NCBI GenBank assembly: GCA_902785295.1
Contig: CACZYK010000005.1
Coordinates: 1 to 49,167, forward strand
Direction of reading: 5' to 3'
Source of the DNA: an uncultured Clostridium sp.
GTDB lineage: Bacteria > Bacillota > Clostridia > Clostridiales > Clostridiaceae
DNA length: 49,167 bases
Under the pieces are notes generated by a model. It had not been told where the DNA came from, ran no database searches, and worked only from the letters and a program-made list of their open reading frames with translations. This document shows positions 1 through 49,167 of this stretch, one piece after another (the stretch's first letter is position 1; each line of letters begins with the position of its first letter). The position numbers were made by a program, and so were the translations under genes.

Positions 1-1
1 A

Positions 2-163
2 GAAAAAGATGGACTTTATTCTGATGGAACATACTCTGGAGGAACTAAATATGATAGTGCAGAAATTTCAAATTCAGTAACAAATGTTGGAATTCAAGGG
101 GGAATGACAGGTGGAGGAATGAAGTCTGGTAATGGTAAAAGAAATATGCAAAAAGAAGAATGA
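2..163 (+). CDS. C-terminal end of an unrecognised Gly/Met-rich protein (5' end outside window)
   Basis: Reading frame 2 is open from the window edge to TGA at 161-163 and encodes about 53 residues. They are rich in Gly, Ser and Asn, with a GGMTGGGM stretch and a charged KKEE-like end. Such Gly/Met-rich tails occur in clostridial CotH-like and carbohydrate-binding surface proteins, but too little is present to assign a family. A strong terminator follows about 100 bases later, so this is the last gene of its transcript. Past the TGA the same frame reads on as an Asn/Gln-rich stretch broken by TAG before a TAA near 229, as if an older, longer C-terminus has decayed. The frame call is fairly secure; the function is not. 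Confidence 0.55.
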   Translation, partial: EKDGLYSDGTYSGGTKYDSAEISNSVTNVGIQGGMTGGGMKSGNGKRNMQKEE

Positions 164-260
164 ACTCAAAATAATCAAACTGAGTAGAATAGTTTAAATA
201 ACCAAAGTGAAAACAATATAAGATGGTAAAAATTTATAACAAAATATTTATAAATCTAAC

Positions 261-306
261 AAAAACAAGGTGCTAACCTGGGGGAGGTTGCACCTTGTTT
301 TTGTTA
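261..306 (+). terminator. Strong intrinsic terminator
   Basis: AAAAACAAGGTGC (261-273) pairs perfectly with GCACCTTGTTTTT. An inner AACCT/AGGTT stem closes a G-run loop, and a T-rich tract follows. It ends the transcript of the partial gene at the window start. Confidence 0.9.
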
Positions 307-587
307 TTCACCATCTTCTGTATAAGATGGATTTTATAAAGGGGATAAATAATATGCTTAATTACTTTACAACTTAATTTTACAACAGAAATGTGTCATT
401 TTTATGTCAAATAAAAAACAAATTAAATAATTATTATGTTTTTTTAGCAATTTTATTAGCTTAAAATTAGAATAAAATATATATAATGATAAATTTTTAT
501 TATGTATGTCGAAAAAGTGAAAAAATATTTTCCATATGTTATACTAATATGTATAAATATACAATGTGATAAATGAAAGGTAGATAT
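307..587. other. AT-rich intergenic region with a likely promoter
   Basis: No gene was seen. A small inverted repeat CCATCTT/AAGATGG lies at about 310-329. TGTTATACT near 538-546 looks like an extended -10 for the protease gene. Nothing else is supported here. Confidence 0.4.
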
Positions 588-2114
588 ATGAAGAAAAGAT
601 ATAAAATAATAATTTTTCTATTAATAATTTTTATGAATTTAGCTTATATTAATATGTTTAATGTTAATGCTGAGCAATATAGTAGTAGGTATGACCCTAG
701 AGAGCTTGGTTTAATGACGCCTGTTAAAGACCAGGGAAAATTAGGAGTATGTTGGTGTTTTGCGGGAATGGCTGCAGTAGAAAGTTATTTAAAATTAAAA
801 GGTTATGGAGAATATGATTTTTCAGAAGAACATGTAAGATGGTGGGCTACATTAAGGGATGGATATGGATTTAAAAGAGAAAGTTATGATCCATCTAGCT
901 TTAGTGTTGTAAAAAACTATTTAACTAGCGCTGGAGGAGTAAGGCTTGAAGAAGATATTCCCTATAATCCTTCTGAAAGTGCTACTATGCCAATAAATAT
1001 GGATACAGCATCTCCTAAATTTTATGTTACTGATATAGTTGAAATTTCAAATGATATGAATGAAGTTAAAAAAGGGATATTAGAAGCTGGGGGTGTGGTT
1101 TCTGCATATAGGAGCAATAATATTTTTATAGGAAAAACTATGAATCAATATTATTGTAATGATGAGACTTTTGTAAAAGATGAACAACATGCTATATTGA
1201 TAGTTGGATGGGATGATAATTATTCAAGAGATAATTTTAAGGATAATAATAAACCTAAAAATGATGGAGCTTGGCTTGTAAAAAATAGTTGGGGTAATTA
1301 TAATGATGAAGGTGGATATTTTTGGATATCTTATGAGGATAAAACTTTATTACAAGCAGAAGATAACTTTTATATAAAAGGAATAAGTGATATTAATGAA
1401 GGGAAAAAGATTTATCAGCATGATGAGTTTGGTCCAACAGCATATATTTATTCTATAGATAATGAAACAAAACAAGAAAAACAATCAATAGAATGTGCAA
1501 ATGTTTATGACTTTAAAGATGGTTATGATATATTAGAAGGAATAATGTTCATGACATCATCAGTAGGTGCACAATATAAAATATCTTATGCTCAGGTTGA
1601 GGAAGATAATATATATATAGATGAAAATAAAACTATGCTTTTAGCTGAAGGAGTAGTATCTCATGCAGGGTTTATTACTATTCCCATAGATGGAATAAAG
1701 GTACCAGAAGGAAAAGGTTATATAATGGTATCTATTGATAATAGTCAAAATAATAAAGCAGCATTAATTGGGGCTGAAACTTTATCTGATGAGTGTGTAA
1801 GAAAAATAGATAAAGGCGAAAGTTATATGGTGGTTGAAAATTATGCTATAGATTGTTTTGATTATAGTAATGAGGGGAATGAAGAAAATTATACCATTAA
1901 AGTTATTGCAAGAAATACAAAAGAAAAAATAATAGCTCAAGAAGTTTTAGATAAGCAAAAGGAAGCTTTAAATGAAAGTACAACAAGGAATACTTCTAAT
2001 AATAAAACAAGTAATGATGTGGTTTCAGAAAAAAGAGATTTCATCTTGATAGTTGAATTAGTTGCGATATTAATAGTAATAATATTTTTTATAAAAAAGA
2101 GTAAAAGAAAATAA
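588..2114 (+). CDS. Exported, membrane-anchored papain-family (C1A) cysteine protease
   Basis: A cell-surface cysteine peptidase. An N-terminal signal peptide is visible (basic start, hydrophobic core, cleavage probably after VNA near residue 28). The mature protein has the C1A triad context: oxyanion Gln about residue 49 and nucleophile Cys about 55 in QGKLGVCWCFAG, His about 201 in EQHAILIVGW, and Asn about 233 in VKNSWG. A beta-rich middle region matches the lectin-like segment that follows the protease domain in clostridial surface proteases. A Ser/Thr/Asn linker, one C-terminal membrane helix and a KKSKRK tail anchor it with the protease outside. The ATG at 588 is chosen over 573 because AAAGG at 576-580 is correctly spaced for it. 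Fold and catalysis are confident; the substrate is unknown. It is a single-gene transcript with its own terminator. Confidence 0.88.
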   Translation: MKKRYKIIIFLLIIFMNLAYINMFNVNAEQYSSRYDPRELGLMTPVKDQGKLGVCWCFAGMAAVESYLKLKGYGEYDFSEEHVRWWATLRDGYGFKRESYDPSSFSVVKNYLTSAGGVRLEEDIPYNPSESATMPINMDTASPKFYVTDIVEISNDMNEVKKGILEAGGVVSAYRSNNIFIGKTMNQYYCNDETFVKDEQHAILIVGWDDNYSRDNFKDNNKPKNDGAWLVKNSWGNYNDEGGYFWISYEDKTLLQAEDNFYIKGISDINEGKKIYQHDEFGPTAYIYSIDNETKQEKQSIECANVYDFKDGYDILEGIMFMTSSVGAQYKISYAQVEEDNIYIDENKTMLLAEGVVSHAGFITIPIDGIKVPEGKGYIMVSIDNSQNNKAALIGAETLSDECVRKIDKGESYMVVENYAIDCFDYSNEGNEENYTIKVIARNTKEKIIAQEVLDKQKEALNESTTRNTSNNKTSNDVVSEKRDFILIVELVAILIVIIFFIKKSKRK

Positions 2115-2128
2115 CTAAGTAAGATATG

Positions 2129-2172
2129 TGTGGATAATTATTTTAGATTTATAAGTAATTATCCACATTTTT
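2129..2172 (+). terminator. Intrinsic terminator after the C1A protease
   Basis: TGTGGATAATTA (2129-2140) pairs with TAATTATCCACA (2156-2167), followed by a short T-run. Confidence 0.8.
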
Positions 2173-2353
2173 AAGTTTAAAGAAATATATATAGTTTTAA
2201 ATATATGTAAAGTATTAAAGGGGCATTAATACTTGAATTCTAATAGTTAAATAATTTTAAGTAAATATTACAATTTTGATAAATATGTTTTTAATTAACA
2301 TAAGTGTGGTACTATGTAAATGTAAGAAGTTGATGTAGAAGGGGTAGAATAAT

Positions 2354-3295
2354 ATGGAAGAATATATAAATAAAGCTAATGAGATTATTTCAGAAGTTAA
2401 AAAGATAGTTATAGGGAAGGATGATATAATAAAGAAAGTCTTAACTACCATATTAGCAAAGGGAAACATTTTAATAGAAGATATACCAGGAGTGGGAAAA
2501 ACTACTTTAGCATTATCTTTTTCTAAAGCTATGTCACTTGATTGTAAAAGATTACAATTTACACCAGATGTATTGCCAAGTGATGTATTAGGTTTTTCTA
2601 TTTATAATAAGGAATTAGATAGATTTGAATATAAGCAAGGCTCAATAATGTGTAATTTATTTTTAGCTGATGAAGTAAATAGAACATCTGCTAAAACTCA
2701 GTCTGCATTATTAGAAGTAATGGAGGAAGGAAAGGTAACTATTGATGGGATAACAAGGGAGGTTCCAAAACCTTTTATGGTAATAGCAACACAAAATCCA
2801 GTTGGTTCTATAGGAACACAAATGCTTCCAGAATCTCAACTTGATAGATTTATGATTAAGCTTACTATGGGATACCCTGATATAAAAAGTGAAATAGAAA
2901 TTTTAAAAGGAAAACAAAAGAGAGTTCCTCTTGATGAAATAAAGCCTGTTGCAACAAAGGAAGATATTTTGATTATGCAAGATTTAGTTGAAAAAATTTA
3001 TATACATGAAAAAATATATGAATACATAGTAACACTTATGTCAAAAACTAGAAATCATCCTTTAATAGACTTAGGAGTAAGTCCAAGAGGAAGTGTTGCA
3101 TTAACAAAATTAGCAAAAGCTACAGCATTTTTAAAAAATAGAGATTATGTAATTCCAAATGATGTACAAGAAATTTTTAAAGATGTTACAATTCATAGAA
3201 TTATATTGAATACAAAAGCTAGGATAAGTAATACTTCAGAAGAAAAAATACTTTTAGATATTTTAAATAGTGTTAGCATACCAGGAACTAAGTAA
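2354..3295 (+). CDS. MoxR-family AAA+ ATPase
   Basis: A 313-residue AAA+ ATPase of the MoxR group, which acts as a chaperone or assembly factor. Walker A GVGKTT lies at about residues 46-51, Walker B LADEVNR at about 103-109, then the sensor stretch ATQNPVGS and the arginine-finger region ESQLDRF. It is followed by a DUF58 gene (13-bp gap) and a membrane transglutaminase. This three-gene set is widespread, and the complex is thought to work on envelope proteins or peptidoglycan, though its substrate is generally not known. The start follows GAAGGGG about 10 bases upstream. An AT-rich region before it (2220-2340) presumably holds the operon promoter. Confidence 0.93.
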   Translation: MEEYINKANEIISEVKKIVIGKDDIIKKVLTTILAKGNILIEDIPGVGKTTLALSFSKAMSLDCKRLQFTPDVLPSDVLGFSIYNKELDRFEYKQGSIMCNLFLADEVNRTSAKTQSALLEVMEEGKVTIDGITREVPKPFMVIATQNPVGSIGTQMLPESQLDRFMIKLTMGYPDIKSEIEILKGKQKRVPLDEIKPVATKEDILIMQDLVEKIYIHEKIYEYIVTLMSKTRNHPLIDLGVSPRGSVALTKLAKATAFLKNRDYVIPNDVQEIFKDVTIHRIILNTKARISNTSEEKILLDILNSVSIPGTK

Positions 3296-3307
3296 GTAGG
3301 AGAAGAT

Positions 3308-4465
3308 ATGATAAAAACAAAAATAATATATTTTTTTATAATTATAGGAACATTTTTATTTGCTATTTTATATTCAGACTATTTTCCATTAGCAATATTT
3401 ATCATAACTCTAGTATTACCGATAATATTAAATATTATCATAAGAATTATAAAAAAGAGTATTAGTTTAGATATTAAAAGTATTGATGTTGTACAAAATA
3501 AAAATGATGGCATAGAAGTTAAAATACTTATAAAAAATAATTCTATTTTTCCAGCTGTAAATGGAGAATTAAAACTATGCTATTATAATAAATTTTCAGG
3601 TAATAAGGAAATAGAATATATAAATTTTCCTATAAATTCTAAAGAAACAGAGAGCATAGATTTTAAAATTAAATCTAAATATTGTGGAAAATTAATAATA
3701 GAAATTCAAAGCTTAAAAATATATGATTATTTAACATTTTCATCAGTAAAAAAGAAGGTAAACAAATCTAAAGAAATAATTGTGCTTCCACAAATATATG
3801 ATTTAAATTTTTCTAGTAATGTTATAAATATAAATTCATTAGATGGAGAAATTTTTTCTAAAGATAAAGCAGGAGATGACCCTTCAGAAGTTTTTAATGT
3901 AAGAGAATATGTTGAAGGGGATAAGATACAAAGAATTCATTGGAAGTTAAGTAGTAAAGTTGATAATGTTATGATAAAAGAGTATAGTCAGCCTATAGTA
4001 CATAATTCTATAATTATAGTTGAATTTTGTGAAAGTAAAAATAATATAAATACAATTCAAGGAATAATAGAAACTGCTATATCCTTATCTCATATGCTTT
4101 TGAGTTATAATTATATTCATTATATATGTTGGTATGATAAAAATAAAGATTTCTTTAATAAAATAATTATAAATTCAGAAGAGGATATGTTAGGAGTAGC
4201 TTGTGAATTATTATCATTAAGACCATATACAGATGATATTCTGTCATTAAAACATTATAATATTGAAAAAGGTAGTGAAGAATATTCTAGAAAATTTTAT
4301 GTCACATCTAATATACCTAAAAAAAATATTATGGATATTAAAGAAAATGAAAATATGGATATTTTTTATTTAGATGATGGAAGAAAATCAAATATAGATG
4401 GTATAAATATTAAGACTATTGATATAAATAACTTAAAAAATAGTTTAGAAAATTTGGTGGTGTGA
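3308..4465 (+). CDS. DUF58 membrane protein, partner of the MoxR ATPase
   Basis: A 385-residue protein with two N-terminal membrane helices (about residues 5-22 and 25-45), a beta-rich domain, and the DUF58 hallmark YVEGDKIQRIHWKLSS at about 200-216. DUF58 proteins adopt a von Willebrand A-like fold and are nearly always encoded beside MoxR. The start has AGGAG 6-7 bases upstream. It lies 13 bp after the ATPase gene and its stop is just before the start region of the transglutaminase gene, so all three are co-transcribed. The family is clear; the biochemical role is not established. Confidence 0.9.
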   Translation: MIKTKIIYFFIIIGTFLFAILYSDYFPLAIFIITLVLPIILNIIIRIIKKSISLDIKSIDVVQNKNDGIEVKILIKNNSIFPAVNGELKLCYYNKFSGNKEIEYINFPINSKETESIDFKIKSKYCGKLIIEIQSLKIYDYLTFSSVKKKVNKSKEIIVLPQIYDLNFSSNVININSLDGEIFSKDKAGDDPSEVFNVREYVEGDKIQRIHWKLSSKVDNVMIKEYSQPIVHNSIIIVEFCESKNNINTIQGIIETAISLSHMLLSYNYIHYICWYDKNKDFFNKIIINSEEDMLGVACELLSLRPYTDDILSLKHYNIEKGSEEYSRKFYVTSNIPKKNIMDIKENENMDIFYLDDGRKSNIDGINIKTIDINNLKNSLENLVV

Positions 4466-4580
4466 GGTAATTGATGTGAAAAAAATAATGTAATAGAAAA
4501 AGAAATTATTTTAAGCAAAAATTTTCATTTATCATCATCAGCTTATGAAAAGTGGTATTTAAAGGTATTTTTAGTTATCA
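4463..4580 (+). other. Likely original start of the transglutaminase gene, displaced by a 1-bp slip in an A-run
   Basis: GAGG at 4463-4466 is correctly spaced from GTG at 4476-4478, which is followed by seven A's. In the frame of the downstream protein the region from 4478 to 4580 has no stop and reads like protein leading into the first membrane helix, yet it has no start codon. One extra A would join GTG to that frame. As written, GTG gives only a five-codon peptide. This may be true frameshifting, homopolymer phase variation, transcriptional slippage or a sequence error. Confidence 0.6.
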
Positions 4581-6943
4581 TGTGTTTTTTTGGAGTTTTT
4601 GGAGCCACCTTTTCCTTTATTACTAGCTTTGACTTAGAAATTCATAAGCTTATGATTATTACTTTTATGATATTATTTATAACAATATTTTCAACAATAT
4701 TTTTCAATAGAAAATATACAAATATTCTAATTATAGCAATAAATATAGTTTATATTGTTTTGTATTTTTTATTTAAAAATATAGTTATTTATGGAGTAAT
4801 AAATATATGTAATGAAATAAATAATAAACTAATTTCTGTTACAGGTGGAATATTACTTGACATTTCCTCTTTATTAAGTGAAGAAATTAATATTAATCTT
4901 GAAGCATCAATGGGTATAGCTTTAACATTCATTATGTTTATAATAACAGAAGCAGTTTGCTATTCAATAATATATAAAAATAATTTTATTTTACTTTTAA
5001 TAGTAACCTTACCTTGTATAGAAATAGGTGTGTTTTTTGCTATTATGCCTGATGTACTTCCATTTTTAATGCTTATTATATGTTGGATAGTAGCTTCTTC
5101 TTTTTCAGTATTTAAGGTTTCTTTAAAAAATAAAGAAGAGTTTAAATATAATAAGAGGAAAAAGAAGTATTATTATGCTAATGGAAAAGTTAAAAGAAAT
5201 ATTAAGATAAAAAGTGGTATGATTTTAGCTATAATTAGTTTTTTACTATTCTTTATTGTTTTTCTTGCTTATCCAAAGGAAAAGTATTTAAGTAATAAAG
5301 AGTTTATGGATACTAAAAGAGAGATAGCACAATATATTAATGATGCACAATTTAAAAAGATATTTTCTTTATTTTCAAGTAGTGCAACAGGTGGAATAAA
5401 TGGAGGAAAGCTAGGGTCAGTTGAAAGTATTGAATATGATAACAAAACAGATTTAATTGTAAAAGTAGACCAATTTAATGATGATATTTATCTTAAAGGA
5501 TATGTAGGAGAGGTATATACAGGACGTAGCTGGGAAAATATTTCTTCAAGTACTTATAAAAAATATAAAAATTTATTAGGTGATATTTGTACTCAAAATC
5601 TAAATTATGAAGCAGCAGAACAATATATTTCTTATTATGAAGAAGAAAAAATTATACAAATTGAAAATGTAGGAGCTAATGATAAATATATATATGCACC
5701 TTATAATGCAAACTATGAATTTAACAAGGATATCTTTAATTTTCATAATGATAGTTTTGTTTCTCCAAAAGCAAATAAAAAATCATATTCATTTTATTAT
5801 TATCCATATGAATTTGATAATTATTTATACACACAATTTGATGAAGAGTATTTAGAAAAAGAAAATAAATATAGAGAATATGTATATGATGTTTATACAA
5901 AGCTTCCAAAATCAACTCTTAATAAAGTGAGAGAGGAATATGAAGACTTAGGAAAAAGAGATGATTATAGTGTTGATGATAAAATTGAGCTTGTAAAAGA
6001 AGTAATAAATAATGAAACAAGCTATACACTTTCTCCTGGAAAGTTGCCTAGAGGAAAGGATTTTATTGAATATTTTTTATTTGAAAATAAAAAAGGATAT
6101 TGTTCTCACTATGCTTCTGCAGCTTGTGTATTACTTAGAATTTGGGGAGTTCCATCAAGATATGTAGAAGGTTATTTAGTAAAAAGTTATGAAGCATTAA
6201 ATGATGAAGTAAATGTAAAAGATAGTAATGCTCATGCTTGGGTAGAAGTTTATATTGATGGAATTGGTTGGAGAATTGTTGAGGTTACTCCAGGATATGA
6301 TGATGAAGATTCATATACCACAAATAATATAAATAATCAAGAAGAACAACAAAATAAGTTAGAGGAAAATAATGTAGAAGAAAATAAGAATGAGGAAAAA
6401 ACTAAAATTGAAGAAGAACAACAAACTCCTTCTAATGAAGAGGAAGAAAAGGGGCAAGCTGAAGAAGAAGGTAATAGTTTAAAAAAATCTTCTGAAAATA
6501 ATGGTGTTTTAAATAAGTTTTTAACTAAAAATAGTATATTAAAGGTGATATTTAAAAATATATTATTAGGATTTTTGATAATAGTAGCTTTAATATCTAT
6601 TATTCTTGCAAGATATTCATACATTACAAATAAAAATAAAAAATTATTTAATACTGAAGATGTAAATGAAAATGTAATTAACATGTATAAATATTTAAAA
6701 AGTATTTTAGATTATTTGAAGAAAAATAGTAAAGAACCATTAAAAGATGAAGATATTATTAAAAATGATGAATTTGATGAAATTCTACAAATTTTAAATA
6801 AAGCAGAATTTAGTAATCATAAGGTATCTAAAGAAGAGAGTGAAACAGTAAGAAATTTTGTGAAAAATTTTGCAGATAAAACTTATGTTGAACTTTCAAA
6901 AATAAAAAGATTAATATTTAAATATATAAAGGTTCTATACTAA
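4580..6943 (+). CDS. Membrane transglutaminase-like protein (TgpA type) with DUF4129-like tail
   Basis: Third gene of the MoxR-DUF58 operon. Several membrane helices fill residues 1-225. An extracytoplasmic region leads to a transglutaminase core with Cys in KGYCSHYASA near 507, His in NAHAWVEV near 551, and an acidic residue in the VTPGYDDED stretch near 570. A highly charged Glu/Asn/Gln linker follows (about 585-645), then one more helix (about 653-680) and a soluble C-terminal helical domain like DUF4129. This is the normal architecture of the bacterial TgpA family. The ATG at 4580 lacks a convincing ribosome site; the true N-terminus is probably about 35 codons upstream behind a 1-base slip (see the feature at 4463-4580). 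Activity could be peptide cleavage or cross-linking in the wall; the sequence does not decide. Confidence 0.88.
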   Translation: MCFFGVFGATFSFITSFDLEIHKLMIITFMILFITIFSTIFFNRKYTNILIIAINIVYIVLYFLFKNIVIYGVINICNEINNKLISVTGGILLDISSLLSEEININLEASMGIALTFIMFIITEAVCYSIIYKNNFILLLIVTLPCIEIGVFFAIMPDVLPFLMLIICWIVASSFSVFKVSLKNKEEFKYNKRKKKYYYANGKVKRNIKIKSGMILAIISFLLFFIVFLAYPKEKYLSNKEFMDTKREIAQYINDAQFKKIFSLFSSSATGGINGGKLGSVESIEYDNKTDLIVKVDQFNDDIYLKGYVGEVYTGRSWENISSSTYKKYKNLLGDICTQNLNYEAAEQYISYYEEEKIIQIENVGANDKYIYAPYNANYEFNKDIFNFHNDSFVSPKANKKSYSFYYYPYEFDNYLYTQFDEEYLEKENKYREYVYDVYTKLPKSTLNKVREEYEDLGKRDDYSVDDKIELVKEVINNETSYTLSPGKLPRGKDFIEYFLFENKKGYCSHYASAACVLLRIWGVPSRYVEGYLVKSYEALNDEVNVKDSNAHAWVEVYIDGIGWRIVEVTPGYDDEDSYTTNNINNQEEQQNKLEENNVEENKNEEKTKIEEEQQTPSNEEEEKGQAEEEGNSLKKSSENNGVLNKFLTKNSILKVIFKNILLGFLIIVALISIILARYSYITNKNKKLFNTEDVNENVINMYKYLKSILDYLKKNSKEPLKDEDIIKNDEFDEILQILNKAEFSNHKVSKEESETVRNFVKNFADKTYVELSKIKRLIFKYIKVLY

Positions 6944-6980
6944 AAATAAACATAAAATATCCTTTATTTAATAGGTTTTA

Positions 6981-7038
6981 ATACAAACACAATATAGAAT
7001 GATTTTAAAAATATTGATATATTGTGTTTGTATTCTTT
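6981..7038. terminator. Long perfect hairpin terminator between convergent genes
   Basis: ATACAAACACAATAT (6981-6995) pairs perfectly with 7019-7033, followed by TCTTTTA. It sits between the transglutaminase operon and the minus-strand gene at 7076, so it may act on both strands. Confidence 0.8.
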
Positions 7039-7075
7039 TATACTATTTGCTAAATTACATATAATATCTTCTTCA

Positions 7076-7498
7076 TTAAAGCATTGAAGTTATTAATTTT
7101 TCTATTTCATCTGAGCTATTGTTTATAGTGAATATTACATTTTCATCAATTCTTAATTTACACTCACAATTACTTTCTTTAATCATGTCTAAATTTAAAG
7201 AAGAGGTTTTGATTTCTTTAAATTTTGTTGGAGATATGTCTATTGTAAATTTTGAATTTTTTGCACCAATAATTTTAATAACATTACCATTATTATTGTT
7301 ATCTGAAACTTTTATGCTTATAAAGTTATTTCCAGCAATAATTTTATCATCTTTTGGAATTTCAAGAATATCAGCTTTGCCATTTAAAGTAATCCAGCCA
7401 CCACTTAAATTAAGTTTGCACATTATGTTTAATGTATTGTTATTACTTATCTTTTTTAATAGTGTTCCTAATTCAAAGGTTGTTAATTCATATTTCAA
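7076..7498 (-). CDS. Small protein of unknown function
   Basis: About 140 residues with no signal peptide or membrane segment and many alternating hydrophobic residues, suggesting a beta-rich domain followed by a short C-terminal helix. I do not recognise a family. Two starts fit: GTG at 7507 or TTG at 7498. TTG is preferred because GAGGTG lies six bases before it, whereas that same sequence overlaps the GTG. The plus strand across the same bases also has an open frame, but it lacks a ribosome site and is full of low-complexity hydrophobic codons, so this strand is taken as the gene. It is a single gene, convergent with the transglutaminase operon and divergent from the ABC exporter. Confidence 0.68.
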   Translation of the reverse strand: MKYELTTFELGTLLKKISNNNTLNIMCKLNLSGGWITLNGKADILEIPKDDKIIAGNNFISIKVSDNNNNGNVIKIIGAKNSKFTIDISPTKFKEIKTSSLNLDMIKESNCECKLRIDENVIFTINNSSDEIEKLITSML

Positions 7499-7718
7499 GT
7501 TAAACACCTCATTTTTTTATTTTTAGTATGCTTATATTTGTTAAAATATATAATGAATAAATTTTTCTTACTTTATAATTTTAATACTAATTTAACAAAG
7601 AAAGAATAGAAAATTTAATACTTTCTTAACTTTTAATTTATAAAAACTTATTTGTTTAGAAATATAATTAAAACAAATTAAGATTATGATAAAATTTTTC
7701 ATGTAGGGGGCGATTATT

Positions 7719-8432
7719 ATGTTAAAAATAAAGGAATTCACAAAAACATATACTGGAGGGAAAAAAGCTGTTGATAACTTAAATTTAGAAGTTAAAGCTG
7801 GGGATATTTATGGATTTATAGGTCATAATGGTGCAGGAAAAACAACAACAATAAAAGCTATAGCTGGAGTTTTAGATTTTAAGCTTGGAGATATTGAGAT
7901 TAATGGTATATCAATAAAAAAGAAACCTGAAAAATGTAAAGAACAGATGGCATATATTCCTGATAATCCTGATTTATACGAGCATTTAACAGGTATTCAA
8001 TATTTAAATTTTATTGGAGATATTTTTAAAATAAAAAAACAAGAGAGAGAAGAAGCAATAAAAAAATATGGTGATATGTTTGAAATAACATCAAACTTAG
8101 GAGATTTAATTTCTTCTTATTCTCATGGTATGAAGCAGAAACTAGCAATTATATCAGCGCTTATTCATAAACCAAAGCTACTTATTTTAGATGAACCATT
8201 TGTAGGTCTTGACCCAAAGGCAGCACATATTTTAAAAGGAATAATGAAAGAGTTATGCCAAGAAGGAGGGGCAATATTTTTCTCTACCCATGTTCTTGAA
8301 GTGGCAGAAAAGTTATGTAATAAAATTGCTATAATAAAAGGTGGCAAGCTTATTGCAAGTGGAGAGACAGAAAAAATTATAGGAAATAATAGTTTAGAAG
8401 ATGTATTTATGGAGTTGATAGATAATGAATAA
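7719..8432 (+). CDS. ABC transporter ATP-binding protein (exporter type)
   Basis: A 237-residue ABC ATPase. Walker A GHNGAGKTT is at residues 35-43, the signature SHGMKQK near 133, Walker B LLILDEP near 153 and the switch His in FFSTHVLE. It resembles CcmA/YhaQ-like exporter ATPases with a short C-terminal region. It overlaps the following permease gene by 8 bp, so the two form one transporter. A strong GGGGG ribosome site precedes the ATG. The substrate cannot be told. Confidence 0.92.
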   Translation: MLKIKEFTKTYTGGKKAVDNLNLEVKAGDIYGFIGHNGAGKTTTIKAIAGVLDFKLGDIEINGISIKKKPEKCKEQMAYIPDNPDLYEHLTGIQYLNFIGDIFKIKKQEREEAIKKYGDMFEITSNLGDLISSYSHGMKQKLAIISALIHKPKLLILDEPFVGLDPKAAHILKGIMKELCQEGGAIFFSTHVLEVAEKLCNKIAIIKGGKLIASGETEKIIGNNSLEDVFMELIDNE

Positions 8433-10023
8433 TGTTTGGATACTTTTAAAAGTACAATTAATGAGCTTTTTTGGAATAAATAAAGCTATTCATTCAAAAA
8501 GTGAAAAAGAAAAGGATAAAATTATATATTTATTAATTGGGGGCATAATAGTTCTTTTTATTATGGGAGTTTACTCATCTTTAATAAGCTATGGAATGGG
8601 AAAAGTTTTTAAATCATTAAATATTACTGAAATGTTACTTGCTATAATGTTATCTGCAAGTAGCATAGTAATATTATTTACAACTGCTATTAAAGCAAAT
8701 GGAGCATTATTTGGTTGTGGAGATTATAATATTATTATGTCTCTTCCAATAAAGACAAGTCATATTATTATGAGTAAAATACTTACATTATATGTTTTAA
8801 ATTTTATTTTAAGTTCTTTAATTATGGTACCAGCTGGAGTGGTTTATGGAATTTTAGAGAGTATGTCAACAATATATTATATAGTGTTTGGTATAACATT
8901 ATTTATTATTCCTTTAATTCCGTTAGTTATAGCTATGATTTTAGGTTCATTAATAGCATTTATATCAACAAGATTTAAATATAAAAACTTAGTTAATACA
9001 ATACTAACATTTATGCTTGTTATAACAATAATGGGAGTATCTTTAAATATTAATAAGATTGAACATAATATTGGCGATATAGGAAAAGCATTAGGAAATA
9101 GTATATATAAGATATATCCTTTATCAAAAGTATATGTAAAAGGAATTTGTGAGCAAGACATTTTATCATTACTTATATTTATAGGACTTTCTATAGGAAT
9201 TTTTGTATTATTTTCTAACATTCTTTCATTAAAATTTAAAGACATTAATAGTAAAATTATTTCTAAAAGTTCTAGTGGAAATTATGAAATTAAGGACTTA
9301 AAGATTTCATCACCTTTTAAAGCTTTATATAAAAAAGAATTAAAGAGGTATTTCTCATCAACTCTTTATGTTGTAAATACAGGAATTGGAGTTATATTTT
9401 TAATAGCAGCCTCTATAGCAATATGTGTAATTCCATCAGCAAAAATTGAAGAAATTTTTCAAGTACCAAATATACTTGATGTGATAAAAAGTTATGCACC
9501 ATTTATGTTTTCTATATTTATTGTTATGTCATGTACTACAAATTCATCTATATCATTAGAAGGAAAGAATGTATGGATATTAAAATCCTTACCAATAAAG
9601 GTGAAAGTGATACTACTAAGCAAGATAGCTGTAAATTTAACAATTTTAATACCAGCAATATTTATTTGTTCAATAATGCTTTCATTAAAATTAAAAATGG
9701 ATGCTATACAAAGTATTTTGTTATTTATTATGCCTTGTGTATTTGCATTTTTTATAAGTATTTTTGGTATTGTGGTTAATTTAAAATTCCCTAATTTAGA
9801 ATGGACTAATGAAGTTACTCCAATTAAACAAAGTATGTCAGTTTTTATTACTATGATAACAGGAGTAATTTTAGTAGGAATTTTAGTAGGAGCAACAATA
9901 AAGATTGAAAGTCTAAAAATAGATTTAGTCATTTTAATTATTACTTTAGTGTTAACATTAGTTACAATTATTTTATATAAAATTATGAATAAAATAGGGG
10001 AAGAAACATTTAAGAAATTATAA
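8425..10023 (+). CDS. ABC-2-like exporter permease
   Basis: A 532-residue polytopic membrane protein with roughly a dozen hydrophobic segments in two halves, separated by a hydrophilic loop near residues 275-305. It is translationally coupled (8-bp overlap) to the ATPase before it. The size and two-half pattern fit large clostridial permeases annotated as putative ABC exporters. No substrate-specific motif is visible. No clear terminator follows before the next gene, 74 bp away, which has its own ribosome site. Confidence 0.88.
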   Translation: MNNVWILLKVQLMSFFGINKAIHSKSEKEKDKIIYLLIGGIIVLFIMGVYSSLISYGMGKVFKSLNITEMLLAIMLSASSIVILFTTAIKANGALFGCGDYNIIMSLPIKTSHIIMSKILTLYVLNFILSSLIMVPAGVVYGILESMSTIYYIVFGITLFIIPLIPLVIAMILGSLIAFISTRFKYKNLVNTILTFMLVITIMGVSLNINKIEHNIGDIGKALGNSIYKIYPLSKVYVKGICEQDILSLLIFIGLSIGIFVLFSNILSLKFKDINSKIISKSSSGNYEIKDLKISSPFKALYKKELKRYFSSTLYVVNTGIGVIFLIAASIAICVIPSAKIEEIFQVPNILDVIKSYAPFMFSIFIVMSCTTNSSISLEGKNVWILKSLPIKVKVILLSKIAVNLTILIPAIFICSIMLSLKLKMDAIQSILLFIMPCVFAFFISIFGIVVNLKFPNLEWTNEVTPIKQSMSVFITMITGVILVGILVGATIKIESLKIDLVILIITLVLTLVTIILYKIMNKIGEETFKKL

Positions 10024-10097
10024 AATGTTGTATTTAAATAAGTAATTTTAGGTTATAATAAAACAGAAGATAAAATAAAGCTAGAAAGGGGAAAAAT

Positions 10098-10712
10098 ATG
10101 AGCGGAAAACAACATAGTTGCATAGGAACAGTAGCTGCAATAATATTAGGTGTTGGTTTTACAGTAGGACAATCAGGAGCTATAAATATTTTAACAGTTT
10201 TATTATTTGTTATTGGAGCATTAGTAGGTTCATTAATTGTTGATATAGATTCAAAAAGGTCAAAGGCATCTCAACAATTTACTAGAATAGTTACAATAAT
10301 ATTTTGGGTATTTTTAATTTTTGTAATATACCAAAAATATTTATCAAATAATGCTTTAATAAATGGAGCTATGAACTTTACAGGAATAAAAAGTTTACTT
10401 GATAAAATAGTAATTTTATTTCTTATCATAGCTAAAACTTACATAAAAAGTGGATTTGCACTTATGATTTTATGTGTGCTTACAACACTTGGAAAAATGT
10501 CACCACATAGACAATTTACACATAAATGGTTTGGTACAAGCCTATTTTGTATAACAGCCTATTTTGCTTTTGAAAGTAAATTGGCAGTAGGATTTATTTT
10601 AGGATACATATTACATATAGTTGCTGATAAGACAACACCCGCAGGAATAGATTTCTTTGATTTTAAACTTCCATTACAAAATAGAAGAGGAAAGTTAGAC
10701 TTTCATTTTTAA
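10098..10712 (+). CDS. Membrane-bound metal-dependent hydrolase, YdjM/DUF457 family
   Basis: A 204-residue protein with about four membrane helices and the family's metal-binding elements: His near the start (KQHSCIG), GSLIVDIDSKRSKAS near residues 47-60, SPHRQFTHKWFG near 135-146, and HIVADKTTPAGID near 175-188. YdjM of E. coli belongs to the SOS regulon; no LexA-type site is obvious here. The function of the family is poorly known, with hydrolysis of a phospholipid or other membrane substrate inferred from conserved His/Asp residues. The gene is convergent with the Rrf2 regulator. Confidence 0.85.
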   Translation: MSGKQHSCIGTVAAIILGVGFTVGQSGAINILTVLLFVIGALVGSLIVDIDSKRSKASQQFTRIVTIIFWVFLIFVIYQKYLSNNALINGAMNFTGIKSLLDKIVILFLIIAKTYIKSGFALMILCVLTTLGKMSPHRQFTHKWFGTSLFCITAYFAFESKLAVGFILGYILHIVADKTTPAGIDFFDFKLPLQNRRGKLDFHF

Positions 10713-10754
10713 AATAAAAATGATACAAAAAACATAATTAATATAAAAAACATT

Positions 10755-10803
10755 AAAAAGTTGCTATATTAAGAACTAAGCTTCTTAGTATAACAACTTT
10801 TTT
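10755..10803. terminator. Bidirectional terminator hairpin
   Basis: AAAAAGTTG...TAAGAA pairs with TTCTTAGTATAACAACTTTTT with minor mismatches, with A and T tracts on both sides. It separates the convergent hydrolase and Rrf2 genes. Confidence 0.8.
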
Positions 10804-10805
10804 GT

Positions 10806-11252
10806 TTATATGTAGAACATAGTGTTCATAGGATTATTAAATTTATCAGCTTCTTCTACTAAATCACGCAATGTTATAGATGATAACCTTTTAGATATAT
10901 CTTCATCAAGTTTATTCCAAACTAAATATTCCATTGCTTTTTCAATTGCTTCTGAAGAATCTAATACTGTAGTATCTGTTTTATCAAAAAGGCTTAACTC
11001 TATAGCACCTATAATATCCTTTGCAGTTATACTATCTATGGACCTTGCAAGTTGGTACCCGCCTTGAGCACCCTTTATAGAAATTACAAGATTAGCTCTT
11101 TTTAAAAGTGAAAAAACTTGTTCAAGATATATTTTTGATATTTTTAATGAGTTAGCAATATTAATGATTGTAATGCATTCATTATTAGTACAGTTTTTAG
11201 CTATATATATCATTGATGCAAGACCATATCTAGCCTTTGAAGAAATTTTCAT
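10806..11252 (-). CDS. cymR: Rrf2-family repressor, probable CymR-type regulator of sulfur genes
   Basis: A 148-residue winged-helix Rrf2 protein: SSKARYGLASMIYIA at the start, the recognition-helix region ISKIYLEQVFSLLKRANLV, and the GAQGGYQLA wing. It lacks the three clustered cysteines of the Fe-S members IscR and NsrR, as CymR does. CymR senses cysteine supply through the CysK-OAS complex and represses cysteine genes. The gene is divergent from the sulfate uptake and reduction operon. A CATATATG-centred dyad is shared by its own promoter, the sulfate operon and cysK. The ATG at 11252 is preferred to 11258 because AGGAGG lies 7 bases before it but only 1 before the other. The family is certain; the CymR role is inferred from context. 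Confidence 0.85.
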   Translation of the reverse strand: MKISSKARYGLASMIYIAKNCTNNECITIINIANSLKISKIYLEQVFSLLKRANLVISIKGAQGGYQLARSIDSITAKDIIGAIELSLFDKTDTTVLDSSEAIEKAMEYLVWNKLDEDISKRLSSITLRDLVEEADKFNNPMNTMFYI

Positions 11253-11275
11253 TTTCATACCTCCTTTTCATACAA

Positions 11276-11321
11276 TACATATATGTAATTATTATACTAT
11301 ATAAAATCTGAGTTTTGTCAA
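11276..11321 (-). promoter_or_regulatory. Rrf2 gene promoter and putative operator
   Basis: On the minus strand TTGACA (11321-11316) and TATAAT (11296-11291) are 19 bp apart. Directly downstream lies the perfect palindrome TACATATATGTA (11287-11276). Its core matches the dyads at the sulfate operon and cysK, which suggests autorepression. Confidence 0.65.
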
Positions 11322-11422
11322 TAGTTAAAAATATAATTTATAATAGAAAAGTTGGTTTTAATACATTATCTCAATAAAGTATAGTAAGAATATATTTTTT
11401 ATAAAAATTTTTCTAAAAGTTA

Positions 11423-11473
11423 TTGACAATAGAAAAATATGATATTATAATTTAGTCATTGAAAACATATATG
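11423..11473 (+). promoter_or_regulatory. Consensus promoter and putative Rrf2 operator of the sulfate operon
   Basis: TTGACA (11423-11428) and TATAAT (11446-11451) are separated by exactly 17 bp, a perfect sigma-A promoter. ACATATATG at 11465-11473 lies where a repressor would block early transcription and matches the cysK and rrf2 sites. Confidence 0.75.
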
Positions 11474-11508
11474 AAAAGTATGTATTAAAAATAAAAGGGG
11501 GAATAAAA

Positions 11509-12567
11509 ATGAAGAAAAGAATATTAAGTGCTTTATTAGGAGCTACATTATTTATGGGGGTATTAACAGGTTGCGGAAATGGTAGTGCTAGTAAAGAAAG
11601 TGCTTCAAATACAGCTAATGACAGTAAAAAGTCTATAGAACTTTTAAATGTTTCATATGACCCAACAAGAGAATTATACACAGATTTTAATAAAAGTTTT
11701 ACTAAGTATTGGAAAGACAAAACAGGTCAAGAGGTAACTATTAGCCAATCTCATGGTGGTTCAGGAAAACAAGGGCGTTCAGTAATAGAAGGTTTAGAAG
11801 CAGATGTTGTTACTTTGGCATTAGCATATGATATTGATGCAATAGAAGATGCAGGCTTAATAGATAAAGGATGGCAAGATGAATTTGAAGATAATAGCTC
11901 ACCTTATACATCAACAATAGTGTTCTTAGTTAGAAAAGGAAATCCTAAGAATATAAAGGATTGGGATGATTTAATAAAGGATGATGTTTCAATAGTAACT
12001 CCAAATCCAAAAACTTCAGGTGGAGCAAGATGGAACTATTTAGCAGCTTGGGCATATGGATTAAATAAGTTTAATAATGATGAAGAAAAAGTTAAGGACT
12101 TTATAGGAAAGTTATATAAAAATGTTGAAGTTTTAGATTCAGGTGCAAGAGGTGCAACTACAAGCTTTGTTGAAAGAGGAATTGGAGATGTTCTTTTAGC
12201 TTGGGAAAATGAAGCTTATTTATCTCTTGATGAATTTGGTAAAGACCAGTTTGAAATAGTAGTGCCATCTATAAGTATCTTAGCAGAACCACCAGTTGCA
12301 ATAGTTGATAAGGTGGCAGAAAAGAAAGGTACAACAGAGGTAGCAAAGGCTTATTTAGAATATCTTTATTCAGATGAAGGACAAAGAATTGCTGCAAAAA
12401 ATTATTATAGACCAAGAAATGAAAAAATCGCAGAAGAATACAAAGATACTTTTAAAGATGTAAATTTAGTAACAATAGATGATGTTTTTGGTGGATGGAG
12501 AGAAGCTCAAAAGAAACATTTTGCAGATGGAGGAATATTTGACCAAATATATGTGCCTTCAAAATAA
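11509..12567 (+). CDS. sbp: Sulfate/thiosulfate-binding lipoprotein
   Basis: A 352-residue solute-binding protein of the sulfate/molybdate class. The lipobox LTGC puts the lipidated Cys at residue 22. Family signatures are visible: [20 protein letters not shown], the [20 protein letters not shown] block and VLLAWENEA. It delivers sulfate or thiosulfate to the CysT/CysW permeases. It is first gene of a tightly packed operon (24 bp before cysT) that continues into sulfate activation and reduction genes. A GGGG-containing ribosome site precedes the ATG. The binding fold is secure; whether sulfate or thiosulfate is preferred is not visible. Confidence 0.95.
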
Positions 12568-12591
12568 TAAATTACAAATGAGGTGGAAGTA

Positions 12592-13416
12592 ATGAAAAGA
12601 AAAGAAAGAGTTATCCCAGGATTTGGGTTATCTATGGGAATTACACTTCTTTATTTAGGATTAATAGTTTTAATTCCTTTAGTAAGTGTAGTTATTAAAA
12701 GCTCAAGTATTGGATTAAGTGGAATTATTGATACAGTAACTAACCCAAGAGTTTTATCAGGATTTAAAGTAAGCCTTCAATGTTCTTTAGCAGCTGCTTT
12801 AATAAATAGTGTTTTTGGACTTATATTATCTTGGGTACTTGTAAGATATAAATTCCCTTTTAAAAGACTTTTAGATGGAATTATAGACCTTCCATTTGCT
12901 CTTCCAACAGCAGTAGCAGGAATTGCATTAACAGCACTTTATTCAAAAAATGGATGGATAGGTTCTAAGTTATACAAATTAGGAATTGAATCTTCATTTT
13001 CTAAGTTTGGAATTACAATAGCTTTAATATTTATAGGAATTCCTTTTGTAGTTAGAAATATTCAGCCAGTTTTAGAAGAATTAGATAGTCAGTATGAAGA
13101 AGCAGCTGAAATGCTAGGAGCAGGAAAAGTAAGAACTTTCTTTAAAGTAATTTTCCCAGAATTACTTTCACCTCTTTTAACAGGCTTTGCTTTGGCTTTT
13201 GCTAGAGGAATAGGTGAATATGGTAGTGTTGTATTTATAGCAGGAAATATGCCTATGAAAACAGAAATAGCACCTCTTCTTATAATGAGTAAGCTTGAAC
13301 AATATGATTATGCAGGAGCAACTGCAATTGCTTTAGTAATGCTTATATTATCATTTATAATACTTTTTTCAATAAACTTAATTCAAGTTCATACAAATAA
13401 ATTTACAAGGGAGTGA
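12592..13416 (+). CDS. cysT: Sulfate ABC transporter permease CysT
   Basis: A 274-residue permease with six hydrophobic segments and the ABC-coupling EAA loop (EAAEMLGAGKVRTFFKVIFPE, near residue 165). The family stretch DLPFALPTAVAGIALT is also present. The ATG at 12592 is chosen over GTG 12583 because GAGGTGG is spaced correctly for it. It pairs with CysW and CysA in sulfate import. Its stop is 6 bp before cysW. Confidence 0.94.
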   Translation: MKRKERVIPGFGLSMGITLLYLGLIVLIPLVSVVIKSSSIGLSGIIDTVTNPRVLSGFKVSLQCSLAAALINSVFGLILSWVLVRYKFPFKRLLDGIIDLPFALPTAVAGIALTALYSKNGWIGSKLYKLGIESSFSKFGITIALIFIGIPFVVRNIQPVLEELDSQYEEAAEMLGAGKVRTFFKVIFPELLSPLLTGFALAFARGIGEYGSVVFIAGNMPMKTEIAPLLIMSKLEQYDYAGATAIALVMLILSFIILFSINLIQVHTNKFTRE

Positions 13417-13421
13417 TTAAC

Positions 13422-14228
13422 ATGAAAAATAAATTAAGTAAATGGATTCTTATTTTAATAAGTGTATTGTTTCTAGTTTTAATGTTAATATTTCCCTTGA
13501 TAGTTATAATTGCAGAAGCTCTTAAAAAAGGTTGGGATGCATATTTAGCTGCTATAACAGATACATATACTTTAGAAGCTTTAAAGTTAACACTTATAGC
13601 AACAATAATCGCAACAGTTCTTAATACTATATTTGGATTATTTGCTTCTTGGGCAATTACAAAGTTTAATTTTAAAGGAAAAAATATTTTAACAGCTTTA
13701 ATAGACCTTCCTTTTGCAATATCACCAGTTATTGCAGGGTTAATATTTGTACTTACCTTTGGAAGAGGAAGCTTTTTAGAAAACTTTTTATCAAATAATA
13801 ATATAAAAATTGTTTTTGCTATTCCAGGAATAGTTTTAGCAACAATATTTGTAACCTTCCCATTTATAGTAAGAGAATTAATACCATTAATGAATTCTCA
13901 AGGAAAAGATGAAGAAGAAGCTGCAGCAATAATGGGAGCAAGTGGTTTTACGATATTTAGAAAGGTGACATTACCAAATATAAAATGGGCACTTTTATAT
14001 GGAATAATTTTATGTAGTGCAAGAGCTATGGGGGAATTTGGAGCAGTATCAGTTGTATCAGGACATATAAGAGGAAAAACTAATACACTGCCATTACATG
14101 TAGAAATACTATATAATGAATATCAATTTTCAGCAGCTTTTGCAGTAGCATCAATTTTAGTTATTATAGCAATTATTATATTAATTTTAAGAAATATTGT
14201 AGAGTGGAAGGGAAAAAAGGAGGCTTAA
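13422..14228 (+). CDS. cysW: Sulfate ABC transporter permease CysW
   Basis: A 268-residue second permease, paralogous to CysT. It has DLPFAISPVIAGLIFV and the EAA loop EEAAAIMGASGFTIFRK. The ATG at 13422 follows GGGAGTG at good spacing; an in-frame GTG at 13413 overlaps that site and is less likely. It lies 3 bp before cysA, so the transporter genes are translationally linked. Confidence 0.94.
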   Translation: MKNKLSKWILILISVLFLVLMLIFPLIVIIAEALKKGWDAYLAAITDTYTLEALKLTLIATIIATVLNTIFGLFASWAITKFNFKGKNILTALIDLPFAISPVIAGLIFVLTFGRGSFLENFLSNNNIKIVFAIPGIVLATIFVTFPFIVRELIPLMNSQGKDEEEAAAIMGASGFTIFRKVTLPNIKWALLYGIILCSARAMGEFGAVSVVSGHIRGKTNTLPLHVEILYNEYQFSAAFAVASILVIIAIIILILRNIVEWKGKKEA

Positions 14229-14231
14229 GCT

Positions 14232-15293
14232 ATGTATGTTGAACTGAAAAATATAAATAAATCCTTTAAAGATTTTAAAGCGTCAAATGATGTTAATTTT
14301 AGCATAGAAGAAGGAAAGCTAATAGGACTTTTAGGACCTAGTGGAAGTGGAAAAACAACAATTTTAAGAATGATAGCAGGTCTTGAAACACCAGATAGTG
14401 GGGATATTATTATAGGTGGTACAAGAGTTAATGATATACCAGCAGGAAAAAGAGGAATAGGCTTTGTATTTCAAAATTATGCATTATTTAGACATATGAC
14501 TGTATTTGAAAATATAGCTTTTGGTCTTCAAGTACAAAAGAAAGACAAAAAATTTATAAAAACTAGAGTACAAGAGCTTATAGAATTAGTTGGATTAAAG
14601 GGATTTGAAAAAAGATATCCTCATCAATTATCAGGAGGACAAAGGCAAAGAGTAGCTTTTGCTAGAGCATTAGCTCCAAATCCAAAGCTATTATTATTAG
14701 ATGAGCCTTTTGCAGCAATAGATGCAAAGGTAAGAAAAGAATTAAGGTCTTGGTTAAAAGAAATGGTAGAAAAGCTTGGCATAACAAGTATATTTGTAAC
14801 TCATGACCAGGAGGAAGCTGTAGAAGTTGCAGACGAAATAATAGTTACAAATAGAGGAAGAATAGAACAAAAAGGAACTCCAATAGAAATTTACAAAAAT
14901 CCTAAAACACCTTTTGTTGCACAGTTTATTGGAGAATCAACAATAATAGATAATTACTCATCACTTAAAGGATTTGATGATATAGGAGATGATTCTAAGG
15001 CGGTAATAAGACCTGAGTTTATACAAATAGGAAAAGATAGAGATGAAATATCAGTACCTTCAGCAGCTGAAAAAGGTATAGTATCTTCTGTTTCTTTTAG
15101 AGGAAATAATATTCAAATAGAGGTTCAGGTTGGAGAAAATAAATTAACAGGATATAGAACATTAGAAGATGAACCTTTAAAAGAAGGGGATGAGGTATTG
15201 GTTTTAATTCATAGAATATATGTATATAACAATAAAGAAACTAAAACATTAGAAAATAAATTAAAAGTAGATCCAATGCCAGTTTATATTTAA
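14232..15293 (+). CDS. cysA: Sulfate ABC transporter ATPase CysA
   Basis: A 353-residue ATPase. Walker A GPSGSGKTT is at residues 35-43, the signature LSGGQRQR near 132, Walker B LLLLDEPFAAIDA near 152, and the switch in FVTHDQEEA. A C-terminal TOBE-like domain (about 245-353) is typical of CysA and related importers. It energises the CysT/CysW pair. AGGAGG precedes the ATG. The next gene (AprA-like) begins 49 bp later without a terminator, so uptake and reduction genes share a transcript. Confidence 0.95.
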   Translation: MYVELKNINKSFKDFKASNDVNFSIEEGKLIGLLGPSGSGKTTILRMIAGLETPDSGDIIIGGTRVNDIPAGKRGIGFVFQNYALFRHMTVFENIAFGLQVQKKDKKFIKTRVQELIELVGLKGFEKRYPHQLSGGQRQRVAFARALAPNPKLLLLDEPFAAIDAKVRKELRSWLKEMVEKLGITSIFVTHDQEEAVEVADEIIVTNRGRIEQKGTPIEIYKNPKTPFVAQFIGESTIIDNYSSLKGFDDIGDDSKAVIRPEFIQIGKDRDEISVPSAAEKGIVSSVSFRGNNIQIEVQVGENKLTGYRTLEDEPLKEGDEVLVLIHRIYVYNNKETKTLENKLKVDPMPVYI

Positions 15294-15341
15294 AAATTTT
15301 AAACTTAAAACATAGTAAATATATATTGATAGGTGAATAAC

Positions 15342-17018
15342 ATGAAGATTGAAAAATTATCAACTGACGTTTTAATAATAGGGGGAGGAGCAGCAGGGTG
15401 TTTTGCTGCAATTACAATATCAAAAGAATCTGATAATAAAGTTCTAATTTTAGAAAAGGCAAACATAAAAAGAAGCGGGTGTTTAGCAGCAGGAGTTAAT
15501 GCTTTAAATGCTTACATAGTAGATGGAAAAAAACCTCAGGATTATGTAGATTATGCAAAAAAAGATGCAGAAGGTATAGTTAGAGAAGATTTGCTTTTAA
15601 CAATGAGTGAAAGATTAAATTCTGTAACAAAAAAATTAGAGGATTTAGGATTAGTTATATTAAAAGATGAAAATGGGAATTATGTTACAAGAGGAAATAG
15701 AAATATAAAAATTAATGGGGAAAATATAAAGCCAATACTTGCAGATGAGGTTTATAAATCTAAGAATGTAACAGTAAAAAATCATGTAAATGTTATTGAT
15801 TATATAGTTGAAAATAATGAAATAAAAGGGGTATATGGAATATCAACAGAGGAAGAAATATTTTATGTGGTACAAGCAAAAAGCGTGATATGTTCAACAG
15901 GGGGAGCAGCAGGACTTTATAAACCTAATAATCCAGGCTTTTCTCAGCACAAAATGTGGTATTGTCCATTTAATACAGGAGCAGGATTTGCAATGGGATT
16001 AAAAGCAGGGGCAGAGATGACAACCTTTGAAATGAGATTTATTGCTTTAAGATGTAAAGATACAATAGCACCTACTGGAACAATAGCTCAAGGGGTATGG
16101 GCACCTCAAGTTAATTCTAAGGGCGAAGAATATGGAAGCACTTATGGCAACACTACATCAGAAAGACTTTATGGAACAGTAAGGGAAAACTTACAAGGAA
16201 GAGGTCCATGTTACTTAAAAACAGAAGGTATTGGAGAAAAGGCTGAGCTGGATTTATTAAAGGCATATTTAAATATGGCACCAAGTCAAACTTTAAAGTG
16301 GATAGAAAGTGGAAAAGGACCAGATAAAGAAAATGTGGAAATTGAAGGAACAGAGCCTTACATAGTTGGAGGACACACAGCTAGTGGTTATTGGGTAGAT
16401 GTAAATAGAAAAACTACAATAAATGGTCTTTATGCTGCAGGGGATGTAGCAGGCGGTTGTCCACAAAAATATGTTACAGGGGCTTTAGTTGAAGGAGAAA
16501 TTTCAGCTGAATCTGCAATAAAATATATAAAAAATAAAAAAATTTCAGAGATAAATAAAGAGGAAATAGAAGAAAAGTTTAAAGAGGTTACAAGCTATTT
16601 AAATAATAAAGAAAGCTTATATAAAGTAGACGAATTAGAAGAAGGCATGCAAACTATTATGGATAAGTATGCAGGAGGAATAGGTTCTAATTATCAATTT
16701 AATGAAAATCAATTAAACTTAGCAGATGATAAAATTGATGGAATTATAGAATTAAGTAAAAATTTAAAAGCAAAGGATATAGATGAATTAGTTGAAATAT
16801 ATGAACTTAAAGAAAGATTAATAGTATGTAAAGCAGTAATAGCACATCTTAGAGCAAGAAAAGAAACAAGATGGCATAGCTTTGCAGAAAATTTAGATTA
16901 TCCAAATAAAAGTAATGATTATCTAAAGTATGTAAACTCCAAATTAAATAATGGAAAAATAGAGATAATATTTAGAGATTTAATAACAGGAGGGAATAAT
17001 TATGAGCATACTAATTAA
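15342..17018 (+). CDS. aprA: AprA-like adenylylsulfate reductase flavoprotein subunit
   Basis: A 558-residue FAD protein of the fumarate reductase/AprA superfamily. The dinucleotide motif GGGAAG is at residues 14-19, then KANIKRSGCLAAGVNALNAY near the start and a second FAD-contact motif NGLYAAGDVAGG near 363-374. AprA with AprB reduces adenylylsulfate (APS) to sulfite and AMP. Its place between sulfate import and the two ATP sulfurylase subunits fits exactly. It is somewhat shorter than dissimilatory AprA proteins (usually over 600 residues, from memory). The ATG at 15342 is preferred to GTG 15333 by its ribosome site. It overlaps the ferredoxin gene by 17 bp. APS reductase activity is inferred from context and homology; no qmo-like electron donor genes are present. 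Confidence 0.82.
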   Translation: MKIEKLSTDVLIIGGGAAGCFAAITISKESDNKVLILEKANIKRSGCLAAGVNALNAYIVDGKKPQDYVDYAKKDAEGIVREDLLLTMSERLNSVTKKLEDLGLVILKDENGNYVTRGNRNIKINGENIKPILADEVYKSKNVTVKNHVNVIDYIVENNEIKGVYGISTEEEIFYVVQAKSVICSTGGAAGLYKPNNPGFSQHKMWYCPFNTGAGFAMGLKAGAEMTTFEMRFIALRCKDTIAPTGTIAQGVWAPQVNSKGEEYGSTYGNTTSERLYGTVRENLQGRGPCYLKTEGIGEKAELDLLKAYLNMAPSQTLKWIESGKGPDKENVEIEGTEPYIVGGHTASGYWVDVNRKTTINGLYAAGDVAGGCPQKYVTGALVEGEISAESAIKYIKNKKISEINKEEIEEKFKEVTSYLNNKESLYKVDELEEGMQTIMDKYAGGIGSNYQFNENQLNLADDKIDGIIELSKNLKAKDIDELVEIYELKERLIVCKAVIAHLRARKETRWHSFAENLDYPNKSNDYLKYVNSKLNNGKIEIIFRDLITGGNNYEHTN

Positions 17019-17316
17019 CAAGGATAAATGTGTTGGATGTAGAAAATGCAAAGAAGCTTGTCCTGGCAATTTAATTAAAATAGATGAAAATAATAAAGCA
17101 TTTATAAAAAATCCAAAGCATTGTTGGGGCTGTGCATCTTGTATAAAGGAATGTAAAGTCAATGCAATTAAATATTACCTTGGAGCAGATATGGGAGGAA
17201 AAGGTGGAACTCTTACAACTGAAACAAAAGGGGATATTACATATTGGAATATAGAAAAAATAAGTGGTGAAAAAGTAACAATAGAAGTAAATAGAAATAA
17301 TGCAAATGCATATTAG
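17002..17316 (+). CDS. aprB: AprB-like 2[4Fe-4S] ferredoxin subunit
   Basis: A 104-residue protein with two CxxCxxCxxxC cluster motifs (Cys 10, 13, 16, 20 and 41, 44, 47, 51). A C-terminal tail follows with YYLGADMGGKGG, which resembles the AprB segment that packs on AprA. Its start lies inside the end of the flavoprotein gene (17-bp overlap), which strongly implies a stoichiometric complex. It would pass electrons to the AprA FAD. GGAGGG precedes the ATG. It is shorter than dissimilatory AprB. Confidence 0.85.
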   Translation: MSILINKDKCVGCRKCKEACPGNLIKIDENNKAFIKNPKHCWGCASCIKECKVNAIKYYLGADMGGKGGTLTTETKGDITYWNIEKISGEKVTIEVNRNNANAY

Positions 17317-17328
17317 GGGGAATTAATA

Positions 17329-18129
17329 ATGGATCATTTAGACAGATTAGAAGCAGAAAGTATATTTATAATAAGAGAAGCTTATAAAAAGCTTGGTAAA
17401 TTAGGAATGTTATGGTCAATAGGTAAGGACTCAACAGTATTATTATGGCTTGCAAAGAAAGCCTTTTATGGTCACTGCCCATTTCCATTTATCCATGTAG
17501 ATACAACTCATAAGATACCAGAAATGATTGAATATAGAGATAGAGTGGCTAAAGAATTAAACCTAGATTTAATAGTACACACTAATCAAGAAGCAATAGA
17601 TAAGGGAATAGGGCCACAAAGTGGAAGACTTGTATGCTGTAAGGCATTAAAAACAGAAGGATTACAACAAGTTGTTAAAAAATATGGTTTTGATGGTCTT
17701 ATAGTTGGAGTAAGACGTGATGAAGAAGGTTCACGTTCTAAAGAAAGAGTATTTAGTGAAAGAAATAAAGACTATGAATGGGATTATTCAAACCAACCAC
17801 CAGAATTATGGGACCAATTTAAAACAGATTTTCCTAAAGGAAACCATATAAGGGTACATCCATTATTACAATGGAGTGAATTAGATATATGGGAATACAT
17901 AAAGAGAGAAAATATCCCTATAATAGACTTATACTTTGCTAAAAATGGAGAAAGATATAGAAGTTTAGGATGTGCTCCATGTACTGGAAAAATAAAATCA
18001 AATGCAAGCACATTAGATGAAATAATAGAAGAACTAAAGCATACAACTACTGGTGAACGTGCAGGAAGAGCCCAAGACCAAGAGGATTCATATGCTATGC
18101 AGAAATTAAGAAAGGATGGATATATGTAA
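17329..18129 (+). CDS. cysD: Sulfate adenylyltransferase small subunit CysD
   Basis: A 266-residue PP-loop enzyme. WSIGKDSTVLLWL gives the ATP-binding loop at residues 30-35. HVDTTHKIPEM, IVGVRRDEEGSR and the C-terminal ERYRSLGCAPCTG are family blocks. With the GTPase CysN it makes APS from ATP and sulfate. It follows the ferredoxin gene by 12 bp and precedes cysN by 67 bp. The start has GGGGG upstream. Confidence 0.95.
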   Translation: MDHLDRLEAESIFIIREAYKKLGKLGMLWSIGKDSTVLLWLAKKAFYGHCPFPFIHVDTTHKIPEMIEYRDRVAKELNLDLIVHTNQEAIDKGIGPQSGRLVCCKALKTEGLQQVVKKYGFDGLIVGVRRDEEGSRSKERVFSERNKDYEWDYSNQPPELWDQFKTDFPKGNHIRVHPLLQWSELDIWEYIKRENIPIIDLYFAKNGERYRSLGCAPCTGKIKSNASTLDEIIEELKHTTTGERAGRAQDQEDSYAMQKLRKDGYM

Positions 18130-18196
18130 ATAGATTCTATCTAATAGAAAATAGTTTAAAAAAATCTGCATTAACATTAAAACGGGGGTATTAAAA

Positions 18197-19915
18197 ATGA
18201 TTGATAATATAAATAAAGATACTTTAAAAATAGTAGTAGTAGGGCATGTTGACCATGGAAAATCAACAGTAATAGGAAAACTTCTTTATGATACACATTC
18301 TCTTCCAGAGGGTGCAATAGAAAAGGTAAAAAGAATAGCAAAAGAAACTGGAAAGCCTTTTGAATATGCATATCTTTTAGATGCTTTTGAAGAAGAACAA
18401 GAACAAGGTATAACTATTGATACAACACAAATTCAATTTGCAACAGAAAAAAGAGATTATGTAATAATAGATGCACCAGGTCATAAAGAATTTTTAAAGA
18501 ACATGATTTCAGGAGCAGCTGATGCTGAGGCTGCACTTCTTATAGTAGATGCAAAACAAGGAGTTCAAGAACAATCAAAAAGACATGCTTACATACTTTC
18601 TCTTTTAGGAATTAAGAAAGTACATGTTATTTTGAACAAAATGGACTTAGTGGATTATTCTCAAGAAGTTTTTGAAAATGTAAAAAGGGATATGAATAAG
18701 TTTTTAGGAGACCTTAATGTTTATCCTTTAAGCTACATTCCTGTATCAGCATTCTTTGGAGAAAATATTTTAACAAAATCAGATAAGCTTCCTTGGTATG
18801 ATGGAAAGAGTCTTATAGAATCAATAGATTCAATAGAAAAAGAACGTGGGATAGAAGATAAGGCTTTAAGATTCCCTATTCAAGATGTATATAAATTTGA
18901 TGATAGAAGAATTATTGCAGGAAGAATTGAAAGTGGAAAATTAAAGGTTGGAGATAATATAACAATATACCCAGAAGGAAAGAAGACAAAAGTTAAGTCT
19001 ATTGAATATTGGGTAGAAAAAGATAAAAAAGATACTGTATATGCAGGAGAATCAGTTGGTATAACTGTTGAAGATGAATTCTTTAATAAAAGAGGAGAAA
19101 TTATTACTCTTGATAATGAAGAAGCACCTCAAGTTTCAAATAGCTTTAGAGCAAATATATTCTGGATGGGTAAAAATGACCTTACAAAGGGAAAGAAATA
19201 TAAGTTAAAGTTAACTACAGCAGAAGCAGAAGCAGAAATAAAAGAAATTGTAAGAGTAATAGATGCTTCAAGCTTAGATAGTGATAAGAAAAACGACAAG
19301 GTTGTTTTAAATGATGTAGCAGAAGTTATAATACAAACAAATGAACCACTTGCTTTTGATACATTTGCAGAAAGCCATGCAACAGGAAGATTTGTTCTAG
19401 TTGATGGATATGATGTTGCAGGTGGTGGAATAATAATTGCAAATGAAGGAACAAAGGAACTTGAATTAGAAAATGGATTTAAATATAATGATTTAGTTGC
19501 TAGAGGAGATATTTTTGAAGAGTTCTATTATGAAGTTTCTAAATATTCTCTTGAAAAAGAAATAAAAAATAAAAGAATATATACTGTTGGAGATGAAGTT
19601 CCATTAAAGGGAGACAGTTTTGAATATCCAGAAACATTAGATATTTTAGTTATAAGAGATAAAGTAGCAGTAAAAATAAGAGATGGAAAAGTTTCAGACA
19701 TTATAAAGTTAGATGAATATAATTATGATAATATTCCTGTGGTTAATGGAAGAGGATTTGGTCTTAAAATTAATTCACAAGAAGATTTAAGAAAGTTCTT
19801 ATATGAGCATGATGAAGCAGAAGAAGAAGGAAGAAAGAAGATAAATGATTTCTTACGTAAATGGGTCGTAATAGATAAATATAGAAGCCTTGCCTTCCAT
19901 TCAGATTTTATATAA
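18197..19915 (+). CDS. cysN: Sulfate adenylyltransferase large subunit CysN (GTPase) with a C-terminal extension
   Basis: A 572-residue elongation-factor-like GTPase. GHVDHGKST is at residues 16-24, DAPGH near 92-96 and NKMD near 148-151. Switch I EQEQGITID is intact. EF-Tu-like beta-barrels follow to about residue 430. The last 130 residues or so are an extension that is not an APS kinase (no second P-loop). They look alpha/beta and charged, and I do not recognise them. CysN energises APS formation by CysD. Absence of CysC fits direct reduction of APS by the AprAB-like pair. The start has GGGGG 7 bases upstream. Confidence 0.93.
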   Translation: MIDNINKDTLKIVVVGHVDHGKSTVIGKLLYDTHSLPEGAIEKVKRIAKETGKPFEYAYLLDAFEEEQEQGITIDTTQIQFATEKRDYVIIDAPGHKEFLKNMISGAADAEAALLIVDAKQGVQEQSKRHAYILSLLGIKKVHVILNKMDLVDYSQEVFENVKRDMNKFLGDLNVYPLSYIPVSAFFGENILTKSDKLPWYDGKSLIESIDSIEKERGIEDKALRFPIQDVYKFDDRRIIAGRIESGKLKVGDNITIYPEGKKTKVKSIEYWVEKDKKDTVYAGESVGITVEDEFFNKRGEIITLDNEEAPQVSNSFRANIFWMGKNDLTKGKKYKLKLTTAEAEAEIKEIVRVIDASSLDSDKKNDKVVLNDVAEVIIQTNEPLAFDTFAESHATGRFVLVDGYDVAGGGIIIANEGTKELELENGFKYNDLVARGDIFEEFYYEVSKYSLEKEIKNKRIYTVGDEVPLKGDSFEYPETLDILVIRDKVAVKIRDGKVSDIIKLDEYNYDNIPVVNGRGFGLKINSQEDLRKFLYEHDEAEEEGRKKINDFLRKWVVIDKYRSLAFHSDFI

Positions 19916-19970
19916 AAAATTATCAGTTTTACAAGAAAATAAATTTAATAATATTAATTATAATTTGTTA

Positions 19971-20057
19971 AAATCTTAGGTTCATTATTTTATGAAGCAG
20001 TGACTTGAAATTTATAGACTAGAGCTGCTAAATAACATAATGTCCTAAGATTTTTTT
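19971..20057 (+). terminator. Long structured terminator after cysN (element A)
   Basis: AAATCTTAGG (19971-19980) pairs with CCTAAGATTT (20044-20053) and a T7 run follows. Inside are CATTAT/ATAATG and AGCAG/CTGCT stems and the words TGACTT and ACTAGAGCT. These words recur in the terminators at 23166 and 26009. Confidence 0.75.
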
Positions 20058-20200
20058 ACAAGTTATATTTATTTTGCTGTTTTTATATTTTATTCATAAT
20101 AAAAACATGATTTTTTGTATATTTAAATTAATTTATATGAAAAATATTAATAAATCATATAAATAAATCATATTATTTATATATGTTTTTATAAAAACTA

Positions 20201-20254
20201 TTGACAAAATAAAAAAATAGGAATATACTAATAGCATAGTAAACATATATGTTT
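20201..20254 (+). promoter_or_regulatory. cysK promoter and putative Rrf2 operator
   Basis: TTGACA (20201-20206), 17 bp, TATACT (20224-20229). The perfect 14-bp palindrome AAACATATATGTTT follows at 20241-20254, at the same downstream position as in the sulfate operon. Confidence 0.75.
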
Positions 20255-20300
20255 TATTTAGCGGAAAAAATAACAGTTAATAGTATGGAGGATGATAAAT

Positions 20301-21233
20301 ATGTCAAAAATATATACAAATGTTACAGAATTAATAGGGAGAACACCATTATTAGAATTAAAAAATTATGAAAAATCTAAGAACTTAAATGCAAAGATAG
20401 TTGCTAAGCTAGAATATTTTAATCCAGCAGGAAGCGTAAAGGATAGAATAGCAAAAGCTATGATAGAAGATGCAGAAGCAAAGGGGCTTTTAAAAGAAGG
20501 TTCAGTAATAATAGAACCAACAAGTGGAAACACTGGTATAGGAATAGCATCAGTAGGAACTTCTAAGGGATATAAAGTAATAATAGTTATGCCAGAAACA
20601 ATGAGTATTGAAAGACGTAATTTGATAAAGGCTTATGGTGCAGAAATAGTTCTTACAGAAGGAGCTGCAGGAATGAAGGGAGCAATAGAAAAAGCTAGTG
20701 AATTAGCAAAATCTATTGAAGGTTCTTTCATACCATCACAATTCACAAATTCAGCTAATCCAGAAACTCACAAAAGAACAACAGGACCTGAAATATGGGA
20801 AGATACAGATGGAAAAGTTGATATCTTTGTAGCAGGAGTTGGAACTGGTGGAACAGTTACAGGAGTCGGAGAATATTTAAAATCAAAAAATCCAAATGTA
20901 AAAATTGTTGCAGTAGAACCAGCAAGTTCACCAGTATTATCAGAAGGGAAAGCTGGTAGTCACAAAATTCAAGGTATTGGAGCAGGATTTGTACCAGAAA
21001 CATTAAATACTAATATTTATGATGAAGTAATAAAGGTTGAAAATGAAGCAGCTTTTTCTACTGCAAGAGAAATTGCTAAAACAGAAGGAATTTTAGTTGG
21101 AATATCTTCTGGAGCATCTACTTTTGCAGCAACAGAACTAGCAAAGAGACCTGAAAATAAAGGAAAGACAATAGTTGCATTATTACCAGATACAGGTGAA
21201 CGTTACTTATCAACTACATTATTTTCAGAATAA
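20301..21233 (+). CDS. cysK: Cysteine synthase (O-acetylserine sulfhydrylase)
   Basis: A 310-residue PLP enzyme that makes cysteine from O-acetylserine and sulfide. The PLP lysine is K47 in NPAGSVKDR. The substrate loop [10 protein letters not shown] and phosphate-binding GTGGTVTG are present. The ATG at 20301 is chosen because GGAGG at 20287-20291 is 9 bases away; the upstream in-frame ATG at 20292 overlaps that site. It has its own promoter with a dyad shared with the rrf2 and sulfate promoters, consistent with CymR-type control, in which CysK itself is usually the co-repressor. A terminator follows directly. Confidence 0.96.
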
Positions 21234-21264
21234 AATAATTTAATTATTCATTATAAAAATTTAT

Positions 21265-21304
21265 AAAAAGTATCACTTTGCCTAACAATGTGATACTTTT
21301 TTTT
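21265..21304 (+). terminator. Intrinsic terminator of cysK
   Basis: AAAAAGTATCAC (21265-21276) pairs with GTGATACTTTTT, ending in a T-run. Confidence 0.88.
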
Positions 21305-21547
21305 AGTTGACTTGAAACCTATTTAAAAAATAGCAAAATAATATATTTATTCCGTATTTTTACGAGAAAGCATATCCATACAGTAGATAATAATATAATA
21401 TATAGTCAAATAAAAAATAAAGAAAAATTCACAACTTAACAATAATAAAATAAAAAAATATTAAATTAATAATAAATTTAAATTTATGTTGAAATATAGC
21501 TTTAAATAGTATAGAGTTTATTTTGAAATAATTAAGGAGGAAAAAAT
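21305..21547. other. AT-rich intergenic region before the transporter
   Basis: I looked for a SAM (S-box) or T-box leader and saw none of their conserved words. A weak TTGAAA...TATAGA promoter may lie near 21489-21512. TTGACTTGAAA at about 21308 resembles part of element A. Nothing else is supported. Confidence 0.35.
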
Positions 21548-23050
21548 ATGGAAAATAGAGAAGAATGGGGCAGCAAAATGGGATTCATTTTGGCAGCTAT
21601 AGGTTCAGCTGTTGGACTAGGAAACATATGGAGATTTCCATACTTAGTATATACAAATGGAGGAGGAGCATTCTTAATTCCTTATTTTGTAGCAATTTTT
21701 ACTGCAGCAATTCCATTATTAATTTTAGAATATGGAATGGGGCATAAATACAGAGGTTCTACGCCATTAGCTTTGGCAAGAGCAAATAAGAAATGTGAGT
21801 GGCTTGGATGGTGGCCAACCATAAATGCATTTTTTATATTAACATATTACTCTATGATTTTAAGTTGTTCAGCTAAATATCTTACTTTAAGCTTTACAAA
21901 AGGTTGGGGAAAAGAGACAGAAAAGTTTTTTAATGAAGACTTTTTAAATGTATCATCTTCATCTTTTGAATTTGGTGGTATAGTTATATCAGTGCTTATA
22001 GGAATTACACTATTGTGGTTAATCAACTGGTTTATATGCTATAAAGGAATAAAGAGTGGTATAGAAAAGGTAAATAAGGTACTTCTTCCATTATTAATTT
22101 TAATAATGATAGTCATAGTAATAAGAGGAGTAACTTTAGAAGGAGCTACTATTGGTTTAAATAAGTTATTTACTCCAAACTGGAGCAAAATGCAAGATTT
22201 AGACGTTTGGACAGCTGCTTATGGTCAAGTATTTTTCTCACTAAGTATTGGAATGGGAATAATGATGACTTATTCTAGTTATCTTCCAAAAAAATCAGAT
22301 ATTAATAATAGTGCTTTTATGACTAGCTTTGCAAACTGTGGATTTGAATTTTTATGTGCCATAGGAGTTTTTTCAATCCTAGGATTTATGGCATTTAGTG
22401 AAGGTGTACCAGTTGATGAAGTTGTATCAAATGGAATATCTCTTGCCTTTGTAGTATTTCCACAAGTATTTAATATAATGGGAACTTGGGGAAATATATT
22501 AGCAGTTTTATTCTTTACATGCTTAACATTTGCAGGATTAACCTCAACAGTATCTTTAGTAGAAGCAGTTTCAGCTCCTATAATAGATAAAACAGGATGG
22601 ACAAGAAAAAAAGTTGTAACTATGATATGTATAGCAGGATTTATTATAAGTATAACTTTTGCCACAAATGCTGGTATATATATACTAGATATATTGGACA
22701 ACTTCATAAATAACTATGGAGTAATAGTTGTAGGATTCTTAGAAACAGTTGTTATAGGATGGATAATAAAGCCAAAGACATTAAGAGAACATACAAATTC
22801 AGTTTCTTATTTTAGAATAGGAAAGTGGTGGGATATAGCAATAAAATTTATTACTCCTATAATATTAGCATTTATGATAATAAGTAGCTTAATAACTGAA
22901 ATTAAGACTCCTTATAGTGGATATGATAGAATAGAAACAATAGTTTATGGATGGTCTATCGTAGGACTAGGACTTATATTAGCATTTTTAATAAGTAAAA
23001 AGCCTTGGAAAAATAAGAAAATAGAAGGATATGAAATGGAGGATTTTTAA
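21548..23050 (+). CDS. metP: Sodium-dependent NSS-family amino acid transporter (MetP type)
   Basis: A 500-residue neurotransmitter:sodium symporter. The N-terminal sodium-site motif WGSKMGFILAAIGSAVGLGN and WRFPYLVYTNGGGAFL are unmistakable, with about twelve hydrophobic segments. The tiny gene that follows encodes a MetS-like subunit. Such pairs import methionine and alanine in Corynebacterium. Location between cysK and metY fits methionine or another sulfur-related amino acid. AAGGAGG lies 7 bases before the ATG. The transporter family is certain; the substrate is inferred. Confidence 0.9.
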   Translation: MENREEWGSKMGFILAAIGSAVGLGNIWRFPYLVYTNGGGAFLIPYFVAIFTAAIPLLILEYGMGHKYRGSTPLALARANKKCEWLGWWPTINAFFILTYYSMILSCSAKYLTLSFTKGWGKETEKFFNEDFLNVSSSSFEFGGIVISVLIGITLLWLINWFICYKGIKSGIEKVNKVLLPLLILIMIVIVIRGVTLEGATIGLNKLFTPNWSKMQDLDVWTAAYGQVFFSLSIGMGIMMTYSSYLPKKSDINNSAFMTSFANCGFEFLCAIGVFSILGFMAFSEGVPVDEVVSNGISLAFVVFPQVFNIMGTWGNILAVLFFTCLTFAGLTSTVSLVEAVSAPIIDKTGWTRKKVVTMICIAGFIISITFATNAGIYILDILDNFINNYGVIVVGFLETVVIGWIIKPKTLREHTNSVSYFRIGKWWDIAIKFITPIILAFMIISSLITEIKTPYSGYDRIETIVYGWSIVGLGLILAFLISKKPWKNKKIEGYEMEDF

Positions 23051-23051
23051 T

Positions 23052-23153
23052 ATGACAGCATCAGCAATAGCAGTTTTATCATTAGGCGCTATAGTATTAT
23101 ATGGTGGACTAATAACAACAATAATAATATCAATAAAATCTGATAAAAAATAA
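23052..23153 (+). CDS. metS: MetS-like small subunit of the NSS transporter
   Basis: A 33-residue single-helix protein starting MTASAIAVLSLGAI and ending KSDKK, 1 bp after the large-subunit stop, with GGAGG 9 bases upstream. The length, the single helix and the basic C-terminus match the MetS family of small subunits encoded directly after NSS transporters. It is a real gene despite its size because of its position, ribosome site and composition. Confidence 0.85.
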   Translation: MTASAIAVLSLGAIVLYGGLITTIIISIKSDKK

Positions 23154-23165
23154 AAATTGTAGATA

Positions 23166-23238
23166 AAAAGTGTTAATTATTATTTTGAATTGACTTAGAG
23201 CTTGTCAAAGGAAAAAAATAATAATTAACACTACTTTT
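23166..23238. terminator. Structured terminator between convergent genes (element B)
   Basis: An 18-bp perfect stem: AGTGTTAATTATTATTTT (23169-23186) with 23215-23232. An inner TTGAC/GTCAA stem and the apical word ACTTAGAGCT (23193-23202) follow. Twenty-five bases around that word match element C at 26009-26082 with two mismatches. Confidence 0.8.
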
Positions 23239-23909
23239 TATTTGTAATGTGTATTTCTATATTCTGAAGGTGATACTCCAGTAAATTTCTTAAATGTTTT
23301 ATAAAAATGGCTTTGGTCATGAAATCCTAAAGTAAGACCTATATCTAAAATACTTTGGTTTGTTGTTAAAAGCAGAACTTTTGCTCTATCTATTCGTATC
23401 TTTTTAGCATAATTCATAATGGTCATTCCCATTTCTTTTTTAAAACAGTCTGATATATATCCAGGTGAAAGATTAACTTCTGAAGCAAGTTGTTTTAGGG
23501 ATATATGGCTTTCTATATTTAAATGAAGATGCTTTAATATTCGGTTTATAACATGGTTTTGAGTAACCTCAACATCATTTATAACAAGATTCATATAAGT
23601 ATCAACCATTTTAAGTTCCAAATTTTGAAGAGCTTCTAATGAATTTAAAGTTGGAATTGTATCATAAAATTTATTATAAATTGGATGAAGATACTTTGTA
23701 GAAATACCATTTGCTACTATTTCTTTACTATACATAGCATTCCATATTAATAAATCATTTTTTTTAGTTTCTAGGGATACTCCTTCTGATAGCTCTTCTT
23801 TATGCTTTTCTTTTGTCATATGAATGATTCCTGGCTTATCTCTCAATTGTATTAAAAAAGATAAATCATTATTAAAAATGTGTTTATCAGATTTAAAGTG
23901 TTCGTACAA
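23238..23909 (-). CDS. AraC-family transcriptional regulator
   Basis: A 223-residue regulator. The C-terminal hundred residues form a double HTH: LKQLASEVNLSPGYISDCFK (first motif) and ILDIGLTLGFHDQSHFYKTF with GVSPSEYR at the end, the classic AraC signature. The N-terminal ~120 residues have no Cys/His cluster or cupin motif that I can recognise, so the ligand is unknown. TTG at 23909 is preferred as the start because GAGGTG lies 6 bases before it; the in-frame GTG at 23918 is part of that site. It is convergent with the transporter pair, which may be its target, but no operator is evident. Confidence 0.88.
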   Translation of the reverse strand: MYEHFKSDKHIFNNDLSFLIQLRDKPGIIHMTKEKHKEELSEGVSLETKKNDLLIWNAMYSKEIVANGISTKYLHPIYNKFYDTIPTLNSLEALQNLELKMVDTYMNLVINDVEVTQNHVINRILKHLHLNIESHISLKQLASEVNLSPGYISDCFKKEMGMTIMNYAKKIRIDRAKVLLLTTNQSILDIGLTLGFHDQSHFYKTFKKFTGVSPSEYRNTHYK

Positions 23910-24070
23910 AAAAATCACCTCAAAAAATTAAAAGTTAATAAATATATAGTAATAATATACATATTATATAATAAATATACAAGTAAAGGCAAATAGATTT
24001 TTTTAACTTATATTTGATAAATTTTGTTATAATGTTGATTATAAAATATGTTTTTAATGAGGGGAAAAAA

Positions 24071-24637
24071 ATGAATAAAAAAGAGTTAAGAAAAATTATG
24101 ATTGAAAAAAGAGATAATATACATAAAGAAGAAAAATCAGTTATGGATAAAAATATAATTTTTTCATTAAAAGAAAAAGAGTTTTATAAAAATAGTAAAA
24201 ATATTTTTATATATCTAGGCTTTGGAAGTGAGATAGATACTATGTCTTATATACAAGATTTTATTAATGATGGTAAGCATATCTTCATTCCTAGAACAGA
24301 TATAAAAACTAAAAAAATGGAAGCTGTTGAAATTACTTCATTAGAAGGATTAAAAGAAAATAAGTATGGAATTTTAGAACCAGATGATAATAAAGAAGAG
24401 TTTTGTAAAAAAAATTTAGATTTAATAATTTTACCAGGAGTAGCTTTTGACCATAGTGGAAGAAGAGTAGGATATGGTGGTGGATATTATGATAGATATT
24501 TAGAGGATATTGATAAAAGAATAATAAAAGTAGCATTAATATATGATTTTCAACTTTTAGAAAATGTACCAGCAGAAGAACATGATATAAAAGCAGATTA
24601 TATTATAACTGAAACAATGAGCATAAAGTGTTGTTAA
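24071..24637 (+). CDS. 5-formyltetrahydrofolate cyclo-ligase
   Basis: A 188-residue enzyme that converts 5-formyl-THF to methenyl-THF using ATP. The N-terminal basic helix MNKKELRK leads to the family blocks FIPRTD, LPGVAFDHSGRRVGYGGGYYDRYL and the HDIKADYIIT end. The start at 24071 is supported by GAGGGG 6 bases upstream; an earlier in-frame ATG at 24014 lacks one and would add an unusual hydrophobic leader. The role is one-carbon metabolism, only loosely linked to the neighbouring methionine genes. Confidence 0.93.
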   Translation: MNKKELRKIMIEKRDNIHKEEKSVMDKNIIFSLKEKEFYKNSKNIFIYLGFGSEIDTMSYIQDFINDGKHIFIPRTDIKTKKMEAVEITSLEGLKENKYGILEPDDNKEEFCKKNLDLIILPGVAFDHSGRRVGYGGGYYDRYLEDIDKRIIKVALIYDFQLLENVPAEEHDIKADYIITETMSIKCC

Positions 24638-24709
24638 AACTTGATTATAAAGAATTTAGTACATATAATGGTATTGTTAAACAAAAAATGAATTTGTAGG
24701 AGGATAAAA

Positions 24710-25975
24710 ATGAAAATAGAAACTAAATGTCTTCATGAAGGATATCATCCAGAAAATGGTGAGCCTAGAGCATTACCAATATATCAAAGTACAACTTATA
24801 AATACAACTCAACAGACGAAGTAGGAAAATTATTTGACCTTTCTTCTAATGGATATTTTTATTCTAGAATAGCAAATCCGACTGTTGGAGCTGTAGAAGA
24901 AAAGATTGCTTCATTAGAAGGTGGGGTAGGGGCACTTTGTACAACATCAGGACAAGCAGCTTCACTTATAAGTATAATGAATATTTTAAAAGCAGGAGAC
25001 CATATTGTAAGTGCAGCTACTATATATGGTGGAACAATAAATCTTTTTGCTGTAACTCTTAAGAAATTTGGAATTGAATGCACTTTTGTAGATGCAGATG
25101 CTTCAGAAGAAGAAATACAAAAGGCATTTAAAGAAAACACAAAAGTAGTATTTGGAGAAACTATAGCAAATCCAGCAATAAGCATATTTGATATAGAAAA
25201 ATTTGCTAAAATAGCACATAAAAATAATGTACCTCTTATAGTTGATAATACTTTTGCAACTCCAGTACTTTGCAGACCAATAGAGCATGGGGCAGATATA
25301 GTAATTCATTCAACAACTAAGTATATGGATGGACATGCTGTTCAATTAGGTGGTGTTATTGTTGATAGTGGAAACTTTGATTGGACAAATGGAAAATTTC
25401 CTGAATTTACAGAGCCAGATGAATCTTATCATGGAGTAGTATATACAAAACAATTTGGAAAGTCAGCTTACATAGTAAAAGCAAGAGTTCAATTAATGAG
25501 AGATTTAGGAGCATATCCATCAGCACAAGATGCTTTTCTTTTAAATTTAGGACTTGAAACATTACCAGTAAGAATAGAAAAGCATTGTAGAAATGCAGAG
25601 AAAGTAGCAGAGTTTTTAAGTAATAGTGATAAGATAGAATTTGTAAACTATCCAACATTAGAAGGAAATAAGTATCAAGATTTAGCAAAAAAATATTTAC
25701 CAAATGGATGTAGTGGGGTAATTTCATTCTCTGTAAAAGGAGGTCGTGAAGTTGCAGCTAAATTTATGGATAGTTTAAAATTAGCATCAAATGTTGTTCA
25801 TGTGGCAGATATTCGTACTTGTGTTCTTCATCCAGCAAGTTCAACTCATAGACAACTTACTGATGAACAATTAGTTGCTGCAGGAATAACACCAGGATTA
25901 ATAAGAATATCAGTAGGTCTTGAAAATATAGAGGATATAATAGAAGATATAAAATTAGGACTATCAAAAATATAA
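24710..25975 (+). CDS. metY: O-acetylhomoserine sulfhydrylase / Cys-Met metabolism PLP enzyme (MetY type)
   Basis: A 421-residue PLP enzyme of the Cys/Met metabolism family. It makes homocysteine (or related thiols) from O-acetylhomoserine and sulfide. YSRIANPTVGAVEEKIASLEGG, VDNTFATPVLCRP and the PLP lysine in HSTTKYMDGH (about residue 204) are clear. The length and the insertion near residue 235 fit MetY rather than the ~380-residue cystathionine synthases. A promoter TTGATT - 17 bp - TATAAT is visible just upstream, without the CATATATG dyad seen at cysK. AGGAGG precedes the ATG. Confidence 0.93.
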   Translation: MKIETKCLHEGYHPENGEPRALPIYQSTTYKYNSTDEVGKLFDLSSNGYFYSRIANPTVGAVEEKIASLEGGVGALCTTSGQAASLISIMNILKAGDHIVSAATIYGGTINLFAVTLKKFGIECTFVDADASEEEIQKAFKENTKVVFGETIANPAISIFDIEKFAKIAHKNNVPLIVDNTFATPVLCRPIEHGADIVIHSTTKYMDGHAVQLGGVIVDSGNFDWTNGKFPEFTEPDESYHGVVYTKQFGKSAYIVKARVQLMRDLGAYPSAQDAFLLNLGLETLPVRIEKHCRNAEKVAEFLSNSDKIEFVNYPTLEGNKYQDLAKKYLPNGCSGVISFSVKGGREVAAKFMDSLKLASNVVHVADIRTCVLHPASSTHRQLTDEQLVAAGITPGLIRISVGLENIEDIIEDIKLGLSKI

Positions 25976-26008
25976 TAGAAAAAAAGTTGTAGATAATTAA
26001 TTTTAGTT

Positions 26009-26082
26009 AAAAAGTGTGAAGTATTATTTTGAGTTAACTTAGAGCTATTGGATAAGAAAAAGTAATACTTCACACTTTTTTA
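26009..26082 (+). terminator. Structured terminator after metY (element C)
   Basis: AAAAAGTGTGAAGTATTA (26009-26026) pairs perfectly with 26063-26080. The apical word ACTTAGAGCT lies at 26037-26046. The upper part of the hairpin is nearly identical to element B, while the base of the stem differs but stays paired. Confidence 0.8.
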
Positions 26083-26191
26083 TAAGATGTATAAAATTTA
26101 AAATATTAAAAAACATTGAATTTATAAAAAAAAAATACGATAATATAAGAGAAAGTAATTAATGTAAATATCAGCTAAGGGAGATGGTACA

Positions 26192-26377
26192 TTGAAGAGG
26201 ATTATAGCATTATTATTACTCTTAATTCTGTGGTTAATATTATGGTATATTGATTTTTTTGTTGATGTTGAAAATGACTACATAACAAAAATAATGTTTA
26301 TATTACTTACATCAGGCAGTGCAGTAAGTGCATTAATAATAAAAAATAGTGTAAAAGTAGAAGTAAATGAACAATAA
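26192..26377 (+). CDS. Small two-helix membrane protein of unknown function
   Basis: 61 residues: a hydrophobic helix (about 3-20), an acidic turn (FVDVENDY), a second helix (about 33-50) and a hydrophilic end. It starts at TTG with GGGAG 8 bases upstream. I do not recognise a family. It stands alone between metY and thrS with its own terminator, so it is probably a real gene. Confidence 0.65.
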   Translation: MKRIIALLLLLILWLILWYIDFFVDVENDYITKIMFILLTSGSAVSALIIKNSVKVEVNEQ

Positions 26378-26405
26378 AATTATGATATTTTTTAGCTTAG
26401 ATTTT

Positions 26406-26451
26406 AAAATATTAGTATCCTTGAAAATAACATAAGGATACTAATATTTTT
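26406..26451. terminator. Terminator between convergent genes
   Basis: AAAATATTAGTATCCTT (26406-26422) pairs perfectly with AAGGATACTAATATTTT (26434-26450). A/T tracts flank it, so it may serve both strands. Confidence 0.88.
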
Positions 26452-26477
26452 AAGTAAGTCTAATATTATAAATAAAA

Positions 26478-28409
26478 TTATCTTTCTTTTTTAGCTATTT
26501 CTAATAAAATTCTATTTTCAAAATCTTCAAGAGCTACGCTTCCTTCATCACCATTTTTTCTGCTTCTTACAGCAACAGTGTTGTTTTCAGCTTCTTGTTC
26601 TCCTACAACTAAAATATAAGGAGTTCTTTCTAATCTAGCTTCTCTTATTTTATAACCAATTTTTTCAGCTCTAAAGTCTGTTTCAACTCTTACAGATTTT
26701 TCTCTTAATGAAGCTGCAACCTTATCTGCATATTCATTGTATTTATCAGAGATTGGTAATATTTTTACTTGAACTGGTGACATCCAAGTTGGGAATGCTC
26801 CTGCATATTTTTCTATAAGCATTGCTATAGTTCTTTCATAACATCCAATTGATGATCTATGAATTATATAAGGATGTTTCTTTTCACCATTCTTATCAAT
26901 ATAAGTCATGTTAAATCTTTCAGCTAATGCAAAGTCAATTTGAACAGTTATTATTGTATCTTCTTTTCCATGAACATTCTTAAATTGAATATCAAGCTTT
27001 GGACCATAAAAGGCTGCTTCATCATCAGCTTCAGTATACTCAATTCCAAGATGATTTAATATATTTCTCATAATATCTTGAGTACGCTCCCAAGCTTCTG
27101 GTTCATCAATATATTTTTTCTTGTTATTTGGATCCCATTTAGAGAATCTATAAGTTATATCTTTATCAATTCCAAGAGTTTCCATAACATATTTAATTAA
27201 GTCAACAACACCTCTAAATTCATCTTCTAATTGTTCAGGAGCAACAATTAAGTGACCATCAGCTAAAGTAAATTGTCTAACTCTTATAAGACCATGCATT
27301 TCTCCAGAGTTTTCATTTCTAAACAAAGTAGAAGTTTCGGCATATCTTATAGGAAGCTCTTTATAGCTATGTTGTTCTGTGTTGTATATAGTGTATTGGA
27401 ATGGACAAGTCATTGGTCTTAAAGCCATAACTTCATCATCTTTTTCTTCATCACCTAAAACAAACATTCCATCTTTATAGTGGTCCCAGTGACCAGATAT
27501 CTTATATAAATCACTCTTAGCCATGTAAGGAGTTTTAGTTAAAACATATCCTCTGCTTTCTTCAAGGTCTTCAATCCATCTTGAAAGGATTTGGAATAGT
27601 TTAGCTCCCTTTGGCATAAGAAGAGGAAGTCCTTGACCTACATTTTCATCAGTTGTAAATATTTTAAGTTCTCTTCCCAATTTGTTATGGTCTCTTTTCT
27701 TAGCTTCTTCTAAAGCTTCAAGATGAGCTTCTAATTCTGATTTCTTTAAGAATGCTGTACCATATATTCTAGAAAGCATTTTATTATTTTCATTACCTTT
27801 CCAGTAAGCACCAGTACTCTTTAATAATTTAACAGCCTTTACATTTTTAATAGACATTAAGTGAGGACCAGCACAAAGGTCTGTGAAATCACCCATTTTA
27901 TAGAATGAAATTACTTCTCCTTCAGGTAAATCATTTATTAATTCAACTTTATAAGGTTCATCCTTCATTAATTCAAGAGCTTCATCTCTAGGAAGTTCAA
28001 ATCTTTCTATAGAAGGATTTTCTTTTATAATTTTTCTCATTTCATCTTCAAGCTTATCTAAGTCAGAAGCAGAAAATGGATTTTTAACATCAAAATCATA
28101 GTAGAATCCATTAGCTATTGAAGGACCAATAGCAAGCTTTGCTTCTGGAAATAATCTTTTAACAGCATAAGCAAGAACATGAGATATACTATGTCTTATA
28201 GTATCCATTCCTTCTTGAGAATCAGCAGTACATATGCTAAGGTCTACATCTTCATTTACCTTAGTACGAAGGTCTACAACCTTCTTATTTATAATTCCAC
28301 AACAAGCATTTCTAGCTAAGCCTTCACTAATTGATTTGGCAATGTCTAAAACTGATACACCAGCTTCAAATTCTTTTACAGAGCCATCTTTTAAAGTTAT
28401 CTTTATCAT
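26478..28409 (-). CDS. thrS: Threonyl-tRNA synthetase
   Basis: A 643-residue class II synthetase. It has an N-terminal TGS domain (MIKITLKDGSVKEF...), the editing/SAD domain with the HSISHVLAYA block and Cys/His residues, catalytic motifs MALRPMTCPFQ and RNENSGEMHGLIRVRQF, and a C-terminal anticodon-binding domain. The start at 28409 is set by GGAGG 8 bases upstream; five extra in-frame codons upstream overlap that site. A threonine T-box leader precedes it. Confidence 0.97.
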   Translation of the reverse strand: MIKITLKDGSVKEFEAGVSVLDIAKSISEGLARNACCGIINKKVVDLRTKVNEDVDLSICTADSQEGMDTIRHSISHVLAYAVKRLFPEAKLAIGPSIANGFYYDFDVKNPFSASDLDKLEDEMRKIIKENPSIERFELPRDEALELMKDEPYKVELINDLPEGEVISFYKMGDFTDLCAGPHLMSIKNVKAVKLLKSTGAYWKGNENNKMLSRIYGTAFLKKSELEAHLEALEEAKKRDHNKLGRELKIFTTDENVGQGLPLLMPKGAKLFQILSRWIEDLEESRGYVLTKTPYMAKSDLYKISGHWDHYKDGMFVLGDEEKDDEVMALRPMTCPFQYTIYNTEQHSYKELPIRYAETSTLFRNENSGEMHGLIRVRQFTLADGHLIVAPEQLEDEFRGVVDLIKYVMETLGIDKDITYRFSKWDPNNKKKYIDEPEAWERTQDIMRNILNHLGIEYTEADDEAAFYGPKLDIQFKNVHGKEDTIITVQIDFALAERFNMTYIDKNGEKKHPYIIHRSSIGCYERTIAMLIEKYAGAFPTWMSPVQVKILPISDKYNEYADKVAASLREKSVRVETDFRAEKIGYKIREARLERTPYILVVGEQEAENNTVAVRSRKNGDEGSVALEDFENRILLEIAKKER

Positions 28410-28440
28410 TATTATTACCTCCAAATTTAAATTAAAAAAT

Positions 28441-28690
28441 AAAAAAACTTCATCTCTAAAACATAGAGACGAAGTATAAAGTTCCGTGGTTCCACTCTAA
28501 TTACCTAAAAGTATATTTTAGGTCACTTGAAAAATATCGTAACGTGATAATGACGGGCTTTATTAGAGCCACTCAGAGATGGTTTTCGAGTTAAGTTCAT
28601 TTAAGAATAATTCCAGCTACATATTCTCTCTCTGAAAATGAAGATTTAACCTACTGTTCTCTTCAACGTATTAATATATTAATTAAGATT
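28441..28690 (-). promoter_or_regulatory. T-box leader of thrS (threonine specifier)
   Basis: Reading the minus strand, a stem I start (GAAGAGAACAGTA), AGAGAG and a specifier-loop region with ACC (Thr codon, 28583-28581) are followed by the T-box AGAGTGGAACCACGG (28498-28484). A terminator helix comes next, with ACTTCGTCTCTA pairing with TAGAGATGAAGT and then a T-run (about 28477-28441). Uncharged tRNA-Thr should stabilise the antiterminator and allow thrS transcription. Confidence 0.92.
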
Positions 28691-28744
28691 ATTATAGTTA
28701 TTTAATAAAAATATGTCAATATTTAATAAGTTACAAAAATTATA

Positions 28745-29152
28745 TTATTTTTGAATTGCTTTACTTAAATGTTGAATTTTAATTTCATCTAACATATCTT
28801 CAGTGTAGTTAACACCACCCATAAGCCTTAAAATTATATCTTCGCTTTTATAACCTTCTTTGTATAATTTTATATTTTTAGTTATTCTTTTAACAGTATT
28901 ATAAGGTGCATTAAGAATTTGCTCAAGTTCCTTAAAATTATAATATTTTTTATAAAGTAATTTTTTTAGCTTATTTTGCAATTTTAATTTATATTTAATA
29001 TCTGTTTCTAAGCATTGATGAGGACCATTTTTCCCACGATGATGCTTTTCACATAAATATTTATAGTTAATTTCTATATCAAATCCACCTTCATGTCTAT
29101 GAACAATATGATGAATATCAGCTTTTTCATGGCAAATTTCACAAAAAAACAA
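28745..29152 (-). CDS. HNH-type nuclease domain protein with a helical C-terminus
   Basis: 135 residues. The N-terminus has the HNH/zinc pattern: CEIC at residues 4-7, DIHHIVHRHEGG near 12-23, and LCEKHHRGKNGPH near 33-45. The rest is a basic helical region with a possible HTH (LEQILNAPYNTVKRIT). It starts at TTG (29152) with AGGGGG 7 bases upstream; no ATG start is available because a stop lies a few codons before. It sits just outside the left attachment repeat of the 12.7-kb element, downstream of the integrase in the same direction, so it may now be read through from the integrase. It could be a phage-like HNH remnant or a host gene. Confidence 0.75.
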   Translation of the reverse strand: MFFCEICHEKADIHHIVHRHEGGFDIEINYKYLCEKHHRGKNGPHQCLETDIKYKLKLQNKLKKLLYKKYYNFKELEQILNAPYNTVKRITKNIKLYKEGYKSEDIILRLMGGVNYTEDMLDEIKIQHLSKAIQK

Positions 29153-29242
29153 CCAAACACCCCCTGTAACTTATTGTATATGTAATGTATAGTAAATCGT
29201 AAAACATAGATAATAAAAGGCTTTAAAGGATTTTAAATAATT

Positions 29243-29270
29243 TTTTGCCCCTCTTTTTGCCCCTTATAGA
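29243..29270. repeat. Left attachment site (attL)
   Basis: A 28-bp sequence (TTTTGCCCC at its start, GCCCCTTATAGA at its end) repeated exactly at 41914-41941. It starts 5 bp beyond the integrase stop. Identity ends precisely at both edges (T versus A before, T versus A after). Confidence 0.92.
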
Positions 29271-29274
29271 TTTT

Positions 29275-30429
29275 TTAATTAAAAGTTTTGCTTAACTCAT
29301 CAAGTTTCTTAACAGCAGTTTCTTTTGTTTCTTTCAAAACATGGGTATAAATATCTAAAGTCATAGATATAGAAGAATGACCCAACAATTCCTGGACTGT
29401 TTTAGCACTTTCCCCAAGTTCAAAGAGTCTAGTTGCATAAGTGTGCCTCAAGTCATGGAATTTTCTATCTTCTAAACCAACCTTTAATAATATTTCTTTA
29501 AAAGCCTCATGCAAATTTGGAGGTGCTACTATATTGCCAGTTTTAGCAGTAAATAAATTGTTACTTTCTTTAAATTGGATACCTATTTTTAAGCTTTCCT
29601 CTTTTTTGAATAACTTATATTGCTTTAATCTTTTTACCAAAAAGTCAGGAAGAGGAACAACTCTATTTCCTTTTGCAGTTTTAGGAGTTCCAACTTTTAT
29701 ATATTCTTTACTTCTACTATCCTTTGTGATGTCAATAACTCTACCTGCAGTTTTGCTTACTGTAACAGTATTTTTAATAAAGTCTATATCATTCCATGTA
29801 AGGGCTAATATTTCCCCTTTTCTTAATCCAGTATATAGAGCTACTAGGAATAATACTTCATATCTATGCCCCTCTATAGCTTTTAAGAATCTCTTTTGTT
29901 CCTCAAGAGTAAAAGGCTTTACTTTTTTATCATTTGTTTCAGATTTTTTTGGGACTGAGTACATCCTAGAAAAATCTTTTATTATATAACCATTATTATA
30001 TGCGTATCTTATGCAAGGTGCTATTATTCTATTTGCTACTGATAGCAAAGAATTTGATACATCTTTTTGATATAATTTATTAAAATATTTTTGTACATCA
30101 ATAGCTTTTAAAGATTTTAGCTTTATATTATATATCTCATTGTTTACAATATACTTTCTGAAAATAGAATCATAAAGCATTTTAGAGCGAGACTTTAACC
30201 CTATAAACTTTACATCATAGAGCCAGTCTCTTAAAAAATCTCCAAAAATAATTTCATTAGCTTTTACTCCGTGATTTAATTCATTAGTTATATTTTTAAT
30301 CTTAGTTTCCAATTCTTTAACAGTTTTTGCGTAAATATCTTTAGGTTTTTCTAAATTCTCATGACGTAGCCTAAAGAAGTAGTATTCTTTACCGTTTTTA
30401 ATTTTCTTTTTATATACTGTTTTAGCCAT
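29275..30429 (-). CDS. int: Tyrosine recombinase integrase
   Basis: A 384-residue phage-type integrase. An N-terminal AP2-like arm-binding region (KNGKEYYFFRLRH), a SAM-like core-binding domain (about 65-160) and a catalytic domain are present. Active-site residues are visible: Arg in YTGLRKGE, HxxR in HDLRHTYATR, His in LLGHSS and Tyr in LDIYTHV. It catalyses integration and excision between the 28-bp repeats. It is convergent with the left chromosome side and its stop lies 4 bp from attL, which is typical for such elements. Ribosome site AGGAGG. Confidence 0.96.
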   Translation of the reverse strand: MAKTVYKKKIKNGKEYYFFRLRHENLEKPKDIYAKTVKELETKIKNITNELNHGVKANEIIFGDFLRDWLYDVKFIGLKSRSKMLYDSIFRKYIVNNEIYNIKLKSLKAIDVQKYFNKLYQKDVSNSLLSVANRIIAPCIRYAYNNGYIIKDFSRMYSVPKKSETNDKKVKPFTLEEQKRFLKAIEGHRYEVLFLVALYTGLRKGEILALTWNDIDFIKNTVTVSKTAGRVIDITKDSRSKEYIKVGTPKTAKGNRVVPLPDFLVKRLKQYKLFKKEESLKIGIQFKESNNLFTAKTGNIVAPPNLHEAFKEILLKVGLEDRKFHDLRHTYATRLFELGESAKTVQELLGHSSISMTLDIYTHVLKETKETAVKKLDELSKTFN

Positions 30430-30530
30430 TTTAAGACCTCCTAAAAGTTTAACTATATTCTATAAGGGGTAAGTATATATTTAATCTTATAGAGCCTAAT
30501 AACTAAGTTCAGATTGAAGAGGAAGGCACA

Positions 30531-31106
30531 TTATAAGTCAAATGTACTAAAATCTATTTCTAAATCATCATAAATATTTACTTTTACTTTATCCTTGAAT
30601 GTATAGGAATTTACTAAATCATAAAATCCATTTTCACCTAGAAAGTATACAAAAATACTCCTTTTTCTAGGGTCAATAATCCAATATTCTTTAACTTTAT
30701 ACTTTTGGTAAAGATTTAATTTAGTTACATAGTCATGCCCAGCATTTGAAGGTGATATTATTTCAACTATCATATCAGGAGACCCAACGCACTTTTTACC
30801 GTCACTTAGTTTATTCTTATCACATATAACTGAAATGTCGGGTATGACGATATTAGAGCATTCCTCAACCTCTTCATTATCATTTTTTAGTATTACATCA
30901 AATGGAGCAGTAAACACTTTACAAGGTCCTTTATTTGCTTTAATGTAGCTTTGTATTTCAAATAGTAAATTAGTAATTAAGCTTTGATGAATAACTGAAG
31001 GTGAACCCATATTAAATAATTCTCCTTCTATAATTTCTATTCTTTCATCACCTGGAAAGGTTAAATAATCCTTGTAAGTATAGATTTTATTTTTATTAGG
31101 TATCAT
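30531..31106 (-). CDS. Uma2-family (DUF820) PD-(D/E)xK nuclease-like protein
   Basis: 191 residues of the Uma2 family: YTYKDYLTFPGDERIEIIEGEL at the start, the catalytic Asp in VIPDISVI, Glu in DMIVEIISPSN and a Lys-Lys stretch (KYKVKEYWIIDP) that follows. Uma2 proteins have a restriction-endonuclease fold but mostly unknown roles. It lies between the repressor and the integrase on the strand transcribed during lysogeny, the position where satellites often place cargo such as immunity genes. AGGAGG-like GGAGG precedes the start. Confidence 0.85.
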   Translation of the reverse strand: MIPNKNKIYTYKDYLTFPGDERIEIIEGELFNMGSPSVIHQSLITNLLFEIQSYIKANKGPCKVFTAPFDVILKNDNEEVEECSNIVIPDISVICDKNKLSDGKKCVGSPDMIVEIISPSNAGHDYVTKLNLYQKYKVKEYWIIDPRKRSIFVYFLGENGFYDLVNSYTFKDKVKVNIYDDLEIDFSTFDL

Positions 31107-31298
31107 TCTAAAGCCTCCTTTACTGATTAAGGTATAATTTATAAGCTAATAATATAAAAGCCCTTGTATGGGGCGTATAGTTGCATATAGTGGCAATTAT
31201 TATTAATAGTAATATGTCAACTTTTGTTAAGTTTTAAATATACTAATAAATTAAACCTACAAAAACCTACCTTTATTAATTATTTCTTTTAGTCAAAC

Positions 31299-31440
31299 CA
31301 ACGAATTTCGTTGTTTAGATGTCCTATTTAAGGACTTCTAAAGTAGTGTTTTGCTACCTTAGGTTATTTATTCCTGAAGTACGAATTTCGTACTTCTAAA
31401 ATACCGTTTTAGTAGTTTTGATTATTTACTTCTATTGGAG
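31299..31440. repeat. Tandem hairpin array beside the repressor gene
   Basis: Within the 343-bp gap between the nuclease and repressor genes are successive inverted repeats: 31299-31313 (perfect), 31321-31335, 31343-31357, 31376-31396 (GAAGTACGAA/TTCGTACTTC, perfect) and 31396-31412. Two units of about 60 bp align: a variable palindrome, then ACTTCTAAA, a GTTTT-centred part and TTATTTA. The 31107-31298 part of the gap shows nothing further. Confidence 0.75.
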
Positions 31441-31449
31441 CATTAGCTT

Positions 31450-32076
31450 TTATTTTTTAGATGTAGCATTTTTTAAGATATTTTCTAAAAGTATATGAAT
31501 TATATTTTTCAAATCTTCTTTATTTTCTTTAGATATAGTTTCAATATTATACTTATCTTTAAATATGTCAGTATTATAATCTAAAATTAACCCGTCTATT
31601 ATTTCGTCCTCTGTAAAAGAAACATTATTCTTTATTTTTTTTAATATCTTGTTTGGGTCAGCAGATATTTCAAAAACTGATTTTCTTTTCATAACATTTA
31701 CTAAGCCTATACTGTTTTCATAATATTCATCATTCCATTTACTAGGCTGAATAAATAAATGGTTAAAATTTTCTTCAGTTTTAAATGCTTTATCTTGTTT
31801 TTTAGCATACTCACGCAGATTATTAGAAAGTTCACTTATGGAAGCTACACTTTGGTATTTGTCTGAAAAATCATATTCTAATAAGGCAACTGGTGGCACA
31901 TCAAAAAAAGAAGCTATCTTATAAATTAAATCAATAGATGGGTTTGTTTTAACTCCTTTTTCAATTTGTTGGATATAGGCACCACTAACCCCCAAAATTT
32001 CTCCTAGTTTGCTTTGAGATATTTTATTATCTTCCCTTAACTTTCTTAAATTCTTTCCTAAATAACATTTATTCAT
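31450..32076 (-). CDS. CI/Stl-like XRE repressor of the element
   Basis: 208 residues. An N-terminal XRE HTH (LRKLREDNKISQSKLGEILG, then SGAYIQQIEKG) occupies about residues 9-65. The C-terminal 140 residues are helical and charged and show no Ser-Lys LexA/S24 peptidase motif, so SOS-driven self-cleavage is unlikely. Derepression by a helper-phage protein, as for Stl of staphylococcal islands, is an inference. It is divergent from the Cro-like gene across three identical operators. Confidence 0.85.
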   Translation of the reverse strand: MNKCYLGKNLRKLREDNKISQSKLGEILGVSGAYIQQIEKGVKTNPSIDLIYKIASFFDVPPVALLEYDFSDKYQSVASISELSNNLREYAKKQDKAFKTEENFNHLFIQPSKWNDEYYENSIGLVNVMKRKSVFEISADPNKILKKIKNNVSFTEDEIIDGLILDYNTDIFKDKYNIETISKENKEDLKNIIHILLENILKNATSKK

Positions 32077-32117
32077 ATCATCACCTATATATATTATAAA
32101 CTATAAAACAAAAAAAA

Positions 32118-32187
32118 TAAACTAAGTTTAAAAAATAGTTGCATAAACTAAGTTTAAAATATATAATATAAATATAAACTAAGTTTA
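32118..32187. promoter_or_regulatory. Triple operator and divergent promoter of the element switch
   Basis: Three copies of the perfect 13-bp palindrome TAAACTAAGTTTA at 32118-32130, 32144-32156 and 32175-32187 lie between the divergent repressor and Cro-like genes. TTGCAT (32139-32144), 17 bp and TATAAT (32162-32167) form the rightward promoter. The middle copy fills its spacer and the last copy overlaps the start of the transcript. Confidence 0.88.
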
Positions 32188-32201
32188 AGGAGGGGCTCAA
32201 A

Positions 32202-32420
32202 ATGGGAAAAAAGATAAAAATAGCAAGAATAAAATTAGGGTTGAAGGCTCAAGAAGTCGCAAAAAAATGCGAAATATCATACACATACTATTCAAAATTA
32301 GAAAATGAAAAAGTTAAAAATCCAAGCAGGGAAACAATGATAAAAATTAGTAAAGCTTTAGGAATTTCAGTTCAAGAATTATTCTTTTCAGATGATAAAG
32401 AGGAAAGCAAACAAAACTAA
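32202..32420 (+). CDS. Cro-like small XRE protein
   Basis: 72 residues, almost entirely one XRE HTH: KIKIARIKLGLKAQEVAKKC and ISYTYYSKLENEKVKNPSRE. It is divergent from the larger repressor and first on the rightward transcript, with AGGAGGGG before the ATG. It probably competes for the same TAAACT/AGTTTA operators. Confidence 0.88.
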   Translation: MGKKIKIARIKLGLKAQEVAKKCEISYTYYSKLENEKVKNPSRETMIKISKALGISVQELFFSDDKEESKQN

Positions 32421-32599
32421 AAATTTTAATAAAAAAACTGATTTTTTTAATAGTTTTAGTGCTTTAAAAATCAACAATTCAGTAAAAGAGCATTTTATTA
32501 ATAATTGCATTTCAAATTAAGCATATCTAAAAGCAAATCTAATTAACTGATAAGGTAGACAACAGGAATTATTAATTAATAAATAAGGTGGTGGAGCAA

Positions 32600-32887
32600 A
32601 TGGAACAAATGAACCAGGGATTATATAATCAATTTCTTTCAATGCTAGTTAATGAAATTATAGGACAAGTCAATAAGCAACTAGAGTTGAAGTTAAAAGA
32701 AGAAAAGACAGAAATTTTAGTATTATCTCCTAAGGAAGCTATGGAAGTTTTAGATGTATCACAAACAGTTATGTATAATGACTTACTTAAAAGAAAAGAT
32801 TTTCCTTCTTACAGGGTAGGTAATAAGTGGTACATTTCAAAGCAGGGGTTAGCTGAATGGGTAGAAAAACAAGCTAATAAGGAGTGA
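32600..32887 (+). CDS. Excisionase-like HTH protein
   Basis: About 95 residues. A Gln/Met/Asn-rich helical N-terminus precedes a MerR/AlpA-like HTH_17 domain: LSPKEAMEVLDVSQTVMYND, then FPSYRVGNKWYISKQGLAEW. Such proteins serve as excisionases or AlpA activators in satellites. The ATG at 32600 is preferred over GTG 32588 since AAGGTGG is upstream. It is followed by another small gene 7 bp later. Confidence 0.82.
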   Translation: MEQMNQGLYNQFLSMLVNEIIGQVNKQLELKLKEEKTEILVLSPKEAMEVLDVSQTVMYNDLLKRKDFPSYRVGNKWYISKQGLAEWVEKQANKE

Positions 32888-32894
32888 TTTTATT

Positions 32895-33230
32895 ATGAGT
32901 AATAAAGAACTATGTAAGCAATTAGAAACAGGAACATTTTATTATTACAAATTTGGATTACTTGTAAAGTTACCAGTTGCAGAAGTAATTGATAAAGAGG
33001 ACTTCATAACATTAGATTTTGCTAATAATGCAGGTTATGTTGATGTTTTTGTGGACCATATGCAGAAAGTTAGCAGACCAGGAAATATAATTGCTAAATT
33101 CAAATGGTGCTATTCTTTAAAAAATGATTATGGAGACCATATAGGCTATATAGGAAAAACAGAGGAAGAGGACAAACTATACAAGGCTATGGATAAGGCA
33201 ATAGATGAAGCTATGAAAGAAGAAATATAA
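32895..33230 (+). CDS. Unknown element protein in the replication operon
   Basis: 111 residues, acidic, with no recognised domain. Aromatic stretches such as FYYYKFGLLVKLP and KFKWCYSLKNDYGDHIGYI suggest a compact alpha/beta fold. It lies between the excisionase-like and primase-helicase genes with 6-7-bp gaps and AAGGAG upstream, so it is translated with them and may help replication. Confidence 0.7.
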   Translation: MSNKELCKQLETGTFYYYKFGLLVKLPVAEVIDKEDFITLDFANNAGYVDVFVDHMQKVSRPGNIIAKFKWCYSLKNDYGDHIGYIGKTEEEDKLYKAMDKAIDEAMKEEI

Positions 33231-33236
33231 AAGGTC

Positions 33237-35879
33237 ATGGGTGCAACTATGGAAATACAAGATATAAACTTAAAAGAATTAATAAAAAAAGAAATAGGGT
33301 TAGAATTTGGCAAAAATAATAAAATAAGTTGTCCATTCCATGCAGAGAAAACGCCTTCTCTTAGTGTTCATTTTAATAGTAATACTAATAGAGCAACATA
33401 TAAGTGCTTTGGGTGTGGAGCATCTGGAGATGCAATTCAATTTATTATGGATTATAAAAATATGTCATTTATAGAGGCTAGAAAGTATTTAGGGCTTGAA
33501 GAGGAAGAACCAGAGCAGAAAAAAATAAAAAATTTATTAGAAGAATATTGTAAATGGCTTATGAATAAAGATAAGGATTTAAAAGAATTATTAGGTATAT
33601 TCACTTATGTAAATGAGGAGAACAAGCCTATATATTATAAAGCTAAGTTTAAAACAAATAGCAAGAACACATATAGGTTTCTCCACATTTACGAATATAA
33701 TGGTAAAAAATCAGTTAAGCAAGGTATGAGCTTTAATGGCTCGAACATTCAAATACTTCCATATAATTATTATAACTTACTTCAAGGAATAGGACAAAAT
33801 AAAGTAATAGTTATAACGGAAGGTGAAAAAGATGCTAATACATTAAATCATGTTTTGCCTAATAAAAATTATGTTGCAACAAGTGTTAAAGATGTAAAAG
33901 ACTTTTCATTTTTAAATGGGGCTAAGGTTTATATAGTTGGAGATACTGGAGAGGCAGGACTTAAATATATAGATACCATTAAGAAAAATATTGTAAATAT
34001 TGTAGAAGAGTTAAGAGTTGTTACTTTGCCAAGACTTGAAGATTTAGGGGACAACAAAGACATTACAGACTGGATAGAAGCAGGGCACACTAAAGAAGAA
34101 TTATATAGAGCATTTAATAAAAGTCTAAATTTAAAAAGTCGTTATGATTTACAACAAAATTCAGTTGGTATTTATAAGCAAGTACCCAGCAAGGTGAATG
34201 AAGGGGACTATGACAAAATTTATATAACTAATTTTCAAATTCTGAAAGCAGTATCAACAGTTAATATTGATGAAAATATAGAAGGTGTAGAGCTTACAAT
34301 AAGGGCTGATAATGGAAATATCTTAATTGTTAAAGCATTAGCCACAGACTTTGATGATATAAAATCATTTAGAAACAGATTAGGGTCAATGGACTTAGCA
34401 TTTAAAGGGAAAATAAATGATTTAATCACTTTAAAGGAATGGGTAGCAAAATATTTTATTAATTCAAGATATAAGCTTATTAATGGAAATAAATTTCTAT
34501 ACAAAGATAATAAGTTAAATTTCATTATTTCAGATGGAGCAGTAAGTGGTGCAGGTATAGATAAGACTATTAAAAGTAATGAAGATAATCTTAAAATAAA
34601 CCTTCCAGAAGGAGTTATAAGCAAAGATGAACTCAAGGAGCTTATGGAATATTTATTTAAATTTACCACTCCAGCACGTGCATATTCAATTATAGGTACC
34701 TTAGTTAACAATTTAGCAGTAGCACAGACTGAAAAGTTAGGAATAAGCTTACACAATTTATTAATAGCTGGTGGAGCAGGTGGAGGAAAGACAACAATAT
34801 TAAAAAAAGTTGTGGCACCTCTTCTCAATTATCCAATAAAATTTATAAAACCTATAGGAGAGACAACAAAGTTTGCTATGATAAAAGACTTATCTAGTGG
34901 AAACTATACAATTTTATATGATGAATACAAACCCTCAATGATGAGCAAATATAGAATTAATGAACTTAGTAATTTATTTAGATTTACTTATGATAGGGAA
35001 GCAGTACCAAGAGGACAAAAAAATATGACTGTAAAAAATTATCATATGGGAAGACCAATTATCATGGCAGGTGAAGAAAGTTTTGCTTATGGAGAAGCTG
35101 CACAATTCGAAAGGAACTGTATAGTATATCTTTCTAAAGACGAAAGAACAACAGAAAATACTAAAGCTATGGAGTATTTAATAGAGCATGAAGAGACTTT
35201 AAACAAGTTAGGCAAGGAATTAATTAAAGAAGTTTTAAGCCTTAACATAGATGACTATAAGGCTATTAGAAAGGGAATTACAATAAATACTATTGACGCA
35301 AGAGTGTCAAACACGGCTTTAAATATTTGTGCTGGTATGGAGATATTTAATAGAGTTCTTGTTAAGTATGATTTGCCAATAATAGATAACTTTATAGAGC
35401 CAATAGTGGAGAATTTAAAAACCGAAGTATTAGAAGATAGAGAAACAGTTTCAAGTGTAGTGGAAAATCTTTTAAAGAAGTTTGATGAGCTTTTAGAAGA
35501 TAATAAAGTAACTAATCCAGATAGAGTAATCCAAGATAAAAGAGATGGAACAGAAATATACATTAAAACTAATTTAATGTTAGATGAAATAAGATTGTAT
35601 GTAAAAAATACTAATAATAATGACATCACAGTAATTTCTGATAAAGATTTTAAAAAACAGGCAAAAAAAGCAGGTTATATTTTAGGTGCTGGAAGAGATG
35701 GAAGAGTAATAAAAGTAAGAGAAGATGAACCATCTAAATATAAGACAGTTAGATTTGACATTTACAGTAAAGAAAAATTAAGAACACTTGAAGTTAATTC
35801 AATAGTAGAACCAGAACTTACTCCAGTAAGTGAAGAAGAGGCGAAAGTAATTCAAGGTGTTTTTGATAATAAAAAATAG
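33237..35879 (+). CDS. Primase-helicase fusion (CHC2 zinc finger, Toprim-like, P-loop helicase)
   Basis: 880 residues. A DnaG-type zinc finger has CPFH at 32-35 and CFGC at 57-60. A Toprim-like region has ITEGEKDAN near 197 and VGDTGEAG near 238. A long middle part leads to a helicase with Walker A GGAGGGKTT near 511-519, Walker B-like YTILYDEYKP near 558 and a following arginine-rich stretch. Such fusions replicate satellites and phages from an adjacent origin. An iteron cluster starts at the end of this gene. The start at 33237 has AAAGG only 2 bases away, so ATG 33249 is an alternative. Confidence 0.9.
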   Translation: MGATMEIQDINLKELIKKEIGLEFGKNNKISCPFHAEKTPSLSVHFNSNTNRATYKCFGCGASGDAIQFIMDYKNMSFIEARKYLGLEEEEPEQKKIKNLLEEYCKWLMNKDKDLKELLGIFTYVNEENKPIYYKAKFKTNSKNTYRFLHIYEYNGKKSVKQGMSFNGSNIQILPYNYYNLLQGIGQNKVIVITEGEKDANTLNHVLPNKNYVATSVKDVKDFSFLNGAKVYIVGDTGEAGLKYIDTIKKNIVNIVEELRVVTLPRLEDLGDNKDITDWIEAGHTKEELYRAFNKSLNLKSRYDLQQNSVGIYKQVPSKVNEGDYDKIYITNFQILKAVSTVNIDENIEGVELTIRADNGNILIVKALATDFDDIKSFRNRLGSMDLAFKGKINDLITLKEWVAKYFINSRYKLINGNKFLYKDNKLNFIISDGAVSGAGIDKTIKSNEDNLKINLPEGVISKDELKELMEYLFKFTTPARAYSIIGTLVNNLAVAQTEKLGISLHNLLIAGGAGGGKTTILKKVVAPLLNYPIKFIKPIGETTKFAMIKDLSSGNYTILYDEYKPSMMSKYRINELSNLFRFTYDREAVPRGQKNMTVKNYHMGRPIIMAGEESFAYGEAAQFERNCIVYLSKDERTTENTKAMEYLIEHEETLNKLGKELIKEVLSLNIDDYKAIRKGITINTIDARVSNTALNICAGMEIFNRVLVKYDLPIIDNFIEPIVENLKTEVLEDRETVSSVVENLLKKFDELLEDNKVTNPDRVIQDKRDGTEIYIKTNLMLDEIRLYVKNTNNNDITVISDKDFKKQAKKAGYILGAGRDGRVIKVREDEPSKYKTVRFDIYSKEKLRTLEVNSIVEPELTPVSEEEAKVIQGVFDNKK

Positions 35880-36152
35880 TTACACAGGTAACACCATAAA
35901 ATTAAATGTGTTACCTAATGTGTAACCTCAATAAATGGCTTTATATCTAGGTTTTATTAATATAAATATTATAAAGTTACACAATTACACTAAATAATAA
36001 ATATGTATCTTTCACATGAGAATATTTATTATATATAAAAAAATATAGACTATGTGTTTTTATTTTGGTGTAACCTTGAAAAAAAGTTTAATAAAGCTAG
36101 AGTATAAGCCAGTTGTAGAGATTTTCAAATGTGTAACCTAAATGTGTAACCT
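35878..36152. repeat. Iteron cluster, probable replication origin
   Basis: TGTGTAACC or a one-base variant occurs directly at 35919-35927, 36067-36075 (GGTGTAACC), 36130-36138 and 36143-36151. It occurs as TGTGTTACC at 35907-35915 and inverted at about 35879-35895 and 35976-35990. The first copies form a long hairpin (GGTAACAC/GTGTTACC inside GTTACACA/TGTGTAAC). The copies flank a very AT-rich stretch (35960-36060) directly after the primase-helicase gene. Confidence 0.75.
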
Positions 36153-36185
36153 TGATTAAATTGCATTGAAAGGGGGTGATGTAGA

Positions 36186-36353
36186 ATGAAAAATTCTGTA
36201 AAAAAGCGTTCTTTAAAAATTTCAAACACTGCAAAGGAAATGAAACGTATAGAAGAATTAAGCAATAAAAATATTTATGGTGGCTCAAGATATATGAATA
36301 GGAGTAAAAGAAGGAGATTAGAAAAACTTAAAAAGAAAGGATTGATTGAGTAA
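36186..36353 (+). CDS. Small basic protein, unknown
   Basis: 55 residues, strongly basic (MKNSVKKRSLKISNTAKEM, then a SKRRRLEKLKKK end), so nucleic-acid binding is plausible. AAAGGGGGTGAT lies ideally before the ATG. Its TAA overlaps the next ATG by one base (TAATG), indicating translational coupling. No family is recognised. Confidence 0.75.
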   Translation: MKNSVKKRSLKISNTAKEMKRIEELSNKNIYGGSRYMNRSKRRRLEKLKKKGLIE

Positions 36354-36577
36354 TGAAAAGAGAAAATTTAAGAAGAGTAAAATGTAAATATTTTGCTGAT
36401 AGAGTTAAATCGGGATATGCTAAAGAGGCTTTTGGAGAACAAGTGGACAAGTTTGATGTAATTCTAAAAGAAAATGAAGGCTATTTCCATGAATGGAATG
36501 GCGGAAGGGCAATTATAGAACTTGAAGATGGAACAATAATTCAGACGCCATACTGGTTTGTACAGTTTATAAGCTAA
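36353..36577 (+). CDS. Small protein, unknown
   Basis: 74 residues with a mixed alpha/beta look: a basic start (MKRENLRRVKCKYFADRVK) and a C-terminal beta-like part (RAIIELEDGTIIQTPYWFV). It is coupled to the previous basic protein by a one-base stop/start overlap. I do not recognise a family. Confidence 0.72.
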   Translation: MKRENLRRVKCKYFADRVKSGYAKEAFGEQVDKFDVILKENEGYFHEWNGGRAIIELEDGTIIQTPYWFVQFIS

Positions 36578-36599
36578 CAAATGCTAATACCAAGATAAA

Positions 36600-36930
36600 A
36601 AAATAGTGAATACAGATACGGTTAATACCTATATTCACCTGGAGCAATTCCAAAAGGATATGCAAACAAACCAATATAAGTATATCCTTTAGGAGTTAAA
36701 AATTCAATAGGGGAGGGGGTACTGTAAAAAGTCCCGTGTGTTTTTTGAAGGTACACACCTCGGTCTATTTAAAAACGCCTACAAGCTTTTTAAGGGGGGA
36801 GTAGTCCATTTAATGACTAAATACCCTATGAAGATTGTAAAAGCAATACAGAGCCTTTTATAGTGTTTACAAAAGGACATAATAATATTAATTGGAGGGT
36901 GCAAGTTTGCACTTTACTAGAAAGGAAGTG
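36600..36930. other. Gene-free stretch with several inverted repeats and a G-rich motif
   Basis: GTGAATA/TATTCAC arms lie at about 36607-36639. AAAGGATAT/ATATCCTTT lies at about 36653-36690, with AGGAGTTAAA next to it as in the repeat copy at 38164. GGGGAGGGGG is at about 36710-36720, and GTGTGT/ACACAC arms are near 36738-36760. No frame here looks coding. It may be a structured leader RNA or, speculatively, a cleavage or packaging signal. Confidence 0.45.
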
Positions 36931-36936
36931 TTAAAA

Positions 36937-36993
36937 ATGGATACTTACATAAAGACTTTACTTGAGATAATGCAGGAGCTAGAAGAGAAATAA
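36937..36993 (+). CDS. 18-residue peptide ORF
   Basis: MDTYIKTLLEIMQELEEK, an acidic amphipathic helix, with AAAGGAAGTG correctly spaced upstream. It is first of four tiny, closely packed frames. Very small, so only moderately certain. Confidence 0.45.
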   Translation: MDTYIKTLLEIMQELEEK

Positions 36994-37018
36994 ATTTAGA
37001 TGTAAAGGAGTGTTAACA

Positions 37019-37096
37019 ATGACTAATGCAGAAATGGAGTTGCTAGAAGCATACTACAAGCTAGTAGAAATGTTAGAAGAGGAGGACAATAACTAA
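37019..37096 (+). CDS. 25-residue acidic peptide ORF
   Basis: A short Glu/Leu-rich helix (MTNAEMELLEAYYKLVEMLE at the start) with AAAGGAGTG upstream. Its TAA overlaps the next ATG by one base. It resembles the preceding 18-residue peptide in style. Confidence 0.5.
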   Translation: MTNAEMELLEAYYKLVEMLEEEDNN

Positions 37097-37161
37097 TGGG
37101 AGAAGCTGAAAAGTATTTGATATGGATTATCAAGAATTTAGACAAAATAAGAAAGAAATAA
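37096..37161 (+). CDS. 21-residue peptide ORF
   Basis: Starts MGEAEKYLIWIIKNLDK and has a short basic end. It is coupled to the preceding peptide by TAATG, and GAGGAGG lies about 9 bases upstream inside that gene. An amphipathic or membrane-touching helix is likely. Confidence 0.45.
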   Translation: MGEAEKYLIWIIKNLDKIRKK

Positions 37162-37174
37162 GGAGTATAGAGCA

Positions 37175-37330
37175 ATGATTAAAGTAAGAATAAGCTATAC
37201 ATCAGAAGAGGAAAAGGACAAGCTACTTATAAGCTTATCCAAGAGCCACAAGATATTAAGTATAAGTAAGGCTTACAAGAATAGGAATAATGATAATAAA
37301 AGGGTTTATGTAGATTTAGAAATTAAATAG
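37175..37330 (+). CDS. 51-residue protein, possibly DUF3970-like
   Basis: Begins MIKVRISYTSEEEKDKLLIS and ends with a beta-strand-like RVYVDLEIK. The beta-alpha-beta pattern and the MIKVRI start recall small phage/clostridial DUF3970-type proteins, a weak match from memory. AAGGAG lies ahead of the ATG. It closes the tiny-gene cluster. Confidence 0.6.
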   Translation: MIKVRISYTSEEEKDKLLISLSKSHKILSISKAYKNRNNDNKRVYVDLEIK

Positions 37331-37387
37331 TTAATGTTGGGGGATTTATTCCCTCTTCAAAATAAATATAAAGGAGCATGAAGCAAT

Positions 37388-37882
37388 ATGAAGAGTAAGG
37401 AGCTATCAATTAAAGAACTTCAAGAAGACATCACCAAAGTATTAAAAGGATTTAATGATGTAGTAAATGCAGAACTAAATAAGGTCATAATAGATAATGG
37501 AGCAGAAAGCTACACCAGAGAAGCAACTCAAGAGAACGAATTAGACTTTATTAGAAACGCATGGGCTAATGCAAGTCAAGAACTTTCAGAACTAGGGATT
37601 AACATTGAAGAGGAAACAGTAGGGGAACAAACTAATTATATCTACTTTGAATTAAATGAGGTTATGGAACAAGCTTATATTGATGAAGAAGTTGCAGAGC
37701 TTGAATATAATGGAATGATTATTCAATATGATGGATTAAGAAAGGCAAGTGATGATATGTTAATTTTCTATAAAGATATTGATGATGAAAGCACAGAAGT
37801 AGCAAGAATAATATTAAATCAAGATAAGAAATATGAATTAAATAAGACATCAAAATATAGTGTTGAACTTGTAAGAAAATAA
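37388..37882 (+). CDS. Unknown acidic element protein
   Basis: 164 residues, acidic, apparently soluble and two-part: a helical N-terminal half (KELQEDITKVLKGFNDVVNA) and a beta-rich C-terminal half (YNGMIIQYDGLRKASDDMLI and later). AAAGGAG before the ATG. No family recognised. An imperfect AGGGGCT/AGCCTCT hairpin follows at about 37895-37921, which may end the transcript. Confidence 0.72.
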   Translation: MKSKELSIKELQEDITKVLKGFNDVVNAELNKVIIDNGAESYTREATQENELDFIRNAWANASQELSELGINIEEETVGEQTNYIYFELNEVMEQAYIDEEVAELEYNGMIIQYDGLRKASDDMLIFYKDIDDESTEVARIILNQDKKYELNKTSKYSVELVRK

Positions 37883-37930
37883 ACAGTAATAACTGGAGGG
37901 GCTTTGTAGCCTCTTCAAGTTAGATAATGG

Positions 37931-38027
37931 GTTTTGGACATACCTATAGGGATTAAATACTTAAAAGGAAGACCTTCCTTTTCTAAAACTTCTTTAAGTT
38001 TTGGACATACCTATAGGGATTAAATAC
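37931..38027 (+). repeat. CRISPR-like repeat-spacer-repeat unit 1 (family 1)
   Basis: Two identical 30-bp repeats, 37931-37960 and 37998-38027, flank a 37-bp spacer. The repeat starts GTTTTGGACA, has TACCTATAGGG in the middle and ends TTAAATAC. The spacer contains a perfect hairpin (AAAAGGAAG, AC, CTTCCTTTT). No cas gene is near. Confidence 0.7.
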
Positions 38028-38163
38028 CCATCTTCCCATTTTGGGAATGTGCTAAGGATGCCCTAAATTAGGGCGGTGGTTTATTAAACTTAATACCAAA
38101 ATGGTATTGAGTTCTCACCTGCATTATTTAATTTTCGGATGGGACAATTGGTCACATCTGAAT

Positions 38164-38260
38164 GTTTTGGATATACCTATAGGAGTTAAATACTAGTCTA
38201 AAACTCGTGCCCATTCCACGCCTGAGTTTTGTTTTGGACATACCTATAGGGATTAAATAC
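38164..38260 (+). repeat. CRISPR-like repeat-spacer-repeat unit 2 (family 1)
   Basis: Repeats at 38164-38193 (three mismatches, including GGAGT for GGGAT) and 38231-38260 (identical to unit 1) flank a 37-bp spacer. The spacer holds AAAACTC...GAGTTTT arms. The 136 bp between units 1 and 2 carry further hairpins (GCCCTAAATTAGGGC near 38059; AATACCA/TGGTATT near 38092), but no third repeat. Confidence 0.7.
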
Positions 38261-38404
38261 TTTTGGTACCGACATTTATGTTAGGAACATATGTTTTATA
38301 AAAACAATAATAATTCCTACTCTATCCACTAAATAGGGGTATAAAAGGGGTACAACGTACCACTATTAATAATAAAATATCCTAAAAAATAAGTGGAGTA
38401 GAGC

Positions 38405-38653
38405 ATGGAGCATTACTTGGAGCATTACATGGAAGGAGTTGAAGAGTATATGAAATTGAGAAGAGTATCAGATGAAGATTACAAAAGCGAGACTATTAAA
38501 GTGCATTTATCCAAAAGAGAAAAGGACAGATTAGAAGTATACGCCTCAAGATTAGGAATGAACATAAGCCAGTACATTAGAACAAAGTGCATTTATGAAC
38601 CTTATGAGAAATTGGAGAGTGAATGGAGTTATGGAAGAGATAGAATTTATTAA
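38405..38653 (+). CDS. Ribbon-helix-helix, MobC-like protein
   Basis: 82 residues. After a short acidic start the sequence ETIKVHLSKREKDRLEVYA and LGMNISQYIRTKC matches the ribbon-helix-helix region of MobC/relaxosome accessory proteins. No relaxase is visible in the element, so it could equally be a transcriptional repressor of RHH type. AGTGGAG precedes the ATG, and GGTAC/GTACC arms lie upstream near 38350. It overlaps the next gene. Confidence 0.65.
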   Translation: MEHYLEHYMEGVEEYMKLRRVSDEDYKSETIKVHLSKREKDRLEVYASRLGMNISQYIRTKCIYEPYEKLESEWSYGRDRIY

Positions 38654-38933
38654 AGGGCTTATAGTAACCTTGTGGGTATTCTACATAATATTTTTATTAA
38701 TTCCTATGATAGCCCTAGACTTTTACACAGATTACACAATTAAGAAACTCCAGAAGGAGAGAAGGACATACAACTTAAAAAGTGAGTACCTAGAGATAGA
38801 ATTAAATTCAGATGACACTAAAAGGCTATATAGGGTCATGGAGCATGAAGGATATACCAACAAGGATAAATATATCAATGATAAATTAAAAGCTTTAGAG
38901 AAGGAAAGAGATGAGTTTAAATGGATATCTTAA
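38631..38933 (+). CDS. Small single-pass membrane protein
   Basis: About 100 residues: one strong N-terminal helix (about 8-30, LIVTLWVFYIIFLLIPMIAL) then a charged helical cytoplasmic-type tail. The ATG at 38631 is preferred to the upstream in-frame start at 38595, which has no ribosome site. It overlaps the RHH gene by 23 bp and the next gene by 13 bp. Unknown function. Confidence 0.65.
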   Translation: MEEIEFIKGLIVTLWVFYIIFLLIPMIALDFYTDYTIKKLQKERRTYNLKSEYLEIELNSDDTKRLYRVMEHEGYTNKDKYINDKLKALEKERDEFKWIS

Positions 38934-39064
38934 CAGTATTATGTATAGTAGCAACATTACAAGTCATTTTATACTACTTAACTTATAGGAGAATTAAGAC
39001 CATTATTAATAAGTTGTTCCAGGAGAAGAGGAAAAGCTTAGAGTATTTCAAAGAGAATAAATAA
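38921..39064 (+). CDS. 47-residue membrane protein
   Basis: One N-terminal membrane helix (ILTVLCIVATLQVILYYL) followed by a basic tail ending FKENK. It starts inside the previous gene. The pattern of small membrane proteins recalls holin-like or phage lysis/exclusion peptides, but no family is recognised. Confidence 0.6.
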   Translation: MDILTVLCIVATLQVILYYLTYRRIKTIINKLFQEKRKSLEYFKENK

Positions 39065-39101
39065 CACATGGTTCTGATGGAGCATGAAAGGAGATGATAA
39101 T

Positions 39102-39350
39102 ATGTATAATTCAAGTTTTAACGATATATGCTTGTATGACGGTGACGACTTACACGACGCATTAAGCATTGTCAAAAAGGTAAAATATCACAATGAAATA
39201 CTAAATGTTGATAATTGGTATTACAATGGAAACAAATTCATAATTGAATGTAATAATAAAGAGTATCAAATATATAACGATTTAGGCTTATATGTGGTTG
39301 AGGAATTAGAAGAAAACTATATAGAAATTTTTGATGTAGTAAAGCAATAG
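39102..39350 (+). CDS. Small acidic protein, unknown
   Basis: 82 residues, acidic and beta-rich (WYYNGNKFIIECNNKEYQIY). The start at 39102 fits AAAGGAG 8 bases upstream better than ATG 39084. A terminator follows closely. Family not recognised. Confidence 0.68.
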   Translation: MYNSSFNDICLYDGDDLHDALSIVKKVKYHNEILNVDNWYYNGNKFIIECNNKEYQIYNDLGLYVVEELEENYIEIFDVVKQ

Positions 39351-39356
39351 TACCAA

Positions 39357-39395
39357 AGGGAGAGGAAATTAAAAGCCTCTTCCTTATTTTTTTCG
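39357..39395 (+). terminator. Intrinsic terminator in the element
   Basis: GGAGAGG and CCTCTTCC arms with an A-rich loop, followed by TTATTTTTTT. It ends the small-gene operon at 39350. Confidence 0.75.
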
Positions 39396-39810
39396 CCCTC
39401 TTGTGGTCGAACAATACAAGGTAATAATTTAGCTGATATTTAGACTATGGAGCATTGAAACTCTATCAACAATTTAATCAACAATGTTAATAGAATAAAT
39501 TTATTTTTGAGTTTTTGGAGTCCTTAAAAAGCCTCTTCATGCTTTATATAACGGCAAGATTACGGCAAGACATATTATATATATGGAACGCTTACAAAAC
39601 GAATACCGAACGTTTTAGAGTTAATATGCTAAGAAATGCTAAGATTAAGCAACCTCATAGAACCTCAAAGATGTTTAGAAATGTCAAGGTTGAAGCCTAG
39701 AAGAAGCTAATACAATCTTTAAGAACTCATTTTATATGAAAAAATATTTATTCTACCCACAAGCTAACAATCTCATCAGAATTTAGAAGCATACCTTCTA
39801 TAATGCTTAC

Positions 39811-39908
39811 TGGTAAGGCACAACTATATAAATTCTTTTACTCGTCCATTTTGGACGAATGGCTTTATTTCGGCGTTTGGTAAGGCACAACTATATAAAT
39901 TCTTTTAC
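39811..39908 (+). repeat. CRISPR-like repeat-spacer-repeat unit 3 (family 2)
   Basis: An exact 31-bp repeat at 39811-39841 and 39878-39908. It begins TGGTAAGGCACAACTA and ends ATTCTTTTAC. The period is 67 bp, the same as units 1 and 2. The spacer again starts with a perfect hairpin (TCGTCC, ATTTT, GGACGA). Confidence 0.7.
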
Positions 39909-40174
39909 CAGATAGAGAACCAGTAAAGATTTATATAAAAAATAGATTTCATATTATTATAAAAGTACAATCCTAAGTATTAATAACCTATTTAAAATTA
40001 TTTTTTTATCAGAAAGAAGGATATTTTTATTAATTCTTAGTAAATAATTCTTTAGCATTTATACATAAAATTTCATGCGTTTTTGTATCTTTTTTAAGCG
40101 AATTTATGAAGAAAAAGACTTGTAAATGGCGTGGTTATCACGTTTTATCGTTTCGTTTTTGAAAAAAGTACAAT

Positions 40175-40198
40175 TTCGCTAAATATGTGTTTAGCGAA
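40175..40198. repeat. Perfect 9-bp stem hairpin
   Basis: TTCGCTAAA and TTTAGCGAA around a six-base loop, ahead of the small XRE gene. There is no T-run, so it is more likely a protein-binding or RNA structure than a terminator. Confidence 0.6.
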
Positions 40199-40320
40199 TA
40201 AATCTTAATAATAAATAATAAAAAACGAATTATAAATTATAAAATATTAATTAAAAATGATAATAGCATTAAAATGTGATATAATATCATTAAGAATTAA
40301 TTTATATTGGAGTTGATAAT

Positions 40321-40542
40321 ATGAGAGATAAAACAGTTTTAAAAGTTGCTAGAATAAGAAAAGGCTATACAATAGAGCAATTAGCACCATTAGTTAAGCT
40401 TAGTAAGAATACAATGAATAAATATGATAAAGGATATTTTAGAAATATAAAGCTGGAGACTTTGAAGAGGCTTGAGGAAGTATTAGAATTGAATCCAATG
40501 GATATATATAATAATATGGAGCCTTTGGAAGATGAAGAATAA
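40321..40542 (+). CDS. Small XRE-family regulator
   Basis: 73 residues with one HTH (KVARIRKGYTIEQLAPLVKL, then SKNTMNKYDKG) and an acidic end. TTGGAG before the ATG and a TATAAT near 40280 give it its own promoter. It likely controls the following two genes or the non-coding region upstream. Confidence 0.82.
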   Translation: MRDKTVLKVARIRKGYTIEQLAPLVKLSKNTMNKYDKGYFRNIKLETLKRLEEVLELNPMDIYNNMEPLEDEE

Positions 40543-40591
40543 TTAATTATCTGATATAATATAATCAATTAATTTTAGGAGTGTGGCAAAT

Positions 40592-40894
40592 ATGGATAAG
40601 GAAATATTAGAATTATTACAAGGTATGGCAGAAAGTATTAATTCCTTAACAATGGAAGTTAAAGGATTAAAAACAGGTCAAGAGGAACTGAAAGCAGATG
40701 TTAAAGGATTAAAGGAAGGTCAGGAAGAGTTAAAGACAGAAGTTAAAGCAATAAATAAGAAAGTAGATACTTTATATAATGCACTTGCAGAAGCTAAAGA
40801 AGATATTACAGAAATTAAAAATAAAGTTGATAAGCTGGAGAATGTAACAAGAGTTAATTGTTACGAGATAGCAAATTTAAAATTAGTTAAGTAA
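40592..40894 (+). CDS. Coiled-coil protein with heptad repeats
   Basis: 100 residues, nearly all coiled coil: repeated VKGLKTGQEELKADVKGLKE-like heptads (about 25-60) and a second helix with DITEIKNKVDKLEN. The ATG at 40592 has AGGAG 10 bases upstream; GTG 40583 is too close. Similar short coiled coils occur in Firmicute phages. The role is unknown; oligomerisation is likely. Confidence 0.75.
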   Translation: MDKEILELLQGMAESINSLTMEVKGLKTGQEELKADVKGLKEGQEELKTEVKAINKKVDTLYNALAEAKEDITEIKNKVDKLENVTRVNCYEIANLKLVK

Positions 40895-40926
40895 GTACCC
40901 TATAAATTTATTATAGAAAGCTTTAG

Positions 40927-40983
40927 AGCTATGGGAAGTCAAGTATGCAGATTTATGTGTACCTCTTCCTATAGCTTTTTTAT
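40927..40983 (+). terminator. Terminator after the coiled-coil gene
   Basis: AGCTATGGGAAG (40927-40938) pairs with CTTCCTATAGCT (40965-40976) with one G-T wobble, then T6. Confidence 0.8.
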
Positions 40984-41020
40984 ATTTATATGAGTATTTT
41001 AGTAAAGGGGGCTTATACAA

Positions 41021-41737
41021 GTGACTAATGAGGAATTAGTATATTTATATCAGCAAGGCAACAAAAACGCCTTAGAGGAGCTTATAGAGAATAATAAAGG
41101 TATTGTATTTAAGCTAGTAAATAAATTTAATATAGATTATAACCATACTATTGAAAAGGAAGACCTAGAACAAGAGGGATACATAGGGCTTGTAATTGCA
41201 GCAGAAAAATATGATTTTAATAATGACAAGAAAACCGCTTTTATTACTTATGCTATAAATTGGATATATCAAAGGATATACAGATTTGTTTGTGGTGCTA
41301 CTACTAAAGATTTAGGAAATACTAAATTTAATAAGAGTTGTATTAGTTTAAACACTCCAATTGATGAAGAAGGAGAAACGGAAATTTTAGATTATGTAGA
41401 GGGAGTAGACTATTCTTTTGAGAATGTAGAGGAAAAGATATATAATGAACAACTACACCAGGAGCTGGAGCAGACAATGAATGAAACTTTAACATTAAGA
41501 GAAAGAGAAGCAATAAAGTTTAGTTATGGCTGGAATAATATAAATCCTATGACCTTGAAAGAAATAGGAGATATATTTAATGTAAGTCAAGAAAGAATAA
41601 GGCAGATAAAACAGAAAGGATTTAGAAAATTAAGGACTAGCGAATGGGTAAAAATGAATAGACAAAGATTTATTGAAGAGGGTTATATAGAAGATCCTAA
41701 TAAATTTTTTAAGCATTGTATCAGTAGCAGGTGGTAA
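41021..41737 (+). CDS. Sigma-70-family factor of the element
   Basis: 238 residues. Region 2 is visible as GNKNALEELIENNKGIVFKL, EDLEQEGYIGLVIAAEKYDF and FITYAINWIYQRIYRF. Region 4 is seen as LTLREREAIKFSYG, MTLKEIGDIFNVSQERIRQI and KGFRKLR. It starts at GTG with AAAGGGGG about 10 bases upstream. It may redirect RNA polymerase to late promoters of the element or a helper phage. It is the last gene before attR and has its own transcript. Confidence 0.88.
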   Translation: MTNEELVYLYQQGNKNALEELIENNKGIVFKLVNKFNIDYNHTIEKEDLEQEGYIGLVIAAEKYDFNNDKKTAFITYAINWIYQRIYRFVCGATTKDLGNTKFNKSCISLNTPIDEEGETEILDYVEGVDYSFENVEEKIYNEQLHQELEQTMNETLTLREREAIKFSYGWNNINPMTLKEIGDIFNVSQERIRQIKQKGFRKLRTSEWVKMNRQRFIEEGYIEDPNKFFKHCISSRW

Positions 41738-41897
41738 ATGCTGATGTGGGAATATTTTATATATAAATGTGTGCTGGTACTGATGAAGAAGCTTTATTAT
41801 TTATCTCCTAGAGGTAGGGGGGTACTTAAAAAGTTTTGCTAAATTATTAAAAAGTCGCTTATCCAGAAAATTAATTACAGAATTCTAAATAAAAAAT

Positions 41898-41933
41898 AAA
41901 AAGGGCAATTTAATTTTGCCCCTCTTTTTGCCC
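41898..41933 (+). terminator. Terminator merged with attR
   Basis: AAAGGGCAA (about 41900-41908) pairs with TTGCCC (41916-41921), followed by CTCTTTTT. The right arm and T-run lie inside the 28-bp attachment repeat. Confidence 0.65.
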
Positions 41934-41941
41934 CTTATAGA
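41914..41941. repeat. Right attachment site (attR)
   Basis: Exact 28-bp copy of 29243-29270. It also shows an internal repeat of TTTTTGCCCC. Confidence 0.92.
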
Positions 41942-42112
41942 ATATAAAAATATGATATTTAAAATTAATGTATGATAACTAAAGCTAGTATTCATCACAA
42001 AAAAGCATTTATAAAATAATACATAAATACAAGTTAATATAATGTATATTTATATTATATAATAAAATATTTGTTATTGGAAGGTGCTTAAAGTATGACA
42101 AAATTCTTTTAA

Positions 42113-43123
42113 TTAATATATAACAATAACACTTCTATTTTGTGCTTCAATAAAAAATGAAGGTGGTTTCTCATAAAAACTACTGTTAAGAAAATAAGTT
42201 GAAAAAGTTGGAATGAAAAATATTGTTCCAATTAATATAATTGAAAAAATAATATTTAAAAATCCATGCTTTTTATTAGAGGTTATGAGAGATAATCTTA
42301 ATTTTAAAAGTTTTGCATTACTTGAAAGAGTGGTAACTAATCTTGGTGTAGGACACTTTTTACTAGCAATGTTTAGTAAGCTATTTCCATAATCATATTT
42401 TTCAACTAAAGTAAGATTTTTTATAGCATTTTCATCACAAGATATTTCACACCAATTATTTAGATATTTATTAAAAAAATAAATTATTGGATTAAACCAA
42501 TGAATTGATAAAATTACCATTTGTATAAGTTTTATAAATAAATCTTTTCTTTTAAAATGTGTTAATTCATGAAAAATTATAGGATTAATATTTAATATAT
42601 TAGAAATATTTGATGGAAATATAATCATTGGTTTTAAAATTCCAATAAGCATAGGAGTAGTTATTAAGTCATTTTCTACAATAGTTATATTTTTTTTAAT
42701 TTTCATTTTTTCTTTACATTCATTAAAAGAATCAAGTAAATATCTATTATTAGTTAGATAAATATTTTTCATTAAATTTTTTCTAAAATTTATATAGCAA
42801 AAAACATGAAAAGTAAAATAAATTAAAAAAACTATAAACCATACTAAAAAGATAATTTCAAAGAAGTTAGTAGTTTTACTAATTTTGTCAAGTTTATTTA
42901 AGCTTTTAATAGTATTGTAGTTATTTATTAAATAATTACGATTTAAAGGTATGAAATAAAAAAACGGAATTATAAACATAAATAAAATAAATTTTCCACT
43001 TAAATAATGCCATTTAGGTGAAAATAATATTTTTGTAATATAGGATAATGAAATTAAAAATAAAGAAGCAAAACCTCCTGATAGAGATAAAAAAAATAAG
43101 GTTATAAAAAAATCTTTAAACAC
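42113..43123 (-). CDS. BlaR1/MecR1-like M56 membrane metallopeptidase
   Basis: 336 residues. Three helices occupy residues 1-115, then a zinc-peptidase domain with HELTH at about 185-189 and the downstream Glu in NWCEISCDENAI, a further helix near 290-310, and a very short outer tail. In BlaR1 a penicillin-binding sensor follows at this point; here only about 25 residues remain, so this is not a beta-lactam sensor by itself. It should cleave or trigger cleavage of the BlaI-like repressor at 48407. Its promoter carries the same dyad spacing as the others in this region. Confidence 0.9.
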   Translation of the reverse strand: MFKDFFITLFFLSLSGGFASLFLISLSYITKILFSPKWHYLSGKFILFMFIIPFFYFIPLNRNYLINNYNTIKSLNKLDKISKTTNFFEIIFLVWFIVFLIYFTFHVFCYINFRKNLMKNIYLTNNRYLLDSFNECKEKMKIKKNITIVENDLITTPMLIGILKPMIIFPSNISNILNINPIIFHELTHFKRKDLFIKLIQMVILSIHWFNPIIYFFNKYLNNWCEISCDENAIKNLTLVEKYDYGNSLLNIASKKCPTPRLVTTLSSNAKLLKLRLSLITSNKKHGFLNIIFSIILIGTIFFIPTFSTYFLNSSFYEKPPSFFIEAQNRSVIVIY

Positions 43124-43185
43124 AACTAAAATCTCCTTACTTTATAGCCATTAAAATACCATTATTTTATGATAATAATAATTAT

Positions 43186-43239
43186 ATACTATGTGTTATA
43201 GTATAAATTTATGTTAAATAATTAATTTAAAATAGTCAA
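43186..43239 (-). promoter_or_regulatory. Promoter and putative BlaI operator of the M56 gene
   Basis: On the minus strand TTGACT (43239-43234), 17 bp, TAACAT (43216-43211). Six bases downstream of the -10 lies the dyad ATACTAT/ATAGTAT (43204-43186), with CTAT-5-ATAG spacing as in the other operators. Confidence 0.6.
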
Positions 43240-43345
43240 TATATTTAAGAGATATTTTTAGAAAAATACAATAAAATAAGCTTTAATTATAATAGATATA
43301 CTTTTAGATAAATTGAATGAAAAAAAGGAATAACAATAATTAGTT

Positions 43346-43387
43346 CTACGTTGAGTAGTTGACATGGATTTAGCAATATTGTATTAT
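43346..43387 (+). promoter_or_regulatory. Promoter and BlaI-type operator of lipoprotein 1
   Basis: CTAC-5-GTAG dyad at 43346-43358. It abuts TTGACA (43359-43364), followed by 17 bp and TATTAT (43382-43387). Confidence 0.75.
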
Positions 43388-43492
43388 AAATTTTATAAGT
43401 AAACTAATATAAAAATAATAGGAATTTAGTAGAAGTATAAGATTTTAAAATATATAGTAATAGATATATTTATCATAATAAAGGGGAATATT

Positions 43493-45712
43493 ATGAATTT
43501 GAAAAGAATATTAATATTTTTATTAATTTTAATTTTTTTTGCTATAAATATAAGTGGATGTAGTAAAAAAGAAAATTATAATAATGAAACATCTACAATT
43601 TACGAAGAAGAGTCTTTAAATTTTTTTGAAGAAAATAAAATAAATTTTTTATATGATATGAAAACAATAGAAGAGGATAAAATAGTTATATTAGCTTCAG
43701 AAGAAGGAATTTTTAAGTATTTTATATCCAAAGACAATGGAGAAAGTTGGTCCGAAAAAAAATTGGAAGCATTAAACTCTATAAAAAGAAAAATAAGCTA
43801 TGCAAAAGTAAATAATTCTGGAGATATAGTAGTAACTTATTCAAATGATGAAAGAGGATTTAAAAGTGCATTTTTATCTATAAATAATAATAACTTTAAA
43901 GAGCTTAACATAAATCATTCAAAAGCAGAGGGGAATATACCATATTATTTTTTAGAGTTTCTTTCTAATGGAAATTTAGTGTATTTTAATGGAAATGATT
44001 CAAAGTTAAATCAATTAGATATTAAAGAAAATAAAATCAAAAATGTTTTATTAGCAAAGGATTTCCCAAGTGGAAGTATAGATAAAGATTTTATAAACTA
44101 TGAAGGACAGTATATAAAATATTATAACTTAGATACTGGCAAAGAAATTAGTAAATTAAAAATAAAGAAAAATATGAGTATAAGTTTAGTTTCTTCTGAA
44201 AATATATATAACAATTGTTTATATGTAATAAATAAAGAAGGAGTATTTAAAAATAAGCTTAATAGTGTTGATTTTAAAAAAGTTATCAATGGAACAAATA
44301 CTAGTTTTGGAGGGAGTGAAATATCACCAATATATTTTTGTGAAATTAAAGATTCAGAATTTTTATGTATTTTCTATAAAAAAACTAATGGAGAGGAAGA
44401 TGGAGAATATTTTTTAAAGAAATATAAAAAATCAGAAAAGAAGGATGAAGTTAAAGTTTATTCTCTCTATGAAAATAACTTAATAAGTCAACTTGTATCT
44501 AAATATAATGTGGAAAATAGTAATATAAATATAATTTATGATATAGGAATTAAAGAAGGAGAAAAAACTACAAAATCGGAAGCAATAGAGAAATTAAATA
44601 ATGAGATTTTGTTAGGTAATGGACCAGAAATATTAATATTAGATGATTTGCCATATGATTTATATGAAGAAAAAGGATTTCTTGATGATATGGAATATGT
44701 AATAAAAAATCAAAAGGAAGAAGGAAAATTATTTAATAATATAATTAATTATTACAATAATGAAGATAAGTATTATAAACTTCCCTTAAGATTTAATATT
44801 CCATTAGTAATTGGAGAAGATATTGATGAAAATCAAACTTTAGATACATTAACTAAAAATATAAAAGCTTTAGGTAAAAAAAATAAAAATATTCTTAAAG
44901 TATATGAACCTTCAGAAATCATAAAAATGCTACATTCATATAATTCTATAAATTGGATTAATAAAGATGGAACAATTGATGAAGAAGAAATAAAAAACTT
45001 TATGAAAAATTGTAAAGACATTTATAGTGTTTTAAAAAAATCAAATACTGATAAAACATTTAAAGATTATTTAGAAGATAAGAAGTATTATTCAGATTTA
45101 GAAAGCTTTGAAAGAAAGGCATATTTATATAGAAATATAACAATATTAGATTTATTATATGATAAATCTAATTGGAAAATAGAAGTTGGAAATTTAACTG
45201 ATTTTAATGGGATTTCGTATATGTTATCAATAAAAGATATTTTAAAGGGGTATTCTTACTTTCCTTGGAGTAATAATGGACAAATTGTTTTTATCCCAAA
45301 TACATTAATAGGTGTAAATTATTATGGAAAAAATAAAGATAAGGCAAAAAAATTCTTAACAGAAATTTTTTCTGAAGAATATCAATCTATTTTTAATAAT
45401 GAAGATTGTGGATTTTCTATTAATAAAGATATATTTTATGGTGAATTAAATGAAATGATAAAAATAGACTTTAATGGAAGGTTGACTATTAATGATAATA
45501 CAATGATTGAAAATATTAAGCCAAGCGAAGAGGAAATAAATAAATTTACTTCAATAGTAGAAAATATGAATATTTCTGCAAATTATAATACTTTCATGTT
45601 AGATTATATAATTCAGGATATGGAAAAATATATTTTAGGAAAATCAGACATGAATAAAGCAATTGAGAACATTAAAAATAATATTCAAAAATATAAACAT
45701 TATTTACATTGA
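43493..45712 (+). CDS. Lipoprotein 1: Asp-box beta-propeller plus solute-binding domain
   Basis: 739 residues with lipobox ISGC (Cys 23). Residues about 30-315 are beta-rich and contain a sialidase-like Asp-box (SKDNGESWSEKKL). From about 320 (VYSLYENNLISQLVSKYN) the sequence turns into an extracellular solute-binding domain of the sugar-ABC class, with GNGPEILILDDLPY near 378-391 and IPNTLIGVNYYGKNKDKAKK later. A paralogue lies 410 bp downstream. The fusion of a propeller with a binding protein suggests capture of a polymeric or large ligand for the ABC permease that begins at 49047. AAGGGG precedes the ATG. The ligand is unknown. Confidence 0.85.
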   Translation: MNLKRILIFLLILIFFAINISGCSKKENYNNETSTIYEEESLNFFEENKINFLYDMKTIEEDKIVILASEEGIFKYFISKDNGESWSEKKLEALNSIKRKISYAKVNNSGDIVVTYSNDERGFKSAFLSINNNNFKELNINHSKAEGNIPYYFLEFLSNGNLVYFNGNDSKLNQLDIKENKIKNVLLAKDFPSGSIDKDFINYEGQYIKYYNLDTGKEISKLKIKKNMSISLVSSENIYNNCLYVINKEGVFKNKLNSVDFKKVINGTNTSFGGSEISPIYFCEIKDSEFLCIFYKKTNGEEDGEYFLKKYKKSEKKDEVKVYSLYENNLISQLVSKYNVENSNINIIYDIGIKEGEKTTKSEAIEKLNNEILLGNGPEILILDDLPYDLYEEKGFLDDMEYVIKNQKEEGKLFNNIINYYNNEDKYYKLPLRFNIPLVIGEDIDENQTLDTLTKNIKALGKKNKNILKVYEPSEIIKMLHSYNSINWINKDGTIDEEEIKNFMKNCKDIYSVLKKSNTDKTFKDYLEDKKYYSDLESFERKAYLYRNITILDLLYDKSNWKIEVGNLTDFNGISYMLSIKDILKGYSYFPWSNNGQIVFIPNTLIGVNYYGKNKDKAKKFLTEIFSEEYQSIFNNEDCGFSINKDIFYGELNEMIKIDFNGRLTINDNTMIENIKPSEEEINKFTSIVENMNISANYNTFMLDYIIQDMEKYILGKSDMNKAIENIKNNIQKYKHYLH

Positions 45713-45875
45713 ATAAATTTTAAATAATTAGAGAATAATTTAAATTTTGTTTGGGAATATATGTATGAGCCAATAACTATAATATGTAGTATTTGGAATA
45801 TAGATATAAAGTAAAGGGAAGTTATCACTTATAAAAAATACTAAGTACTTTAAAATAGCTAATAAATAAAAAAAT

Positions 45876-45917
45876 CTACATAATGTAGTTGATTATTTAA
45901 ATAAAATAGTGTATCTT
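45876..45917 (+). promoter_or_regulatory. Promoter and BlaI-type operator before the small peptide and lipoprotein 2
   Basis: Palindrome-like CTACATAATGTAG (45876-45888) abuts TTGATT (45889-45894), followed by 17 bp and a weak TATCTT (45912-45917). Confidence 0.72.
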
Positions 45918-46007
45918 AAAGTTAGGGTGAATTTACCATTATTTCAAACTAATTAATAAAAATATAAATGTTCGAACAAAAGTATAAATATAAAATGGAG
46001 GTAGTAT

Positions 46008-46100
46008 ATGAAAAAAATAAAAAGTAAGAAAGTGATAATAGGTTTAATTTTAGGAGCAACAATAATGACTATGCCTGTTGTTGCTTCAGCAGAAAAATAA
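46008..46100 (+). CDS. 30-residue secreted-peptide precursor (signal peptide with almost no mature part)
   Basis: MKKIKSKKVIIGLILGATIM followed by TMPVVASAEK and a stop. It has a basic start, a hydrophobic core and an ASA cleavage site two residues before the end. GGAGG lies 6 bases upstream, and the gene stands between the BlaI-type promoter at 45876 and lipoprotein 2 (22 bp later), so it is expressed with that gene. It may be a leftover of a longer exported protein, a coupling leader, or a source of a signal-peptide-derived pheromone. Confidence 0.7.
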   Translation: MKKIKSKKVIIGLILGATIMTMPVVASAEK

Positions 46101-46122
46101 ATTTTCAAGGTGAATTAAAGTT

Positions 46123-48336
46123 ATGAGAAAATATTTAAAAAAAATAATTATAATTAATTTATTTGCAATTTTTTGTTTCTCAAATATCTTTGGATGTAAA
46201 AATAGTAAAATATCAGAAGAAGAAAATAAGAATTATCTTAAAGAGATAAGTTGTAATTTTTTTAATGAAGAAAATATTGATTTTGTATATGATATGAAAG
46301 CTATTGATAAAAATAAAGTAGTAATGTTAGCTAGTGATAGCAATAATAAATTAAAATATTTTATATCAGAAAATAATGGAGAGAGTTGGAAAGAGAAAAA
46401 CTTAGATACATTAAATGACATAAATAATGAAATAAATGATGCAGTTATATCAAAAGATAATAATATTGTTATTACATATAAAAATAAAGAAGGAAAATAT
46501 AAAACCTCAATATTATATCCTGATGATAAACTTGAAGAGCTAAATATAGACCATTCAAGTACTAAAGGTGATGTACCATATAATTTAATTAAGTTTGCTT
46601 CTAATGGAGATATATTACTTTATGATGGAGATAAAAATATAAAACAAATAGGTTTAAAAGATAAAACTGTAAAAAATAATTTTAATTTTGAGTATACTGG
46701 ATTAACAACAACAGTTGAAAATAAAATAGTGAACTATAATAAAGATTATATAGAATATTATAGTTTAGATAGTGGGAAGAAAATTGATAGTGTTAAAAAT
46801 AAAATGGATATAAAGAGTATATATTCAGATGATATTTATGATAATTCATTATTTTTTATAAATAGTGTTGGTGTAAATAAATATAAAATTCAAAACAAAA
46901 ATAATGAAGTTATTATTGATGCTTCAAAAACAAGTTTTGGTAATTCTAACTTGTCCCCATTATATTTTTCACAAGTGGGAGAAAGTGAATATTTGTGTGT
47001 ATTTATGGAACAAGGAAAAACAGGATTTAAGTACTATTTGAAAAAATATTCTTTAAGTAATTTAGAAGTAACTAATGATGATAGTATAAGAGTGTATTCC
47101 CTTTATGAAAATTCACTAATGAAACAAATTATATCAAAATATAATTTAGAAAATCCTAATATAAATATAAATTATGAATTTGGTCTTTCAGAGGAAGAAA
47201 GTGATAAAGAAGTAGATGAAATTAAACGATTAAATACAGAACTTATGGCAGGTAAAGGACCAGATATATTAGTATTAGATGGGCTTCCATATACATCTTA
47301 TATGGAAAAAGGAATACTTGAAAATATGGATGATATTATAGACGAATATATAAATGAAAATAGTTTATTTAATAATATAATTCAATATTATAATAATTCA
47401 GGATATTATACATTGCCCTTAAGATTTAATCTACCAATAATAGTAGGAAAAAATATTGAAAATGTTTCTGATTTAACAACATTAACTGAAGCTGTAAAAA
47501 GTTTATATGAAGAAAAGTGTACTAGTATATTAGACATATATAGTCCAACTGAACTTATAAAAGCTCTTTATTATACTAATTCAATTAATTGGCTTGATGA
47601 TAATAATTCAATTAATACACAAGAAATAAAAAGTTTTTTAGAAAATTGTAAAGAAATATATGAGATACTTGAAAAAACAAAAAGTAAAAATAATTATGAA
47701 TATCATATAAAAAATCAAAAATATTATGAATCTATAAATATGTATGAAAAGATAAAATATTTAAATAGAGAAGTATCACCAGTTATATTATTGTTTGGAG
47801 ATTCAGGCTCTAAAATTGATATTGGCAGTATGAGAAATTTTTCTGAATTAGGATTAATTATTACTATTTGTGATGAATTTAAAAATTATTCATATAGAAC
47901 ATGGAATAGTGAGGAAAAAGGAATGTTTATTCCAAATACTTTAGTAGGTATAAATTCAAAAAGTAATAATAAAGAACAGTCAAAAAGTTTTTTAAAATTA
48001 TTATTTAACAATGAATATCAAAATATTGATAGTACATTAGGATTACCACTTAATAAGGAAGTATTTAGCAATAATTTAAATTTCGAAATAGATAATACAG
48101 CAAATGGAGAATATTCAATAGATAATAAAGAAACAATTAAAATAAAGAAACCATCAAATGAGGAAATTACAAATTTTATGTCAGTAGTAAAAAATGCTAA
48201 AATATCAACTAATTATAATTTAATCATACTAAATCAAGTAATAAATGACATGGAAAAGTATATTTTAGACAAACAAGATATAAATAAGACATTAAAAAAT
48301 ATTAAGAATAAAGTTGAGATATATTTATCAGAATAA
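46123..48336 (+). CDS. Lipoprotein 2: paralogue of lipoprotein 1
   Basis: 737 residues with lipobox NIFGC (Cys 25). Same two-part layout: a beta-rich N-terminal half with Asp-box SENNGESWKEKNL, then a solute-binding half from about residue 325 (VYSLYENSLMKQIISKYN) with GKGPDILVLDGLPY and IPNTLVGINSKSNNKEQSK. Extended similarity to the gene at 43493 over the full length shows a tandem duplication followed by divergence, most visible in the C-terminal third. AAGGTG precedes the ATG. The two may bind different ligands for one transporter. Confidence 0.85.
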   Translation: MRKYLKKIIIINLFAIFCFSNIFGCKNSKISEEENKNYLKEISCNFFNEENIDFVYDMKAIDKNKVVMLASDSNNKLKYFISENNGESWKEKNLDTLNDINNEINDAVISKDNNIVITYKNKEGKYKTSILYPDDKLEELNIDHSSTKGDVPYNLIKFASNGDILLYDGDKNIKQIGLKDKTVKNNFNFEYTGLTTTVENKIVNYNKDYIEYYSLDSGKKIDSVKNKMDIKSIYSDDIYDNSLFFINSVGVNKYKIQNKNNEVIIDASKTSFGNSNLSPLYFSQVGESEYLCVFMEQGKTGFKYYLKKYSLSNLEVTNDDSIRVYSLYENSLMKQIISKYNLENPNININYEFGLSEEESDKEVDEIKRLNTELMAGKGPDILVLDGLPYTSYMEKGILENMDDIIDEYINENSLFNNIIQYYNNSGYYTLPLRFNLPIIVGKNIENVSDLTTLTEAVKSLYEEKCTSILDIYSPTELIKALYYTNSINWLDDNNSINTQEIKSFLENCKEIYEILEKTKSKNNYEYHIKNQKYYESINMYEKIKYLNREVSPVILLFGDSGSKIDIGSMRNFSELGLIITICDEFKNYSYRTWNSEEKGMFIPNTLVGINSKSNNKEQSKSFLKLLFNNEYQNIDSTLGLPLNKEVFSNNLNFEIDNTANGEYSIDNKETIKIKKPSNEEITNFMSVVKNAKISTNYNLIILNQVINDMEKYILDKQDINKTLKNIKNKVEIYLSE

Positions 48337-48352
48337 AGATTTTTTGAGAGTT

Positions 48353-48400
48353 AAACTAATAAGAGTTGCTTTAATTAATAAAGTAGCTCTTATTAGTTTT
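48353..48400. terminator. Bidirectional terminator
   Basis: AAACTAATAAGAG (48353-48365) pairs perfectly with CTCTTATTAGTTT (48387-48399), with an inner GCTTT/AAAG stem. It lies between the convergent lipoprotein 2 and BlaI-like genes. Confidence 0.85.
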
Positions 48401-48406
48401 GTTACT

Positions 48407-48796
48407 TTATAAATTATCTTTTTCTTTTTTATTAAACCAATCTTTAATTTCTTTTAATTCATCATTATTTATATTTTCCTCAAAATAAAGAGCAGATAGA
48501 AAGTTTTTTAAAGAGCCTTTATAAAGTTTTTTTAAAATTCCTTGAGTTTGATATTTTTTGTATTCATCACGAGAAACTTTTGCAGTGTATAAATTACTAT
48601 GTCCTTGTCTTATTACCATTAACACACCTTTTTTTACCATCCTTGTTAAAAAAGTTGCCATAGTTTGAGGTCGCCATACCTTCCCTTCCTTTTCAAATAT
48701 TGAAATTAATTCAGGAGTTGTTACAACTCTGTTTAATTTCCAAATGGTATTCATAATTTCTAATTCTGTTTCAGATAATTCTTGAATTTTATTCAT
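48407..48796 (-). CDS. BlaI/MecI-family repressor
   Basis: 129 residues with the BlaI winged helix: LSETELEIMNTIWKLNRVVT, then WRPQTMATFLTRMVKKGVL and RQGHSNLYTAKVSRDEYKK. The C-terminal dimerisation helices are present. It should bind the CTAC-5-GTAG dyads found at its own promoter and at four others here, and be inactivated through the M56 protease at 42113, from which it is unusually separated by about 5 kb and the target genes. GGAGG is 7-8 bases before the ATG. Confidence 0.93.
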   Translation of the reverse strand: MNKIQELSETELEIMNTIWKLNRVVTTPELISIFEKEGKVWRPQTMATFLTRMVKKGVLMVIRQGHSNLYTAKVSRDEYKKYQTQGILKKLYKGSLKNFLSALYFEENINNDELKEIKDWFNKKEKDNL

Positions 48797-48813
48797 AAAA
48801 AAGCCTCCATATA

Positions 48814-48866
48814 CTACCTAAGGTAGTTGCTATAAATATATTAAAAAAAAATATAAAAATAGTCAA
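48814..48866 (-). promoter_or_regulatory. blaI-like gene promoter and operator
   Basis: On the minus strand TTGACT (48866-48861), 17 bp, TAATAT (48843-48838), then the perfect palindrome CTACCTTAGGTAG (48826-48814) downstream of the -10. Confidence 0.8.
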
Positions 48867-48946
48867 AGAGTTTTATATTTTATATATTATCAAGATATAT
48901 AAAAATATATTTTTTGTGTAACTTTATGAATTACAAAAAAATAATT

Positions 48947-48988
48947 CTACTTAATGTAGTTGAATTTTTGTATAAAATATTGTATTAT
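48947..48988 (+). promoter_or_regulatory. Promoter and BlaI-type operator of the ABC permease
   Basis: CTACTTAATGTAG (48947-48959) abuts TTGAAT (48960-48965), followed by 17 bp and TATTAT (48983-48988). Confidence 0.75.
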
Positions 48989-49046
48989 AAGTTTGATTAA
49001 TGTCAGGGCAATGTTAAAAATTTACTTATTTAGATGAGGTTATAAA

Positions 49047-49167
49047 ATGAAAAAAAATAAAATAGGACTAGCTTTTATATTACCAAGTTTCATAGGTTTA
49101 TTGATATTTCTCTTGATTCCTTTTATAGATGTTATAATAAGGTCTTTTCAAAGTGTTGTAACAAGGG
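49047..49167 (+). CDS. Sugar-type ABC transporter permease (5' end; continues past the window)
   Basis: The first 40 residues are MKKNKIGLAFILPSFIGLLI, then FLLIPFIDVIIRSFQ. This is the typical first helix of MalF/UgpA-like permeases. It follows a BlaI-type promoter, so it is probably the membrane partner of the two lipoproteins. TGAGGT lies about 9 bases before the ATG. The rest of the gene is outside the window. Confidence 0.82.
   Translation, partial: MKKNKIGLAFILPSFIGLLIFLLIPFIDVIIRSFQSVVTR

Follow-up and report, generated by a model that had tools for sequence, protein, structure and literature searches.

Why should a mobile element that lacks cas genes carry short arrays with the dimensions of a CRISPR locus? 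The question arises from a window of 49,167 nucleotides (the whole stretch of DNA analysed here, from contig CACZYK010000005.1 of an uncultured Clostridium sp.), in which a 30-bp repeat, GTTTTGGACATACCTATAGGGATTAAATAC, occurs four times as two pairs, at 37931-37960, 37998-38027, 38164-38193 and 38231-38260. The start-to-start distances of 67, 166 and 67, with 37 bp in both spacers and 136 bp between the pairs, confirm the first-pass annotation, which had described four repeats in two pairs with a period of 67 and 37-bp spacers.

Three repeat pairs on a satellite-like element

Unit 1 (37931..38027, plus strand) consists of two identical 30-bp copies around a 37-nt spacer, and unit 2 (38164..38260, plus strand) has the same layout with copies alike at 27/30; copies 1, 2 and 4 are identical, and copy 3 carries 3/30 changes. 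A paired-repeat scan, from which low-complexity pairs were filtered out as in all such scans here, added a third unit to the two noted earlier. In unit 3 (39811..39908, plus strand) a different 31-bp repeat, TGGTAAGGCACAACTATATAAATTCTTTTAC, stands at 39811 and 39878, again with a period of 67, around a 36-nt spacer with a 7-bp hairpin, and this repeat is unlike that of units 1 and 2. The first 20 bases of the unit 1/2 repeat had no other site in the genome itself at up to 2 mismatches; at up to 3 mismatches the 30-mer was present in only one of 206 family genomes, the one from which it came, and IMG/VR gave 0 matches to the exact unit-repeat patterns.

The units lie in an integrative element of 12.7 kb (29243..41941) flanked by a 28-bp att-like direct repeat (29243-29270 and 41914-41941, spacing 12671). 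Adjoining the left copy is a gene for a tyrosine integrase (29275..30429, minus strand; PF00589 2.5e-29; phrog_1 1.1e-75), and the element further encodes a CI-like HTH repressor (31450..32076, minus strand; PF01381 5.5e-15; phrog_8 and phrog_3), a divergent Cro-like HTH gene (32202-32420), an 880-aa CHC2 primase-like protein (33237..35879, plus strand; PF01807 2.9e-20; phrog_26824 1.4e-272), a sigma factor (41021..41737, plus strand; PF04545 3.6e-15; phrog_351 8.7e-42) and several small proteins. The primase-like family also occurs in other clostridia, relatives sharing 40-47% identity. Integrase, divergent repressor pair, primase and att-like repeats are features of PICI-like satellites and support the earlier description of the element as satellite-like, a designation that we keep. 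The element has 20 ORFs of at least 60 aa, of which 15 were scanned; among the matches listed for these, none to a head or packaging family passes a curated cut-off, and the sub-cut-off matches listed for a coiled-coil protein include PF06810 (phage scaffold). No anti-CRISPR family appeared among the NCBIfam and PADLOC matches listed for the element, and no cas gene was seen among its scanned ORFs, in agreement with the first description.

Some neighbouring features may be recorded here. Inside the element, a Uma2-family gene (30531-31106) matches the PADLOC candidate defence family PDC-S03 (3.6e-56). A second non-coding, hairpin-rich stretch lies at 36580-36930; its ATATCCTTTAGGAGTTAAAAA resembles a decayed repeat copy by eye, and it is absent from the best local alignments, which are themselves no better than those of shuffles. 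Just beyond the element, 43493-48336 encodes two adjacent proteins of 739 and 737 aa that by eye are similar to each other and lipoprotein-like.

CRISPR repeats of the same cell

The genome carries, on contig C68, a type I-B set (Cas6, 8, 7, 5, 3, 4, 1 and 2) with 24 repeats, to which contig C49 adds 104, so that 128 repeats of 30 bp belong to a CRISPR of the subtype that matches the units. Their sequence is ATATTAGAGATACCTATAAGGAATTGAAAC on what we take, from established type I-B knowledge, to be the crRNA strand. The modal period of this array is 67 (69/126 spacings) and its modal spacer 37 nt (69/124, two spacings above 130 being left out). These are the dimensions of units 1 and 2, which bears out the CRISPR geometry that had been proposed for them.

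The unit 1 repeat agrees with the C49/C68 repeat at 21 of 30 positions, ungapped and in exact register. This count was reached by 2 of 20000 dinucleotide shuffles and by none of 8000 control 30-mers compared with five repeats of the genome, 14 of which reached 20/30; the controls were drawn from the element and other sequence of the genome, and were tried on both strands at offsets of a few positions. When both strands of a further 399 kb of the genome were scanned in full with the host repeat, 21/30 was reached at two sites, and a third such site lies at window position 12963, outside the element, AT-rich and without the shared centre; given these three sites, the identity is rare, not unique. 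Over positions 7-22 the element repeat agrees with that of its own host at 14/16 and with same-class repeats of 18 other genomes at only 10-12/16. Over the whole 30 nt, one other genome has a repeat nearer to that of unit 1 (22/30) than the host's is, and two more tie with the host (21/30). This class of repeat was found in 27 of 391 genomes of the same taxonomic class (18 of the 27 being compared besides the host); the sample had 19 genomes of the same family, of which 2 carry it. The first-pass annotation had counted about 21 of 30 matches to a type I-B/III consensus and had seen a resemblance to type I-B repeats; the count holds against a real array, and the resemblance is now to the cell's own. 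It had also said that its reading would fall if no Clostridium genome had a type I-B repeat of close identity. The best real repeats agree at 21-22/30 and are not near-identical, an outcome that lies halfway.

The last 8 nt of the repeat, corresponding to the crRNA 5' handle, read ATTGAAAC in 24/24 C68 repeats and TTAAATAC in 4/4 element copies, a match of 4/8. The ATTGAAAC ending in other genomes arises partly by construction, as the search pattern required it. Divergence of the handle is not significant by itself (32/44 matches in the first 22 nt against 8/16 in the last 8 nt, pooled over units 1 and 3; p 0.13).

A further CRISPR locus of this genome bears on unit 3. It lies on C7, a contig of 100 kb on which PHROGs profiles, run on ten proteins, gave one portal, one exonuclease and mostly phage families of unassigned function, other genes being phage-like by eye. 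The locus (L141:6990-11696, about 70990-75696 on the contig) has 10 variable repeats near GTTGAGGTTCTACAATATAAGTTTTTAAAT, with spacings of 64-67, behind genes for Cas6b, Cas8b, Cas7b and Cas5. A profile search found no Cas1 on C7, and no Cas3 family was found among ten of its larger proteins. A tblastn search of C7 with host Cas1, 2, 3 and 4 gave no match, a negative that is weak by itself because the same method missed the Cas8 and Cas5 present there. Judged by its genes, the locus is apparently type I-B without Cas3, and we found no report of a phage type I-B system lacking Cas3 in the literature searched, mostly outside subscription journals. Its type of Cas7 occurs in 6 plasmid records; none was found in the phage collection, and none was confirmed in IMG/VR.

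Unit 3 agrees with the C7 repeat at 19/30, and at 20/30 with two of its ten copies; 19/30 is reached by 0.00055 of shuffles. When we compared 21 arrays (17 of related genomes and four of this one; a simple detector gave no array at three of 20 loci), the best match of unit 1 was C49/C68 with 21/30, the next reaching 16, and the best match of unit 3 was C7 with 19/30, the next reaching 15. The crossed pairs (unit 1 against C7, unit 3 against C49/C68) were at chance, as was unit 3 against the remaining repeats of the genome. The unit 3 match is nonetheless weak, since 70 of the 8000 control 30-mers reach 19 against some one of the five repeats of the genome, which puts the corrected p at about 0.01 for an assignment noticed after the fact. 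Separately, two further arrays (L131:10850-11360 and L016) have the repeat GTGGAAATT(A/G)CATTAGACCTGTTTAAGGGATTGTCAC, the one in L016 beside TIGR02221/TM1812-type CRISPR genes.

The coexistence of a satellite and a CRISPR-bearing phage has a known counterpart in Vibrio cholerae, where the CRISPR of phage ICP1 acts against the PLE satellite. Here, likewise, one genome contains a satellite-like element together with a phage-like contig that bears a CRISPR; unlike in ICP1 and PLE, the nine C7 spacers gave no match to the element that stands clearly above the null, and C7 is a putative helper only. Compared with the whole window, the C7 spacers reached at best 25/35, which was close to the reversed null and was discarded. 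Host spacers gave only partial matches to contig C7.

Spacers and the stretch between the units

The check proposed at the outset, a search of the spacers against phages and plasmids, came out empty: spacers 1, 2 and 3 had no match at E 0.01 in 50,697 phage and 72,556 plasmid records, the only matches in the searches for spacers 1 and 2 being to the stretch between the units. IMG/VR did not contain the one exact 18-mer of spacer 2 that was compared with it, and spacer 1 had no other site in its own genome at up to 3 mismatches. Targets within the element were considered and rejected, the best matches of the three spacers (14, 10 and 12) being values that host spacers also give (124 compared, up to 21); that of spacer 1, 14 nt in the sigma gene (repeat family D12), is likewise within this range.

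The genome's own spacers were also compared with the element. Among the 164 tested, spacer 28 of the C43 array (c43_28), the host's second type I-B array (L015), matches the primase gene of the element at 31/38 (33614..33651, minus strand). By position the same site scores 24-29/38 in about 18 relatives, and reversed spacers reach at most 72%. On this match the host seems to remember a member of the element family, by its C43 array and not by the C49/C68 array that the units resemble. Because the mismatches include spacer positions 1, 2 and 5, the resident element may evade this spacer. Spacers of C49/C68 reached at best 26/37 and 27/38 against the element; three were slightly above two nulls, and we did not rely on them.

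The 136-nt stretch between units 1 and 2 (38028..38163, plus strand) lies inside a strongly folding region, and its nature goes beyond what the first-pass annotation had covered. It contains a terminator-like hairpin (38059-38075), one of four terminator-like sites where 0.8 were expected; promoter-like sites, 19 against 18.4 expected, gave no signal above chance. Its last part, read on the minus strand (38112..38163), is a 52-nt copy of a hairpin motif from phage Bro-N antirepressor genes and is antisense to plus-strand transcription. It matches the inside of phage Bro-N genes at 82.7% and 85.4% (E 2e-5 and 5e-6), and its best match in family genomes is 85% over 52 nt (E 6e-10; in each genome other than those itemised, at most 4 candidates were scored). 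With flanks included in the query, the match breaks off either at repeat 3 or no more than 4 nt from where that repeat starts.

An 11-bp inverted repeat in this motif shows compensatory changes across nine sequences, namely the window, seven Bro-N genes (some identified by flanks only) and a copy that neighbours a Bro-N gene in genome G202. Covariation is 0.359 against 0.123 in shuffles, of which 0/500 reach it, and slid versions give 0.025-0.111; 4 of the 11 pairs are changed on both sides (equalled by 17/500 shuffles) and 3 are invariant. Because the inverted repeat covaries, what these sequences have in common is apparently a hairpin at the nucleic-acid level, more than a mere piece of a gene. 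More widely, Bro-N genes of several phages and clostridia (L087, L007, L008, L114, L116-L118) have this covarying 11-bp inverted repeat in their coding sequence, most with a conserved CGAAAATTAAA(T/C)AAT after it, and the inverted repeat is also found outside Bro-N genes (in the window and in L116). Positions 37-85 of the middle stretch also matched other genomes in part; their surroundings there appeared unrelated, and we disregarded them as palindromic or AT-rich matches.

The genome itself has one Bro-N match, on C7. The predicted duplex of 38112-38163 RNA with the C7 Bro-N sequence has -45 kcal/mol, compared with -34 for the best of 20 shuffles, and a plus-strand RNA of the element would be antisense to the C7 Bro-N gene. 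C4 and IsrK are antisense RNAs against phage antirepressors. The element resembles them in having a non-coding stretch antisense to an antirepressor gene, and differs in that its stretch pairs inside the Bro-N coding region and sits between CRISPR-like units.

Proposed decoys and rival explanations

Two functions had originally been suggested for the units: a mini-array serving competition between mobile elements, or an RNA decoy that mimics crRNA and blocks the host Cas complex. The decoy fits better and the competition mini-array less well, since the spacers have no match in the collections searched and none above the host-spacer range in the element, and the handle is not kept. We therefore tentatively read the units as crRNA-mimicking RNA decoys, comparable to Racr but in mini-array form, a possibility that we place slightly short of probable. 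Units 1 and 2, transcribed from the plus strand, would offer their RNA to the chromosomal type I-B Cas6 and then to Cas7. With the right centre, the wrong 8-nt 5' handle and spacers without a known target, this RNA would draw the Cas proteins into non-functional complexes, and unit 3 may do the same to another type I-B locus, that carried by the phage-like contig C7. Transcription, binding by Cas6 and Cas7, inhibition and the assignment of unit 3 are thus the steps that we infer.

A decoy would account for the geometry and for the likeness to repeats of the same cell; it would also make sense of a changed handle, of spacers for which no target was found and of two different repeats that share one period. 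It does not account for two repeats per unit, a form that a decoy would not need. We count in its favour that the relatives examined have no 24-bp pair (at least 21/24) at a spacing of 58-76, and that spacer c43_28 matches the primase gene at 31/38. Against it we count that such units are absent from the surroundings of the primase gene in 20 relatives (cut short in two), and that the first 8 nt of the element repeat match the host repeat at only 5/8; these are the nucleotides that Cas6 binds in a haloarchaeal I-B system (PMC9458426). Identity to the cell's own repeats, 70% and 63-67%, also lies far under 90% and speaks against a decoy.

This figure matters since RNA anti-CRISPRs are described as solitary repeats (SRUs), sought with SRUFinder at 90% identity or more, and mini-arrays were set aside in that search (PMC10651486). 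According to the same source, RacrIF1 exerts its effect via Cas6f and Cas7f although it has no usable handle; it tolerates changes to the handle, and works mainly via the product upstream of the Cas6 cut (PMC10651486). The element shares with Racr and SRUs a mimic of a repeat of its host's own subtype, placed on a mobile element without cas genes, and a functional handle is dispensable in Racr as there described (PMC10651486). Its units are intergenic with no cas genes nearby, as SRUs are. Unlike Racr and SRUs, they have two repeats and a spacer each, at a period of 67, where an SRU has no second copy within 100 bp; there are three of them, possibly with two target systems; and their identity is 63-70% instead of at least 90% (21/30 and 19-20/30 to the genome's own repeats, and at most 22/30 elsewhere).

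In CreTA modules the nucleotides bound by Cas5 are preserved in the first repeat, and each module is in physical linkage with its CRISPR-Cas locus (PMC9458426). Like them, each unit has two degenerate repeats around one spacer-like stretch and is tied to type I-B; unlike them, the units sit on a separate mobile element and have lost the handle (PMC9458426). A CreTA module lies beside cas genes and has a spacer matching its toxin RNA promoter, whereas no cas genes were seen among the scanned ORFs of the element and no spacer match in it exceeds the range of host spacers. The mini-arrays of the archaeal viruses SPV1 and SPV2, as reviewed in PMC11656645, have host-identical repeats and mostly spacers with targets in related viruses. 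The units are like them in that a mobile element lacking cas genes carries arrays of a single spacer, and unlike them in that their repeats are not identical to the host's and no spacer targets were found in the collections searched (PMC11656645).

The main rival to the decoy reading is that the units are a structured regulatory RNA or protein-binding repeats without a CRISPR link, serving replication, antitermination or helper-gene regulation, with a likeness to CRISPR repeats that is coincidental; we consider this rather unlikely. Folding argues for it. The region 37883-38280 folds with a z-score of -5.09, equalled by 0/100 shuffles, the self-complementary CCTATAGG joins the two repeats of a unit in predicted folds, and TCTAAAAC, common to spacers 1 and 2, is complementary to the repeat start GTTTTGGA. 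A comparable spacer-repeat pairing, made of other letters, is predicted for unit 3, though its duplex p is 0.119, and the Bro-N hairpin motif lies between units. The original claims of structure survive in part. Inverted repeats had been seen in both spacers; spacer 2 folds clearly (z -3.07) and spacer 1 does not (z -0.77, equalled by 43/200 shuffles), the spacer of unit 3 giving -2.54. Each spacer end had also been said to pair with the start of the next repeat. Duplexes of the spacer with the first 10 nt of that repeat support this for units 1 and 2 (p 0.0145 and 0.005), but the pairing probability within the fold, with p 0.036, 0.40 and 0.04 for units 1-3, does not do so for unit 2, and a pairing of at least 0.7 with their own repeat is also seen in 14 of the 124 host spacers. 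A structured RNA thus accounts for the fold and the Bro-N hairpin and leaves the repeat identities aside: a fold needs no direct repeats of 30/30 and 31/31 at the exact CRISPR period of the host, nor two different repeats that are each best matched by a different CRISPR of the same cell. Replication iterons are less likely, given the likeness to CRISPR repeats and the wide period, and promoter repeats for the sigma factor were dismissed, the hexamer spacing not fitting a sigma-70 promoter by eye.

The units might instead work as mini-arrays, loading host I-B Cascade with element spacers against a competing phage or for gene repression, in the manner of virus-borne arrays or CreA. Their repeat-spacer-repeat form with the host's period and spacer length favours this, and the search results reported above, for spacers 1-3 in phages and plasmids, the spacer 2 18-mer in IMG/VR, and spacer 1 in its own genome and the element, do not. 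Missing targets weigh little here, since most natural CRISPR spacers also lack a known target. As for the repeats, CreTA modules do have diverged ones, but the first repeat of CreA keeps the Cas5-binding nucleotides that the units have lost (PMC9458426), and viral mini-arrays are described with repeats identical to the host's, from which the units have diverged (PMC11656645). We regard a working mini-array as improbable. Off-target integration, in which Cas1-Cas2-Cas4 put one 37-bp spacer with a 30-bp duplication into each of three element sites and left passive neo-CRISPR loci, seems very improbable to us. Each unit is indeed a perfect or near-perfect duplication of 30-31 bp around 36-37 bp, in host dimensions, but three such events within 2 kb are hardly to be expected, when 399 kb of other sequence of the genome holds two pairs outside arrays at spacings of 60-75 (23/24 at spacing 69 in L131, 22/24 at spacing 64 in L140). 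Moreover, folding as good as that of spacers 1, 2 and 3 is found in only 12, 7 and 2, respectively, of the 124 host spacers, and the spacers of the units carry anti-repeats.

Taken at its fullest extent, the decoy reading would have one satellite-like element deploy decoys against two CRISPR-Cas systems, the chromosomal I-B with units 1 and 2 and the C7 I-B without Cas3 with unit 3, and an antisense hairpin against the C7 Bro-N gene within the unit 1/2 RNA; this combined scheme we think unlikely. A satellite-borne, paired mimic of CRISPR repeats has no earlier report that we found in the literature searched, mostly outside subscription journals. If a satellite does carry mimics of this kind matched to two CRISPR systems, searches for solitary repeats at 90% identity or more would miss a class of decoys that is paired and diverged, and satellites would use RNA for defence against the CRISPR of both host and phage. 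If the two-target scheme were true, this would amount to a satellite's RNA arsenal aimed at host and phage alike.
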